Notes under the pieces: model-generated | The model's database searches: none | What the model was told of the DNA's origin: nothing | What the model saw: only the letters and a program-made list of their open reading frames with translations | Part shown: in pieces, positions 1 to 64,000 of the stretch | Layout: each line of letters begins with the position of its first letter | How positions within the stretch are numbered: position 1 is the first letter of the stretch | Assembly (NCBI GenBank): GCA_937930845.1 | Contig: CALHBJ010000007.1 | Location: 186,001-250,000, forward strand | Reading direction: 5' to 3' | Length of the DNA stretch: 64,000 nucleotides | From: an uncultured Rhizobiaceae group bacterium | GTDB lineage: Bacteria; Pseudomonadota; Alphaproteobacteria; Rhizobiales; Rhizobiaceae | Translations under genes and position numbers: made by a program

Positions 1-3000
1 AGCGAATATTGCGAAGCTCTCGTCCCCAGTCACGACGACTGCGCCGTCCTGAACCAGGGTCACGTCACCGCCATTTCCTGAATTGGCCGTAGACGTGGTT
101 TCCGTAACATAATCGGAATCTCCATCATGGAACGACGCACCGCCGCCGCCGCCAATGGACTGCATGAAGATGCCGTGGGCACGTTTGCCATCTGTTGCCA
201 CAATGCCTGTATTTGTCAGTTTGACAGGACCACCATCGCCGCTGGCACCGTTTTGACCACCAATGAATACATTGAGCGGAGCACCATTGGTTTCGGTCAT
301 AGCAACACCACCACCGCCACCAATACTCTGCAGCACAATCGCACTGGCATTGTCGCCGCTCATGATCGTGTTGCCGGTTTTGGTAATATTCACGGCATCG
401 CCGTCATTGGCTGCTCCGCCATTGGAACCCAACGTAATGTCGATGGGCGGCAATGCCGGTGCGAGAAGCGCAACGCGAGTGCGGCTAAATTGACGTGTGT
501 CCTGCGCCGCAGCTGATGAAAACTCCGATGGAGCCGTCAGCGCACGGGCAAACAGAACAGTCGTTGGCGTAGATGTGCCAAACGTCTGCTGACCGCCGCC
601 GCCACCGATGGATTGAGCCAGGATACCCAAGCCTTGTGCACCCTGGATCCCAATATTGCCTTTGACTGTCTGCGTGACCGATTTGCCGGATTCGCCAGAA
701 CCATTGGACCCGCCAAGGCCAAGTTCAACCGCACCTAATTCACCGTCATCTGTATCAACCTTGATCGTTGACCGACCACCGCCACCGCCGATGCTCTGAA
801 GCAGAACACCTTGAGTGTTGGCACCCTGTGCAGCCACATCGCCGGTGTGGCCACCGGTGATCGCAGCACCCTCGTTGCCGGAACCGTTGGAACCGCCAAG
901 TTTGGATTTGATGGCAAGCGGAGCCGAAGCTTCACCGGCTGTCTGGGCCAGTTTGATGGCAGAGAGCGACGTGCCACCACCGCCACCAATTGCCTGAATG
1001 CTGTTACCGGTATTGTTATCGCCGGTCAGACCAAAAGTCCCCGTGCTTGTCACACTCACCGCACCGGCGCTGTTATTTGTCGTACCTTCCGCACCGGAGA
1101 TGATCTGGAGAATTGGCGCTGTTGTTGTAGGGATAAGAGGGCCAACAACCGGCAAAGCCGAACCGCCAGGAATGGCCGTGATGCCATTGAGGTCCATGAC
1201 AAGACCGCCACCGCCGCCATTGATGCTTTGGGCTTTGATCGCCTGTGAACCTTCGCCAACAACCGTGATGTCGCCGGAATGTTCAACAGTCACGTTGCCT
1301 GCAAGGCCACCCGTGCCGCCACCGACAGCACCCAGTGCCGCCGAAAGCGTGTTGGCGATCAGGGTTGGCACCGGATCGGATGTACCAATCCCAAGGCCAA
1401 GGCCCGCATTGCCGCCACCGCCGCCGATGGACTGGGCCAAAATGCCGTAACTGTTCTTGCCTTCGGTTCTGATTGTGCCGGTGTTGACGACCTTCACATC
1501 GCCCGCATCTTCACCCGAACCGCCAAACCCACCAACACTGAGCAAAGGTGTCGTTGCATCGCCACCCTTGGCCAATATGGCATTGATGGACATAACGAGA
1601 CCGCCATTGCCGCCGCCGCCGCCAATCGACTGGGCGAACACGCCGTGGGAACCTTCGCCCTTGGTCAAGATAGCGCCGTTATTGGTCACGCTGACCTTAC
1701 CGGCTGTGCTGCCGCTGCCGCCTTTGCCACCAATATTGAGACCCGCCAACAGGCTGTCTTTTCCACCAGCAACATTCAGCGTGAGAACAGCACTGCCGTT
1801 ACCGCCACCGCCACCGATGGACTGGGCAAAAATGCCATGGGCATCCTTGCCGTTCGTCATGATCGAACTGCCAGTCTTGTTGTTGACCGTCACATCACCA
1901 GATGTGCCTCCGGTCCCACCGTTGCCACCGATATTGATGCTAAGTTTATTGGCTGATTTCCCGCCTGCTGGCTTGGAAATCGCTATATTGGCCAAAAGGC
2001 CGCCATTGCCACCGCCGCCGCCAATCGACTGGGCGCGGATACCATGGGAACCCTTACCTGTTGTGTTGATTGCCGCCGTATTATCCACAGTGACCGCACG
2101 GCTGAAACCGCCGCTGCCGCCAGTGCCACCGACACCAAGGTCAAAGGAATTGCTGTTTTGACCACCGGCAACCGACCCGATAATCACCAGCCCGCCATCG
2201 CCGCCACCGCCACCAAGGGACTGGGCATTGATGCCGATAGAATCGTCTTTCTTGGTCGTGATATTGCCCGTGCTGTCGACCTTGACGGCCTCAGCTTCCG
2301 CGCCTGAGCCGCCATTGCCCCCCACAGAGACGGTCGCAGAACTCGAGCCGTTTGCAGAAGCACCGCCAGCCTGAAGTGCAACGGTTGCAGCATAGCCACC
2401 CGTGCCACCGGCTCCACCGATGGATTGGGCGGAAATGCCGTGGGATTTTTCCTCATTGGTGGTGATTGCAGCCGAGCTGATCACATCAACCTTACCGGAT
2501 TTCGCCCCCGTGCCGCCGTCGCCGCCAATACCAACTTTTGCTGATGCGCTTTCCTGGAAGATGATGCTTGTCACAGCACCACCAACACCGCCACCGCCGC
2601 CAACGCTTTGGGCGTGGATGCCGTGGGATTCTGATCCGCTTGTCGAAATGGTCCCACCGGCGGTGACTTTCACATCACCGGAGAAACCGCCGGAACCACC
2701 TTCGAGACCAACAGCCAATTGCGCGCCGCTTGCTTTTGCGGATTCGCCTTCACCGCTGGAGCTTGACACACCAACCGTGGTCGCGCTGCTCAAGCCGCCG
2801 CCATTGCCCACACTTTGGGCAATGATGGCCGATGCGGAATCGCCCACCGTTGTGAATATGCCATTGGCATCAACAGTAACATTACCGGCAGAACCGCCTG
2901 TGCCGCCCTTGCGTCCGATACCAATATCCAGTGATTTGCTGGTCGACAGGTTGAGCACCATGCTCAGCTTGGTGCTGCCACCACCACCACCAACAGACTG

Positions 3001-6000
3001 GGCAATGATCGCAGATGAACCTTCACCTGAAGTCGTGATGTTTCCGGTATGATCGACAACAACATCGTCGCCTGTGCCACCATCGCCTGTGCCGCCACCG
3101 ACAGCCAGGTTGAAGGCTTTCGCATCCTTGTTGAAACCACCACCAATATTGTAGTTGGCGTTGCCGCCACCTCCGCCGATGGATTGCGCAAGAAGGCCAT
3201 CAGACTGTTCGCCCGTTGTGACAATTTCACCCTTTTGTGTGACTGTAACTTTTGAGCCATCGCCAGATGCACCGCCGGAACCGCCCACGGCAATCACAAC
3301 AGACTGCCCCTCGCCTTCATTGGCCTTGCTGGCCGAAAGCACAATATTGACACCGGCATCACCGCCACCGCCGCCAACAGACTGCGCTGTAAGACCGTTT
3401 GCGCCACCGCCGATTGTTTCCAGTTTGGCCTGTTCAATCAAACCGCGATTGACCACAACTTCACCCGCATTGCCACCGGCACCACCGGAGCCACCAACAC
3501 CGGCAGAGATGGGCTTGCCATCTTTGGTAAAGGCACCAGACACATTCATGCCGCCAACACCGCCACCGCCGCCAATGGACTGAACAAGCACGCCATTGGC
3601 GCGATCTTTAAAGCTGGTTTCGGGTGAAGTGAGAGGTGAGCTTTCCAGTGAACCATCGGATTCGCGCTTGCCATTCACGGTGATGGCACCATCGCTGTTG
3701 AGGGTCACTTTCTTGGAATCCGCACCAGTGCCGCCTTTGCCACCAATGCCCAAAACGGCCGTATAGCCTTTGCCTGCGGCAAGGTTGCCGGAAACGTTCA
3801 GCCCCCCTGCACCACCGCCACCGGCGACAGATTGCGCAAGCACACCAATGGATTCCACGCCGGACACGTCAACCGTCCCCTTTTGTGTTGCATCCACAAT
3901 GCCACTGACATTTGCCGCGCCGCCAGCGCCACCCAATCCGAAAACCAATGATGGGTTTTTAGATTGCGTGCTGGCCAGAATACCACCGCTGATATTGATG
4001 GCACCATCGCCACCCCCGCCACCGATGGACTGGGCCACAAAGCCCCGTGATCGCACACCAGTTGCCGTAATATCGCCTTCCACATTGGCAAGAACTTTCT
4101 TGCCTTCGCCAGCCGCTCCACCAGAGCCGCCAACACCGGCAGTCACCGAACCATCCATGGTGATGCCACCGGACACATTAAGGCCACCATTACCGCCGCC
4201 GCCGCCGAGGCTTTGGGCGATAACGGCTGATTTACCGACACCATTGGCAACGATCCTGCCTTGTGATGTCACAACACCATTGGTTTCAACACGTTTGGAC
4301 ACAACTTTCAGATCAACTTCGCCCGCATCGCCACCGGCGCCACCGAAGCCACCGATTCCAAGGGTCAAGCCATAATTGCCACCACCACTTGGCGAACCGA
4401 CTGAGATTCCGCCCGATACATTGACCCCGCCATTGCCGCCACCGCCGCCAACGGACTGGGCAACAATGCCGTTGGAACCAAGGGGGGCCAACAGGGGCTC
4501 AAGGGCGGCAAGTGTGCCGGCGAGGCCAACAACTTCGCCTGTCGCAATCACATCGCCCGTCACGCGGCCCTTCACGTTACCGGCTGTACCGCCGGTTCCG
4601 CCAAATCCGCCAACACCGACTGTCAATGTGGCTGACGTGCCTGATGCAGTGGCTGCAATACCGCCACTCACATTCACCGCGCCGTTGCCGCCGCCACCAC
4701 CAAGGCTCTGGAAGGTCACACCGTCGGATAATATGCCTGTTGTTTTTGTGTTGCCGGAACGTGAGAAATCCACATCACCGGCATTGCCGCCGGTTCCGCC
4801 AAATCCACCAATACCGATTGAGCCTGCTGCCGAATTGCTTGTGCCCAGCGTGAGCGTACCGCTGACATTGACGCCGCCATTACCGCCACCGCCCCCAACG
4901 GACTGGGCCATGACACCAAATGAACCGGCACCGGAAGTCGATACCTGACCGTCAACCTTGCCATCCACTTTGGCACTATTGCCGCCACCGCCGCCAAACC
5001 CGCCAACACCGATACCTAAAGAACCGCTTTGCTTGGACAGGGAAACCACGCCGGTGACGTTGAACCCGCCATTGCCGCCGCTGCCGCCAAGGCTTTGCGC
5101 CAGAGCGCCGTAGGAACCGGCCTTCTGGGTGGTGATGTCACCGGTTGAGTTGGACGTGACATTGCCGGCATTGCCGCCACCGCCGCCAAAACCACCCACA
5201 CCCACGCCAAGGTTGCCAGCACCTTTAGCAGATGCGGCCAGACCAGCCGTGACATTGAAGCCCCCATTGCCGCCACCGCCACCAACGGACTGAACAAGCA
5301 GGCCATTGCTGTTGTGATTTGCTGTTGTGATGTCGCCTTTAATGGTTGAGATCGCGCGACCACCCAGGCCGCCCGCACCGCCAAAGCCGCCCACACCAAC
5401 ACCCACATTGCCCGAACCTTTGCCCGCAGCAGACAGATTGCCCGTGACGTTAAATCCGCCATTGCCGCCACCGCCGCCAACAGACTGAACGATGACGCCA
5501 TCAGCATCTTTACCTTCAACGGAAACATTTCCGGTCAGATCCAGTTCTGCCTGACCACCCTTGCCGCCGCCGCCGCCAGAACCGCCAACACCTACACCAA
5601 TTGTGCCTGCGCCTGTGCCGGATGCCGCCACATTGACTGTGACGTTAAAGCCGCCATTGCCGCCGCCACCGCCAACGGACTGGACGAAGACACCATCGGA
5701 ATCCACGCCTTCCGTTTTGATCTCGGCATCGGAGCCTGTATCACCTTTGATTTTTGCAGTGACCTTGCCACCGTCTTTACCGTCGCCGCCGGAACCACCA
5801 ACGCCTACCGAAATCGAAGCTGCGCCCTTGCCCGCTGCTGAAAGCGTGCCGGAAACATTAAAGCCGCCATTGCCGCCACCGCCGCCGATGGACTGGGCAA
5901 CAAACGCCTTGGCGCGGTCGCCTTGGGTTGTGATATTGCCAATATGGTCAGCCTGGACTTCACCGCCCTTGCCGCCGCCGCCGCCAGAACCGCCAATGCC

Positions 6001-9000
6001 CACGGATGCGCCCACGGCACCCGTGCCGCCAGCCGTCAGCGCACCGCTGACATTGAAGCCACCATTGCCGCCACCGCCGCCGACGGATTGAGCCAGGAAT
6101 CCTGCCGCATCGGCACCTTTTGTAATAATCGTGCCCTGCGTATCGGCATTGACGAGCTTGCCTTCGCCGCCGCCGCCGCCGGAACCGCCAACACCAACGG
6201 ATACACCGCCAGCACCCGTGCCAGCACCTGTGAGGATTGCGGCCACATTAAAGCCGCCATTACCGCCGCCACCGCCAAGGCTTTGGGCAACAAAGCCATC
6301 TGAGCCGCGCTTGTTTGTGGTGATATCGCCAACAACACCGGCAGTCACATTGCCGCCACTGCCGCCATCACCACCAGCACCGCCAACGCCGACAGATACG
6401 GCACCAGCCCCTGTACCAGCGCCGGAAAGCGCGCCAGAGACATTAAATGCGCCATTACCGCCGCCGCCACCAAGGCTTTGGGCCAGGAAACCATCGGAAT
6501 CCTCGCCTTCAGTTGTGGAATTACCAATGAGTTTGGCTGTTACGGTGTTACCCACTCCGGCCTTACCACCAGAACCGCCAACGCCCACAGAAACAGCACC
6601 TGCACCCGTACCAGCGCCCGACAATGTGCCACTGACATTGAAAGCGCCGTTACCGCCGCCGCCGCCAACAGATTGTATCGTTGCCGCATTCGAACGGTCA
6701 CCTTCGGTGCGCAGATTGCCCGTGATCGTGCCAATAACGACACCACCATTACCCGCGCCGCCGCCTGAGCCGCCGACACCTGCAGATACGGCACCCGCCG
6801 CAGTGCCCGCGCCAGCAACGGAACCGGATACATTAAACCCGCCATTGCCGCCGCTGCCGCCGACCGCCTGAATGAGAACACCGGTGGAATCCGATTGCTT
6901 AGTCGTGACATTGCCGTTGTAGACGGTATCAACCTTACCGGCACTGCCGCCCTTACCGCCCGTACCACCAACACCGACTGCCACAGCCAACGCTGCGGTA
7001 TCCGACCCCGCTGCTGCAACGGATACAGACGTGCCGCCATTGCCGCCGCCGCCGCCAACACTTTGGGCGATCAGGCCTTCTGAAAGAGCACCATCCGTGG
7101 TGATGGAACCGCCGGAGCGCAATGTAACATCGCCCCCCTCACCACCGTCACCACCCGAGCCACCAACACCGACTGAAAGTGAGCCGGAAAATACCAGTCC
7201 CGCAGATGCTGCAACGGAGATAGATGCACCACCGTTACCGCCGCCGCCGCCGACACTTTGCGCCAGAACACCATCGGAGTTCAGCCCCTCGGTTGTCACC
7301 GCGCCATTGCCGTTGATCGCAACCTTGCCGCCATCGCCGCCTTTACCGCCGCTGCCACCGACAGCCACGGAAACAGCGCCAAACGCGCCAACAGCAACGG
7401 AAGTTGCAAAACCACCATTACCACCACCGCCGCCGACAGATTGGGCAAAAATACCATTGGAACGGTCGCCTTCTGTTTTAATCAGCGGGTCAATCTGTTG
7501 CGAAGCACCGCCAATGGTCACAGTACGCGGATTCAGATTGATCGTTGTCTGACCGCCCTTACCGCCATTGCCGCCTTTGCCACCAACAGCCACGGAAACA
7601 AAGGCGCCTACAGCAACCGCACTGCCGCCATTGCCGCCACCGCCGCCAACGGACTGGGCAAAAATACCACTGGAATCATTTTTGGCAGTCGTAATCCGGC
7701 CAGCATTGGTTGCCGTCACCAAACCACCGTCACCGCCACCACCGCCGCCGCCGCCAACGGCAACGAGGCCGCCAGTGGACCCGCCATCACCGCCACCGCC
7801 GCCGATGGACTGGACCTGAATGCCGTGGGAGACATTGCCATCCGTGTCGATTTGGCCCTTGTTTTCCACAGTCACCGTGCCGCCATTGCTGGCCACACCA
7901 CCGCTGCCGCCAATCGCAACAAGGCCACCACCATCACCACCAGCGCCGCCGCCGCCGCCGATGGACTGGGCAAGAATACCGCGTGATTTCGCACCCGCCG
8001 TTTTCAGCGAGCCTTCATTCAAAACATTCACCGCAGCGCCCGTACCGCCAACAGTTCCCTTACCGCCCAGGGCGACAAGCCCACCGCTGGACGAACCGGA
8101 GCCGCCACCGCCGCCAATGGACTGGGCATAAATCGCGTCGCCGCCTGCCTGTTTCGTTTCAATACCGCCGAAATTGCGCACGGTAACCGCGCCGCCATTG
8201 CCGCCTTCACCGCCGCCGCCGCCAAGCGCCACTAGACCGCCGGTGCCGGAAGCTGAACCGCCACCGCCGCCGATGGACTGGGCCATCACACCCTTGGCCT
8301 GCGCATTAGTCGTTGTGATCTGACCGCGATTTTCCACCAGGACAACGCCGCCATTGCTGGCTTTGCCACCGCTCCCGCCAATGGCAGCAACACCACCGCT
8401 GACACCAGCCGAACCTCCGCCGCCGCCAATGGACTGGGCGTGGATACCGTGCCCCGATACACCACGCGTTTCGATGGACGAACCAGCCTGGGTTCGAACG
8501 GTCACATTGCCGCCATTGCCGCCGCGACCGCCTTTTGAGCCAAAGGACGCAATGCCCGCAGCGAAACCGCCATTACCGCCACCGCCACCGACGGATTGGG
8601 CAAAAATACCAACGGAACCGGTGCCTGACACCAGTATCGACCCACCCGCATTATTATTGACAGTCACCGAACCGCCAGAGCCACCGCCCGCGCTTGAATT
8701 GTTGCCGCCAAACGCAGCAATGCCGCCGGCATTGCCAGCATTACCGCCCGTGCCACCAATGGACTGGGCCTGAATGCCATGGGCAAACACGCCCTGGGTT
8801 TCAATGCCGCCGGAATTGGTCACTCTGACGGTTCCGCCATTGCCGCCAACACTGCCGCTGTTCACATTGCCCACAATACCGTAGCTGTCGCCGGAACTGC
8901 CGCCACCGCCACCGATGGACTGGGCAAAAATGCCGTTCGCACCGAAATTCGTTGTTTTGATTTTACCGGTATTCGTGACAGTAACATTGCGACCCGCACT

Positions 9001-9897
9001 TGCCGGGCCACCAACACCACTGCTCGACAAAATATAACCACCACCGCCATTGCCGCCCTTACCGCCCCGGCTCTGGGCAAATATGCCATGGGACCCAACT
9101 CCGCTGGTGGAAATTTCAACCGATGAATTTACGGTCACATTGCCGCCAAGGCCGGCCTTACCGCCATTCAGCGGCGGCAGAGCTCCGTAAGAATCGCCAC
9201 CATTGCCGCCATCACCACCCTTGCTGACAACAGTGATGCCAGGAAGTCCATTGGAAACACTTTGAATATTACCATTGCCGCCAACGGTGATGTTTCGGGT
9301 TATCGTCGGGCCATTGCCCCCGGCGCTGCCCGGGCGACCGCTGCGGCCAATCGTGAAACATTTGATAATGCAGACTTCGACACCATAGCCATTTCGGCCA
9401 TTATTGCCGCGCGAGCCAACCCGGCTATCAGCAACAACATTCACATTGCCTGCGGGAATTGGAATATTGACCGGCCCACCGGCATTGCCGCCGGTATCCG
9501 GGTTACCGGCACTGGGATCGCTAAATTCCCGGGCCGTTGGCTCCATGCGAATTGTTGGGGGCGTGCCGCCATCCGACATGGTCAGCGAAATAATGCGCGG
9601 CGGTGTGCTGGAGTCTGTGGTAACAGCAGTTACCGTATAAGTGTCGCCATCCAGAACATATGTATCCCCCACATCGGTGTTCACCAAAATGACATTGTCA
9701 TTATTCGTGAGTGCCGAACCGCCATCAATTTGAATGATTTCTTCGCTCGCGCCGGTCAGCGGATTGACGATTGAATCGCCGACCATTTGAGCAAGCCCCG
9801 CACCGGGAATAAATGTGGCCGACATGGCCAACAGCGCCAGAGACCATTGAACTTTCTTAATACGGTGAAAGTTCGAGCGATCGATAAATATAGCCAT
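1..9897 (-). CDS. Giant glycine-rich repeat adhesin (autotransporter-like), 3' end beyond the window
   Basis: The minus-strand frame starts at ATG 9897 and stays open to base 1, at least 3299 codons. Motifs checked at 9078, 1827, 618, 333 and 165 are all in the same frame, so I see no frameshift. A GGGGA ribosome-binding site lies 6 nt upstream. Residues 1-36 look like a long signal peptide (basic start, hydrophobic LALLAMSATF, cleavage likely after GLA). Residues 37 to about 270 are non-repetitive. The rest is about 47 units with the core AQSIGGGGG, often followed by NGGFNVSG and G-rich stretches such as GIGGSGG. Giant rhizobial autotransporters with such units end in a beta-barrel; here that end would lie left of base 1, so the autotransporter class is inferred. 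Probable role: surface adhesion or biofilm. It could instead be a non-autotransporter secreted giant. Confidence 0.8.
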   Translation of the reverse strand, partial: MAIFIDRSNFHRIKKVQWSLALLAMSATFIPGAGLAQMVGDSIVNPLTGASEEIIQIDGGSALTNNDNVILVNTDVGDTYVLDGDTYTVTAVTTDSSTPPRIISLTMSDGGTPPTIRMEPTAREFSDPSAGNPDTGGNAGGPVNIPIPAGNVNVVADSRVGSRGNNGRNGYGVEVCIIKCFTIGRSGRPGSAGGNGPTITRNITVGGNGNIQSVSNGLPGITVVSKGGDGGNGGDSYGALPPLNGGKAGLGGNVTVNSSVEISTSGVGSHGIFAQSRGGKGGNGGGGYILSSSGVGGPASAGRNVTVTNTGKIKTTNFGANGIFAQSIGGGGGSSGDSYGIVGNVNSGSVGGNGGTVRVTNSGGIETQGVFAHGIQAQSIGGTGGNAGNAGGIAAFGGNNSSAGGGSGGSVTVNNNAGGSILVSGTGSVGIFAQSVGGGGGNGGFAAGIASFGSKGGRGGNGGNVTVRTQAGSSIETRGVSGHGIHAQSIGGGGGSAGVSGGVAAIGGSGGKASNGGVVLVENRGQITTTNAQAKGVMAQSIGGGGGSASGTGGLVALGGGGGEGGNGGAVTVRNFGGIETKQAGGDAIYAQSIGGGGGSGSSSGGLVALGGKGTVGGTGAAVNVLNEGSLKTAGAKSRGILAQSIGGGGGAGGDGGGLVAIGGSGGVASNGGTVTVENKGQIDTDGNVSHGIQVQSIGGGGGDGGSTGGLVAVGGGGGGGGDGGLVTATNAGRITTAKNDSSGIFAQSVGGGGGNGGSAVAVGAFVSVAVGGKGGNGGKGGQTTINLNPRTVTIGGASQQIDPLIKTEGDRSNGIFAQSVGGGGGNGGFATSVAVGAFGAVSVAVGGSGGKGGDGGKVAINGNGAVTTEGLNSDGVLAQSVGGGGGNGGASISVAASAGLVFSGSLSVGVGGSGGDGGEGGDVTLRSGGSITTDGALSEGLIAQSVGGGGGNGGTSVSVAAAGSDTAALAVAVGVGGTGGKGGSAGKVDTVYNGNVTTKQSDSTGVLIQAVGGSGGNGGFNVSGSVAGAGTAAGAVSAGVGGSGGGAGNGGVVIGTITGNLRTEGDRSNAATIQSVGGGGGNGAFNVSGTLSGAGTGAGAVSVGVGGSGGKAGVGNTVTAKLIGNSTTEGEDSDGFLAQSLGGGGGNGAFNVSGALSGAGTGAGAVSVGVGGAGGDGGSGGNVTAGVVGDITTNKRGSDGFVAQSLGGGGGNGGFNVAAILTGAGTGAGGVSVGVGGSGGGGGEGKLVNADTQGTIITKGADAAGFLAQSVGGGGGNGGFNVSGALTAGGTGAVGASVGIGGSGGGGGKGGEVQADHIGNITTQGDRAKAFVAQSIGGGGGNGGFNVSGTLSAAGKGAASISVGVGGSGGDGKDGGKVTAKIKGDTGSDAEIKTEGVDSDGVFVQSVGGGGGNGGFNVTVNVAASGTGAGTIGVGVGGSGGGGGKGGQAELDLTGNVSVEGKDADGVIVQSVGGGGGNGGFNVTGNLSAAGKGSGNVGVGVGGFGGAGGLGGRAISTIKGDITTANHNSNGLLVQSVGGGGGNGGFNVTAGLAASAKGAGNLGVGVGGFGGGGGNAGNVTSNSTGDITTQKAGSYGALAQSLGGSGGNGGFNVTGVVSLSKQSGSLGIGVGGFGGGGGNSAKVDGKVDGQVSTSGAGSFGVMAQSVGGGGGNGGVNVSGTLTLGTSNSAAGSIGIGGFGGTGGNAGDVDFSRSGNTKTTGILSDGVTFQSLGGGGGNGAVNVSGGIAATASGTSATLTVGVGGFGGTGGTAGNVKGRVTGDVIATGEVVGLAGTLAALEPLLAPLGSNGIVAQSVGGGGGNGGVNVSGGISVGSPSGGGNYGLTLGIGGFGGAGGDAGEVDLKVVSKRVETNGVVTSQGRIVANGVGKSAVIAQSLGGGGGNGGLNVSGGITMDGSVTAGVGGSGGAAGEGKKVLANVEGDITATGVRSRGFVAQSIGGGGGDGAINISGGILASTQSKNPSLVFGLGGAGGAANVSGIVDATQKGTVDVSGVESIGVLAQSVAGGGGAGGLNVSGNLAAGKGYTAVLGIGGKGGTGADSKKVTLNSDGAITVNGKRESDGSLESSPLTSPETSFKDRANGVLVQSIGGGGGVGGMNVSGAFTKDGKPISAGVGGSGGAGGNAGEVVVNRGLIEQAKLETIGGGANGLTAQSVGGGGGDAGVNIVLSASKANEGEGQSVVIAVGGSGGASGDGSKVTVTQKGEIVTTGEQSDGLLAQSIGGGGGNANYNIGGGFNKDAKAFNLAVGGGTGDGGTGDDVVVDHTGNITTSGEGSSAIIAQSVGGGGGSTKLSMVLNLSTSKSLDIGIGRKGGTGGSAGNVTVDANGIFTTVGDSASAIIAQSVGNGGGLSSATTVGVSSSSGEGESAKASGAQLAVGLEGGSGGFSGDVKVTAGGTISTSGSESHGIHAQSVGGGGGVGGAVTSIIFQESASAKVGIGGDGGTGAKSGKVDVISSAAITTNEEKSHGISAQSIGGAGGTGGYAATVALQAGGASANGSSSATVSVGGNGGSGAEAEAVKVDSTGNITTKKDDSIGINAQSLGGGGGDGGLVIIGSVAGGQNSNSFDLGVGGTGGSGGFSRAVTVDNTAAINTTGKGSHGIRAQSIGGGGGNGGLLANIAISKPAGGKSANKLSINIGGNGGTGGTSGDVTVNNKTGSSIMTNGKDAHGIFAQSIGGGGGNGSAVLTLNVAGGKDSLLAGLNIGGKGGSGSTAGKVSVTNNGAILTKGEGSHGVFAQSIGGGGGNGGLVMSINAILAKGGDATTPLLSVGGFGGSGEDAGDVKVVNTGTIRTEGKNSYGILAQSIGGGGGNAGLGLGIGTSDPVPTLIANTLSAALGAVGGGTGGLAGNVTVEHSGDITVVGEGSQAIKAQSINGGGGGLVMDLNGITAIPGGSALPVVGPLIPTTTAPILQIISGAEGTTNNSAGAVSVTSTGTFGLTGDNNTGNSIQAIGGGGGTSLSAIKLAQTAGEASAPLAIKSKLGGSNGSGNEGAAITGGHTGDVAAQGANTQGVLLQSIGGGGGRSTIKVDTDDGELGAVELGLGGSNGSGESGKSVTQTVKGNIGIQGAQGLGILAQSIGGGGGQQTFGTSTPTTVLFARALTAPSEFSSAAAQDTRQFSRTRVALLAPALPPIDITLGSNGGAANDGDAVNITKTGNTIMSGDNASAIVLQSIGGGGGVAMTETNGAPLNVFIGGQNGASGDGGPVKLTNTGIVATDGKRAHGIFMQSIGGGGGASFHDGDSDYVTETTSTANSGNGGDVTLVQDGAVVVTGDESFAIFA
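150..9078 (-). repeat. About 47 tandem coding repeats centred on AQSIGGGGG
   Basis: The core codons (read on the minus strand as gcc-cag-tcc-atc followed by a run of ggc/ggt) recur from about 9078 to 150. Between 7.6 and 0.6 kb the step is mostly 190-210 bp, about 65 residues. Between 9.08 and 7.63 kb it is about 155-165 bp, about 53 residues. A typical long unit reads AQSVGGGGGNGGFNVSG, then a Gly/Ala stretch with SVGIGGSGG, then a short V-rich strand and a GNITTQGDRAK-like link. Some copies are diverged: QSIN, LQSI, IQAI, and AQSR at the N-terminal end. Confidence 0.9.
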
Positions 9898-10496
9898 GAT
9901 AGTCCCCAATGCATCCCGGCTGCGTCATTGCCTGAATTAAAAAAGAAATTCAGACAGCCGAAAGCTGTGCAAATTATTCATGCCCCTGAATGACCTAGAA
10001 AACAGTATTACAACAAAAGCAATAGAATTATTGTATGTACATGGTTGTTTAGAGTCATTTATGCATTATTATCACACATTCCCTAGGGTAAACTGTGATT
10101 TTTCTCACAATTAGAACTCGGATTCTAGAAATACATAACGAAATAAAACAACAATGCGAAACGCCCGATTCTCGCCACAAATTAAACATCCCCCGCCCCA
10201 TTTTTTGCACATTTATACGGGGGATTATGGACAAGTGGGTCAGTTCCGAACACCTTGCTGAGGACCAGGCGTTGAAGCGGCCAAAAAGGCCAGTACAGGG
10301 AATTTCGGGTTTGTTGAGTAGCCGGAGCATCGGCGAACCACCCTGGATACTGGCAGGGATAAATGCGCGCGCACGGACCGTACATTTGGTGAACTAATAG
10401 GGGGATTTCACCCCACCCGATTTTTCACAAAGCGCGTTTCGTTTAATAGGATGCACTGAAACGCGCTCGAGCGCTCTTTTGATTGCGGGTCTGCTT
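9898..10496. other. Upstream region of the giant adhesin, no supported gene
   Basis: This AT-rich stretch precedes the adhesin start. It contains an inverted repeat CTGAATT/AATTCAG at 9932-9938 and 9947-9953, and a small hairpin ACAGC/GCTGT at about 9955-9969, both in the presumed 5' leader. Short open frames occur on both strands between 10055 and 10400, but they overlap each other, show no family motif and lack good ribosome-binding sites, so I do not call them genes. The adhesin promoter should lie here, but I cannot place it. Confidence 0.5.
10431..10467. repeat. 10-bp perfect inverted repeat
   Basis: AGCGCGTTTC at 10431-10440 pairs with GAAACGCGCT at 10458-10467 around a 17-nt spacer. 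It lies just beside the broken end of the IS remnant and is not followed by a clear T-run. It could be a terminator relic or another element's end. Confidence 0.6.
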
Positions 10497-10649
10497 CGCC
10501 GCCCATCGCGAAATGTGATCGCCCTCATGGTCCAAAACCATGCGAACCGAACGCTCGCGAACTTCAGGTGAATATCTGTTCGTTGTTTTGTTTGTCATTG
10601 CTCTATCCTAGTCAGGAGTTAGAGCCTCCGGCAAACAAGGGGCGGTTCA
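10497..10649 (-). mobile_element. IS3-family remnant: terminal repeat plus start of transposase OrfA
   Basis: On the minus strand, ATG at 10598 opens [20 protein letters not shown], then [13 protein letters not shown], the typical N-terminus of IS3-family OrfA (helix-turn-helix subunit). The match fades at about 10497; the frame then continues into unrelated sequence, so nearly all of OrfA and all of OrfB are lost. Upstream of the ATG, on the minus strand, TGAACCGCCCC followed by TTTGCCGGAGGCT at about 10649-10615 looks like the left terminal inverted repeat of this family. The family call rests on my recognition of the N-terminus and the terminal repeat. Confidence 0.8.
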
Positions 10650-11573
10650 GAATGGGACTGGGCAACGGAGACCATCAAGGCCAGCGGCATCGTCGCATCA
10701 ACAGGCCGGACACAGGACGGTATCTGACCAGTATTCGAAGATCACATTAGAACTTGCATTACCGGAGCCATCCACACAGGAATCATTGGGAGACCCACGC
10801 CAGGGTTCTTTGCTCAGTCTGGTTGCTATCACCATTCTCTAGCCAGACCTTTTTGAGAATGCGTTTGTCATGGATCAGGTCATGCAAAAACATGAACTGT
10901 CGGGAAACCCAAATCAGCGCGTAGGACTCCTTGAAGTGTACATGACGAGCGAATTTGTGAACTTACAGGAATATGACGCATATTTTGCGCGTTTGAGGCG
11001 ATTTTGGGATCAAAATACGCTCCGACAATAGTCTTCTAGTACCCTCAGATGTAATCTGGAACCAATACCCCATCTAGTGATATTTTTCCGTTTTGACCCC
11101 ACCTGAGCCACCCGGCATTTTGACATTGGATCATCGATCAATGGCCGATAGAAAAATAATACCATTTTCATTTCTTCAAATCACCCATTCGAAACAAAGT
11201 GACCATAAACGTAAGCCAAACGTGGGGGAGCATGTTCGAAGTTAATGAAGATACCTAGGGCGAAATACACAGAATCCGCTTCGCCAAAGACGAATATTGC
11301 AATTCTTTAGCAGTCATAAGAAGCCAATCAATTTGGTCGACTGCTCGTCAGGAGTCCTGCGCCCTATCCTGCAGAGCCATGGGGCCTTTGATTTTTTGAC
11401 TGGCAAAGCGATGGGGTTGTTGCCACCGAAATGTGCTGGTCGGGATTGCCAAGATGTTTAGCAATCTAGTGATCTCGTGGAAACTTCATTGCCCCGGGAC
11501 GTTCTTGTGGGCACAACTGATGCGGAGGCGCGTCGTTTGGTGCCACAGGCCCTTAATTCATCCGTGGGATTCA
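10650..11573. other. Gene-poor debris region between IS remnant and autotransporter
   Basis: I find no convincing gene here. A plus-strand frame at 10870-11031 (53 codons, MDQVMQKHELSG...) and an opposite frame across 10790-10950 (about 50 codons with HDLIHDKRILKKVW) are each too short and unrecognised. Together with the adjacent IS fragment, this suggests decayed or rearranged DNA. Confidence 0.5.
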
Positions 11574-11596
11574 GGAGCGCGATTTTGACGCGCTCC
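11574..11596. terminator. Hairpin downstream of the autotransporter
   Basis: GGAGCGCG (11574-11581) pairs with CGCGCTCC (11589-11596) around a 7-nt loop, 15 nt past the autotransporter stop codon. There is no long T-run on the minus-strand side, so it may act as a weak terminator or an mRNA 3'-end stabiliser. Confidence 0.6.
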
Positions 11597-11610
11597 TTGT
11601 TTCCTCACGC

Positions 11611-14600
11611 TTAGAAGCTCATCTTGATCCGGCCAACCCCGGTTACGCCTGTTGATGTATCGGAAAAATCGCCACGGCCATGGAATTCAAGGTCAACCTG
11701 ATCGGTCAATGCAATGTTGGCGGAACCGTTGATCACAAAGCTGTCTCTTGCCTGAACCGGTGAGACGTTTGTGAAGCCGGTTACTGAGCCTTCCAGTGCC
11801 AGATTGGTTGTTTGGCTCACATCAGCAAATTCGTGCAACCATTGTGCACCGATGCTGGCTTTCACTGTTTTCTGTCCGGCACTGAAAGTGTTTGCAATTT
11901 CAAAACCAAGAACCGAACGACGGCTGGAGAAACTGGAACTGTCTGTGATGATGTTCAAACCACCGGCACCGGTTTCCGAGAACCCGTCGGTCCGGCCCTC
12001 TCCAAAGTCGAATCCAACGATTGGCGAGAAGACAATATTGCTTTCAGCCGCGGCCAGTTCGAAACCATAACGGGCACGCAACTGCGCGTTGAACGTACCG
12101 CCGTCATAGTCTGCGGAAGCCGTTTGGCTAAATACGCCGGTCGTGATGGCTCTTGAAGTGTCATAATCGTGCCATGTGTAGGCAAGGGCTCCCAACAAGC
12201 CAAAGCCTGCTTCATAAGAAGTGGTGGCGCCCACACCGCCATATGCGCCCACATGGTAATTGTTTGCCGATGCATCAAATCCGGGGGTCGACGTGTCAAA
12301 CCCAGTTCGGGAATAGCCGCCGAAAACGCCGAACAATGCGTCTACGGATGTATCCGGCTTGAGCAGTTCTGCGCCAAAAATCAACCCTGCAGACCGCGCG
12401 CTGAAATCTCCGGAATTTGCGTCGCCATCAACGCTTGAATAGGAACCGGATGCTTCTGCCCAAAATGCATAGGTCGGCACGGCGGGTGCTGGCTCCACAT
12501 GCGCGTTGACCGCTTTGAAAGCGTCATCGATACGGCTCTCAATCGCCTGGCTGCTGGCATAGGCCGATGGCTCCACGCCACCGCCGGTGCCGCCGGTTCC
12601 AACAGAACCAATGCGCGTGATGCCTGTGCCGGTGGCGGAACTTCCGACATTGTTGGCGGTAGACGAAACCGACGCGTGGCCGTCGCCTGTTACCTGTTGC
12701 AACACGCTTTTTGCATCGTCTTCAGTCAACGGAAGCAAGGCGGACAAAACCTCCTGCCCTTCATCGCCAGAATAGTCGAAATCGAACAATGCCTGTGCGG
12801 AACCATCCTGATTGGCACCAGAGCTTAGCTGCGTGAAGTCCGGGATCGGATTGGGATTGGTGAGCGTGAGAACCACGTCATTGCCATCACCGGCGTTCTC
12901 CTCAACCGTTGCATCCAAAAATGCAAGTTGGTTGTTAATCTTGGAGAAACTGCCTGATGTGGCATCAACACCATCATTGTCGATGATGGTGTATGACAAG
13001 GAAATCTGCCCTCTGATCCTGCCTGATGTGGCATCTTCAAAGCTCTCCTCGCTACCAACGCCGTTCACGCTCAGTAGACCGGCCAAGGAAACCGGGCCTG
13101 CAACGCTGATGCGGTCAGATGAGAAATCAGAACCAACATCAACGCCAATTTCAGAAGACTTGCCCAGTTTCAAACCGCCATTGACGTTCAACACATCGCT
13201 TGTGCTTTTATTGCCCGACAGAATGATTGAGCCGGAATTGCTTACCGCGCCGATTGTGCTTGTGCCGGAAGAGACAAAGCGCCCCTCATTAGACAAGGCA
13301 CCGATCTTGGAGCCCTTGGCTTGTTTCACGACACCACCAGAATTGATGGTGACAGCGCCTGCAGTTCCGTAGTTGTTGAAAGTTGTGCCGGAGCCAACAT
13401 TGACCGAACCCGATAGGCTACCGGTAAGATCCAGCACACCACTCTTGATCAGAGTCGTCCCATCAAAAGTGTTTTTACCGGAAAGGGTCAGTTTCCCAGA
13501 ACCTGACTTCACAAGATCACCCTGCCCTGTGATGGCACCATCGAATTTCGATTCTTTTATAGCGGAGGAAATCTCGAGCGTGCCCGGGCCGGTGATGTCT
13601 TTGGGAGCGGGCTTTCCCTGAACCAGAGGCGCACGCGTAAACTGGCTTTGAACAACAACCTCTTGCTGATTGCCGCCCAATGCATCGACAAACTCGCCGG
13701 GCACTTCCGCACCAAGCACCACTGTGCCCGTTCCATTCAATACAGCCAGCTTTTCAGTGTTTCGGGCAGAAACCTCAAGGGTCGCACCCTTGGCGATTGT
13801 AAGTTCGCCAGTGTCAGCAATAGCGTTGCCGCCATGCAGCCTTAGAGTCCCTTCTTTGACGGTAGTCAGGCCGGTAAAGGTATTTTGCCCAAACAGGACT
13901 AAAGTATCTGCCCCTTGTTTGATAAGGCTGCCTTTTCCCTGCAGCACGCCCCCAAACAGGCTGAAACGCTCATCCCCCACAGTCAGCGTGTTGCTGCCCA
14001 GGTCAACGATACCTATACCTTCCAGCTTGCCGATTGTTTCATCGCCAGCCAGAAGCAGGTTTGCTTGCGGCACCGCTAACAATCTTGTTGTTGTTTGTGA
14101 TGACAATTTTACAGTGGCTTTTGCGGAAATTGTGTCACCATTCGCCCTGATTTGCCCGTTGCCGGACGTTTCCAGTTCAAGAGCACCGAACGGACCGGTC
14201 AAATCAACAAGCCCGTTCGAAACTGTCAATGCGCCGTCAAAATCACCTTTTCCGCTTAATGTAAGCGTTTGGCCACCGGCATAGTCGATCGTGCCACCGC
14301 CAAAGATGCTGCCGTCGAATTTGGAGTTCTTATCGCTTTTTTCAAACCGCAGTGTCGGTTCACCTTTGGCATTTAACGTGACACTTGCATTCGAACCGCC
14401 ATTCAATGATGAAATATTTAGAGTGCTTTGCGACAGTGTGAACCGCCCGCTATTGTTCAGTTGAACGTCCGGGCGGCCCAATGGCTTGGCATTGCCGGTC
14501 GCATTGAGCGCAGTACCGTCTTTTACATTGATGGTTGACGCCTGAGTCGGTCCGGCAAGGTTCAATGTGCCTTTGGCGACTTCCAGCTCTCCGGTAAACG

Positions 14601-17600
14601 AGCGTGCATTGGCCAGATCAAGACTGCCAGCGCTTTGCTTAATCAGTTTGCCGCTGCCCTGAAGGCCGCCGCCAAATTTGCGCATTGTCTCAGCCGTGTC
14701 GTTAGTTTGTCCTGCCAGAGTGAGCGTATGTTTGCCAATTGACGCCGTGCCGTCGCCAAGAAGGGCACCAATGGTTTCATTGGCTCCAAGGTTGAGTGTG
14801 GCGCCAGCCGATACTGATACGGCTGTTGCATCAGCAATTGCCCTGCCACCGAGCAGCGAAAGCGTTCCGGCTGAAATTGTGGCCTGCCCGGTAAACCTAT
14901 TTTCTCCCGACAAAATCAATGTGCCCGAGCCGATTTTCTCTAATGGACGAGGACCTCTGATTTCGTTGATACTGCCAGCTTGCGTGGCGGTCCCTTTTAC
15001 GACCTCAAGTTTCGTTGTGTTGGAATTGATAACAATCGGCGCATTGGAAGTCGTGCCATTGGTCAATGCCAGCGTGGAGCCATTGGTTTTAATTGCGAAG
15101 CGAGGGGCTTTTCCGCCAGCAGATTCACTGCCATCTAGCGTAAGTTTGCCGCCGTTGATTTCAATATTTCCACTGAACCCAGTGTTGTCGCCGGATAGTC
15201 TAAGCGTACCACTGCCCGCTTTTGTCAGTATCCCGCCACCGGTGATTTCTCCAGAAAAGATCTGGTCTTTATCATTGCTCAGACGGAGCTCGCGACGATT
15301 AATCCCTGAAGGCGGTTCTACAAAATGTAAATTGCCTTCACCTGAAACAGAGCCGATCGTTTCACGCACGGCACCACGCGTGAGAGAAGCAGCGACTTCA
15401 AATGTTGACCCTTTTGCTAAAGCAACGTTTGCCGTGTCGGATATTGAATTGCCGTGAATGATAATCTTTGCACCGGATTTTGTAAGCCTTACGGATTGCG
15501 ACGTTTCCAATTGTCCTTCAACGTTCAGCGTTCCCGCTTCAACAATTGTTTCGCCAGAATAACCGTGCTTTCCGATGAGCTTGATCTCGCCAGCGCCGGC
15601 TTTGGTCAAGCCACCGGCGCCGCTAACGCCGCCTCCCCCGGAAGATATAACGGCAGTGCCCTCATCTGCTTCAATGGAAAGATTGCCCTTGGTTACGACT
15701 TTGTTGGCGAAACCAACATTGTTCGCCAGCGCCAATTTCGCTCCGTCAGAAGCCATAACAACACCCGTGCCGAAAACGCGACCATCATTGAGTGTTACGG
15801 TGCCCTCTTTTAACTGGGTGTCGCCGGTGCGGGTGCTCACGCGCCCCAACACCAGATTGCCGGTTCCTGTCTTGCTTAGCGTTGCGGAACCCAACAAAGC
15901 CGTTGTCAGCGTCGCCGTTGCGTCTTTACCCACATCAATCGCAGATGCAGTGTCCACGGATACCGTATTCCCCAGGGAAATACCGTTTTCGAGACCCAGC
16001 GTGCCGCCTTGCAAGGAGACTCTGCCGCTTGAAAATGCTCCGCTATTGGCGGCCTGCAAAGTGCCTTGCTTGATAGTGGTTGCACCGCTGAAGCTGTTGG
16101 CATTGGTCAACCTGGTGGTGCCCGCGCCCGTTTTCGTAACGCCTGCACCGCCAGCCAATTCAGCACCCACAGTCACCGTGTTGGGCTGGCTCTGTGTTGC
16201 ATCAGCCTGCAATTCGATGGCCTCATCGGCAAACACTGTAATTTGCTGGCTCAGTGTGCCTCCCAGGTGAACAAATTTCTTCGCGTTAATTTGCGCGGGC
16301 GTTTCAATAACCTTGCCGTCCTGTTCAACTTCATCGCCAATTACCGAACCACCGGAAACCGTGAAGATTTCATTCACATTCGCACGGCCCAAAACGCGCA
16401 ACGTGCCGCCTTCGACCGTTGCATTTTCTTCGACCGTGCCGCCCAAATCAAACGTTCCCGCCTGAACAAAAAGGTTTTTGATGGTGCCCGTGCTTGAGCT
16501 CGTACCCAGGCTGGTCAACTTATTGACGCTGCCTGTCTCACCCACAGTGAAAGTGCCTTCTTTACCGACCACAAATTCGTTGGACACGATGCTGCCGCTG
16601 ACGGAAAGCGCACCGGCTTCAATCGTGGTTGCGCCAGAATAGGTGTTGTTCCCTGCAAGGTCCAAAGACCCCTCACCGCGCTTTACAAAACCGTCCGTGC
16701 CAGAGATCACGCCGCTGGCAGTGGCCGAGGCTTGGGCGCCGACAAATATGCCGCCACCGGCCTTCACCGTAATATCCCGGCTAAATGTCAAGCCATCTGA
16801 CAAGCCGAGGCTGGCGGCGACGGGGTTTCCGTCCTGCAAGGGCGCGCCACCCACTGTAATTTTGCTGCTGGAATCAAGGGCATCCGACTGCCTGATCGCC
16901 AAAACACCTTCTGTAATATTCGTCTCACCTGAATAGGCCTGCTTGCCAGTAAACAAAAGTGTGCCAGCGCCATTTTTTGTCAAACTGCCGCTAAAGTCCC
17001 CGACTTCCGTGTCGGCTTTATCGGCAATTGTGCCGCCAAAAGACGTACCCCGGGTTTGATTGATGGTGAGCGTATTGTTGTAGAGATAAACGTCCGCTCT
17101 ATTACCGCCAAACAAAGAGCCAACGGTTTCACTGCTATCAGAGGCGTTGGCTGTCGCATTGCCAACCCGCAATATTGTCTTGTCCCTTGACTGGTTACTG
17201 GTTTCGCGAATGTCCAGTGACAAGAGGCCGGTGTTAGCAATGGCGCGGCCACCACTAATACTCAACTCGCCAAGAGAGACTTCGAGCCCCCCTTTGAATG
17301 TGTTATTACCAGAAAATTTGGCCGTGCCGTTTTGAATGACGACAGACCCGCCGCTGCTTTGACCCGTATCGCGAATATCGCCGACGAAATCGGAGTTCAC
17401 GGTTCCATCAATCGTTAATCGAGCGCCGTTTCCAATAAATACAGTCGGAGTTTCGCCTGAGAAAGTTCCAGTACCGCGTCTGCCGTCCAATTCACTGATT
17501 GTGTTGTTTCGATTGATCACAAGGACGGAATCGTCCCGCAAAGAAAGACTGGTGCGCTCGCCATTGTCATTATAGCTCAGGCCGTTGACGCTATTAATTT

Positions 17601-18321
17601 CGAGCCGTCCCAGGTCGTTAAGAAAAATATTATGGGTATTGAAAGTACCGCGGTCACCGACTCTTATGGAGGTTCGCCCCTCAATACTGACCTGAGAGTC
17701 AAACACATTGTTGGCGTTGAGATTAAACTTGGTTGAACTCTTAAATTTGTCTTCAGCGCCATCCGTAAACGTGATCACATTAAACCTGCTGCCAGCACCA
17801 GCGAGCCCCGTATCGAACGTGGTCGATGTGGCGCGCGCAGCCTCAATCGTGGCGCTCGCCTGCAGCTTGATCGTATTTGGACGTTCGACCGTTGGGTTGT
17901 TAAACGCTCTAAAAGTATATCCGCTGCGGGTAATTTTTAGATCGCTCACCTCAGGTTGACCGAAGACACTTACCGTGCCCTGACGCGCTTCACCATTTGC
18001 GCCGCCAAACACGGCAATATCACCGGCGTCGAACGTTGTGTTCCGACTACCTGAGGCATTCGTCCAATAATTGTTAGGACTTAACGAACTCCAGACACCA
18101 TCACCGCCGTCAACTCGGTCATTGCTTTGATTGTCCCGCAGCTGGCCATCCCAGTGTTTTTCAACAGACTGAGCTTGTGCCAATTCAACCGGCACAAACA
18201 CCAGTAATCCCGCAGCCACAAGTGCGGCAAAAGCTGTGGAAGAAATCAATGATTTTCGATGTTTAGAAAAACAATTCTCGCCGTCTGCAACCACAATCTG
18301 ACCTGAAACAAGTCTCGCCAT
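11611..18321 (-). CDS. Autotransporter with PATR-type beta-strand repeats and C-terminal barrel
   Basis: A type V secreted surface protein of about 2236 residues. I chose ATG 18321 (MARLVSGQ) because GGGGAG lies 8 nt upstream; a start at 18357 would add 12 residues. The signal peptide has basic KHRK, a hydrophobic core STAFAALVAAGLLV and a cleavage site near AQAQS. The passenger opens with the VWSSLSPNNYW region and holds about 11 repeats of the type LTKxGxGTLxLSGxNTYSGxTTI (for example ILTKAGSGTLRLSGDNTG), which build a beta-helix. The last ~270 residues, from about YAFWAEASGSYSS, are the outer-membrane barrel, ending in KMSF with a terminal Phe as barrels do. It is divergent from the ialB-like gene. 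Likely an adhesin; the ligand is unknown. Confidence 0.92.
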   Translation of the reverse strand: MARLVSGQIVVADGENCFSKHRKSLISSTAFAALVAAGLLVFVPVELAQAQSVEKHWDGQLRDNQSNDRVDGGDGVWSSLSPNNYWTNASGSRNTTFDAGDIAVFGGANGEARQGTVSVFGQPEVSDLKITRSGYTFRAFNNPTVERPNTIKLQASATIEAARATSTTFDTGLAGAGSRFNVITFTDGAEDKFKSSTKFNLNANNVFDSQVSIEGRTSIRVGDRGTFNTHNIFLNDLGRLEINSVNGLSYNDNGERTSLSLRDDSVLVINRNNTISELDGRRGTGTFSGETPTVFIGNGARLTIDGTVNSDFVGDIRDTGQSSGGSVVIQNGTAKFSGNNTFKGGLEVSLGELSISGGRAIANTGLLSLDIRETSNQSRDKTILRVGNATANASDSSETVGSLFGGNRADVYLYNNTLTINQTRGTSFGGTIADKADTEVGDFSGSLTKNGAGTLLFTGKQAYSGETNITEGVLAIRQSDALDSSSKITVGGAPLQDGNPVAASLGLSDGLTFSRDITVKAGGGIFVGAQASATASGVISGTDGFVKRGEGSLDLAGNNTYSGATTIEAGALSVSGSIVSNEFVVGKEGTFTVGETGSVNKLTSLGTSSSTGTIKNLFVQAGTFDLGGTVEENATVEGGTLRVLGRANVNEIFTVSGGSVIGDEVEQDGKVIETPAQINAKKFVHLGGTLSQQITVFADEAIELQADATQSQPNTVTVGAELAGGAGVTKTGAGTTRLTNANSFSGATTIKQGTLQAANSGAFSSGRVSLQGGTLGLENGISLGNTVSVDTASAIDVGKDATATLTTALLGSATLSKTGTGNLVLGRVSTRTGDTQLKEGTVTLNDGRVFGTGVVMASDGAKLALANNVGFANKVVTKGNLSIEADEGTAVISSGGGGVSGAGGLTKAGAGEIKLIGKHGYSGETIVEAGTLNVEGQLETSQSVRLTKSGAKIIIHGNSISDTANVALAKGSTFEVAASLTRGAVRETIGSVSGEGNLHFVEPPSGINRRELRLSNDKDQIFSGEITGGGILTKAGSGTLRLSGDNTGFSGNIEINGGKLTLDGSESAGGKAPRFAIKTNGSTLALTNGTTSNAPIVINSNTTKLEVVKGTATQAGSINEIRGPRPLEKIGSGTLILSGENRFTGQATISAGTLSLLGGRAIADATAVSVSAGATLNLGANETIGALLGDGTASIGKHTLTLAGQTNDTAETMRKFGGGLQGSGKLIKQSAGSLDLANARSFTGELEVAKGTLNLAGPTQASTINVKDGTALNATGNAKPLGRPDVQLNNSGRFTLSQSTLNISSLNGGSNASVTLNAKGEPTLRFEKSDKNSKFDGSIFGGGTIDYAGGQTLTLSGKGDFDGALTVSNGLVDLTGPFGALELETSGNGQIRANGDTISAKATVKLSSQTTTRLLAVPQANLLLAGDETIGKLEGIGIVDLGSNTLTVGDERFSLFGGVLQGKGSLIKQGADTLVLFGQNTFTGLTTVKEGTLRLHGGNAIADTGELTIAKGATLEVSARNTEKLAVLNGTGTVVLGAEVPGEFVDALGGNQQEVVVQSQFTRAPLVQGKPAPKDITGPGTLEISSAIKESKFDGAITGQGDLVKSGSGKLTLSGKNTFDGTTLIKSGVLDLTGSLSGSVNVGSGTTFNNYGTAGAVTINSGGVVKQAKGSKIGALSNEGRFVSSGTSTIGAVSNSGSIILSGNKSTSDVLNVNGGLKLGKSSEIGVDVGSDFSSDRISVAGPVSLAGLLSVNGVGSEESFEDATSGRIRGQISLSYTIIDNDGVDATSGSFSKINNQLAFLDATVEENAGDGNDVVLTLTNPNPIPDFTQLSSGANQDGSAQALFDFDYSGDEGQEVLSALLPLTEDDAKSVLQQVTGDGHASVSSTANNVGSSATGTGITRIGSVGTGGTGGGVEPSAYASSQAIESRIDDAFKAVNAHVEPAPAVPTYAFWAEASGSYSSVDGDANSGDFSARSAGLIFGAELLKPDTSVDALFGVFGGYSRTGFDTSTPGFDASANNYHVGAYGGVGATTSYEAGFGLLGALAYTWHDYDTSRAITTGVFSQTASADYDGGTFNAQLRARYGFELAAAESNIVFSPIVGFDFGEGRTDGFSETGAGGLNIITDSSSFSSRRSVLGFEIANTFSAGQKTVKASIGAQWLHEFADVSQTTNLALEGSVTGFTNVSPVQARDSFVINGSANIALTDQVDLEFHGRGDFSDTSTGVTGVGRIKMSF

Positions 18322-18415
18322 ATTGGCGTCTCCCCAAAATGCAAAACGATGCACCAACCACGCACCGCCGAATCCTCAATAAGAATCACTGCGAAAATTC
18401 ACTTAACGCATTGAT

Positions 18416-18431
18416 ACAAATACATATTTGT
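18416..18431. promoter_or_regulatory. Palindrome in the autotransporter/ialB divergent region
   Basis: ACAAATA-CA-TATTTGT is a perfect 7-bp inverted repeat with a 2-bp centre, 95 bp upstream of the autotransporter start and 120 bp upstream of the ialB-like start. The position suits a regulator acting on either promoter; the binding protein is unknown. Confidence 0.45.
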
Positions 18432-18519
18432 CGAATTCTCTTGCCCACTCACAGAGGTTCGTGCAAACAAAACACTGATTTGTTGGATGGGTTCTAGCAA
18501 AGACTGCAAAAAGTGGGCT

Positions 18520-18533
18520 CACCCGAAAGGGTG
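18520..18533. promoter_or_regulatory. CACCCGAAAGGGTG palindrome upstream of ialB-like gene
   Basis: CACCC-GAAA-GGGTG lies 17 bp before the ATG of the ialB-like gene, just ahead of its AGGAG ribosome-binding site, in the region shared with the divergent autotransporter. The identical sequence, in the same orientation relative to the gene, lies upstream of the response-regulator gene at 22928-22941. It may be a DNA operator or, as RNA, a 5-bp hairpin capped by a GAAA tetraloop. Confidence 0.6.
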
Positions 18534-18550
18534 GTAGGAGCAAAAAAGTG

Positions 18551-19084
18551 ATGTCGAATAGTGATTTAGTTAACAATCTCGCCGTTTTGTGCCTCGCTTC
18601 ATGTGTTTCGATGGGCATTTCCAATTACGCACATGCGCAATCGGCAAAGGAGGCAGATCAACAGCCTGGATGGACGGTGAATTGTGCAAGCGGGCCAGAG
18701 CTGAAAAATCTGCAATGCCTGATGGCTCAGGAAATTCACCTGCGCCAAACAGGTCAGCGCCTCGTTCGCATGCAGGTCAATCTTACAGCGGAAACGCAGC
18801 AACCATTTGTCACAATCAGCCTGCCCCACGGCGTGCTGTTCGGCCAGGGCATTGCTCTGCAAATTGATAAGGGCGAAACCATTACCCTTCCCATCAATTC
18901 AGGAGATCAAAACGGCAGCTACGTGAGACAAAAGCTCGATAAGTCATTGTTGGATGCCTTGCGCGGCGGAAAACTCGCCTCGCTCACCATGACCACGCTT
19001 AACAAGCAAAAATTGAAGGTGGGTATTTCACTTGCAGGGTTTTCCAAGGCTTTGGATATGGTCTTCGGTGCCGAGAAACTTTAG
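18551..19084 (+). CDS. IalB-family (invasion-associated locus B) secreted protein
   Basis: A 177-residue protein with an N-terminal signal sequence (hydrophobic LAVLCLASCVSMGIS, cleavage near AHAQS). The mature part starts GWTVNCASG, continues with a Cys pair (NLQCLMAQE) and ends in a beta-rich domain with LPHGVLFGQGIALQID, the pattern of the IalB family. These periplasmic proteins were named for a Bartonella factor linked to erythrocyte invasion; in free-living relatives the role is uncertain. ATG 18551 is preferred over the adjacent GTG 18548 because AGGAG sits 9 nt upstream. It is divergent from the large autotransporter and shares its upstream region. Confidence 0.85.
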   Translation: MSNSDLVNNLAVLCLASCVSMGISNYAHAQSAKEADQQPGWTVNCASGPELKNLQCLMAQEIHLRQTGQRLVRMQVNLTAETQQPFVTISLPHGVLFGQGIALQIDKGETITLPINSGDQNGSYVRQKLDKSLLDALRGGKLASLTMTTLNKQKLKVGISLAGFSKALDMVFGAEKL

Positions 19085-19159
19085 GCAATCTTGAAAGTCC
19101 GCTAACTGTCCAATCAAGATGATAAGCCATGCGGTTGTTTGGGGGAGGGAGTATTTTTG

Positions 19160-20515
19160 TTGGAAGCTGAGAACAAAGGGGAGCCAAGTCCGGCGGCGAC
19201 GCGTGCGCTCAGTATAGTCCAAATGGTTTCCTATGCCTTCCTGACGCTGCCCATCGCCATGGGCGGACTTGTTCTGGTCCTCTTTCTGCCAACCTATTAT
19301 GCCGTTGAATTGGGTCTTGGCCTCACCACTGTGGGGCTGATCATTGGCGCAGGTCGCATCATAGATGTTGTCACTGATCCGTTGATCGGTCGTTGGAGCG
19401 ACAACACCAAATCCCGCTGGGGACCGAGAAGGCCATGGGTCTTGTTGGCCATGCCGCTCTATTTGATATCAGTTTGGTTTTTCTTTCTCCCGCCACAAAG
19501 TGCTGGGCTGGTGTACCTTATCGTCGCCAGCAGCGCCTACTTTCTGTTTTATACCGCGTTTGATGTGCCCTATTCATCCGTCGGTCTGGAGATTTCTCCG
19601 CATCTGCACGAGCGCACGGACGTTGCCAGCATGCGCGCTGCATTTCAGGTTTTAGGCGCCTTGTTGGCGGCCATTTTGCCTGTTGTATTGCATTTGAACG
19701 GTGCCCAAGCGCTCACGGTCATCGCCTACACATTGACGGCTACTGCCCTATTGGGCCTGGCACTGTTTTGGTATGGGGTACCGGTTTACAATCGAACCAC
19801 ACCGGGACCACGGCCATCACTTTTAGTAGCGTTCAAGACGGCCTTACGGGAACCGGGATATCGGAGTCTCATCACCGCCTTCATGTTGGTTCAGGCCGCT
19901 AACGCCTTCCCAGCTGCTTTGATGGTACTCTTCGTGACCAAGATCATTCAGGCCCCTGCCCTCGTCAACCTATCGCTCATGATTTTGATCGTAACCTCAG
20001 CGCTGTTTTTACCGCTTTGGATGTTCTTGTCCCGTAAAGTCGGAAAGCGGAAAACATGGATGTCATCCATCGTCGCTTGCAGCATAGCCTTGGCTTTCGT
20101 TCCTTTTCTGGGAGCGGGAGATACAACTGCATTTTTAATCATTTGTGTATGCCTTGGCGCTGCATTTGGTTGCGATACGATCATGCCCACATCCATGCTG
20201 GCCGACATTGTCTACCGCACTGAATTGCGCGGCGAGAACCGGTTTGGCGGCACATTCCTTGCTGCCAAGAATTCTGTTTCGAAAATGGCATTTGTGGCGC
20301 CCTTGCTGCTGGCATTCCCAATTCTGGACCTTGTTGGGTTCGATGCCAAAGGCAACAATGGAGAGAACCAGATGCTTACTTTAGCCCTGTTCTTTGGTCC
20401 GGTTTCGATCTGTTTGAGGGCGCTGACGTTCTTGATTTTAACCCGAACTGAGGACATTGAAGGAGCGATTGGTACATATCAATCGGCTAAAGAATATGAC
20501 CCAGCCATCGGTTGA
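19160..20515 (+). CDS. GPH-family sugar:cation symporter (MelB-like MFS)
   Basis: About 451 residues with twelve predicted membrane segments. The family signature is clear in the first half: GRIIDVVTDPLIGRWSDNT followed by SRWGPRRPWVLLAMPL, the cation-site loop of glycoside-pentoside-hexuronide symporters. Further on are DVPYSSVGLEIS and CDTIMPTSMLADIVYRTELR, also typical. The start is uncertain: GGGAGGGAG at 19143-19151 implies TTG 19160 (or TTG 19157) rather than the upstream codon at 19139. It likely imports a glycoside with Na+ or H+; the substrate cannot be read from sequence. The 3' end overlaps the kinase gene. Confidence 0.85.
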   Translation: MEAENKGEPSPAATRALSIVQMVSYAFLTLPIAMGGLVLVLFLPTYYAVELGLGLTTVGLIIGAGRIIDVVTDPLIGRWSDNTKSRWGPRRPWVLLAMPLYLISVWFFFLPPQSAGLVYLIVASSAYFLFYTAFDVPYSSVGLEISPHLHERTDVASMRAAFQVLGALLAAILPVVLHLNGAQALTVIAYTLTATALLGLALFWYGVPVYNRTTPGPRPSLLVAFKTALREPGYRSLITAFMLVQAANAFPAALMVLFVTKIIQAPALVNLSLMILIVTSALFLPLWMFLSRKVGKRKTWMSSIVACSIALAFVPFLGAGDTTAFLIICVCLGAAFGCDTIMPTSMLADIVYRTELRGENRFGGTFLAAKNSVSKMAFVAPLLLAFPILDLVGFDAKGNNGENQMLTLALFFGPVSICLRALTFLILTRTEDIEGAIGTYQSAKEYDPAIG

Positions 20516-22217
20516 ATTTCACGACCTGGCTGACCTGCGGGCTGAACAGGCAAAACTGCTGAACAGGGGTGCCAAATCTTCTGCAATCCCGGTGCTCTTT
20601 GTGATTGTCAATAGCAGCATTTTGCTCCTGTTAACCGGTCACGGCACACCCACTTTCATTTGGACAGGCCTCGCTTTGCTTATGGTCGGTGCAACACTGA
20701 TTTATCCAAGGCTCAATCCCGTTTTCACAATAACCCGGGAGAGAGCGCCTCGGTATCTATTTGGGCACGTCGCCATCACGGCTGTTACCGGCTTGGTCTG
20801 GGCATTTTGTTGCCTGTTTCTTCTTGATGTGACCAGCCGCGTCAGCCTGACGGTTTGCCTGCTCGCCCCCTGTTCCATCACACTCGGCGGGTTGTTTCCA
20901 TCGTCGATATACAGACCGGCCTATATTGCCCTTGCAGCAACAGCGCTTTTACCCGTGGCCATCTATCTTATATTTGCTGACGATTGGGCGGTGACGTTTT
21001 CGGGTATCGGCATCCTTGCTTATTTCGGGTTTGGCATGTTCAGCAGCGCAAAAACCGAAGTGGCGATGCGCGATACCCTTATCGCCAGACTTCAAAACTC
21101 TGCCTTTGAAACCATTTCCGAGAAAAACAAGCAGGTGGAAAGTTTACTAGAGGAGAACACCCGCTTTATTGCCGCCATCAGTCACGACCTGGTTCAGCCC
21201 ATACGCGCTGCAACCAATTTTGTAACCCTGCTCAAACAGACAAAACTGACTCCAAGCCAAGCTGAGCTTATCGACAAGCTGAACATGACACTCCAAAGCC
21301 AAGGCGTCCTTTGGAAGGACCTTCTTGAACGCAGCACACTTGATAAATACGAGCTGACGCCTTCAATCGAACATCTGAAATTAGCCGACTTATTGGCCGC
21401 CACGACCTCTGAGTTTGAAGCCTTGGCGCATATGCGCGGTATCTCGTTTGACGAGAAGTTGGGCGATTACCATGTGCATTGCGATGCGACGATGCTGGAC
21501 CGGATTGTTCGCAATCTTTTGTCGAACGCGGTGAAATACACACAACCCGGTGGCTGGGTAAAACTGGCCGCTGAGATGAAGGATGACAAGATCGTCCTCT
21601 CGGTATCCGATAACGGTCCCGGCATTCCCGAAGAACAACAAACGCGCGTTTTTGAAGAGAAAGTACGGTTGCAAGCGACCCGGAACCAACCGGGCCTGGG
21701 CCTTGGTCTTCACATCGCCAAAAGTCTCGCTGAAGCACTGGGGGCACCAATTATGCTACAGTCAAAACCAGGAGCTGGAACATCCGTCCTACTGACCTTG
21801 GCGAACGCTGAAAACGCCGAACCTGAAAATCTACAAACTGTTTTGGTTATCGGTAATGCCCAACATAAGATTTATGGCGAATGGATGCCTATGCTTTCTT
21901 CCTGGAAGATGAGAGCCGTTCAGGCGCGAAACCTTAAGGAAGCGGGGCAACTTATCGACTTGTTGGGCGAAACACCGCAGGTGATCTTTGTCAGTGCTGA
22001 GTGCTTTGAAGAAAATGAATATCCATGGGACGATCTGGCAAGGCTGAGCGAGGGCTTCAACGCTGCACCCATGCTCTATTTGGAAACAGTCACCAAAATA
22101 CCGGAATACTTCTCTGATCGAATGGCACAGGCAAAAGTGCCCGTTGAAGTTTCAAACACGCCTATAAAGGCGGCGGAATTGCGACTGCTGTTTAATTCCC
22201 ACGCCAGTCAGCAATGA
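20496..22217 (+). CDS. Membrane histidine kinase with degenerate C-terminal receiver
   Basis: A 573-residue inner-membrane sensor kinase. Residues about 30-190 form five or six membrane segments with no periplasmic sensor domain. A short coiled coil leads to the H-box FIAAISHDLVQPIRAATNF, with the phospho-accepting His at about residue 230, then the N-box RNLLSNAVKYT, G1 DNGPGIP and G2 GLGLGLHIA. The last ~120 residues resemble a receiver fold, but the acidic pair is lost (VLVIGNAQ), the phospho-Asp position reads FVSAEC and the Lys position reads VEVSNTP, so it should not be phosphorylated. ATG 20496 overlaps the symporter end by 20 nt; a TTG at 20457 is possible. It converges on the response regulator, its likely partner. 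Confidence 0.85.
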   Translation: MTQPSVEFHDLADLRAEQAKLLNRGAKSSAIPVLFVIVNSSILLLLTGHGTPTFIWTGLALLMVGATLIYPRLNPVFTITRERAPRYLFGHVAITAVTGLVWAFCCLFLLDVTSRVSLTVCLLAPCSITLGGLFPSSIYRPAYIALAATALLPVAIYLIFADDWAVTFSGIGILAYFGFGMFSSAKTEVAMRDTLIARLQNSAFETISEKNKQVESLLEENTRFIAAISHDLVQPIRAATNFVTLLKQTKLTPSQAELIDKLNMTLQSQGVLWKDLLERSTLDKYELTPSIEHLKLADLLAATTSEFEALAHMRGISFDEKLGDYHVHCDATMLDRIVRNLLSNAVKYTQPGGWVKLAAEMKDDKIVLSVSDNGPGIPEEQQTRVFEEKVRLQATRNQPGLGLGLHIAKSLAEALGAPIMLQSKPGAGTSVLLTLANAENAEPENLQTVLVIGNAQHKIYGEWMPMLSSWKMRAVQARNLKEAGQLIDLLGETPQVIFVSAECFEENEYPWDDLARLSEGFNAAPMLYLETVTKIPEYFSDRMAQAKVPVEVSNTPIKAAELRLLFNSHASQQ

Positions 22218-22236
22218 AACAGCTTTTGCCCACATA

Positions 22237-22851
22237 TTACCACGTTTTCGTCAGCCCGAGAGAAGCTGCCTTTTGAACACATTCAACGCGGTTGCGCACA
22301 CCCAGAACCGAATAGATATTTTTCAAGTGGGTTTTGACCGTGTTCTCACTGATCTTTAGTTGATTTGAAATATCGCCATTGCTGGCGCCGGTAGTCAGAA
22401 GCTTCACGATTTCCAGCTGACGCGGTCCCAGATTTTCGGCCGCTACAGTCTGAATTTTACGTCGACGGCTTTTGAGACCCAGCAGATCTTCAATTGCATT
22501 CGATAGTTCCAGAAAATCGTCGCCTTTGTGTACAAAGCGGTCTGCGCCGGCTGCAAATGTTTCCACATCGGACAGAGCTTTATCAACACCTGAAACGATT
22601 ACGACAGGAAAAGAATATCCCTTGTTTCGAAGGGACTTAACAAGCATGAGGCCGTTCATTCTTGTCATGCTTAGGTCAGTGATAACGAGATCAAATCTGG
22701 TGCCAGAATCCATGGATTGAAGGAGTTCAACACCATCACTGAATGCAACAGTCTGAATGTTTTCGCCCATATTGTCGATGAGTTGCGTCATCCCTGCAAG
22801 GAACAACGCATGATCATCAACCACAGCAATTCTCTTGGATGCAGCAGCCAA
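22237..22851 (-). CDS. NarL/LuxR-type response regulator
   Basis: A 204-residue two-component regulator. The receiver domain (about 1-125) has the acidic pair VVDDH, phospho-Asp59 in VITDLSM, and the Lys in FVHKGDD. The C-terminal LuxR helix-turn-helix (about 140-200) reads LGPRQLEIVKLLTTGASN and SENTVKTHLKNIYSVLGV. The start codon is TTG 22851 with GGGGG just upstream. It is convergent with the kinase, 19 nt apart, which suggests a cognate pair. A CACCCGAAAGGGTG palindrome 76 bp upstream of the start, shared with the ialB locus, may be its own operator (inference). Confidence 0.9.
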   Translation of the reverse strand: MAAASKRIAVVDDHALFLAGMTQLIDNMGENIQTVAFSDGVELLQSMDSGTRFDLVITDLSMTRMNGLMLVKSLRNKGYSFPVVIVSGVDKALSDVETFAAGADRFVHKGDDFLELSNAIEDLLGLKSRRRKIQTVAAENLGPRQLEIVKLLTTGASNGDISNQLKISENTVKTHLKNIYSVLGVRNRVECVQKAASLGLTKTW

Positions 22852-22927
22852 GCCCCCAAGTCCTTTTCTACGCAGTCAGCCCAATGATTCCCGCTCGCAA
22901 CATAGGCCCAAACCGCACCGCCGCAAT

Positions 22928-22941
22928 CACCCTTTCGGGTG
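22928..22941. promoter_or_regulatory. CACCCGAAAGGGTG palindrome upstream of the response regulator
   Basis: Written on the plus strand as CACCCTTTCGGGTG, this is the exact complement of the 18520-18533 site, so both copies face their downstream gene the same way. Including flanks, TCACCCGAAAGGGTGA matches the ialB copy at 15 of 16 positions. Confidence 0.6.
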
Positions 22942-23458
22942 ACGGGCCAAATGAGCCGAGATTTTCGCTAAATGGTTAAATTCAAGGCGCAAATTTCAGT
23001 CACAATTCCAACTTGAGCGATCTTGCAGGCAATTCGAACCATCCGTCTTATGAAGTTACTCACGATGCCAAAGGGAAGCAATTAATTGCCCCAAGGCATT
23101 GTGGTTGAGTGCGAGCTTTCAAAATGTGCAGGATACAACGGCATTCGATATTTACTAGAACTGAGCGAATTTTTTACCGATTCTGAACGCCGCTATTGCT
23201 CGTTAGATTTTTGCCAATTTCCATTCATTTGAAAGACAATCACTTGGCCATATTGCGCACGAATGGATGCCTTAACCGCTGAAATTTACCCCAGTATCTT
23301 GTCTAATCCAGCTTCTCGTTGGTGATCAGCAACTCCCTTGATTTGAAACATCAATTTGCACCGGCGATTGTGAAAACTCGGGTTTCACACAGCGCAAAAC
23401 TCCAAAACTTCAAAAAACAGGTTATCGAAAACATGCTCAGACGATAATTGTTGGTCAT
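22942..23458. other. Intergenic region, no gene seen
   Basis: About 500 bases between the response-regulator promoter region and the lacI relic. It is AT-rich with short unrelated open frames only; I see no RNA gene, terminator or family motif. Confidence 0.5.
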
Positions 23459-23470
23459 GAAAACGTTTTC
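23459..23470. promoter_or_regulatory. LacI/GalR-type operator
   Basis: GAAAACGTTTTC is a perfect 12-bp palindrome with a central CG, the usual form of LacI/GalR-family operators. It lies 46 bp before the lacI fragment and was probably its autoregulatory site. It has outlived the regulator. Confidence 0.6.
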
Positions 23471-23516
23471 CAGTATATATTTGCGATTATGACGCATTTC
23501 GGCGAGGTCTCCTGTT

Positions 23517-24198
<682 letters not shown>

Positions 24199-24375
24199 AC
24201 GTGGCTGGCACTTGCTGGCTCGAACGAAAGCGAGATTGCGTCGATCACCGGCCACGAACTCGCATCCATTTCCCGCATCATGAAACACTATCTTGGAATG
24301 CATCCGGATCTTGCCAAGCGCGGTATTGGTCAACTAACAGTCTGGTACGATAGCCAGGTGGAAAACAAAACATGA
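24199..24375 (+). pseudogene. Tyrosine recombinase (phage-type integrase), 3' fragment
   Basis: Fused in frame to the GH1 fragment near AALAAV/TWLALAG, the last ~58 codons read LALAGSNESEIASITGHELA, then SISRIMKHYLG and DLAKRGIGQL. This is the C-terminal end of rhizobial phage integrases, with the conserved GH and the Tyr of the active site. The N-terminal and most of the catalytic domain are missing. It sits 95 bp from the 3' end of tRNA-Thr, where such integrases insert, so it marks a lost genomic island. Confidence 0.8.
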
Positions 24376-24394
24376 GCATCGTGAGACATATGAG

Positions 24395-24437
24395 ACATGA
24401 GACACACAATTTGCAGTCTCATGTTCGTCTCATGTTC
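24395..24437. repeat. Inverted and tandem repeats between integrase relic and tRNA-Thr
   Basis: ACATGAGAC (24395-24403) pairs with GTCTCATGT (24416-24424). The right arm is part of an exact 11-bp tandem repeat, GTCTCATGTTC at 24416-24426 and 24427-24437. It may be an integrase arm-binding site or the terminator of the integrase gene. Confidence 0.55.
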
Positions 24438-24469
24438 TCATGCAACAGAAGCTAAGTCATTGAAATATT

Positions 24470-24545
24470 TGGTGCCCCCACACGGACTCGAACCGCGGAC
24501 CTACTGATTACAAATCAGTTGCTCTACCAGCTGAGCTATAAGGGC
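24470..24545 (-). tRNA. tRNA-Thr (anticodon TGT)
   Basis: Read on the minus strand, the acceptor GCCCTTA pairs with TGGGGGC (two G-U pairs). The D arm is GCTC...GAGC, the anticodon arm ACTGA-TTTGTAA-TCAGT gives anticodon TGT, and the T arm is CGCGG-TTCGAGT-CCGTG. Discriminator A and an encoded CCA end the gene at 24470. It reads ACA codons. Its 3' end faces the integrase relic. Confidence 0.95.
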
Positions 24546-24777
24546 ATCCTGCGGCGCGTTTAGCTTATATGAACTTGGGTCGCAAGTGGGTTTTTTAGAT
24601 TTGAACGGCGTGTCGAAATTCGCTCTGTGGGATCACGCTGCCGGTGCATGTGACTTTCGTTTCGCTGACAAGTTCGTTCACAAGTTCGCTCACGAGGCTG
24701 TTAGCACGTCCCACTGGCATTTTTAGACATTTGCGCTTACACCTCGCGGATTGAACTATTGAAGGACGACGTGGCAA

Positions 24778-26340
24778 ATGACGGTTATCGGCACCCCAAA
24801 AGAACTTGCAAAGGGGGAAAATCGCGTTGCGATGACCCCACAATCGGCAAAAGACCTGCAAAAACTCGGCTTTGAATGCGCCATACAATCTGGTGCCGGA
24901 GAGGCTTCCCGTTTTTCCGATGCAGACTATCGCGCCGCCGGTGTGAAGGTTCTGCGCTCGGCCGCAGAATTGTGGAAACAGGCCGATGTGGTCGCCAAGG
25001 TGCGCCCGGCGACAACAGCGGAAACCAAGAAGTTCCGCAAAGACCAGACCGTTATCAGTTTTGTCTACCCCGCTGAAAGCAAGAAGCTGCTTGAAGCGTC
25101 CGCATCCGCCGGCACAACGCTGGTTGCCCAGGACATGGTGCCGCGCATTTCCAGGGCCCAGAAAATGGATGCCCTGTCGTCCATGGCGAACATTGCCGGT
25201 TATCGCGCGGTCATCGAGGCGGGCAATTCATTTGGGCGCTTCTTCACCGGCCAAATCACCGCCGCTGGCAAGGTGCCTCCCGCCAAAGTGCTGGTCATCG
25301 GAGCTGGCGTTGCGGGCCTGGCCGCCATTGGCGCGGCCCAGTCGCTGGGAGCCATTGTGCGGGCTTTCGATGTGCGCCCGGAAGTGGCCGAACAGATTGA
25401 ATCCATGGGCGCAGAATTCCTGCTGCTTGATTTTGAGGAATCCGGCTCCGGCGAAGGGGGATACGCCGCCCCCTCCTCGCCTGAATTCCGCGAAAAGCAA
25501 TTGGAATTGTTCCGCTCCCAGGCCGAAGAAGTGGACATTGTTATCACAACGGCGCTGATCCCGGGCCGCGATGCGCCAAAACTGTGGCTTAAAGACATGG
25601 TGGAAGCCATGAAGCCCGGCTCTGTGGTTGTTGATCTGGCAGCCGAGCGCGGCGGCAATTGCGACCTGACCGTCAAAGATGAGAAAATTGAAACCGATAA
25701 CGGCGTCACCGTGATCGGCTACACGGATTTTCCAAGCCGCATGGCGACCCAGTCCTCAACGCTTTATGCCACTAATATTCGCCACATGTTGTCTGATCTG
25801 ACCCCGGAAAAAGACGGTGTTATCAATCACAATATGGAAGACGATGTGATCCGGGGTGCCACAGTGGTCCATGGGGGCAAGATTACCTATCCGCCGCCAC
25901 CGCCAAAAATCAAAGCCATTGCCCCCCAACCGAAGGCTGCCCCTGCCCCGACGGCGGAAGAATTGAAAGTTCAGGAAGCCGAGGCTCAGCGCAAGGCAGG
26001 CATACGTGAAATCATGATGCTCACCGGTGGTGCGCTATTTTTGATGTTCATTGGCCTGTTTGCACCGGCCAGCTTCATGCAACACATGATCGTCTTTGCC
26101 TTGGCCTGTTTTGTTGGCTTCCAGGTCATCTGGAATGTCAGCCACGCCTTGCACACACCGTTGATGGCGGTAACCAATGCCATATCGGGCATTATTATTG
26201 TGGGCGCATTGCTGCAGATTGGTTCGTCCAACTGGCTGGTTGTCGTTCTTTCCGCCATTTCCGTATTGATTGCTTCAATCAACATTGTCGGTGGCTTCAT
26301 GGTGACGCGCCGCATGCTCGCCATGTTCCAGAAAAGCTAA
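24778..26340 (+). CDS. pntA: NAD(P) transhydrogenase subunit alpha (fused form)
   Basis: A 520-residue proton-translocating transhydrogenase alpha subunit; with PntB it drives NADPH formation from NADH using the proton gradient. The N-terminal alanine-dehydrogenase-like region ([20 protein letters not shown]) leads to an NAD-binding Rossmann fold [21 protein letters not shown] Pro-rich linker (about 375-400) then leads to four membrane segments at the C-terminus. Many alphaproteobacteria split this subunit in two genes; here it is one. It is 12 nt ahead of pntB, clearly one operon. Confidence 0.97.
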
Positions 26341-26352
26341 GGGGCACCAGAT

Positions 26353-27726
26353 ATGGAAAACGGTTTCATTACCGCTGTCTATGTGACAGCAAGCATTCTT
26401 TTCATCCTGTCGCTTGGCGGCATGAGCAATCAGGAAAGCGCCAAACGCTCGGTCTGGTATGGCATTGCAGGCATGGGCCTGGCGGTGCTTGCCACGCTGT
26501 TTGCGGCCCAGGTGGCCCATTACTGGCTCATCGTCTTGATGCTCGGCATTGGCGCGGCAATTGGTGTTCAGGTGGCCCAAAAGGTCGAAATGACCGGCAT
26601 GCCTCAACTGGTGGCCGCGCTGCACTCATTCGTGGGTCTGGCGGCTGTATTCATCGGCTTGAATTCTGCCATCACGCCGCCGGAAGGCCTGGTGGGCGCT
26701 GAGCGCATTATTCATGAATGGGAAGTTGTGCTGGGCGTGTTTATCGGCGGCGTCACATTTACCGGCTCGGTCATCGCCTACGGCAAGCTTGCTGGGTCAA
26801 TTGATGGCAAACCCCTCACCCTGCCCGGCCGCCACATGCTGAACCTGGCTGGTATGATTTTGTTCGTGCTGCTTGGTTTCGCCTTTGCCTCCCATTGGGG
26901 CATCTGGACCCTGGTCGTGATCATGTTGATTTCGTTTGCGATTGGCGCGCACCTGGTTTTGGCCATTGGTGGTGCAGACATGCCGGTCGTAGTGTCCATG
27001 CTCAATTCCTATTCCGGTTGGGCCGCCGCGGCCACGGGCTTTCTGCTCGGCAATGATCTGCTCATCGTCACCGGCGCGCTTGTTGGCTCTTCCGGTGCGA
27101 TCCTCAGCTACATCATGTGCCGCGCCATGAACCGCAATTTCGTGTCCGTCATACTTGGCGGATTTGGCGGTGCCACAGGGCCTGCCCAGGAGATTGAAGG
27201 CGAAATGGTGGCAACAGATGCTGACGCCGTTGCAACGGCCCTCAATGCGGCAAACAGCGTTGTCATCGTGCCCGGCTACGGCATGGCAGTTGCCCAGGCA
27301 CAAAGCTCAATCAGTGAGCTGACACGCCGCTTGCGCGATGCGGGCAAGAATGTGCGGTTTGCAATTCACCCGGTCGCCGGGCGTTTGCCGGGCCACATGA
27401 ACGTTTTGCTGGCCGAAGCCAAAGTGCCCTACGACATCGTGTTGGAAATGGACGAGATCAACGACGACCTGCCCAATACCGATGTGGTGATGGTCGTGGG
27501 TTCAAACGATATCGTTAATCCAGCGGCCCAGGATGACCCCAATTCTCCCATTGCGGGCATGCCTGTGCTGGAAGTGTGGAAAGCCCAACAGGTATTCGTG
27601 TCCAAGCGCGGCGCGGGCACCGGCTATTCCGGCGTGGAAAATCCGCTGTTCTATAAAGAGAACACGCGCATGTTCTACGGCGATGCAAAGGCTTCAATTG
27701 ATGCGCTGCTGCAAAAGCTTGGCTGA
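26353..27726 (+). CDS. pntB: NAD(P) transhydrogenase subunit beta
   Basis: 457 residues. The first ~260 form about nine membrane helices that carry the proton channel ([39 protein letters not shown]). The C-terminal domain binds NADP(H): [32 protein letters not shown], and [18 protein letters not shown]. It lies directly downstream of pntA, and nadK lies 0.8 kb further on the same strand, so NADP synthesis and reduction are encoded together. Confidence 0.97.
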
Positions 27727-27750
27727 CATTAATTGACGTTAGGGAATATA

Positions 27751-27774
27751 TGCTCTGGCCTTCCGGCCAGAGCA
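27751..27774. terminator. Strong hairpin after pntB
   Basis: TGCTCTGGCC (27751-27760) and GGCCAGAGCA (27765-27774) form a perfect 10-bp stem with a TTCC loop, 24 nt past the pntB stop. There is no T-run after it, so transcript-end stabilisation or partial attenuation is as likely as true termination. Confidence 0.55.
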
Positions 27775-27821
27775 GCACTAGGGTGCCGGCAGAGAATCAA
27801 CAGATCTGGAGACCTGCTCCC

Positions 27822-28352
27822 ATGAAATTCTTAAATTCGCTCACAGCGTTCTTTGCTGCGCTCACCATGGTATTGGGCCTTCAACTTGCGCCTGTCGTTG
27901 CCACAAGCGCATCAGCTCAGTCAGTCTGTAAGGGGCTTTCAAAAAGCGCCTGCGGTTCAAACAATTCCTGTTCCTACGTCAATGGGTTCACCCGTACTGA
28001 CGGTGCCAAGGTAAAATCATTCTGCCGTGCCAAGCCCAATAGTGGTGCTGCCGCTTCGAAAAAATCCACGACCAAGAAAAAGACGGCTAAGAAATCCACC
28101 ACAAAACCAAAGGCCGAAAAGGCAAGTGTCGCAAAGAAAGAGGACACCAAGTCCAAGGCTAAAAAGAAGACGGCCAAAAAGCCAACCAAGTCCAAGTCGA
28201 AGACCGCCTCGAAAGATGCGACAAGCGTGACGACCAAAAAGAGCACGAAAAAACCCGCGAAGAAAACCGCAGCTAAAAAGACAACCACCAAGAAAAAGAA
28301 GCCTGCTAAGAAAAAGCCCAAAAAGAAGAAAAAAAGCGCGGCGAGCAGCTGA
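27822..28352 (+). CDS. Exported Lys/Thr-rich protein with Cys-rich head
   Basis: 176 residues. A signal peptide (MKFLNSLTAFFAALTMVLGL, cleavage near ASAQS) precedes a small head of about 45 residues with at least four Cys (VCKGLSKSACGSNNSCSYVN, SFCRAKP). The last ~105 residues are almost only Lys, Ala, Thr and Ser (KKSTTKKKTAKKS-like runs), resembling histone H1 tails. ATG 27822 has GGAG about 10 nt upstream; a start at 27750 would place the signal peptide internally. No function is known to me. An exported polycation could bind DNA, polysaccharide or lipopolysaccharide, but that is speculation. An intrinsic terminator follows. Confidence 0.75.
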   Translation: MKFLNSLTAFFAALTMVLGLQLAPVVATSASAQSVCKGLSKSACGSNNSCSYVNGFTRTDGAKVKSFCRAKPNSGAAASKKSTTKKKTAKKSTTKPKAEKASVAKKEDTKSKAKKKTAKKPTKSKSKTASKDATSVTTKKSTKKPAKKTAAKKTTTKKKKPAKKKPKKKKKSAASS

Positions 28353-28385
28353 TCACTTTCAGCGCCTTTTTCAATACCAAAGATT

Positions 28386-28410
28386 GGCCGCTGCAACAGC
28401 GGCCTTTTTT
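28386..28410 (+). terminator. Rho-independent terminator
   Basis: GGCCGCTG (28386-28393), loop CAA, CAGCGGCC (28397-28404), then TTTTTT. It ends the transcript of the Lys-rich gene and separates it from nadK. Confidence 0.9.
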
Positions 28411-28535
28411 GTGGGCACACGGGGGTAAATTCCGGCACAATTACCATATTGCCAATTGCATGATTGCGCCCAACCCCATGTGCCGCTAGCTTTTTTTCAA
28501 AGCCGTTCAACGGTGCAATGCCACTTGGCTATTCA

Positions 28536-29303
28536 ATGACCCAGTTCAAAGTTTGTTTTCTGTCCAATTCCACCCAAGAAGCGATCACTGCCAAAAAGCA
28601 GCTTGAAGCGGTGTACGATTCCGTCCCGGTCAAGCAGGCTGATGTGATTGTTGCGCTTGGCGGCGACGGGTTCATGCTACAGACCCAACTCAAATTCATG
28701 GATTCCGGCACGCCAGTTTACGGCATGAACAAGGGCACGATCGGCTTTCTCATGAACGAGTTTCATGTTGAAAATCTGCAAAACCGACTGGCGAAGGCGG
28801 TGCGTGCCAAAATCCATCCGCTGGTCATGCAGGTGTTGGATGCCGAGGGCAATGTCCACGCTTCAAGGGCGTTCAATGAGGTATCACTGTTTCGCCAGTC
28901 CGCCCAGGCGGCGCGGTTGCGCATTGAAATTGATGGTAAGGAGCGTATGGACGGGCTTGTCTGTGATGGATTGATGGTGGCAACGCCCCAGGGTTCCACC
29001 GCCTATAATCTTTCCGCCCATGGCCCTATTTTGCCGCTCAAAGCCCCCCTGCTCGCGCTCACACCTGTCAGCGCTTTCCGGCCGCGCAATTGGCGCGGGG
29101 CGCTTTTGCCCAACACCTCAAAGGTCAAAATCACCGCACTGGAACCCGACAAACGCCCGGTCAACGCGGTGGCCGACAACACCGAAATCAAGTCCGCCAT
29201 CGAAGTCATGGTCCATGAAGACCGCAAATCAACCGGCATTCTCATGTTCGACGCCGACCATTCCTGGGAAGAGCGCATATTGGACGAACAGTTTAGGTAT
29301 TAA
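28536..29303 (+). CDS. nadK: NAD kinase
   Basis: A 255-residue cytoplasmic kinase that phosphorylates NAD to NADP. Visible are the GGDG motif in IVALGGDGFMLQT, the conserved YGMNKGTIGFLMNEF, CDGLMVATPQGSTAYNLSA and the DN-E site VADNTEIK. The size fits the short alphaproteobacterial form. I took ATG 28536 (MTQFKVCFLSN), since upstream codons add no conserved residues. Its stop overlaps the stop of the convergent PhyH gene (shared TTAA at 29300-29303). It lies near pntAB, the other source of NADPH. Confidence 0.95.
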   Translation: MTQFKVCFLSNSTQEAITAKKQLEAVYDSVPVKQADVIVALGGDGFMLQTQLKFMDSGTPVYGMNKGTIGFLMNEFHVENLQNRLAKAVRAKIHPLVMQVLDAEGNVHASRAFNEVSLFRQSAQAARLRIEIDGKERMDGLVCDGLMVATPQGSTAYNLSAHGPILPLKAPLLALTPVSAFRPRNWRGALLPNTSKVKITALEPDKRPVNAVADNTEIKSAIEVMVHEDRKSTGILMFDADHSWEERILDEQFRY

Positions 29304-30082
29304 GCTTGCCACACCGTTGGAAACCATTCTTCCGGCAGTGGGTCGTTCATGTTGAGTTTCAGACCAAGTTCGGGGAATGGTGGTGAAACGTCGTGGGGGC
29401 GTGCCACGTAGCGGGCGTCTTCGCCAACGAAGCGGAAGCTGACGGCCCGGCGGCGCGTGTTTGTGGGATTAGCGGGTGCATCGTGCAGGGTGTGGAAGTC
29501 AAAGGCCAGAACATCACCGGGATTGACCGCAAACGACACCACATTTGGATCATCTGCATCCACATCGGGAAATGGTGCGTAATCCGTCACATCCCCTTCC
29601 AGCGGTTCAAGCGTTTTGAAGCGGCGCGGCATATAAGTTTTCTTGTCCCGGTGCGAGCCTTTCATGAAATTCAGGCTTTCAGATTTGGCCACCGGATCAA
29701 GCGGCACCCAAAGGCTCACGGTGCGCGCGCCAGCAACGCAGTAATAGGGCATGTCCTGATGCCATGGTGTGGACGAATTGTTGCCAGGTTCCTTGACCAG
29801 GACATGCTCATGGAAAAACCGGGCCGCACTGGCGCCCATCAATTCGCCCGCCAGTTTTCCCAATGGTCCCTCACTTGCCACATGGAGAAAATCGGGAAAG
29901 CGTTGCCAGTTCACATAGTCGCCAAAATAGGCACCACCCTCCTCCGCATGATTTTTACCATGGGGTCCAGGTGCAGCCAAATTGGCTTCAATTGAAGCCG
30001 CCAGCCGGTCCAGCCATGCACGATCCAACACGTTGCGGACAACCGTTACACCGTCTCGTTGAAATTCTTCCCGGTCCAGCAT
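29300..30082 (-). CDS. Phytanoyl-CoA dioxygenase (PhyH) family protein
   Basis: 260 residues, a cytoplasmic Fe(II)/2-oxoglutarate-type oxygenase. The metal-binding pair is in STPWHQDMPYY, the distal His in FDFHTLHDAPAN, and the likely 2-oxoglutarate Arg in RRRAVSFRF. The start ATG 30082 (MLDREEFQRDG) has AGGGG about 10 nt upstream and follows the GNAT stop by 4 nt; TTG 30112 is an alternative. The GNAT gene just upstream is probably co-transcribed. The substrate is unknown; PhyH relatives hydroxylate acyl-CoA, ectoine or small metabolites. Confidence 0.85.
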   Translation of the reverse strand: MLDREEFQRDGVTVVRNVLDRAWLDRLAASIEANLAAPGPHGKNHAEEGGAYFGDYVNWQRFPDFLHVASEGPLGKLAGELMGASAARFFHEHVLVKEPGNNSSTPWHQDMPYYCVAGARTVSLWVPLDPVAKSESLNFMKGSHRDKKTYMPRRFKTLEPLEGDVTDYAPFPDVDADDPNVVSFAVNPGDVLAFDFHTLHDAPANPTNTRRRAVSFRFVGEDARYVARPHDVSPPFPELGLKLNMNDPLPEEWFPTVWQA

Positions 30083-30086
30083 CTGA

Positions 30087-30590
30087 TTATGCCCCTGTAA
30101 TGGTTTTTTCAAAAATTATGGCGGGGATCCCGGCAAGGCCGCCGCACGCATCGGTTTCACCCACACGCGCATATCCCACACGGGTATAGAACCCCATGGC
30201 AGCATCGTTTCCGGTCAACACGTCCAGCCAGATACGATCCCCTTTGTTCAGTGTGGCTTCCGTGGCTGCTAAAAGCGCGCGCCCGGTGCCACGGCCTCTT
30301 TCCGATTGCGCCACATGCAGCCGGTCCACATACCAGCCATCCTTTGGAAAACTGTAGCAATGCCCAACGACTACACCATCGCGCACCGCAACATGGAACA
30401 AATGGCCTGGATTAGTCGCCTGCTCTTTAAAGAGTACCGAGGAATGGCGACCTTCAATGATTTCGCGGGTAACCGATTCTCCGATCAACGGCGAATAGGT
30501 TGCAATCCAGCTGGTATTCGTAACTTCCCGGGCAGGCTCAATGTCAGTTGGTCCAGCCAATCTGATATCGAGTGGAGGCAGCGCAGACAC
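30087..30590 (-). CDS. GNAT-family N-acetyltransferase
   Basis: 167 residues, cytoplasmic. The acetyl-CoA pyrophosphate-binding motif is HVAQSERGRGTGRALL (Q/R-x-x-G-x-G). WLDVLTGNDAAMGFYTRVGY is the usual C-terminal strand-helix. It starts at ATG 30590, only 4 nt after the gatB stop, and ends 4 nt before the PhyH start, so gatB-GNAT-PhyH look like one transcription unit. The acceptor substrate is not evident. Confidence 0.88.
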   Translation of the reverse strand: MSALPPLDIRLAGPTDIEPAREVTNTSWIATYSPLIGESVTREIIEGRHSSVLFKEQATNPGHLFHVAVRDGVVVGHCYSFPKDGWYVDRLHVAQSERGRGTGRALLAATEATLNKGDRIWLDVLTGNDAAMGFYTRVGYARVGETDACGGLAGIPAIIFEKTITGA

Positions 30591-30594
30591 CAGA

Positions 30595-32088
30595 TCAGCC
30601 TTCGATTTTTTTGCGCAACAGTTCGTTGACGGCCTTCGGATTGGCCTTACCGCCGGTTTCCTTCATCACCTGCCCCACGAACCAGCCAATCATGCTTGGC
30701 TTCTCGCGCGCCTGTTCAACCTTGTCCGGGTTGGCAGAAATGATCGCGTCCACCGCCGCTTCGATAGCGCCAGTATCGGTGACTTGTGCCATGCCGCGTT
30801 CATCAACGATCTTGGCGGGATCACCACCCTCGTTCCAGACAATTTCAAACACATCCTTGGCGATCTTGCCGTTGATTGTGTCAGCCTTGATCAGGTCGAC
30901 AATCGCCCCCAGTTGACCGGCAGAAACCGGACTGTCCTCAATGCCTTTGCCAGCTTTGTTGAGCGCGCCCAACAGGTCATTGATGGTCCAGTTCGCCGCC
31001 ATTTTGGCGTCACGGCCCTCGGCGACCTGTTCGTAATAATCAGCAATTGCCTTATCAGACACCAAAATAGAAGCATCATATTCAGACAGACCTTCGCTGA
31101 TAAAGCGGGCGCGCTTTTCATCCGGCAGTTCGGGCAGTGTCACACGGATCTCTTCGATAAACGCATCATCGAATTCCAACGGCAACAGGTCCGGGTCTGG
31201 GAAATAACGATAGTCATGGGCTTCTTCTTTAGAGCGCATGGACCGCGTTTCGCCTTTGACCGCGTCGAACAGACGGGTTTCCTGATCGATCTTGCCACCG
31301 TCTTCGAGAATATCGATCTGGCGCCTGGCTTCATATTCAATCGCCTGGCCCATGAAGCGGATCGAATTGACGTTCTTGATCTCGCAACGTGTGCCAAATT
31401 CACCGCCGGGTTTGCGTACGGACACGTTCACATCGGCGCGCATCGATCCCTGATCCATATTGCCATCACACGTGCCCAGATAGCGCACAATGGAGCGCAG
31501 TTTGTTGACATAGGCCTTGGCCTCGTCAATCGAACGAATATCCGGTTTAGAGACGATTTCCATCAGCGCCACACCAGACCGGTTTAGGTCCACAAAACTC
31601 ATGGTCGGGTGCTGATCATGCATCGACTTACCCGCATCCTGTTCCAGATGCAGCCTCTCAATGCCGATATCGACACTTTCAAAATTGCCTTCCTTGTCCG
31701 GGCCCACTTGAATGGCAATTTCGCCCTCACCCACAATCGGGTGATACAATTGAGAAATCTGATAGCCCTGGGGCAAGTCAGGATAAAAATAGTTTTTGCG
31801 GTCAAAAACCGATCGCTTGTTGATTTGCGCATTCAGACCAAGACCGGTGCGCACGGCCTGACGCACACATTCTTCGTTGATCACCGGCAACATGCCCGGC
31901 ATTGCCGCATCAACCAGCGAAACATTGGCATTTTGCTCTTTGCCAAATTCCGTTGACGCGCCGGAAAACAACTTGGCGTTGGAGGTAATCTGGGCATGAA
32001 CTTCCAGCCCGATGACCAGTTCCCAGTCATGGTCTTCGCCGGGAAAGAAGTTTTTGGGATTGGGTGTACGCACGTCCACGAGGGTCAT
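30595..32088 (-). CDS. gatB: Asp/Glu-tRNA amidotransferase subunit B
   Basis: About 497 residues. It forms the GatCAB complex that converts misacylated Glu-tRNA(Gln) (and Asp-tRNA(Asn)) to the amide forms. Family markers are [50 protein letters not shown], and the C-terminal tRNA-binding tail ending with [19 protein letters not shown] 32088 ([10 protein letters not shown]) is preferred over a TTG at 32103. gatA and gatC lie 2.5-4.3 kb away on the same strand, separated by a dehydrogenase and a cyclase gene. Confidence 0.97.
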
Positions 32089-32264
32089 TTGGCAAACCTG
32101 CAAATCAGGAGAATAAAGCTTGATGATTGGCTAAATCAATTCGCTGCCGGATACAAGAATAACAGTCCTTTACCCGCAGTTGTGACCGCAGGCTTGCACA
32201 GGGTTTCAACCTGTGATTCTCTTGAACCGGGTCGTCGCCCTGACACCTGGTCGCCCAAGGGGTG

Positions 32265-32308
32265 GCGGAAGTCAGAGCTTCCCGCTTCGCGCTCTTTAAA
32301 GGAGGTGA
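32265..32308 (+). promoter_or_regulatory. Structured leader with extended Shine-Dalgarno before the dehydrogenase gene
   Basis: Two overlapping, mutually exclusive hairpins can form: GCGGAAG/CTT(C)CCGC at 32265-32285, and AGAGC/GCTCT at 32274-32295. Just after them AAAGGAGGTGA (32298-32308) matches 11 bases of the usual alphaproteobacterial anti-Shine-Dalgarno, 6 nt before the ATG. It looks like a translational control element, but I cannot assign it to a named class. Confidence 0.45.
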
Positions 32309-32314
32309 GACCCC

Positions 32315-33220
32315 ATGACCCAAAAAACTCCCAAAACCATCGGCATTCTTGGCATCGGCAATATGGGATCCGGCATCGCGCTGAACCTGATCAAACACGG
32401 ATTTGAGGTCATCGGCCACGATCCAGACCCAATACGCGCCAAGGCGTTGACCCAGATGGGCGGGCACCATTTCGACCATCCAAGCCAGGTCGGCGAAAAG
32501 GCCGACACGGTCTTCATCATGGTCATGCGGGCCAGCGAGGCCGAACAGGCATTGTTTGGCGAAGATGGCCTGTGCAAAACGCTTGCCGCTGGTTCAACGG
32601 TGATCATCACCGCCACGTTCCACCCACCGGAAGTTGTGTCGATTGCCCAAAAACTGTCAGCCCAGGGCATGTATGTCGTCGATAGTCCCGTATCGGGCGG
32701 CTATCCCGGTGCCCAGGGCGGGACACTCACCCTCATGCCTGCAGCGCCCGATGGTGTGCTGAAGACGATCTCACCGGTGCTGGATGCCATATCGGCCACC
32801 ATTCACCATGTGGGCCAGGAAGCCGGCATGGGCCAAACCGTAAAGGCATGTCTGCAAAGCCTGTTGGGGTCTATTTTCTCAGCAACATTTGAAGCGACAG
32901 TGCTGGCAGCGAAGGCCGGGGTTGATGCCCATACTATTCACAAAGTCTTTTCAACTTCCAGCGGTGGCTCGCCACTGGTCTCCGGCGCACTGGAAAAAAT
33001 CATTGATGGAGAATTTGAAGGGGGCGGCAGCCATATCGCCACCATGTACAAAGACCTGACAATTTCAACGGATATGGCGCGCGCCCTTGGCGTCCCGCTG
33101 TTCACCGCATCCATGGCCATGCAATTGTTCCAGGCCGGCATGACCCGCCACCCCGATGGGGACAATTGGGTCATCACCCGCATTTTGGAGGACGTGGCCG
33201 GGGCACAATTGCGCAAATAG
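32315..33220 (+). CDS. 3-hydroxyisobutyrate dehydrogenase-family NAD(P)-dependent oxidoreductase
   Basis: 301 residues, a cytoplasmic beta-hydroxyacid dehydrogenase. The Rossmann motif is IGILGIGNMGSGIALNLIK, the substrate-binding loop DSPVSGGYPGAQGGTLTLM, and the catalytic Lys lies in MGQTVKACLQSLLGS, where the usual K-x-x-N-N has Gln in place of the first Asn. The C-terminal helix bundle (SHIATMYKDLTISTDMARAL) is typical. It may act on 3-hydroxyisobutyrate, tartronate semialdehyde or threonate; the loop resembles L-threonate-type dehydrogenases, but I would not fix the substrate. A very strong ribosome-binding site and possible leader precede it. Confidence 0.85.
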   Translation: MTQKTPKTIGILGIGNMGSGIALNLIKHGFEVIGHDPDPIRAKALTQMGGHHFDHPSQVGEKADTVFIMVMRASEAEQALFGEDGLCKTLAAGSTVIITATFHPPEVVSIAQKLSAQGMYVVDSPVSGGYPGAQGGTLTLMPAAPDGVLKTISPVLDAISATIHHVGQEAGMGQTVKACLQSLLGSIFSATFEATVLAAKAGVDAHTIHKVFSTSSGGSPLVSGALEKIIDGEFEGGGSHIATMYKDLTISTDMARALGVPLFTASMAMQLFQAGMTRHPDGDNWVITRILEDVAGAQLRK

Positions 33221-33237
33221 GCGGCGTGCCCGGCCAA

Positions 33238-34425
33238 TCAGGCCACAGAGTCGAGCGGCATGACTTCGTCTTCATTTGTCGTTTTCGACACTGTCACCCG
33301 ATTGCGTCCCGACCGCTTTGATTCAAACAACGCCATGTCCGCACGCCGGTACAATTGGTTGTAATCTTCACCGTCGAGAATTTCGGCAACGCCGAGGCTG
33401 ATGGTGACCTGGCGGTCGCCCAATTGATCAACCATCATGGAGGCGACAGCAGCACGCATTTCTTCGGCAAGAAGACGCCCGCCGCGGATGTCGGTATTCC
33501 AAAGCAAAATCGCAAACTCTTCACCGCCCAGACGGCCGGTTGTATCGCTCACACGGCGGCGTTCGGTGAACAACTGACCAATCTGCGAAATAACCGCATC
33601 GCCGACCGGGTGGCCAAATTCGTCATTAATGGCTTTGAAATTATCAATATCTGCAATGACCATTGCGATGGGCAAGGACGTGCGCGCACGTTTGCCCACT
33701 GTATCCACGGCCCGTTGTTCATAGACACGTCTGTTGAACATGCCGGTTAGATGATCGGTATTGGCCAGATCCGTAATTTGCCGGATGAGATCACTTGCGC
33801 ACATGGCAATCAGCGACAGCGCCAGCACGACACTTGAAAACGCTGTCAAAAAATTCACCGCCAACCAGTGGACCGAAGAACGATAATTCTCATCCGTGAT
33901 CGGACCAAAAGCTGTTGTCGTGATGGCTGGCGTTGCGATGAACTGAACGGAAATGAGTGCAAGAACCCAAAACAGAAGTTTTTCCACGCCGTTCATTTTA
34001 CTGCGCGGATAGAGCCGCAGCGCACCAATGGCAAACAACACGCCCAATGTGGCATTGGCCGTGAAAATTCGCGAATTCATGAATTCCATGGTCAACGCAA
34101 GATAGCAGGTCAAAGCCGTACCCAGCGTACCAGTCACGATGAGGGGAACGATTCCACCTTTGATACCCGCGCGGGCATACAGCCCACCAAGAATGGACGT
34201 TGTTGACGCCACATAAAGAAAGCCAATAAAGGTGAGATTGAATGCCGAAAGTCTGTCGAGCAGGAAATGCGCAGCCACATAGCCGTTTGCAAGCCCGCCA
34301 AAGGCCAGGGCGATGCAAAGAATATGCTTCTTCTCACGTTGCTTTGTCCAAAAGACAAGAAACGTAAGTGCAAAGATATTTCCAACGATTGGGTTCAACA
34401 ACCCAAGTAGTCTGCTCTCGTCCAT
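33238..34425 (-). CDS. Diguanylate cyclase with membrane N-terminus
   Basis: About 395 residues. Residues 1 to about 215 hold seven or so hydrophobic segments (LNPIVGNIFALTFLVFW, SVVLALSLIAMCAS). The GGDEF domain follows: DHLTGMFNRRVYEQR, MVIADIDNFKAINDEFGH, the active site GRLGGEEFAILLW, and the product-inhibition I-site R-x-x-D five residues before GGEEF (RVSD-TTGRL). It should therefore make c-di-GMP under feedback control. ATG 34425 is chosen; TTG 34443 is possible. No other c-di-GMP enzyme is in the window; the giant adhesins are plausible downstream targets (inference). Confidence 0.9.
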   Translation of the reverse strand: MDESRLLGLLNPIVGNIFALTFLVFWTKQREKKHILCIALAFGGLANGYVAAHFLLDRLSAFNLTFIGFLYVASTTSILGGLYARAGIKGGIVPLIVTGTLGTALTCYLALTMEFMNSRIFTANATLGVLFAIGALRLYPRSKMNGVEKLLFWVLALISVQFIATPAITTTAFGPITDENYRSSVHWLAVNFLTAFSSVVLALSLIAMCASDLIRQITDLANTDHLTGMFNRRVYEQRAVDTVGKRARTSLPIAMVIADIDNFKAINDEFGHPVGDAVISQIGQLFTERRRVSDTTGRLGGEEFAILLWNTDIRGGRLLAEEMRAAVASMMVDQLGDRQVTISLGVAEILDGEDYNQLYRRADMALFESKRSGRNRVTVSKTTNEDEVMPLDSVA

Positions 34426-34492
34426 TCCACCACCTTTCCCCAACTCCTTGGCACCAATACTAGCAAAGGAATCTGATGGAACGGCTAAGCGG

Positions 34493-34533
34493 GTTAACTG
34501 AATTTATTCGGTTGATGCAACTATTCGTTAACT
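34493..34533. promoter_or_regulatory. Repeated GTTAACT upstream of the cyclase gene
   Basis: GTTAACT occurs at 34493-34499 and 34527-34533, 34 bp apart, within 110 bp of the cyclase start. TTAA-rich sites of this kind are bound by CtrA-type regulators in alphaproteobacteria, but the canonical TTAA-N7-TTAA spacing is only approximated (TTAACTGAATTTATT), so the assignment is weak. Confidence 0.3.
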
Positions 34534-34568
34534 AAGAACAGGTGCTAATTTATAGCAATTTCAATCAA

Positions 34569-36065
34569 CTAGCCCCACCACTTGATTGGGGAAAACTGAC
34601 CGGCGGCTTGTTCGATAATGGTGCTCGTTTGAAAAAGTGTCTCTTCTTCAAAAGGCCTGCCAATCAGTTGAAGGCCAAGCGGCAATCCGTCTGCCGACAA
34701 CCCGGCCGGCACACTGATACCAGGCAAACCGGCCATGTTTACAGTCACTGTAAAGATGTCGTTGAGATACATTTTCACCGGGTCAGCAGCCATTTCCTTG
34801 TCGCCAATGGCAAAGGCAGCAGATGGCGTGGCCGGGGTGAGAATTGTATCAACGCCTTGAGCAAACACGGCCTCGAAATCCTGCTTGATCAGGGTGCGCA
34901 CCTTTTGTGCGCGCAGATAATAGGCATCATAATATCCAGCAGACAGCACATATGTGCCGATCATGACACGGCGCTGAACTTCGTCCCCGAAACCTTCGGC
35001 GCGGGTCTTTTCGTACATATCCGTAATGTCCTTGCCGTCCACACGCAGGCCGTAACGAACACCATCATAGCGCGCCAGGTTGGACGAAGCTTCCGCCGGT
35101 GCCACAATGTAATAGGCGGGCAAGGCATATTTTGTGTGGGGCAGTGAAATATCAACGATCTCGGCTCCGGCATCTTTCAGCCAGGCAATGCCTTGTTGCC
35201 ACAAATCTTCAATTTCGCCGGGCATGCCATCCATACGATATTCCCGCGGGATACCAATCTTCATGCCTTTGATGGATTTTCCAAGTGAGGCTTCGTAGTT
35301 CGGCACCGGCAAATCCGAACAGGTCGTATCCTTTGGATCGGAAGACGCCATGGACTGCAACATGATCGCTGCATCGCGCACATCGCGGGTGATGGGTCCG
35401 GCTTGATCGAGGGATGAAGCAAACGCCACAATCCCCCAGCGCGAACAGCGGCCATAGGTGGGCTTAATGCCAACCGTGCCGGTGAAGGCCGCTGGCTGGC
35501 GTATGGAGCCGCCCGTATCGGTGGCCGTGGCACCGGCACACAGATGCGCTGCCACAGCACTTGCTGACCCGCCAGACGAGCCACCGGGAACAAGATCAAC
35601 ACTTTCCAACGGCGACCCCTGTGACGCGCGCCAGGGATTTTTGACAGCACCATAATAGCTGGTTTCGTTGGACGACCCCATGGCGAACTCATCCATGTTG
35701 AGTTTGCCCAGCATGACCGCCCCATCGTTGCGCAGGTTCTGGGATACGGTGGATTCGTAACGCGGCTTGAAATTGTCGAGAATGTGGGAACATGCCTGTG
35801 TGTGGACACCTTCCGTACCAAACAGGTCTTTAATGCCCAATGGAATGCCTTCCAGCGCGCCACCATCACCTGATGCCAGTTTGGCATCAGACTGAGCCGC
35901 ACGGTCACGGGCGATATCGGCGGTCACTTCAACATAGGCATTGAGATCGCCATTTGCGGCCTCAATTGCTCCCAGATAAGCATCGGTCAGTTCCACACTG
36001 GTGAATTCGCGGGCGCGCAGCTTTTCCCGGGCCTGGGCAATAGTGAGTGCGGTAAGGTCTGTCAT
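34569..36065 (-). CDS. gatA: Asp/Glu-tRNA amidotransferase subunit A
   Basis: 498 residues, the amidase subunit of GatCAB that releases ammonia from glutamine. The Ser-cisSer-Lys triad is visible: Lys in [14 protein letters not shown], cis-Ser in [14 protein letters not shown], and the nucleophile Ser in [15 protein letters not shown]. The C-terminus has the usual [20 protein letters not shown]. It follows gatC on the minus strand (56-nt gap), so gatC-gatA form an operon. Confidence 0.97.
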
Positions 36066-36121
36066 GGCAGTACTTCTGTTCTGGTAATTCGGCGATGAGG
36101 AAAAGTGAGGTCGACTGGCGA

Positions 36122-36409
36122 CTATTCGACCACTTTCGGCACCATGAAAAAATGATCTTCGGAAATCGGGGCGTTGGCCGTGACATCGGCGGGAATATCG
36201 CCATCATTGACCACATCCGCACGTTTGCGCATTTCCATATCCACAACGGAGGTCATGGGTTCAACGCCCTCCACATCCACCTGGGACAATTGTTCAACAA
36301 ATCCCAAAATGGTGTTGAGTTCTTCGCGCATGCTTTCTGCGCGTTCATCAGAAATGGCGATGCGAGCAAGCTGGGCTACACGTTTAACGGTCGCGGTGTC
36401 GACAGACAT
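36122..36409 (-). CDS. gatC: Asp/Glu-tRNA amidotransferase subunit C
   Basis: 95 residues, the small subunit that wraps around GatA and stabilises the complex. The sequence [20 protein letters not shown] with [20 protein letters not shown] and the C-terminal [10 protein letters not shown] is the family pattern. ATG 36409 gives the normal family length; an upstream in-frame start at 36481 would add 24 unconserved residues. Confidence 0.95.
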
Positions 36410-36511
36410 GAATTTCGATCCGGCTGGGTGTTGGGAGTTCGTGCCCGCTGTATAGGTCCATCCCAGCGCGCAGGCAATCACCCAACACGGGCTGGCAGCT
36501 TAATTTCAAAG

Positions 36512-37213
36512 CTAAACGGTCAAACTGTCACCGGGTTTGCACACATTCACCGCCTTTGCGTTGTCCATGGCCGCCTCAAATGTATCTGCCGACTGATCAA
36601 TGAGAGGAAATGTGCCAAAGTGGCAGGGAATGATTGTATCGAAATTGAAAAACCGTTTGCACGCCAACGCCGCAACCGCGCCACCCATGGTGAAACGGTC
36701 GCCGATGGGCACAATCCCGATACTGGGGGCATGCAATTCCTCAATCAGCGCCATGTCCCCAAATATATCCGTATCCCCCATGTGATAGACCGATTTTTCC
36801 CCTTCGAAATGGAAAACAAGGCCATTGGGCATGCCAAGACTATGCACAACACCATTGTCGTCCATTTTTGCAGATGAATGAAAAGCCTGAACCCAGGTCA
36901 TCGCAAAACCATCATGATGCACCGTGCCGCCGGTATTGCCCATGTCGAGATTTTCCACACCCTGCCGGCCCAGCCAGTCGCACAGATCAGCATTGGCAAT
37001 CACGGTGGCACCCGTTTGCGACGCCAGTGACACGGTGTCGCCGATATGGTCTCCATGCCCATGGGTCAGAGCGATGTGGGTTAAGCCTTCCATTGCCCCT
37101 GCCCGCCATTCTTCCTTAAAGGTTGGATTGCCGGTAAAAAACGGATCGATCAATATGCGCGCTTTTTCCGTTTCCACACGAAACGCCGAATGGCCGTACC
37201 AGGTGATTTTCAT
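36512..37213 (-). CDS. UPF0173-family metal-dependent hydrolase
   Basis: 233 residues with the metallo-beta-lactamase fold: [14 protein letters not shown] at the start, the metal site [11 protein letters not shown], a second site with [11 protein letters not shown], and [10 protein letters not shown] near the end. These match the UPF0173 (YtkL-like) family, cytoplasmic hydrolases whose natural substrate is unknown. ATG 37213 has AAGGA about 10 nt upstream. It lies ahead of gatC on the same strand, and ruvX is divergent on the other side. Confidence 0.92.
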
Positions 37214-37370
37214 ATTCGTTCGATCCTTCGGTTGCGCAAATAAAGCTTTGGGCGCAAAGCTGCGCCATCTCTACATGGTGGTTTATCATCAAAAGGATGA
37301 ACGCCCGCGTCAAGGCCGGTCTGATGATCCAACAGGCGGCCAAACAGATTGATATTTCGAACAGGACCCC

Positions 37371-37844
37371 ATGGCCACAACGGAAGATCTTACACCCCAG
37401 GAATTCTCAGACAGTCTCGGCGGCAGCGGGCGATTGCTTGGCCTTGATTTGGGAACAAAAACCATCGGCCTGGCCATTTGCGACAGCCAATGGTCAATTG
37501 CGTCCCCCGTCAAAACCATTCGGCGCACCAAATTTACAGCCGATGCCACGGAAATGTTGGCCTATGCAGCATCGGAAAATGTGGTGGGGCTGGTTTTGGG
37601 ACTGCCCCTCAACATGGATGGCAGCGAGGGTCCACGGGTACAGGCCACAAGAGCCTTTGCCCGCAATCTGGCAAAAATGCACGATCTGCCTTTGATATTC
37701 TGGGACGAACGGCTTTCAACATTTGCTGCCGACCAAGCCATGCTGGAAGCTGATTTGTCCCGCGCCAAACGCGCCAAGGCCATTGATCAGGTGGCAGCTT
37801 CCATCATCTTGCAAAGCTGTATTGACCGCCTGGCAACGCTGTAA
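37371..37844 (+). CDS. ruvX: RuvX/YqgF-type Holliday junction resolvase
   Basis: 157 residues with the RNase H-like fold: the first acidic site in LLGLDLGTKTIGLAICD, VVGLVLGLPLNMDGSEGPR, and the second acidic cluster FWDERLSTFAADQAM. C-terminal KRAKAIDQVAASIILQSCID completes the family pattern. YqgF proteins are implicated in pre-16S rRNA 5'-end processing and in resolving Holliday junctions. It is divergent from the UPF0173 gene. Confidence 0.93.
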   Translation: MATTEDLTPQEFSDSLGGSGRLLGLDLGTKTIGLAICDSQWSIASPVKTIRRTKFTADATEMLAYAASENVVGLVLGLPLNMDGSEGPRVQATRAFARNLAKMHDLPLIFWDERLSTFAADQAMLEADLSRAKRAKAIDQVAASIILQSCIDRLATL

Positions 37845-37860
37845 CGGGCCAAGGCCTGGC

Positions 37861-38139
37861 CTAACGCACCATTTGGCGCACAGCCGGCACCAATACTGCC
37901 CGTTTCTTATAAGCGATGATCAAAGCAACGATGCCGCAATCAAACGCGAGGGTGCGGGCCAAAAGGCCGGGCAACAGGTCTGCATCAATACCTAAAATCG
38001 TGGCATAGATATCAAACACACGGTCATGGGTCTCGCGGGAAAACACAGTGGTGCCAAGATGGATATCATTGGCTGACAGGCCATACCAAAGCCCCAGAAA
38101 AGCGATCGGGGTTAGCCATAAAATCAGGAAAGTCCGCAT
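37861..38139 (-). CDS. Small membrane protein, DUF6105-like
   Basis: 92 residues with two membrane segments: FLILWLTPIAFLGLWYGLS near the N-terminus and AFDCGIVALIIAYK near the C-terminus, joined by FSRETHDRVFDIYATILGI. The pattern resembles DUF6105 proteins common in Rhizobiales, of unknown function; that match is from memory. ATG 38139 is chosen because the longer frame from 38220 adds polar sequence ahead of the first helix. It converges with ruvX, 16 nt apart. Confidence 0.7.
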   Translation of the reverse strand: MRTFLILWLTPIAFLGLWYGLSANDIHLGTTVFSRETHDRVFDIYATILGIDADLLPGLLARTLAFDCGIVALIIAYKKRAVLVPAVRQMVR

Positions 38140-38260
38140 GTTTTTCCACTCATGTATTTGTTCCCCGTTTCCCGCCCCTTCACACTGCCTGCCATGCAAT
38201 CGCTTCGCAATGTAAAGCAATTGTTAAGGTTAATTTTCAGACAACAGCGTCTGGGGCTGC

Positions 38261-39892
38261 TCAGCTACGAATTACGTAGTCGACAATTCCCCGGGCACTC
38301 GTGCGTGAATCCAGCATTCCATAAGTGTGCCGCCAGGGTCGACCCAGGCGCGTTTCCACGAAGGCATCAGCGATTTCACCGGGCAATGTGCGCTTCATTT
38401 CAGCCGCCGCAGCGGTCAAAGCCAATTGTTCGGTAAACATGCGCGCCGACCCTTCGTCTTCCAGCGCCATTTTCCCGGCCACCCGCAACACGTCGATAGT
38501 CTGATCGGCCTTTCCGCCGAAATCTTCAGCCAGCCGTTCCAGCACAGATTCCATGATGTTTGGTGATTTGCGCATGACGCGCAAAACATCGAGGCACATA
38601 ATATTGCCCGCCCCTTCCCAGATCGCATTCAAGGGCGCTTCGCGATAAAGCCGCGCCATAGGGCCGGATTCCACAAATCCATTGCCCCCAAGACATTCCA
38701 TCGCCTCAACAACCAATGAAGGGGCAAGCTTGCAAACCCAGTATTTCGCCACCGGCGTGATCAATCGGGCAAAACCGCCTTCAACACTGTCCTGGGGTGC
38801 CAGATCAAAGCTGCGCGCCACCCGCAATGCCAGTGCCTGCGCCGCCGCCACATCCAAAGACATGTCCGCCAGAACAGACTGCATGAGCGGTTGATCAATC
38901 AGGAGCTTGCCGAAGGCGCGCCGGTGCCGCGCATGATGAACAGCCTGCGACAATGCCACCCGCATATGCCCGGCAGACGAAACCAGACAATCCAGCCTCG
39001 TCAGCGTGACCATTTCCAAAATCGCATTTATGCCCTTGCCTTCTTCTCCCACCAGCGAACCAAGGGCATCGTGAAAAACCACCTCTGATGACGCATTGGA
39101 ACGATTGCCCAGTTTGTCTTTCAAACGCTGAAACTGAAGCCCGTTATTATTGCCGTCAGGCAGCCTGCGCGGCAACAAAAAGCAGGTTGGTCCTGCGTCC
39201 GTATTCGCAAGAATAAAGAACGCATCGCACATTGGGGCAGACAGGAACCATTTTTGCCCATTAATGCGCCACATACCGTCTGCGCCGCCCACATTGGTCC
39301 GGGTCGCCACCGATTTATTGGTCCGCACGTCAGAACCGCCTTCCCGCTCGGTCATGCCCATGCCGATGGTCAGACCGCTTTTGCTGCCGGGAGACCGTTG
39401 TGAGGAATCATATTTGCGCGACAGAATGCGCCCCGACCAGTCTTTCATCAGTTGCGGTGTGGTCATCAATGCGGCGATACCGGCATTGGTCATGGTGATG
39501 GGGCATGTGTGCCCCGCTTCCAGCCCACACGTCATCATGAAGCGAACTGCCCGGCTCAGGTGCCGGTGGCCCGTTTCATCGGGGATGTCTTCCCAGATGG
39601 ACGAATGCAGCCCCATGGATACGGCCCGGCGCATCAATGCATGGTAGGCTGGATGAAACTCGACCACATCTTCCCGGTCACCGCGAGAATCATGGGTGCG
39701 CAATATGGGAGCATGCTCATTGGCCAGCCGCGCCAGATCCTGCGCCTCCGCTGACGCCACCCATTTGCCATGTTCCGAAAAGCTTTCAACCACCGACGCG
39801 GGCAAATGGCGGGTCAATTGCTGCAACACGCCATCTTCGGCAAATGCATTATGGCCTGCATGGACTGGTGATTGATTACTCATGGGCAACAT
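38261..39892 (-). CDS. Acyl-CoA dehydrogenase family protein, AidB-like
   Basis: 543 residues, a FAD enzyme. The N-terminal extension, GLTIGMGMTEREGGSDVRTN, WFLSAPMCDAFFILANT, AVHHARHRRAFGKLLIDQPL, ECLGGNGFVESGPMARLYRE and APLNAIWEGAGNIMCLDVLR are the AidB subgroup pattern. E. coli AidB is part of the adaptive alkylation response and binds DNA; whether this one does is not visible. ATG 39892 has GAGG 8 nt upstream; ATG 39883 is also possible. It is divergent from pyrB. Confidence 0.88.
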   Translation of the reverse strand: MLPMSNQSPVHAGHNAFAEDGVLQQLTRHLPASVVESFSEHGKWVASAEAQDLARLANEHAPILRTHDSRGDREDVVEFHPAYHALMRRAVSMGLHSSIWEDIPDETGHRHLSRAVRFMMTCGLEAGHTCPITMTNAGIAALMTTPQLMKDWSGRILSRKYDSSQRSPGSKSGLTIGMGMTEREGGSDVRTNKSVATRTNVGGADGMWRINGQKWFLSAPMCDAFFILANTDAGPTCFLLPRRLPDGNNNGLQFQRLKDKLGNRSNASSEVVFHDALGSLVGEEGKGINAILEMVTLTRLDCLVSSAGHMRVALSQAVHHARHRRAFGKLLIDQPLMQSVLADMSLDVAAAQALALRVARSFDLAPQDSVEGGFARLITPVAKYWVCKLAPSLVVEAMECLGGNGFVESGPMARLYREAPLNAIWEGAGNIMCLDVLRVMRKSPNIMESVLERLAEDFGGKADQTIDVLRVAGKMALEDEGSARMFTEQLALTAAAAEMKRTLPGEIADAFVETRLGRPWRHTYGMLDSRTSARGIVDYVIRS

Positions 39893-40067
39893 GTTCCGTA
39901 CCTCTAAACCTTTCCCAGCATGCACTTGAGAACGATTCGAGTCACGGCATTCCTTGTGCGGATCGCTACCGGGGATGCCGCACCATGGGGCTGCGTTTAC
40001 GCTGATCTGTGCAAGGTGTAACCTACCGCTTGCGCCGCTAATCGTTCCGCCCTATTCACCACTTTTA

Positions 40068-41054
40068 ATGACACGTGAGCCCAGCCCTTCCCGACCGTCT
40101 GAAACCGACGCGCCGGCCTTCCAGCTTCCCGAATTCGGTTTGAAGCATCTTTTGGGTATTGAAGGGCTGACACCACGGGAAATCGATCACCTGCTTGACC
40201 GCGCCGAAACCATGGTTGCGATTTCCCGCGCGGTTGAAAAAAAGCGCCACACGCTTTCTGGCAGAACCCTGATCAATCTGTTTTTTGAAAATTCAACCCG
40301 CACACAATCGTCCTTTGAGATTGCTGGCAAACGCCTTGGCATGGATGTGGTCAACATGGCGGTTGCCCAATCCTCGGTGAAAAAGGGCGAAACCCTGCTT
40401 GATACCGCACTGACCCTGAACGCCATGCAGCCGGACCTGCTGGTGGTGCGCCATTCCGCCGCCGGTGCGGCCGCCCTTTTGGCGCAACAGGTTGATTGTT
40501 CAGTGATAAATGCCGGTGACGGAGCACACGAACACCCCACCCAGGCATTGCTCGATGCCCTGACCATTCGCCGCCAGTTCGGGCGTATCGAAGGTCTGAC
40601 CGTGGCCATCTGTGGTGATATTGCCCATTCGCGCGTGGCCCGGTCGAACATTCACCTGTTGAACGCCATGGGCGCTAGGGTGCGTGTCATCGCCCCCTCC
40701 ACTCTTTTGCCATCGGGCATTGAACACCTTGGTGTGGAGGCTTTCCGTTCCATGGAAAAAGGCCTTCCCGGCTGCGATGTGGTGATGATGCTGCGGCTAC
40801 AGGTTGAGCGTATGGAAGGGGCATTCGTGCCGTCTTTGCGTGAATATTACCGCTTCTACGGGCTCAATGCCAAACGCATGAAGCTGGCCAAGAAAGATGC
40901 AATTGTCATGCATCCCGCACCGATGAATCGCGGAGTGGAAATTGCCTCCTCCATTGCCGATGGCGTTCAAAGCGTAATTTTTGAACAGGTGGAAATGGGC
41001 GTGGCCGTGCGCATGGCCGTGATGGAAGCCCTACAGGAAGGGGCTGGCGCATGA
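40068..41054 (+). CDS. pyrB: Aspartate carbamoyltransferase catalytic subunit
   Basis: 328 residues; makes carbamoyl-aspartate in pyrimidine synthesis. The carbamoyl-phosphate site reads [20 protein letters not shown], with [40 protein letters not shown] and [13 protein letters not shown], all family hallmarks. ATG 40068 ([10 protein letters not shown]) is chosen; the frame extends 38 codons upstream without conserved residues. Its end overlaps pyrC-like by 4 nt (ATGA), so the pair is translationally coupled. Confidence 0.95.
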
Positions 41055-42367
41055 ATGATCCCAAGCCGCCCCTGCGGCGTAAACCGCCCGGTCAACGCCT
41101 GTTCGTCAACGCGCGCATCATTGACCCCTCGCAGGACATCGACACCACCGGAGATATTTTTGTTGAACGCGGCAAGATCACCCGGATCGGAACCGACCTG
41201 CCCCGCGAAGGCTTGAAAAAAAGCGCAAAAATAATCGATTGCGGCGGTGCCGTTCTCGCACCGGGCCTTGTGGACATGCGTGTTTTCATCGGTGAACCCG
41301 GTTCTGAGCACCGTGAAACAATCAAATCAGCCGGGCGCGCTGCCGCAGCAGGCGGCGTCACAACCATGGTGATGATGCCCGATACCAACCCGGTTATTGA
41401 TGATGTGGCCCTGGTGGAATTCGTGCGCCAGACGGCCATTGAAAAATCCCGTGTGCGCATTGTGCCAACCGCTGCCGTATCACGCGGGCTGGATGGTACA
41501 CAAATGACCGAAATCGGCCTGTTGAGCGAAGCGGGAGCGATTGCTTTCACCGATGGCCGCAAAACCATTCAAAGCGCCCAGATGTTGCGCCGCGCCCTCA
41601 CCTATGCCCGTGACTTCGACGGGTTGATCATGGCTGCCACACAGGAAGCATCGCTTGCTGGCGGTGTCATGAATGCGGGCACCAATGCCACAAGAATGGG
41701 CCTGCCGGGCATTCCCCGTGAAGCCGAAATCATCCCGCTGGAACGTGACATGCGTCTCGTGGCCATGACAAAGGGCCGCTATCACGCTTCGACCATTTCC
41801 ACATCGGATTCGGTTGACGTTATTGCCAAGGCCAAGGGTGCCGGGCTGGATGTGTCCGCCGGTGTGGCCATTGCCAATCTTGCACTCAACGAAAATGACA
41901 TTGGGGATTACCGCACATTCTTTCGGGTATCGCCTCCCCTGCGGTCCGAAGAAGATCGTCAGGCAATGATCGAAGGGATCCGCAATGGCACCATTGATGC
42001 CATTGTCTCCAATCACGATCCCCAGGATGTGGATACCAAACGCCTGCCCTTCGCCGAAGCGGCTGACGGGGCGGTTGGTCTGGAAACCCTGCTGGCGGCA
42101 GCGCTTCGTCTGGTTCACACAGACGGCATCCCGCTGATGCGCGTTCTGGAATGCCTGTCCACCGCCCCGGCGCGGCGTCTTGGGCTCAATGCGGGTACGC
42201 TGAAAATCGGGGCTCCGGCAGATTTTGTCATTTTCGACCCTGACCACCCGTGGGTATTGAGGGAAGATATGCTGCGGTCCCGTTCGAAAAACTCGATGTT
42301 TGAGAATTCACGTTTTCAGGGACGTGTCTTGAAAACTATTGTGGGAGGCCGCACAGTTTTCTCCTAA
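41051..42367 (+). CDS. pyrC: Dihydroorotase-like protein lacking catalytic metal ligands
   Basis: 438 residues with the full amidohydrolase fold, coupled to pyrB by an ATGA overlap. The metal-binding D-x-H-x-H of active dihydroorotases is replaced: [16 protein letters not shown] has Arg and Phe where the two His should be, and Gly for the substrate Arg. The later catalytic Asp site reads SNHDPQD instead of TDHAPH, and the usual HCED reads AATQEA. It should therefore not hydrolyse dihydroorotate. In Pseudomonas a similar inactive PyrC' is needed for assembly of the PyrB dodecamer, the most likely role here. The active dihydroorotase should be encoded elsewhere. Confidence 0.85.
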
Positions 42368-42453
42368 CGCCTATCGCGCAATAATTATTCTCGTAAGATG
42401 CAGGGCATCCGGGATGGACTGAACCAGGTCCAACAACCGTTTCTGGGGGAAAC

Positions 42454-43062
42454 ATGGAATTTGGCTCAATGGGTTATCTGTTCCCGTTTGCACTGATTGG
42501 ATACCTGTTCGGCTCCATTCCCTTTGGACTGCTTATCACGAAAATGGCTGGCGCTGGAGACATTCGCGCCATTGGTTCCGGCAATATCGGCGCTACGAAT
42601 GTGTTGCGTACAGGCCGCAAGGGACTGGCCGCCGCAACCTTATTGGCGGACGCCTTAAAAGGTGCCGTTCCGGTTTGGATTGCGCTGTTCGTATTTGGCA
42701 TAACGGGCCTGCCTTTGCTGTTCATCGCCGGGGGCGCTTTCCTGGGGCATCTCTATCCCGTCTGGCTGCGGTTTAAGGGCGGCAAGGGCGTGGCAACCTA
42801 TGTGGGCCTGTTGCTTGCCCTGTCACCAACCGGATTTATTGCGTTTGCCATCAGTTGGTTACTAACCGCCCTTGTCAGCCGCTTCTCTTCACTGGCCGCG
42901 CTGGTTGCAACATTGGTCGCACCCGTCGCGATCTGGTTTGGCGCAGCAACGCCAATTGCACTGCTTTTTGCATTGATGAGCGTGATGTGTTGGTGGAAAC
43001 ACCGCGAAAACATCTCCCGCCTTGCATCCGGCACCGAGGGTAAGATCGGAGGGAAAGGGTGA
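42454..43062 (+). CDS. plsY: Acyl-phosphate:glycerol-3-phosphate acyltransferase
   Basis: 202 residues, an inner-membrane enzyme that makes lysophosphatidic acid, the first step of phospholipid synthesis. Conserved sites are [29 protein letters not shown] and [21 protein letters not shown], between five or so membrane helices. The gene starts at ATG 42454 and overlaps dprA by 4 nt (GTGA). Confidence 0.95.
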
Positions 43063-44216
43063 GCAACTCCCCATCAGCCGATCAATTGGCCCCAAGTCCT
43101 GGCATCACACTCAGTGATGACCAAAGGCTTGCCTGGTTGAGATTGGTGCGCAGTGAAAATGTAGGGCCGCAGACATTTCGCGATCTGATCAATCATTTTG
43201 GCACGGCAGCGACAGCGCTGGAGGCCCTGCCCGACCTTGCAGCAAAAGGGCGGTCCGGCAAGAAAATACAGATAGCCACAATTTCCGATACCGAGCGCGA
43301 ATTGGCCGAACTCGACCAATTGGGCGGCAAAATCATTTGCGTGGGTGAACGCGATTACCCCACCGCATTGCGCGCCATAGAGGCGGCCCCGCCCGTGCTT
43401 TCCGTAATCGGCAATACAGAAATCCTGTCGAAAAGCGTGGTAGCCTTTGTCGGGTCACGCAATGCATCCCTGTCAGGCATCAAGCTCACCCGCCAATTGG
43501 CGTCACAAACCGGACAGGCGGATTATGTCATCGCATCGGGCCTTGCCCGCGGCATTGACGCAGCCGCCCATGAAGCGAGCCTTCAAACCGGCACAATCGC
43601 CGTATTCGCCGGGGGCGTCGATCACATTTATCCCCATCAAAATACACACTTGGCCCATGACATTGTGGCCAATGGCGGTGCGCTCGTGTCGGAAATGCCG
43701 CTGAAGTGGCAGCCCAGGGCACAGGATTTTCCACGCCGAAACCGCATCGTTGCAGGCCTGTCTTTGGGATTGGTCGTCGTGGAAGCCGCCCGGCGTTCCG
43801 GCTCGCTGATTTCCGCACGCCTTGCCAATGAGATGGGACGGCTGGTGTTTGCCGTGCCAGGCTCTCCCCTTGATCCCCGTTCAGAAGGTGCCAATCACCT
43901 CATCAAACAGGGGGCGCAACTCATCACGTCTGCCCAGGATATCACAAACGCCATTGCGCCACTGACACAGCAGAACAGTCAGGCCACTTACAGCCTCAAT
44001 GAAGATGAGTCGGTCCGGCCCCTGCCCTCAGCACCACCCGATGAAAGCGACCGCCAGCGCCTGTTAAGCGCGCTTGGCCCCACGCCCACCGATGTGGATG
44101 AATTAATTCGTTTCGCCAAAATCGAACCGGCAAAGATGCAACTTTTATTGCTTGAACTGTCCCTGGGCGGCCAATTGGAGAGACACCCGGGAAACCGGGT
44201 ATCCCTCCTGTTGTAA
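43059..44216 (+). CDS. dprA: DNA-processing protein A
   Basis: 385 residues. DprA loads RecA on incoming single strands during natural transformation. The Rossmann-like core shows [44 protein letters not shown], and [16 protein letters not shown]-terminal winged helix (about 310-385) is present. The start is GTG 43059, overlapping the plsY stop. With comEC at 53.6-56.1 kb it suggests at least part of a DNA-uptake pathway, though no type IV pilus genes are in the window. Confidence 0.93.
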
Positions 44217-44250
44217 CCAATAATACCTCAGCAAATCCGCTAAGGCTGGG

Positions 44251-44508
44251 CTATTTCAATGCACCGCTAAGATAGAGCGATGCAAGTTGCTCGGCATCGG
44301 GATGGGTGATCTTTTCCACCACCTGAGTGTGCACCCTCCCCGTAGAGGTTTTGCCAGATGCGATGTCGGACGCTTCAATCATGGCCATCTCAATGAGATA
44401 ACCGAGGAAATCTGCATCCATACCCTGGCTCATGCTGCGCAATTCGCTCAACATGGTTTCGATATAGCTCGCGGTCGCAGCACGCGAATTCGGCGACAAT
44501 GACGCCAT
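44251..44508 (-). CDS. Small conserved-type protein of unknown function
   Basis: 85 residues, soluble and mostly helical (ASYIETMLSELRSMSQGMDA, then LGYLIEMAMIEASDIAS). ATG 44508 has GGAG 8 nt upstream, and the length and composition look real. I recall small proteins of this kind between dprA and topA in other Rhizobiales, but I do not know a function. It is the only minus-strand gene in the pyrB-rpmG run. Confidence 0.65.
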   Translation of the reverse strand: MASLSPNSRAATASYIETMLSELRSMSQGMDADFLGYLIEMAMIEASDIASGKTSTGRVHTQVVEKITHPDAEQLASLYLSGALK

Positions 44509-44795
44509 ATATTTGATCTCCAGTCAGCGAAGCCCCCCACAATGGCTTCTGGATGACCGCCCTAAGGATCAAAACGTTCAATGGGCGATGAACGAGTCCA
44601 GATTTACACTAATAGTTGATGATTGCAATATGAATTTAATACACCCATGGGTTGTTTAATAAGGATGTGCTGGTGCCAGCCAAAGAAGGGAAATTCACAC
44701 AGCAGTGACAGAAATTATTGCCCAGGCATTTGCGTTTGCGAAATAAGCACCTTATGTCCTGCGCCCAGTCTGAAACACGTCAGCAGCTTCACTTC

Positions 44796-47408
44796 ATGAA
44801 ATTAGTTATCGTCGAATCGCCTGCCAAAGCGAAAACAATCAATAAGTATTTGGGCAAGGACTATAAGGTTCTGGCGTCCTACGGTCACGTGCGCGATTTG
44901 CCCGCCAAAGATGGTTCTGTGCTGCCAGACGATGATTTTTCCATGTCCTGGACGGTTGATGGCAAAGCCAAGCCACGCATGTCGGACATCACAAAAGCGG
45001 CCAAAGCCGCCGACCGTCTCATCCTGGCAACCGACCCTGACCGTGAGGGAGAAGCCATTTCCTGGCACGTATTGCAGGTGCTCAACGACAAGAAGGCACT
45101 TAAAGACAAACCTGTGGAACGGGTCGTGTTCAACGCGATCACCAAAAAATCTATCCTGGAAGCGATGGAAAACCCACGCGCCATCGACGAGCCGCTGGTC
45201 AATGCCTATCTGGCCCGCCGCGCCCTCGACTATCTTGTGGGGTTCACCTTGTCGCCCGTATTGTGGCGCAAATTGCCCGGTGCCCGTTCAGCAGGTCGCG
45301 TACAATCGGTAGCCCTGCGCCTGGTATGTGAGCGTGAAAACGAGATTGAACGGTTCAAACCCCAGGAATACTGGAACATTGTGGGCGCTTTCAAAAACGC
45401 CAGCGGTGCCGATTTCGACGCAAGGCTGACCAGTTTTGAAGGCGAGAAACTCCAGCGTCTGGACGTAAAGACCGAAGAACAGGCCGCCAACATCAAGCGC
45501 ATGTTGATGAAGTCTGACTTCAAGGTGCAATCTGTTGAAGCCAAACCGGTCACCCGCAATCCTTATGCGCCTTTCACCACTTCCACACTGCAACAGGACG
45601 CATCATCGAAGCTGGGCTTCTCCGCCTCACGCACCATGCAGGTGGCCCAGCGGCTCTATGAGGGCATCGATCTGGGCGGCGAGACGGTCGGTCTGATCAC
45701 CTATATGCGTACCGATGGTGTGCAGATTGCGCCTGAGGCCATTGATGAAGCCCGAAGCGCCATTAGTGAGAATTTTGGCGCGATCTACCTGCCGGAAAAG
45801 GCGCGGTTTTATTCCAGCAAAGCCAAGAACGCCCAGGAAGCGCATGAGGCGATCCGCCCCACATCGCTGAAACGTCTGCCCAAAGATGTTGCGGGCAAGC
45901 TCGACGACGACCAGCGCCGCCTCTACGATCTGATCTGGAAGCGCACTATTGCCAGCCAGATGGCCTCCGCCAAGATTGAGCGCACAGCCGCTGAACTGGA
46001 AGCACGCCACGACGGCCGTGTGGCCACCATGCGGGCCAACGGCTCTGTGATCAAATTCGATGGCTTTCTATCCGTCTATCAGGACACCAAGAAAGACGAC
46101 GATGAAGACAAGCGTCTGGTGCCGCTTACCGAAGGCGAGACTATTTCCCGTGAGCAAATTGATGCCACACAGCATTTCACCGAGCCGCCTGCCCGGTTCT
46201 CCGAGGCGTCTCTGATCCGCAAAATGGAAGAGTTGGGAATCGGTCGACCCTCCACCTATGCCTCAACTCTGGCCACACTTGCCGCCCGCGAATATGTGAC
46301 GATGGACAAGCGGCGTCTGATTCCCCAGGCCAAAGGTCGCTTGGTGACCTCATTTCTGGAGAGCTTCTTCAACCGCTATGTGGAATATGATTTCACCGCC
46401 GGGCTTGAGGAAAAGCTCGACCGCATTTCGGCCGGTGAACTGCAATGGAAAGACGTCTTGCGCGAGTTCTGGCAGGAATTTTCCGCCAATGTGGATGAAA
46501 CCAAAGATCTGCGTATCACCGAAGTTCTCGACACGCTGAACGAAGCCCTTGGCCCCCTCGCTTTCCCTGAAAAGGAAGATGGCGGCGATCCGCGCCTGTG
46601 CCCCACCTGCAATGAAGGTCAGCTGAGCCTGAAAGTCGGCAAGTTCGGCGCATTTATCGGCTGCTCCAATTACCCCGATTGCAAATTCACCCGCCAATTG
46701 GGAGCCGAAGGCCTGGAGCAATCGGAACAGATTGCCAATGATGGCCCCAAAGTGCTTGGCGTTGATCCTGATAGCAGCGAAGAAATCAAACTGCTGACGG
46801 GCCGGTTTGGCCCCTATGTCCAGCGCGGCGAAGGCAAGGAAGCCAAGAATGCCAGCATTCCCAAAAGCTGGGACGCGACGACTGTAGATTACGAGAAAGC
46901 CCTGCAATTGCTGGAATTGCCGCGCACCATCGGGATGCACCCTGAAAGCGGCAAAGAGATCATCGCCCGTTTCGCCCGTTATGGCCCGGTTTTGCAGCAC
47001 GATGGCAAATATGCCGGTCTGGAATCCGACGATGAAGTTTTCACCGTTGGCCTCAACCGCGCGGTCACCGTGCTGGCCGAAGCCAAGCCCAGCCGTGCGC
47101 GCGGTGCTGCAAGCTTAAAAGAGCTTGGTGAGCATCCTGAATTCGGTGGACTTGTATCGGTCAAAGACGGCCGCTTCGGCCCTTATGTGAACCACGGCAA
47201 AATCAACGCCACCATTCCAAAGGACAAAGACCCCCAATCGGTCACCATGGATGAAGCAGTGGCATTGATTGCAGCGCGCGCTGAAAAGACGGGTAAGAAA
47301 CCGGCAGCCAAGAAAAAGCCGGCTGCGAAAAAGAAGCCAGCAGCCAAGAAAAAGGCTGCGCCGAAGAAAAAAGCCCCCGCAAAGGCAAAGGCAGCCGCCA
47401 AGAGTTAA
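44796..47408 (+). CDS. topA: DNA topoisomerase I
   Basis: 870 residues; relaxes negative supercoils. The TOPRIM domain opens with MKLVIVESPAKAKTINKYLG and has LATDPDREGEAISWH. The active-site Tyr is in GLITYMRTDGVQI. One clear four-Cys zinc finger follows (CPTCNEGQLSL ... CSNYPDCKF), then three or four degenerate finger repeats without Cys (KLLTGRFGPYVQRGEG, SVKDGRFGPYVNHGK). The tail of ~45 residues is Lys/Ala/Pro-rich and binds DNA in related enzymes. ATG 44796 is taken as the start since the family begins at KLVIVESP; ATG 44754 is also in frame. Confidence 0.96.
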   Translation: MKLVIVESPAKAKTINKYLGKDYKVLASYGHVRDLPAKDGSVLPDDDFSMSWTVDGKAKPRMSDITKAAKAADRLILATDPDREGEAISWHVLQVLNDKKALKDKPVERVVFNAITKKSILEAMENPRAIDEPLVNAYLARRALDYLVGFTLSPVLWRKLPGARSAGRVQSVALRLVCERENEIERFKPQEYWNIVGAFKNASGADFDARLTSFEGEKLQRLDVKTEEQAANIKRMLMKSDFKVQSVEAKPVTRNPYAPFTTSTLQQDASSKLGFSASRTMQVAQRLYEGIDLGGETVGLITYMRTDGVQIAPEAIDEARSAISENFGAIYLPEKARFYSSKAKNAQEAHEAIRPTSLKRLPKDVAGKLDDDQRRLYDLIWKRTIASQMASAKIERTAAELEARHDGRVATMRANGSVIKFDGFLSVYQDTKKDDDEDKRLVPLTEGETISREQIDATQHFTEPPARFSEASLIRKMEELGIGRPSTYASTLATLAAREYVTMDKRRLIPQAKGRLVTSFLESFFNRYVEYDFTAGLEEKLDRISAGELQWKDVLREFWQEFSANVDETKDLRITEVLDTLNEALGPLAFPEKEDGGDPRLCPTCNEGQLSLKVGKFGAFIGCSNYPDCKFTRQLGAEGLEQSEQIANDGPKVLGVDPDSSEEIKLLTGRFGPYVQRGEGKEAKNASIPKSWDATTVDYEKALQLLELPRTIGMHPESGKEIIARFARYGPVLQHDGKYAGLESDDEVFTVGLNRAVTVLAEAKPSRARGAASLKELGEHPEFGGLVSVKDGRFGPYVNHGKINATIPKDKDPQSVTMDEAVALIAARAEKTGKKPAAKKKPAAKKKPAAKKKAAPKKKAPAKAKAAAKS

Positions 47409-47479
47409 ATTCTCTTGGGGTTGCGGGCGTTCTTGCGTAAGGGTTGAATGCATTAACTCGTTCACGATGAAAGCCGTAC

Positions 47480-49795
47480 TTGGCCAAAGCAAAACGTTCC
47501 GGCAACCCTGACAAGGGAAAACCCTCTCACCTGCCCAACAAAGAGGTGCTGCTGCGCTATCTGGAAGAAAATCCGGATATGAGCGGCAAGCGCGAAGTTG
47601 CGCGCGCATTTGGCCTTAAAGGTCAGCAGAAAATCGCACTCAAGGCCATGTTGAAAGAACTGGAGGGCGATGGGCTGATCAAAAAGCAGGGCAAGCGCTT
47701 CACCAAGCCCGGCACCCTGCCCAGCGTCACCGTTCTCGATGTTACTGCCCGCGACCGTGATGGGGGTCTGTTGGCAAAACCGGTTCAGTGGGACGAGGAG
47801 ACGGACGGGAAATACCCCGTGGTCTCCATCGTCAACCACCCCAGGTCAAAATCTCCCACCGCCGGTGTCGGCGACAGGGTGCTGGCCCGCATTACCATAC
47901 CGGCCAAGGGTTCTCCCCGTGGCAAGGTCATGAAAGTGCTCGACCGCAATCGCGGCACGGTGCTGGGCGTGTATCGCGCAAATGAAGTGGTGGAAAACGG
48001 CCTGGTCGGGCGCATCGAACCCACCGACCGCAAACAAAACGAATTGCTGGTACATGAAAAAAATGCCGCCGACGCCAAGCCCGGCGATCTGGTTGAGGTG
48101 GAGATTGTTGGCCGCAACACGCTTGGCCTCAAGCAAGGCAAGATTGCAAAAGTCATCGGTGATCTGAATTCCGAAAAAGCAATCTCGCTCATCGCGCTAC
48201 ACCAATATCACATTCCAACCGACTTCCCGCCTGAAGTGCTCAAGGCAGCCGATGCCGCTGGCGAAGCCGATAGTGTCAAACGTGAGGACTGGCGCGACCT
48301 GCCCCTGATCACCATCGACCCGGCAGATGCCAAAGACCACGACGATGCTGTCTATGCGATTGAAGACAGTGCCGAGAATAACCCCGGTGGGTACATCATC
48401 ACAGTCGCCATTGCTGATGTGTCCTGGTATGTGCGCCCTGGCACGGCGATGGACCGGGAAGCCCTGTTGCGTGGCAATTCGGTGTATTTTCCCGACCGTG
48501 TTGTACCCATGCTCCCGGAGCGCATTTCCAATGAATTATGCTCTTTGAAGGAAAACGTGGACCGCCCGGCGCTTGCTGCGCGCATGACATTTGCTGCAGA
48601 CGGTCGCAAACTGCGCCACACCTTCCACCGCATCATGATGCGCTCCCACGCGCGTCTGGCCTATCAGGAAGCTCAAGCCGCAATTGATGGACAGGAAGCC
48701 CCAAGGGCCGAACCCCTGTTGGAAAGCGTCCTGCGCCCCCTGTGGGCGGCCTATGAGGTGTTGAAACGGGGCCGCGACTACCGCCAACCCCTTGAACTCG
48801 ACATGCCGGAACGCAAAATCCTGTTGAATGAAACAGGCGGCGTCGATCAGGTCATCGTACCGCCGCGACTAGATGCCCATAAGCTCATCGAAGAGTTCAT
48901 GATCCAGGCCAATGTGGCAGCGGCGGAAACCCTGGAGAAGCGTAAGCAGCCGCTGATCTACCGCATTCACGACCAACCCTCCATGGCCAAGCTGGAGAGC
49001 CTGCGCGACTTCCTGCGCAGCATCAACATACCGCTGGCGAAGGGCAATATTCTCAAACCTTCCACCTTTAACGGCATTTTGGCGCAGGTGGTGGACACCG
49101 ATAACGCCGATCTGGTGAACCAGGTTGTTTTGCGCTCCCAGAGCCAGGCGGAATACAACCCGGACAATATTGGGCATTTTGGCCTGAATTTGAAGAAATA
49201 CGCGCATTTCACGTCCCCCATTCGCCGCTATGCCGACCTGATCGTGCACCGGGCGCTGGTGGGATCGCTCAATCTGGGCGAAGGCGGCATCACGCCGCCC
49301 GAAGAAGCCCGCCTTGACGTGATCGCCCAGGAGATATCCCAGGCCGAAAGGCGCGCCATGCTGGCAGAACGCCAGACCATTGACCGCCTGATTGCCAGCC
49401 ATATGGCAACAAAGATCGGTGCAACCTTCCAGGGCCGGATCAATGGCGTGACACGTGCCGGGCTGTTTGTAACCTTGCAGGAAACCGGCGCAGATGGATT
49501 CATTCCCATCTCTTTATTGGGCGATGACTATTTCCTATATAACGAAGTCAACCACTCGGTCGTGGGCGAACATTCGGGACAGATGTACCAGATGGGCGAC
49601 GCGGTGGAGGTAAAACTCGTCGAAGCAGCCCCCATGGCGGGTGCGTTGCGTTTTGAGATGATAAGCGATGGCCGTGCAGCCGAAGGGTTGCCGCGCAGCA
49701 AACGCAGCCGCCCCGGATCACCCACTGGCCGCCCGAAACGGCCACGGCGATCCAACCGGTTTGGAAAGCCAAAATTGGGCGCACGTAAGAAATAG
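47480..49795 (+). CDS. rnr: Ribonuclease R
   Basis: 771 residues, a 3'-5' exoribonuclease that degrades structured RNA. An N-terminal winged helix (KEVLLRYLEENPDMSGKREV) and cold-shock-like domains lead to the RNB domain with metal site DPADAKDHDDAVYAI and SNELCSLKENVDRPA, HFTSPIRRYADLIVHRAL, then an S1 domain (GATFQGRINGVTRAGLFV) and an Arg/Lys-rich tail. The start is TTG 47480. It lies 72 nt after topA and 10 nt before the DUF983 gene. Confidence 0.95.
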   Translation: MAKAKRSGNPDKGKPSHLPNKEVLLRYLEENPDMSGKREVARAFGLKGQQKIALKAMLKELEGDGLIKKQGKRFTKPGTLPSVTVLDVTARDRDGGLLAKPVQWDEETDGKYPVVSIVNHPRSKSPTAGVGDRVLARITIPAKGSPRGKVMKVLDRNRGTVLGVYRANEVVENGLVGRIEPTDRKQNELLVHEKNAADAKPGDLVEVEIVGRNTLGLKQGKIAKVIGDLNSEKAISLIALHQYHIPTDFPPEVLKAADAAGEADSVKREDWRDLPLITIDPADAKDHDDAVYAIEDSAENNPGGYIITVAIADVSWYVRPGTAMDREALLRGNSVYFPDRVVPMLPERISNELCSLKENVDRPALAARMTFAADGRKLRHTFHRIMMRSHARLAYQEAQAAIDGQEAPRAEPLLESVLRPLWAAYEVLKRGRDYRQPLELDMPERKILLNETGGVDQVIVPPRLDAHKLIEEFMIQANVAAAETLEKRKQPLIYRIHDQPSMAKLESLRDFLRSINIPLAKGNILKPSTFNGILAQVVDTDNADLVNQVVLRSQSQAEYNPDNIGHFGLNLKKYAHFTSPIRRYADLIVHRALVGSLNLGEGGITPPEEARLDVIAQEISQAERRAMLAERQTIDRLIASHMATKIGATFQGRINGVTRAGLFVTLQETGADGFIPISLLGDDYFLYNEVNHSVVGEHSGQMYQMGDAVEVKLVEAAPMAGALRFEMISDGRAAEGLPRSKRSRPGSPTGRPKRPRRSNRFGKPKLGARKK

Positions 49796-49804
49796 GAAAT
49801 ATAG

Positions 49805-50206
49805 ATGACTGTTGAAAATCACGCCCACACACCAGCAAAACGGCCCGTTTGGCCCGCAATTCTCACTGGTCTGAAATGCCGCTGCCCCAATTGTGGTGAA
49901 GGGCGTCTCTTCGACAAATGGCTTAAAGTCACACCACAATGCACTGTTTGTAATGAAGAGTTGCACCACGAACAGGCACAAGATTTTCCACCTTACATCA
50001 CCATCATGATTGTTGGCCACGTGGTGGTGACCCTGTTGATGGTTGTGGAAAGCAAGGTCGAATTGTCTTTAGCCGCCCATCTGGCCATCTGGATTCCCAT
50101 GGCCACAGTCATGACACTGGCAATCATGCAGCCCGTTAAAGGCGGTGTCGTGGGCCTGCAATGGGCATTGCGCATGTTTGGCTTTGGCGAATCCCGCAAG
50201 TCATGA
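49805..50206 (+). CDS. DUF983-family membrane protein
   Basis: 133 residues. A zinc-ribbon-like start (CRCPNCGEGRLF ... CTVCNEEL) is followed by two membrane segments (ITIMIVGHVVVTLLMVV and LAIWIPMATVMTLAIMQP), the DUF983 pattern. The function is unknown. It overlaps the NUDIX gene by 4 nt (ATGA) and follows rnr closely, so rnr-DUF983-NUDIX are likely one operon. Confidence 0.9.
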   Translation: MTVENHAHTPAKRPVWPAILTGLKCRCPNCGEGRLFDKWLKVTPQCTVCNEELHHEQAQDFPPYITIMIVGHVVVTLLMVVESKVELSLAAHLAIWIPMATVMTLAIMQPVKGGVVGLQWALRMFGFGESRKS

Positions 50207-50976
50207 CGGAGCGTTCGGGAATGAAGGCAGGCATGACCCGCGACGAGATTGACGAAGCCGCAGCCCGCGATGGCTCCAAGCGCAGCCCCAACATGCCCCC
50301 CCGCGATGCATCAACCCTGATCATTTTGGATGGTGAAGGGCCTGATGTGCGCATGTTGATGGGCCGCCGCCACGAGGGCCACAAATTCATGCCCGGCCTG
50401 TTCGTTTTCCCCGGCGGGCGCGTGGACAAGGGCGATGGCTCGATTGCCGCCTCTGACGAGCTTGATCCCATTGTGGAGCGCAAAATTGTCGACAATCTGC
50501 GCCAGCGCCCCACCCGTCGCCGCGCCCGCGCGCTGGCACTGGCCAGCATTCGTGAAACCTATGAGGAAGCGGGTGTCCTGTTGGGACAAAAAGACAATAA
50601 AGGGTTCAAGTCGAACCATCCCGACTGGCAGGCATTTGCAGAACTGGGCGTGCGCCCTTCGCTGAACCCATTGCGCCTGATCGCCCGCGCCATCACACCA
50701 CCGGGTCGCAACCGCCGATTCGATGCGTGGTTCTTCGCCACACGGGTCGATCATATCGCCCACAGGCTGCCCGAAGGCACAGGCCCCTCCGGTGAGTTAC
50801 AAGACCTGCACTGGCTCACCATTGCGGAAGCCAGGAAGCTGGAATTACCGGTTATCACGGTGACCGTGCTGGACGAGTTGCAAAAACGGTTGGAAACCGA
50901 CCCCGACCTGGCACCAAGCACCGATCTGCCATTCTTTCACCTGCGCGGGAAAACATTCGTGCGGGATATGATTTAG
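50203..50976 (+). CDS. NUDIX hydrolase, long-insert (NUDT19-like) type
   Basis: 257 residues. The Nudix box is split by an insert: FPGGRVDKGDG ... then ALALASIRETYEEAGVLLG carries the RE-x2-EE-x-G part. A long insert between the halves is typical of NUDT19-like acyl-CoA or nucleotide diphosphatases. ATG 50203 overlaps the DUF983 stop. C-terminal FFHLRGKTFVRDMI is not informative. The substrate is not clear. Confidence 0.85.
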   Translation: MTERSGMKAGMTRDEIDEAAARDGSKRSPNMPPRDASTLIILDGEGPDVRMLMGRRHEGHKFMPGLFVFPGGRVDKGDGSIAASDELDPIVERKIVDNLRQRPTRRRARALALASIRETYEEAGVLLGQKDNKGFKSNHPDWQAFAELGVRPSLNPLRLIARAITPPGRNRRFDAWFFATRVDHIAHRLPEGTGPSGELQDLHWLTIAEARKLELPVITVTVLDELQKRLETDPDLAPSTDLPFFHLRGKTFVRDMI

Positions 50977-51149
50977 GCATGGGCAATTAAGCACCACATG
51001 CATTTGGACCGTTGATTGTTGCAACAAAATCGGTTCATCGCCGCTCGCGCGCCCAGCGAGGCTTGACTTTTCCCCGCTTGCCTTTAGATCAGGCCTCAAC
51101 AGTGCCTTTGACCAGCTGGCGCTGACCGGATTTCTCAAGGAAAACGAAA

Positions 51150-51317
51150 ATGGCTAAGGCAACCACCATCAAGGTGAAGCTCAACTCGACCGCTGACACG
51201 GGCTTCTACTACGTCACCAAAAAGAACTCACGCACGATGACTGAAAAGCTCGTGCAGCGTAAATACGACCCTGTTGCGCGCAAACATGTTGAGTTCAAAG
51301 AAGGCAAAATCAAATAA
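51150..51317 (+). CDS. rpmG: 50S ribosomal protein L33
   Basis: 55 residues, starting [20 protein letters not shown], with [20 protein letters not shown] and ending VEFKEGKIK, the bacterial L33 pattern of the Cys-free (zinc-independent) type. AAGGA lies about 8 nt before ATG 51150. Its stop codon is inside the loop of a terminator hairpin. Confidence 0.97.
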
Positions 51318-51332
51318 TCTGATTTTGCCTTT
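51303..51332 (+). terminator. Terminator overlapping the rpmG stop
   Basis: GGCAAAATC (51303-51311) pairs with GATTTTGCC (51321-51329), followed by TTT. The stop codon lies in the loop. Confidence 0.75.
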
Positions 51333-51362
51333 CGCTGCGCCCGCGCAGCACCAGACACAAGA

Positions 51363-51395
51363 AACCGCCCGGCAATATGCCGAGGCGGTTTTTTT
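51363..51395 (+). terminator. Rho-independent terminator after rpmG
   Basis: AACCGCC-CGGC-AATAT-GCCG-A-GGCGGTT followed by TTTTT (51391-51395) is a strong stem with T-run, 46 nt past the rpmG stop. Confidence 0.9.
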
Positions 51396-51431
51396 GTGTC
51401 GGTCTTTATGGCGGCAAGGGAAGTGATTGGG

Positions 51432-51492
51432 GCCGGTCGGCTTACGAAATTACGAGGAGGCAGTTCCGTTCGCCGACCGGCGAACTCCGTAA
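51432..51492. repeat. Nested inverted repeats in a gene-free stretch
   Basis: GCCGGTCGGC (51432-51441) pairs with GCCGACCGGC (51472-51481). Inside the second arm, GTTCGCC (51468-51474) pairs with GGCGAAC (51479-51485), and ATTACG (about 51449) can pair with CGTAAT (about 51487). The arms compete, so alternative folds exist. It may be a palindromic extragenic element or a small structured RNA. The rest of 51318-51651 has no gene I can support. Confidence 0.5.
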
Positions 51493-51651
51493 TCCCAGGT
51501 GATGCGGCGGGCCTGGGTTTGCCGGAGCAAAGACAACGACAAACGAGGCGTCATTGCCATGGCCGCAAGATTGCTCAATCGGGTTGCAGACGCAATGCGT
51601 AGAAAATGAAAAGCATAATGTTAGTAAATACTTAAGGTAAAGTAATAGGGT

Positions 51652-52095
51652 TTACAGCCCGGCCAAACCGCCACCAAGAGAATGGCCTGTTACAATTGGC
51701 TTTTGACCGTAAAGATCGTAGGGCTCGTCGTCTCCGACAACGGCATCGTAGAAATCAATTGTTAATCCTGATTGCGCTGCTATGCCCCATGGATTCTCGC
51801 CTGTTAAGCCAGCGCCAATCGTCCAGCCTTTTGTGATATCACTAGCACCCCTGACATCGTCATATGTGAAATTATCCGTCCCCCGATACGAAATGACCGT
51901 GCCATAGGGCGTGTCGTAGGAAACGGCGTAGAAACCGGCGGCTTGGGCACCATCGGGCAATAATTCGTCACTGCCCACGGTAGCTGTTCCAATTTTGGAA
52001 CCACCGCCTCCTAATCCATCAATCCCCGCGCCATAGCCGCGATTGTAAGCATCAAGCGAAAGCAACGCCAAAAACAAGTCTTTAGAGATTGTCAT
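51652..52095 (-). CDS. Lipase-like protein truncated after the nucleophile elbow
   Basis: 147 residues. The region FYAVSYDTPYGTVISYRGTD resembles class 3 lipases, and the protein ends a few residues past the nucleophile motif GHSLGGGLAGL, so the catalytic Asp and His that should follow are missing. The remaining 3' part is not visible in the next 330 bases. Its ATG overlaps the upstream lipoprotein stop (ATGA), so it was a coupled partner of that gene. Most likely a broken gene; a short functional form cannot be excluded. Confidence 0.65.
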   Translation of the reverse strand: MTISKDLFLALLSLDAYNRGYGAGIDGLGGGGSKIGTATVGSDELLPDGAQAAGFYAVSYDTPYGTVISYRGTDNFTYDDVRGASDITKGWTIGAGLTGENPWGIAAQSGLTIDFYDAVVGDDEPYDLYGQKPIVTGHSLGGGLAGL

Positions 52096-52775
52096 TTTTG
52101 CCTCCGGATGAAGTCGCCATGATTTACGGTCGCCGCAAAAATCGGACTGTAAATGTCTTCGGACTTTCCGAGCGTCGGCTCAGGATATGGCCCCAACCAC
52201 CCCAACACCTTCTCCACCCGTCCCATTGTCACCGGCTCGTCGGTGATCTCCAGCGTGATCGATTTCAGCGCGTAGCCTTCCCCGAAGGTCGCTGCCAGAT
52301 CATTCGGGTCCACCTGCCGCACCGTCTCCGGCCTGGTGATATCTTCGAATGTTACAAGCTTGGGATAGCGTTCAGGCGGCACACGCCCCTTTAGACCAAC
52401 CACTTGCAGGGCTTGGGCGCGCTCCGGCAGCGATTTCCCCAACATCGCTTTGTCCAGAAGAGTGTATTGACCCATCACCTGCCGCCCTTTGATAAGAGCA
52501 AACAAATATCTGCCTTCCGATAGACCAACAACGACTGCCTCGCCTCGGAAGCCCAGTTGCCCCATACCCATCTCGGATGCCCCCGTGGCATCGCGCCAAC
52601 GAACCACACCTACAGATTCGCCACGTCTTTCACCATCTGGAGTTTCGACAACCAGCACCAATTTCTGACGCCAGGAAAACTCCTCAGCGCACCCCGCCAA
52701 AACCAGCGCGAGCATCATCAGCAGGGCGAGCCTTGCCGCCACAGCGCACTGGTGGAAATTCGAAAAACGCTTCAT
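52092..52775 (-). CDS. Predicted lipoprotein, unknown function
   Basis: 227 residues. A signal peptide ends in the lipobox LVLAGC, with the lipidated Cys followed by AEEFSWRQKLVLVVETPDG. The rest is a mixed beta-rich domain with no motif I recognise; SLEGRYLFALIK-like and PEPTLGKSEDIYSPIF segments are visible. ATG 52775 (MKRFSNFHQ) is chosen; the frame from 52814 has no role for its extra residues. It is coupled by ATGA to the truncated lipase-like gene, suggesting a lipase/lipoprotein pair. It is divergent from lexA. Confidence 0.75.
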   Translation of the reverse strand: MKRFSNFHQCAVAARLALLMMLALVLAGCAEEFSWRQKLVLVVETPDGERRGESVGVVRWRDATGASEMGMGQLGFRGEAVVVGLSEGRYLFALIKGRQVMGQYTLLDKAMLGKSLPERAQALQVVGLKGRVPPERYPKLVTFEDITRPETVRQVDPNDLAATFGEGYALKSITLEITDEPVTMGRVEKVLGWLGPYPEPTLGKSEDIYSPIFAATVNHGDFIRRQK

Positions 52776-52819
52776 TGTAGCCTTACCCCCATAAAAGAGA
52801 ACAAACGAGATCACTTGCA

Positions 52820-52834
52820 GAACATGTTAAGAAC
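52820..52834 (+). promoter_or_regulatory. SOS (LexA) box upstream of lexA
   Basis: GAAC-ATGTTAA-GAAC is the GAAC-N7-GAAC form (GTTC-N7-GTTC on the other strand) recognised by LexA in alphaproteobacteria. It lies 70 bp before the lexA start, as expected for autoregulation. It could also touch the divergent lipoprotein gene, whose start is 45 bp away. Confidence 0.85.
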
Positions 52835-52904
52835 ATGTTAAGGTGTTCACGGTTTGTATTAACCCATTGCCCGAATCAGGGCACACAGCCCGGGAACGAA
52901 AATT

Positions 52905-53624
52905 ATGCTGACGCGCAAGCAACACGAATTGCTGATGTTCATCAACCAGCGTCTCAAAGAGGCAGGCATTCCCCCCTCTTTTGATGAGATGAAAGATGCG
53001 CTGGATTTGAAATCCAAATCGGGCATCCATCGTCTGATCACGGCTTTGGAAGAGCGCGGGTTTATACGGCGTTTGCCAAACCGTGCCAGGGCGCTGGAAG
53101 TGATCAAACTGCCAGAATCCTATGTGCCCAGCCCCGCTGGTCGCAAACCTTTCTCTCCTTCTGTGGTCGATGGCGGCCTTGGGCGCGCGCGTGAGCCTGC
53201 GCCCGTGGCGAATGCGGCAGCCAATGATGATGTGCCGGAATCAGCCATTGTGCCGGTCATGGGCCGCATCGCTGCGGGTACGCCAATTTCGGCCATTCAA
53301 CACGCCACCCACAGCATCACTGTATCCCCCGACATGTTGGGGGCCGGTGATCACTATGCGCTGGAAGTCAAAGGCGATTCCATGATCGACGCCGGCATTC
53401 TCGATGGGGACACGGTTGTGATCAAACAGAGCAATACCTGCGATCCGGGCGATATTGTTGTGGCTCTTGTGGACGATGAAGAAGCCACGTTGAAACGGTT
53501 TCGCCGCAAGGGGGATTCAATCGCCCTTGAACCGGCCAACGAAGCTTATGAAACCCGTATTTTTGGCCCCGACCGTGTGAATGTGCAGGGCAAGCTTGTG
53601 GGTCTCATCCGCCGTTACAATTAG
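52905..53624 (+). CDS. lexA: LexA repressor
   Basis: 239 residues, the SOS repressor, cleaved when RecA is activated. The N-terminal winged helix starts [20 protein letters not shown] and has [20 protein letters not shown]. The linker is long. The self-cleavage site Ala-Gly is in [12 protein letters not shown], the catalytic Ser in [15 protein letters not shown], and the Lys in [14 protein letters not shown]. It has its own SOS box upstream. It converges with comEC, 16 nt apart. Confidence 0.97.
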
Positions 53625-53640
53625 GCGCAAGCTCTGCGGC

Positions 53641-56082
53641 TTATTCGGAGCGGCCAAAGCGATGGGCCGTCCAGGGCCGCTTCTGGGGGCGGATACTGGT
53701 GGTGACAATCAGGCGGTTGTGACGTTTGGATTGCACCTGTTGCGTGGTTTGCCCGGATTGCGTGGTTTGTGTGGCGATATTGGTGGCGCCGGGTGGGCGC
53801 TCATCAATTTTGATGGATATCGATCCGGATTTTCGCAGGGCAATTTCATCCAATATCAGCGGCTGTTCGGCCCTTGGAAGGCTGGAACAGGCATTGGGCA
53901 CACGAAACGGGATGACGATCACATCGGCAATCCGGCAATCTGCAAATAATGTTGTGGTGCTTTTCAGGTGCAAAATCGTCATGCCCTTGGGGCGCGCTGA
54001 ACATCCATAATCGTCACATTTAAACCCCGCCCCCGCAGCGCCGCGTTTGTGTTTTTTCTGTTGAGAAAGCATGTGCGGCGCAAAGGCTGTTTTCCAGATA
54101 TTCGTGACAAACTTTTCCGCATTGGGCCGCATCAGGCTGATATCCCCATTGGCCTGGACAATTCCCAATTGCTGCCCGCTTTCGGAGATCAATATATCAG
54201 GGCTTTGGGTCTGGTTCGCCGCCAGCCCGGCAACAACAAGCAAAGGCAAAGCCAGCAGCCGCAAGCGCCCATGGATCAGTGTGGCGGCCAACAGCGCCAT
54301 TGTACCAAGAACAACCACTGCCACCGAAATACGCCCCGTGTGACCTGAAGGTTCCAACCCGCTCACCCAACTGGCGATTTCCGTCACCGGGTACAAGGCC
54401 ATCGACATCAGCGCCAGCGGGCCACCTTCCAGACCAAAGGGCATGGCCAGTGTGCTGACCACGGCAAGCGGCATTACCAGGAACGACACGAGCGGCATTG
54501 CCAGCAAGTTGGCCAACAGCCCAAAAGGCGCAACCCGCTGGAAGTGATAGGCCGCGAACAGGCCGGTTGCGATACCCGCCACCAATGATGTGAGCGCCAG
54601 TCCGCCCATATCCCGAACAATGAACCGACGCATGAATGCAACAACGCCGCTGCCCTGGGGCTGAAAACCCCGCCGCAGCCTGCGCTCGCTCAACGCTTCA
54701 TAACAGGCGATCAAGGCGGCAACCGCAGCAAATGACATCTGAAACCCAGGGCTTAGAATCGCTTCCGGTGCGATGATGATCAGCACAAACGCGGCAATCG
54801 CCACATTGCGCATGGTCAGCGCCCGCCGGTTGATAATCACCGCAAGCAAGGTCACGCCAACCATCAAAAAGGCCCTTTGGGTGGAAACGCTCGCCCCCGA
54901 CATCATCAAATAGATTGTGGCAAATGCCAGCGCGGCAATGCTTGCCCATTTCTTGATCGGGTAGTGCAAGGCCACCGAGGGAAACAGCGCGAGCAGGCCC
55001 CGTATCGCAAAAATCACCGTGGCGGACACCAAAGCCATATGCAGCCCGGAAATTGCCAGAATATGCGCAAGGCCGGATTTTCGCAGGGAATCGGCGGTGT
55101 CCTCGTCAATGCCGCTGCGATCCCCCACAATCAGGGCCGCCGCCAGTCCCCCGGTTTTGTCCTGCAAATTGGTACGAATGAGAGAGGCAATCCCATCGCG
55201 GGCCTGTTCAATGAAATGTGCGACAGCGCCTGTATTCTTCGCATTTACCACCGGTTTCGGCGCGCCGAGGAAAAACCCGGAACCGCCGATCCCATCAAAC
55301 CAGGACTGAAACGAAAAATCATATCCGCCGGGAAAGGCCGGACCGGAAGGAGGCCCCAATCGGGCGCGGCCCGAAATGCCTTCTCCCACATGAATTTTGG
55401 GGCCACCTGCCCGCGCGGTCAGCCGCACGGTATGAGGCAATTCCTTATTGTCAGCGCCCCGCCCCCAATCGGTTTGGTTGCCCACCACAATTGTGTACCG
55501 AACCCGCCCATTGGCCCGTCTTTCCACTTTGCGCACCACACCGTGGATCTGCGCCACCATTGTCCGTGAAAGCATATGAGGTGCCAGACTGCTGGCCCGC
55601 CACTGGGCCAGGGACGTTCCAAATGTCATCAATGCCAGCGACAATAGGACAGCGCGCATGAATGTTCCCGCCGCCACGCGCGTGGCAAGAAACACGAACA
55701 ACGCACAGGCCACGGGAAATGCACCGCTGAGCGGCTCTCGCGGCAATATGAAATAGATGATGCATCCAATGCCACACACAACCGGCGACCACAAAAACCC
55801 GGCACCCCGGTCCCGTTCATCGCGCAGTGCGGCCTGCAGCCAGTGCAATCGGGCGTGCAGTTCAATTTGCCAACGCAAATGCCATCTTGCCAGTCTGCCA
55901 ACGGGTTTTTGAAATTCCTCTATGGTTGCCTGAAACGTATCGGCGGGCGTAATCGATTGTTCACGCGGTTTCCAGGGCGTTAGCTGTTCGTCGGCCGAGC
56001 TTTCCCCCGGCTGCGAAACCGGCAGCCAAATCTCATCGCGATCGCCTGTTTGCTGTGAACCGCTGCGCTTGCCACGGGACAT
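53641..56082 (-). CDS. comEC: ComEC/Rec2-family DNA-uptake channel
   Basis: 813 residues, an inner-membrane protein for single-strand DNA entry. An N-terminal soluble domain (DUF4131-type) with [16 protein letters not shown] and paired membrane segments leads to the Competence domain with [37 protein letters not shown] and [20 protein letters not shown]. The C-terminal ~170 residues lack a metallo-beta-lactamase domain (no HxHxDH), as usual in this bacterial group, so DNA-strand degradation would need another protein. ATG 56082 is chosen; GTG 56094 adds four residues. With dprA it suggests competence capacity. Confidence 0.93.
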
Positions 56083-56226
56083 AACATCCACCACTCAATT
56101 ACTGGCGCCCCACCCTCATTGCGGCTGCGCGGCTTGTATGATGCCGTTCCTGTGATATGTGAGCAACGTCTCCTTTTGTTCTCCTGCGGTTCGCCGCCCC
56201 TGTTATCCGTTTTGAGGTCCGTCCCC

Positions 56227-57675
56227 ATGTCATCCAGCGATGCCAAACCAGTCATCACCCGCTTCGCCCCCTCGCCCACCGGATATCTTCATATTGGGGG
56301 TGCCCGCACCGCGTTGTTCAACTGGCTTTACGCCCGGGCGAATGGCGGCAAAATGCTGTTGCGCATTGAAGATACCGACCGCGCCCGCTCCACCCAGGAA
56401 GCGGTGACAGCGCTTCTCGATGGGCTGTCCTGGCTTGGGATAGACTGGGAGGGTGATCCCATTTCGCAATTCAGCCGCGCCGAGCGCCACCGCGAGGCGG
56501 TGGACCAGTTGCTCGCCAGTGGCGGTGCCTATCGCTGCTATGCAACGCCCCAGGAACTGGATGAAATGCGCGAGAAAGCCCGCGCTGAAAAACGTCCGCC
56601 GCGTTATGATGGCCGCTGGCGTGATCGCGATATCTCGCAAGCACCGCAAGGGGTTGACCCAGTCATCCGCATCAAAACGCCGCTGGATGGCGAAACAGTT
56701 GTCTATGACAAGGTACAGGGCGAAGTGCGTTTCCCCAACAAGGATCTTGATGATCTTGTTTTGTTGCGCTCGGATGGCTCTCCCACCTATATGCTCGCCG
56801 TGGTGGTGGACGACCACGATATGGGTGTCACCCACATAATCCGCGGCGACGACCATCTCACCAATGCGGCCCGCCAAACAGTCATTTACAAAGCGCTGGG
56901 CTGGGATGTGCCGAAAATGGCCCACATTCCTTTGATCTATGGGCCCGATGGCGCAAAGCTTTCCAAACGCCACGGTGCCACCGGCGCAGAAGCCTATCGT
57001 GCCATGGGCTATTTGCCTGAAGCCCTGCGCAATTATCTTGTGCGGTTGGGCTGGGCCCATGGCGATGAAGAGTTTTTCACCACCGCCCAGTTGGAAAAAC
57101 TGTTCACGCTTAAAGCAATCGGCAAAAGCCCGTCGCGGTTTGATTTCGCAAAACTTGAAAACATGAACGGGCACTACATCCGCGCCAAGGATGACAGGGA
57201 ACTGCTTGATTCTGTCATTGGCATTTTGCCGGAAATTGACGGCGGTGACTGGTATCGCGAGCGCTGGACGCCGCAACGCGAGGCGCATTTTCTCACTTCC
57301 ATGCCGGGCCTGAAGGAACGCGCAAAGACGCTTCTGGAATTGTTGGACGGCGCGCGCTTTCTGTTTGTCGATCGTCCCCTTCCCATGGAAGAAAAAGCGG
57401 CAGCCATTCTTGACGCGGATGATAAAGCGGGACGCACATCGATCAGCCAACTTGCCCTGCTGCTTGCCGAATTGCCCCAGTGGTCGCTGGAAACCATAGA
57501 ACAGGCCGTGCGCGACTTCGCCGACAGCAAAGATCTGAAACTGGGCAAAGTTGCACAACCCGTGCGCGCCGCACTGACCGGCAGAACCACTTCGCCTGGC
57601 GTATTCGACGTCATGTATGTACTGGGTCAGGAGGAATGTGTGGCTCGGTTGAACGATCAAACCGGCACAGCCTAA
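56227..57675 (+). CDS. gltX: Glutamyl-tRNA synthetase
   Basis: 482 residues. The class I signature HIGG is in [20 protein letters not shown] and the KMSKS equivalent is [25 protein letters not shown] and [20 protein letters not shown] are family markers; the C-terminal anticodon-binding domain ends [17 protein letters not shown] 56227 ([17 protein letters not shown]) is the start. Together with the GatCAB genes here, it may be the source of Glu-tRNA(Gln) as well as Glu-tRNA(Glu). Divergent from comEC. Confidence 0.96.
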
Positions 57676-57921
57676 AGCCGCTTCGACACTTGGCAACTTA
57701 GACCAATTACCGATTTCACAACCACGGCATTTGGCCTGTCAATGCCGCGCTGAACCTTGTTAGAGCGTTGCAAATCCAGTAAGAACGGCGCAACGCATTC
57801 TCGCCCACGCGCAAATTATTGCATTTGCAACCTCGCGTCGGGCGTTCCGGTCACAACAGCAAGCTTGCTGTCGTCGGAGCCACTCCGGCGGACAAAACCG
57901 GGCTATTTCGAAAGGAACACC

Positions 57922-59211
57922 ATGACTGATAAAAAGGCGACACTGAATATTGGTGACGAGCACTACGAATTCGATATTCGAGAAGGCTCTATCGGTCCTG
58001 ATGTCATCGACATTGCCCCTCTTTACAAGAACACCGACCGCTTCACTTTCGACCCGGGCTTCACCTCCACCGCATCCTGCGAAAGCGCCATCACCTATAT
58101 CGATGGCGATGCGGGTGTCCTGTTGCACCGCGGCTATCCAATCGAACAACTCGCTGAAAAAGGCGACTTTCTGGAAACCTGCTATCTCCTCCTCTATGGC
58201 GATTTGCCAACGGCCCCGCAAAAGGAAGACTTCGTCAATCGGGTGACATATCACACCATGTTGCACGACCAGATGACCAAGCTGTTCACCGGCTTCCGCC
58301 GCGATGCGCACCCCATGGCCGTTATGGTGGGTGTCGTGGGTGCCTTGTCCGCATTTTATCACGATTCAACCGACATCACCGACGAAAACCAACGCATGAT
58401 CGCGTCCCTGCGCATGATTGCTAAAATGCCCACAATCGCTGCCATGGCCTATAAATATTCGGTCGGTCAGCCCTTCGTATATCCGCGCAACGATCTGGAT
58501 TATGCCTCCAATTTCCTCCACATGTGCTTCGCCGTGCCTGCAGAGGAATATAAGGTGGACCCGGTTCTGGCCCGTGCTATGGACCGTATTTTCATTCTCC
58601 ATGCAGATCACGAGCAAAACGCATCCACATCGACCGTGCGCCTTGCCGGCTCGTCGGGCGCAAATCCATTTGCATGCGTTGCTGCAGGCATTGCCTGCCT
58701 GTGGGGCCCCGCACATGGCGGTGCCAACGAAGCAGCGCTGACAATGTTGCACGAAATCGGCACACCCGATCGCATTCCCGAATTTGTGGCCCGCGCCAAG
58801 GATAAGAGCGACCCCTTCCGCCTGATGGGTTTTGGTCACAGGGTGTATAAAAATTACGATCCACGCGCCAAGATCATGCAGCAAACCACCCATGAAGTTC
58901 TGGGTGTTTTGGGCATCAAGGATGATCCGATCCTCGATGTGGCCATGGAACTGGAAAAAATTGCGTTGGAAGACCCCTATTTCATAGAACGCGGCCTGTA
59001 TCCCAACATTGATTTCTATTCCGGCATTACCCTGAAAGCCCTTGGTTTCCCAACGGAAATGTTCACGGTTCTGTTCTCACTGGCGCGCACAGTGGGCTGG
59101 ATTGCCCAGTGGAAAGAAATGATCGAAGACCCGCGCCAGAAAATCGGGCGTCCGCGCCAGCTCTATACCGGGCCGGAGAAGCGCGACTATGTGGGCATGA
59201 GCGACCGCTAA
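57922..59211 (+). CDS. gltA: Citrate synthase (type II)
   Basis: 429 residues; condenses acetyl-CoA and oxaloacetate. ATG 57922 has AAAGGA 5-6 nt upstream. The catalytic residues are in [34 protein letters not shown] and [16 protein letters not shown], with the Asp in [16 protein letters not shown]. The N-terminal ~40-residue beta domain ([18 protein letters not shown]) marks the hexameric type II form, which is usually inhibited by NADH. A terminator follows 54 nt after the stop. Confidence 0.97.
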
Positions 59212-59264
59212 TCTACCCTGCCACTTCACGCTTCGCGTTAATTGGCACAGATGCAGAAATTCAA

Positions 59265-59297
59265 GGCGTTTCACTTTTCAGGTGAAGCGCCTTTTTT
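59265..59297 (+). terminator. Rho-independent terminator after gltA
   Basis: GGCGTTTCAC (59265-59274) pairs with GTGAAGCGCC (59282-59291, one G-T pair) and is followed by TTTTTT. Confidence 0.9.
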
Positions 59298-59368
59298 CAA
59301 TGTGGTGGAACATATTACAGGCACAAATGCGCCGCGCCGGATCACCAGATATGCCCAATATGGCTGAC

Positions 59369-60013
59369 CTAAACGGCGCCCAGCACCCATTTGATGACGG
59401 CCCGTGACAAGTCATCGAACGCAGCATCGAAACCGGCCACATAATTTTCCGGAACATCTCCGGAAACGGGAGCTTCGGCAGTAAACACACGGGTTTCCAC
59501 GACTTTGCCAGTCCTGTCCGCCAGCAATTTGATCGACACTTCGATAATCGCCACACGATTGGCAATTTCAAACCGGCGAAGATTGCTGACCAATTGATAG
59601 TCAATCACCAACCCCTCCCCGGGTTTGGCTGTCGCCCCCGTGGCACCGGTGTTTTCAAATGCCTCAACCAGTTTGGCCTGAACCATTTTCGGCACGGTGT
59701 CCGACCATTGCGCGCCAGCCACATAGGTGATCACGCTCTTTGAAGGCCTGAGAACAATGCGTTCTGAATTGATAGTGTCCAGGGACGTGGGAAGCTTGAC
59801 GAGAATCTGTGCCCCTGTGGAACCACGCAGGCCGGAAAAGCTGGTTGGCGCAGACAATTCATAGGTTTCGCGAGGCGCTTCCGGGCGTTTAATCAGCGCG
59901 CACGACGATACCAGCATTGCACAGGCGATCAGACTCGCAATCGCCTGTCTGCGCAGTGGTCGAACGCCCCCCACGGACGCATCGTCTTCATTTGCAGTGA
60001 TGAGAGCCGCCAT
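59369..60013 (-). CDS. ABC-transport auxiliary lipoprotein (PqiC-like)
   Basis: 214 residues. A basic start and hydrophobic stretch end in the lipobox LVSSC. The body has the ABC-type transport auxiliary lipoprotein pattern (DUF330/PqiC-like): ETYELSAP, then RIVLRPSKSVITYVAGAQWS, VPKMVQAKLVEAFENTG. It is the last gene of the mla-type operon, 21 nt after mlaD. It probably sits on the inner leaflet of the outer membrane and helps the lipid shuttle. Confidence 0.85.
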   Translation of the reverse strand: MAALITANEDDASVGGVRPLRRQAIASLIACAMLVSSCALIKRPEAPRETYELSAPTSFSGLRGSTGAQILVKLPTSLDTINSERIVLRPSKSVITYVAGAQWSDTVPKMVQAKLVEAFENTGATGATAKPGEGLVIDYQLVSNLRRFEIANRVAIIEVSIKLLADRTGKVVETRVFTAEAPVSGDVPENYVAGFDAAFDDLSRAVIKWVLGAV

Positions 60014-60034
60014 TCCTGTAACTTCCGGTGCGCG

Positions 60035-61648
60035 CTAGCGCCTGGGCCTGCCGGCCGGTGTTTCGCGAATACGAGACCCGCCTGCGCCGGAAATCAGCGC
60101 CGAAGGATTCTGTTGTATGTTGCGAATAACACGATCAATGCGGTTAATCGACTGGCCTGCATCACGTAACAGGGTTTGTGTGTCTCTTAGGCCACGGCTG
60201 GTAAAATTGGTCACACCTGCGGTGATCTCTGAAATGCGCCGGTCAAGCGTAGCGGCAGTGTTGCGAAATGCCGCAAGCGTGTTGCGCACATCTGCCACCA
60301 GACCGTCGGCTGTGCCCGAACCCAGCAGCTTGTCCACATTGTCAATCACGCCATCAAGCTTGGCAGACGTTTGATTGAGGCGAGATGTGAGTTCCGCCGC
60401 ATCGCTGACAATCTGGTCTATATCGTCCCCGCGATTGCCAAAACGTGATGTCACCTTGGACACGTCATCCACAACTTGTTTTGCCCCGGAAGCCGCATTG
60501 GCAATGTTGTCGACAGCAGAATTCACCCTTTCAGCGTCGATCGATTCGATCAGTGTGGTGACATTCTTGCTGGCTGAGTTCAGCTCTGAAATAAGTGAGT
60601 TAAGCGCTTTCTCGTCAATATTGGCAACAATGCCACGCGCGGCAGCTGCCGTTTGTGAAATGTCATCCATGGTTTGACGAACGGTAATGGCATCAACGGA
60701 GGCCAACACTTCACCGGCTCTTTTTGAGGAAAATTCCAGCTCACGCAAAATGCTCGCCACCTGTTCAGGCTTCACCTCAACCGCGATGTCACTGAAACGG
60801 CTGATGGTTGTATCCAGCGTCTTTCCGGTCTGGGCCAGTTGCGAAGCTGTTTCCTGGACGCTTGATACGATCTTCTCAATGTCATCGCGCTGATCAGCAA
60901 TACTCTTTGTGAAAACCTCCACATTGCTAACCGTGCTGGCCACTTTTTCTGGGTCGACTGCTGCCAGAATTTCCTCAGCCCGCTTCACCGCACCTTCCAA
61001 TCTGCCCGACAAACCGTCCAGCGACTTTGCGATCTCACCGGCACTGTCCATAAATTGCGCCACCCCATCACTGTTCTGGGCAAGGGCACCTGAAAACACT
61101 TCCACATTTTTAAGAGTATTGCGCACACTCGATTCGTTTTGGGCCACGAGACCTTCAAACGTTTCCAATATCCGGTCCGACCTGGCAGCCAGTTGATTGA
61201 CCCGTTCAATCAGATCAGTCAGGCCCGAAGGATCACCTTCAATAACCGGTGCGACCGTTTGATCCAGCGCCGTGGTCAGCAGGTTGGACCCTGTCGGGCT
61301 GCCACCATCCAATTGCACAAAAGCGCCACCTGAAAGTCCCCTCACCCCAATGCTTGCCCGCGTGTCTTTGCGCACCGGAGTCAATGCATCCACCCTGGTG
61401 CGCACGATCACAAACCTTGGGTCACTGGGGTCCAGTTTCAGGCTTTCCACGCGGCCCACATCAATGCCATTGAACTGAACCGTGCTGCCTTTTGCAAGGC
61501 CTGAAACCGAGCCGCGAATGCGCACATCCAGCGGCACCAGATTTTCGCCCTCACCATAGCGGCCGAGCCAGTAGACCGATGCGAGAGCTCCGATCAGCGC
61601 AAGCAAGACAAACAGGCCTACAGCGATGTAATTGGCGCGGGTTTCCAT
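60035..61648 (-). CDS. mlaD: MCE-domain lipid-transport protein MlaD-like
   Basis: 537 residues, far longer than E. coli MlaD (about 183). A single N-terminal membrane helix (YIAVGLFVLLALIGALASVYW) is followed by one MCE domain (about 40-125; VSGLAKGSTVQFNGIDVGRV and GLSGGAFVQLDGG). The remaining ~400 residues are long helices and coiled coil with many Ser/Asp/Leu heptads (for example VASTVSNVEVFTKSIADQR). Such extensions can form a needle or tube across the periplasm. It is in the mlaE-F-D-lipoprotein operon. Confidence 0.92.
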   Translation of the reverse strand: METRANYIAVGLFVLLALIGALASVYWLGRYGEGENLVPLDVRIRGSVSGLAKGSTVQFNGIDVGRVESLKLDPSDPRFVIVRTRVDALTPVRKDTRASIGVRGLSGGAFVQLDGGSPTGSNLLTTALDQTVAPVIEGDPSGLTDLIERVNQLAARSDRILETFEGLVAQNESSVRNTLKNVEVFSGALAQNSDGVAQFMDSAGEIAKSLDGLSGRLEGAVKRAEEILAAVDPEKVASTVSNVEVFTKSIADQRDDIEKIVSSVQETASQLAQTGKTLDTTISRFSDIAVEVKPEQVASILRELEFSSKRAGEVLASVDAITVRQTMDDISQTAAAARGIVANIDEKALNSLISELNSASKNVTTLIESIDAERVNSAVDNIANAASGAKQVVDDVSKVTSRFGNRGDDIDQIVSDAAELTSRLNQTSAKLDGVIDNVDKLLGSGTADGLVADVRNTLAAFRNTAATLDRRISEITAGVTNFTSRGLRDTQTLLRDAGQSINRIDRVIRNIQQNPSALISGAGGSRIRETPAGRPRR

Positions 61649-61680
61649 GGGCTGTTCTTACTATGACATTGCAGGGAAAG

Positions 61681-62493
61681 CTACGCGCCTGCGGAAGGAA
61701 TAGTTTGGCTGGCAATCTGTGCAGCCCGGGATCTTGGCCCCCGGAAATAGGCTTTTACCCAAGGTTCCTCCACTTTCATCATGTCTGCCAAAGTACCGGT
61801 GACGAAAACACGACATTCCCGCAACACCGCGATTCGGTCGCAGGTCGCATGCAGGCTGTCCAGGTCATGTGTTACCATCATCACCGTCAGCCCCAGCGAG
61901 TCCCGCAAAGACACCAGCAATTGGTCAAAGTCCGCCGCTCCAATCGGGTCCAGACCGGATGTGGGCTCGTCCAGAAACACAAGTTCCGGGTCAAGCGACA
62001 AAGCCCGCGCCAGCGCCGCGCGTTTTACCATGCCGCCGGAAAGTTCTGAGGGGTATTTGTCCCCGGCATCAGCTGGCAGGCCCACAAGTCTGATTTTGAT
62101 TGCCGCCAGTTCGTCCATCAGTTCCTGGGATAGTGCCAGATATTCGCGCATGGGCATCTGGATGTTCTCTTTGACCGTCAGTGCCGAAAACAGCGCCCCA
62201 TGTTGAAACAACACGCCAATGCGCCGGTCCAGGCGAATTCTCTCAATCTCCGACACGTTGTCATAATCTTCCCCAAACAGGTGTATGCTGCCCCCCTGGC
62301 GCTTGATCAGGCCAAGTACGGAACGCATGAGAACAGATTTCCCGGCACCCGACCCGCCCACAAATCCCAGGATCTCACCGCGCTTAATATCGAGATTCAG
62401 CCCCTTCAGGATATGTTTGGAACCAAACGCGATATCGATATCGCGGGCCTGCAACACCACATCTTCCACACGTTCTGTTTTTGTGTTTGTCAT
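61681..62493 (-). CDS. mlaF: ABC transporter ATP-binding protein MlaF-like
   Basis: 270 residues. Walker A is FVGGSGAGKSVLMRSVLG, the signature is LSGGMVKRAALARALSLDPE, and Walker B plus D-loop is VFLDEPTSGLDP, followed by the switch His in MMVTHDLDSLHA. It powers phospholipid transport between the membranes. ATG 62493 is taken; GTG 62499 would overlap the mlaE stop. It is 32 nt ahead of mlaD. Confidence 0.94.
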   Translation of the reverse strand: MTNTKTERVEDVVLQARDIDIAFGSKHILKGLNLDIKRGEILGFVGGSGAGKSVLMRSVLGLIKRQGGSIHLFGEDYDNVSEIERIRLDRRIGVLFQHGALFSALTVKENIQMPMREYLALSQELMDELAAIKIRLVGLPADAGDKYPSELSGGMVKRAALARALSLDPELVFLDEPTSGLDPIGAADFDQLLVSLRDSLGLTVMMVTHDLDSLHATCDRIAVLRECRVFVTGTLADMMKVEEPWVKAYFRGPRSRAAQIASQTIPSAGA

Positions 62494-62498
62494 GGGCA

Positions 62499-63719
62499 CT
62501 ACAGATCAATCGCTGAGAAAAAGATGGCAAACAGGCCGTCCATAACAACCACGGCAAATATTGCGCGCACCACGGCTCGTGTGGTGCCCTGGCCCAGGGA
62601 TTCAGCGCTTCCCCCTACTTTCAAACCTTCAATGGCGGCAATCGTGCCAATCATCAGCGCCATGAACGGAGCCTTGATCAGCCCAACCATCAAATTGTCG
62701 ATGCTCACCCCTTCCTGCAGGGTAATGAGAAACTGGGTCGGCGTGATGCCCACATATAAATCACCAATCACGATTGCGCCTGCCATGCCGGCCACATCAG
62801 AAATCAAGGTCAGTATCGGTAAGACGATGACCAGCGCCACCAGACGCGGAAATATCAGCACGCCCACAGGATTAAGGCCAATGACATCCAAAGCATCGAT
62901 TTCTTCACGCATTTTCATGGTGCCAATTTCGGCGGTAATCGCGCTGCCGGTGCGCCCCGCCACCATGATGGCCGTCAACAGAACTCCGATTTCGCGAAAA
63001 TGCAGTACGCCCACCAGATAGACGGTTAGCAATTCCTCGCCATAGAATTTCAGCTGATAAGCGCCCTGTTGCGCGATAATAGCACCAATGAGGAACGACA
63101 TCAGCACAATGACAGGGATGGCCCGCAGGCCCATATGGTCAATTTGATGAACAATCGAGATGGCACGGTGAAGGCCGCTTTTGGTTGATGCGTCCCGTCT
63201 GCCACGAATGGATGACCCCAACAGGTAACATCCGGTCATGAAGTCGCGCCAAAATTCCGTTGCCAGATGGCCAATGCTCTCCAGCGGGTTGTAGGGGTCG
63301 GCAACGGCTGGTTCGTCCGCGACGCTCCCATCTGTTCCCGCCCCCACAACGCCGATGAGATTCACGTGTTTTTTGTTGTCGATCTCCACACGAACGGTCT
63401 TGCCCAGTCTCATCAGTTCGCTGGTCAGCCGAACGATCAGCCAAGCGCCCCCCGTATCCATGTTGGATATTTTGCGGCAATCAAGCTCCAGCGTCTCACA
63501 CGGGTCAGCGGCCAATTTTCGCATTTCCCCATCGACGAGATGGATGCTGGTCAATGTCCATGAACCCGATACTGTCACACGGGTCGTTGCCCCCATGCGG
63601 TCTTGCCGCAGCGCAGGTGTTTGGTCGGCAATATTGTGCTGCGGCAAGTCTTGTTCAGCGGACAGCGAATTCACCATGGACTCCCAAGCTTTGACCAACG
63701 AAGGGGCGTTCCAAAACAC
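62499..63719 (-). CDS. mlaE: Mla permease MlaE with fused STAS domain
   Basis: 406 residues with two parts. The first ~120 are a STAS-like domain (RVTVSGSWTLTSIHLVDGEM, ELDCRKISNMDTGGAWLIV). In E. coli STAS is a separate protein, MlaB; here it is fused to the permease. The permease follows with membrane helices and the family region MVAGRTGSAITAEIGTMKMREEI. A start at ATG 63677 is possible (GGGAG just upstream); I kept GTG 63719, which only adds 14 residues. First gene of the operon. Confidence 0.92.
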   Translation of the reverse strand: MFWNAPSLVKAWESMVNSLSAEQDLPQHNIADQTPALRQDRMGATTRVTVSGSWTLTSIHLVDGEMRKLAADPCETLELDCRKISNMDTGGAWLIVRLTSELMRLGKTVRVEIDNKKHVNLIGVVGAGTDGSVADEPAVADPYNPLESIGHLATEFWRDFMTGCYLLGSSIRGRRDASTKSGLHRAISIVHQIDHMGLRAIPVIVLMSFLIGAIIAQQGAYQLKFYGEELLTVYLVGVLHFREIGVLLTAIMVAGRTGSAITAEIGTMKMREEIDALDVIGLNPVGVLIFPRLVALVIVLPILTLISDVAGMAGAIVIGDLYVGITPTQFLITLQEGVSIDNLMVGLIKAPFMALMIGTIAAIEGLKVGGSAESLGQGTTRAVVRAIFAVVVMDGLFAIFFSAIDL

Positions 63720-63761
63720 CCACCGGAAATAGAGAACAACGTTTTAGCCGTCCGATTAGCG

Positions 63762-64000
63762 TCAGTCTTTGCTATCCAGATCATCTTCTTCAAACATGCG
63801 CATCGGTTCCCCGGGCATGATCGTTGAAATTGCATGCTTATAGACAAGTTGAGAGTGCCCATCTCGCCGCAATAAAAGGCAAAAATTGTCAAACCAGGTC
63901 ACAATGCCGGTTAATTTTACGCCATTTACGAGAAAGATCGTCAGTGAAATCTTGTTCTTGCGAACATTGTTTAGAAAGGCATCTTGCAAGTTTTGTTGTT
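63762..64000 (-). CDS. hfq: RNA chaperone Hfq, 5' end beyond the window
   Basis: About 79 residues are visible, from [19 protein letters not shown] to [11 protein letters not shown]. The Sm1 motif has [20 protein letters not shown], and the Sm2 motif is YKHAIST, with the proximal RNA-binding [11 protein letters not shown] present. Only the first few codons lie right of 64000. The acidic C-terminal tail (EEDDLDSKD) is short. Hfq pairs small RNAs with mRNAs. It lies upstream of mlaE, 42 bp apart on the same strand. Confidence 0.95.

Follow-up and report, generated by a model that had tools for sequence, protein, structure and literature searches.

What kind of protein is encoded by a gene that fills the first 9.9 kb of this DNA with one glycine-rich repeat, how old is its repeat array, and how might so long a product leave the cell? 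The window analysed here (the whole stretch of 64,000 nt, G000:C7:186001-250000) begins inside a minus-strand frame that runs without a stop through positions 1..9909, with a likely ATG at 9897, so that 3,299 codons lie within the window. An earlier note made from the letters had described one unbroken frame of at least this length, with about 47 AQSIGGGGG units and a 3' end beyond the left edge, and each of these statements held. With the sequence left of the window added, the gene closes about 1,980 bases left of base 1 and encodes 3,958 aa (G000:C7:184021-195897, which is L010:2021-13897(-)), of which 1,038 are glycine; the motif AQS[IVL]GGGGG matches 48 times, 47 times in the window and once just outside, at its left edge. 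Within the same genome, the first 2 kb of the window have 25 matches at the DNA level, every one inside the giant gene.

Extending the gene leftwards to look for a C-terminal barrel, as the note had proposed, revealed one: the C-terminal 359 aa match PF03797 (E=1.6e-33, 117 bits against a cut-off of 26). This match appeared when the C-terminal part alone was searched; a Pfam scan with the whole 3,958-aa protein as query gave no PF03797 match. The N-terminus, read by eye, is basic and then hydrophobic up to GLAQ. In common with classical autotransporters (type Va, PF03797) the protein has a long passenger, a C-terminal barrel and a terminal Phe, and it begins with a putative signal-like segment; unlike them it is built from an AQS/GGX unit, is very long, and has a passenger repeat that no Pfam or NCBIfam model matched in our scans. 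Judged by its sequence, it is a classical type Va autotransporter, and by analogy with its family the passenger would be exposed at the cell surface. Longer frames occur elsewhere: one of 6,790 aa with a barrel match in a same-genus genome (G001:C15:9040-9744), and an autotransporter-like one of 7,133 aa from a Desulfuromonadaceae MAG (L163, G065:C152), whose 5,438 aa examined contain 54 AQS motifs.

Table. Features of the giant autotransporter locus (window positions unless another contig is named)
Feature	Position	Strand	Basis or remark
Giant autotransporter gene, N-terminal 3,299 codons	1..9897	-	frame reading and closure outside the window
Remainder of giant gene: motif 48, linker, beta-barrel	about 1,980 bases left of window	-	same gene
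Signal-peptide-like N-terminus MAIFIDRSNFHRIKKVQWSLALLAMSATFIPGAGLA	9790..9897	-	read by eye
N-terminal passenger before unit 1	9079..9789	-	start VGDxxxNPxTG... also present in the orthologs from Hoeflea and the Rhizobiaceae-group genome; identity about 40% over the first 200 aa
Units 1-9, short class (51-56 aa)	7660..9078	-	motif spacing
Units 10-45, long class (61-95 aa, mode 65)	334..7659	-	motif spacing
Units 46-47, short class (56 and 54 aa), then motif 48 at the edge	4..333	-	motif spacing
Modelled block, 52-aa class (296 aa)	7615..8502	-	AlphaFold, pLDDT 95.4, pTM 0.89
Modelled block, 65-aa class (361 aa)	5854..6936	-	AlphaFold, pLDDT 91.4, pTM 0.87
Second large autotransporter, 2,248 aa	11611..18357	-	PATR repeats and PF03797; upstream neighbour, same strand as giant gene
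First IalB gene	G000:C7:183401-183919	-	PF06776, E=4.9e-24; outside window, about 100 nt downstream of giant gene
Second IalB-family gene	18548..19084	+	PF06776, E=8.3e-25; divergent from second autotransporter

The spacing of the motifs divides the array into 47 intervals, of which units 1-9, 46 and 47 measure 51-56 aa and all others 61-95 aa. The two size classes that had been described are real, in that the lengths have modes at 65 aa (11 units) and 52 aa (6 units), but they are not clean, as outliers of 78-95 aa occur among the long units. Units are 41% identical on average over all pairs and 49% between neighbours, and Tandem Repeats Finder (TRF) marked no more than two short patches within the frame; the array is therefore old. 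Exact DNA repeats within the gene reach 37 bp at most, so that an assembly collapse at the repeats, which the note had named as a danger to its reading along with a stop inside the frame, is unlikely and was rejected.

Comparison with other genomes points the same way. Searching 61 genomes with the C-terminal part gave matches in 13, own genome included. None of 14 same-genus genomes had a close counterpart in this C-terminal search, and one of them gave weak matches (best E=1.4e-8). Two close orthologs were recovered, one of 3,808 aa in an uncultured Rhizobiaceae-group genome (L161; 63% overall identity) and one of 3,626 aa, its first codon unsure, in Hoeflea poritis (L162; 64% overall identity); neither has a stop in its frame. 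When units were assigned to their best matches, runs of 44 of 47 and 47 of 47 units kept their order (shuffled mean 11), reciprocal best matches were found for 43 and 41 of the 47 own units, and unit length was the same for 40 of 47 in each ortholog. All three genomes open with lengths of 51, 52, 56, 54, 52 (five times), 71, 61 and 65 aa, and later share the series 84 or 83, 81, 61, 66, 84, 66, 66, 62, 61, 69, 61, 68, 64, 69, 64 and 66. The totals are 47 own units, 44 in the Rhizobiaceae-group genome and 41 in Hoeflea. Most of the variation in copy number falls in a single central stretch of 65-aa units (own units 12-24), which has 13, 11 and 8 members respectively; one further unit of difference arises where an ortholog interval of 143 or 139 aa, its motif unrecognised, corresponds to two own units (95+56). 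With unit order and lengths conserved across three genomes, the array is thus, on these alignments, an old, fixed series of individual units and not a freely expanding one, and the two expansion phases that the size classes had suggested were not borne out, being rejected by this colinearity. The same divergent gene, for a protein of about 560-575 aa, adjoins both orthologs (L161:2452-4179(-) and L162:15490-17175(+)); an exact 16-aa string of this protein is absent from the window, L009 and L010.

The repeat has no counterpart in the profile libraries searched. Pfam and NCBIfam returned no family on the AQS units with the in-window protein (E up to 1) or with a 703-aa repeat block (E up to 10), nor did Pfam with the whole giant protein (E up to 10); neither PATR, TIGR02601 nor any other Pfam or NCBIfam repeat profile was found on the units. 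Among 60 five-unit blocks from family members there were single-member matches only, at E 0.05 or worse. Against PDB sequences, the giant protein (E up to 1) and a 65-aa profile (E up to 10) had no match, and a 52-aa profile had 34 (best E=0.0019, a ketoreductase domain), which we judged to be chance matches on glycine-rich stretches. A motif scan of genome contigs nevertheless found at least 119 stretches with the repeat. Among the matches listed, 117 of 119 carry at least three motifs in one frame, and by record titles most belong to Alpha-, Beta- and Gammaproteobacteria, with a few of Deltaproteobacteria type, from a Planctomycete (Singulisphaera) or other. Where the 3' end is visible (n=51, again among the matches listed), an HMM built by us from 28 barrels detected a barrel in 41 and the last residue is Phe in 44, so AQS units are, as a rule, passenger repeats of autotransporters. 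A back-translated peptide search with the 703-aa block found no relatives, and repeat units yielded no tblastn match on plasmids, probably through the low-complexity filter, because three plasmid loci found via the C-terminal part do carry the motif.

In a literature search of mainly openly accessible papers, no paper on the AQS motif, or on autotransporters together with polyglycine II, was found; among the best matches of wider searches, no title or displayed abstract concerned the AQS repeat, and the word glycine is absent from two surveys of autotransporters. As far as these searches show, a known secretion system carries a passenger repeat undescribed by motif. A relative already described may be the AoaA protein of Azorhizobium caulinodans (Suzuki et al. 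2008, named in PMC9289746), like the giant protein a rhizobial autotransporter, from a group with passengers of up to 3,333 aa; AoaA may or may not carry AQS repeats.

The note had also suggested predicting the structure of several consecutive units, and for five 65-aa units (60-row alignment) and five 52-aa units (9 rows) AlphaFold returned a solenoid with the scores given in the table. Each AQS unit is predicted to form a solenoid layer of three core strands accompanied by two GGX glycine tracts. In the 65-aa model pLDDT is 96-99 for the core strands and about 80-90 for the glycine tracts and the strand pair; in the 52-aa model the glycine tracts reach about 90-98. At E<=0.001, Foldseek gave no match for either model against the PDB or for the 52-aa model, the one submitted there, against BFVD (best E 0.008), so the fold is as predicted by AlphaFold. 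The best PDB match of the 65-aa model was the FapC amyloid (E=0.002, TM about 0.1), and that of the 52-aa model a springtail antifreeze protein of nine polyproline-II helices (7jjv; probability 0.66, target TM 0.40). The likeness to 7jjv is non-significant (E=0.065) and has no sequence match behind it in the PDB searches. The antifreeze protein has glycine triplet periodicity and is not known to contain a beta-solenoid core.

Independently of any model, glycine in tract 2 is autocorrelated at lag 3, with z=9 over the 47 own units and z=51 over 1,708 other units. This GGX triplet periodicity is the one expected of a polyglycine-II bundle, since PMC13243192 lists GGX as the motif both of polyglycine II and of PPII bundles rich in glycine. 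The polyglycine-like glycine cores that the earlier note had imagined are supported by the periodicity, and the top, though non-significant, fold match of the 52-aa class is a PPII-bundle antifreeze protein; the tracts themselves would pack as polyglycine II.

How such a passenger might be exported is suggested by its neighbours, since IalB-family genes flank both large autotransporters of the locus. The IalB downstream of the giant gene scores over the family profile cut-off and matches a solved IalB structure (3dtd_A, E=5.3e-6). Between the two autotransporter genes, the roughly 1.7 kb at 9910-11610 hold no open frame of at least 150 aa. Near the cluster lie a histidine kinase gene (20457-22217(+)) and a convergent gene for a LuxR-type response regulator (22237-22851(-)), which are possible candidate regulators of the autotransporters.

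The presence of IalB beside both autotransporters prompted a test of adjacency in other genomes. In 36 of these, IalB lies within 2.5 kb of 5 of 11 autotransporter frames of at least 1,700 aa and of none of 78 shorter ones (Fisher p=1.1e-5), many of the latter being short or weak barrel matches (42 of 78 are at least 700 aa). In held-out genomes, where an HMM made from 23 sequences of the family served to detect IalB, it lies within about 2.5 kb of 6 of 20 giants against 0 of 20 ordinary autotransporters (p=0.010), the giants being all those of at least 1,700 aa among the matches listed, outside our own genome and G040, and the controls the first 20 of 900-1,300 aa among the matches listed, matched for neither passenger type nor genome; 5 of the 40 stretches end at a contig end (giants L187, L193, L196 and L198; control L222). 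All six linked IalB genes are on the same strand as their giant, three downstream and three upstream. The other 14 of the 20 giants have no adjacent IalB, four of the 20 stretches ending at a contig end. Pfam confirmed all six linked IalB genes submitted to it.

A further count used AQS loci fetched blind to IalB. Among the matches listed, 37 loci offer at least 900 nt downstream; an IalB gene directly follows on the same strand in seven and was not found there in 30. By record titles, these are 7 of 24 alphaproteobacterial loci and none of 13 others (among the matches listed): three from Paracoccus, two from Ruegeria, one from Mesorhizobium and one from a Hyphomicrobiales MAG. The order is reversed in Oceanicella sp. 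SM1341, which is not among the 37 and has IalB directly upstream of the AQS frame (L134:5852-6406(-)). IalB directly follows the Hoeflea poritis ortholog, and an HMM search found none beside the Rhizobiaceae-group one. Of the three plasmid loci examined, that of Ruegeria sp. SCSIO 43209 carries an annotated AQS protein (40 motifs) and IalB 18 nt apart, and those of Martelella mediterranea and Roseibium algicola have no IalB beside them. Three f5 genomes carry seemingly orthologous giants with IalB, two of them being held-out matches; given these shared giants, and the three Paracoccus and two Ruegeria loci among the seven, the linked matches are not all independent. IalB is present in all 37 genomes searched, own included, so the linked copies look like extra paralogs. 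In a tree of 40 IalB sequences (16 unlinked ones hand-picked; L023, L028 and L134 unlabelled) linked copies cluster, with 7 label changes against a shuffled mean of 13.6 and none of 500 shuffles as low; they do not form one clade and represent at least several lineages.

IalB has been reported beside the trimeric adhesin genes batA of Brucella and badA of Bartonella, and PMC7688925 and PMC8859334 leave the relation between the two open: the former doubts an operon for batA and ialB, the latter suggests one for IalB and the trimeric adhesin gene. As in those systems, an IalB-family gene here directly adjoins the gene of a large surface autotransporter (the same direction being reported for Brucella); unlike them, the autotransporters here are classical type Va and occur in several other alphaproteobacterial genera. 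From this linkage we propose that IalB assists the export of giant autotransporters as their partner in the periplasm. Many giants have no IalB beside them, so it may not always be needed or may be encoded elsewhere.

Together these results make it probable, in our view, that the giant gene encodes a type Va surface filament, an AQS solenoid with polyglycine-II-like tracts that serves as stalk or adhesin and is exported with the aid of IalB. Sec export and barrel insertion are established for the type Va family. The giant protein would accordingly enter the periplasm by Sec and have its C-terminal barrel inserted into the outer membrane, while its passenger, about 3,300 residues long, would be threaded out and fold outside, unit on unit; we infer an extracellular filament because of family membership and the predicted solenoid. 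Each unit would contribute a short three-stranded solenoid core (VxV..., IxT, GIxAQS) with two GGX tracts beside it as polyglycine-II-like strands; the 52-aa class would add a single short strand between the tracts, the 65-aa class two. A passenger of this length probably requires assistance in export, and the product of the adjacent IalB-family gene would be its periplasmic helper. Most likely the product of the giant gene is a stable stalk or adhesin at the cell surface that serves attachment or aggregation, with a presumably adhesive or protective role.

It is rather unlikely that this is instead an ordinary autotransporter adhesin, one in which flexible glycine loops surround a plain right-handed beta-helix while IalB is an incidental neighbour. 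The passengers of most autotransporters do fold into a beta-helix, as stated in the abstract of PMC5895577, beta-helix proteins are numerous among the lower Foldseek matches of both models, and both the lower pLDDT of the glycine tracts and strand pair in the 65-aa class and the doubt about a batA/ialB operon fit such a reading; the well-predicted tracts of the 52-aa class, the strict GGX phase, the many invariant or near-invariant columns of the tracts and the recurrence of IalB linkage across several lineages all speak against it. Far less credible is a recently expanded, drifting or partly collapsed array, perhaps phase-variable: copy number does differ among the three orthologs, yet unit identity is low, exact repeats are short, order and lengths are conserved, and all three frames are free of stops.

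The filament reading that we prefer has a stronger form, which we offer only tentatively: the AQS unit may be a composite layer, of a kind new to solved structures, in which a beta-solenoid rung and polyglycine-II strands are stacked in register, and IalB a general periplasmic export partner of classical and trimeric giants throughout Alphaproteobacteria. Both beta-solenoid and polyglycine-II lattices repeat at about 4.8 A. Composite layers would make a short, thick and very stable filament, by arithmetic about 23 nm long at one layer per unit against about 60 nm for a plain beta-helix. The locus matters in several ways: the family libraries searched contain no entry for a repeat that occurs in many Proteobacteria; its solenoid is predicted with confidence and resembles no solved structure significantly; a bacterial surface filament would mix two sheet types, should the glycine tracts be polyglycine II; and the IalB linkage, whose meaning the two adhesin papers leave open, becomes a testable idea outside pathogens, namely that IalB proteins may serve to export giant adhesins. 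Elsewhere in the window, an imperfect 18-bp repeat of about three copies (47295-47347) lies inside the open frame 44718-47408(+).
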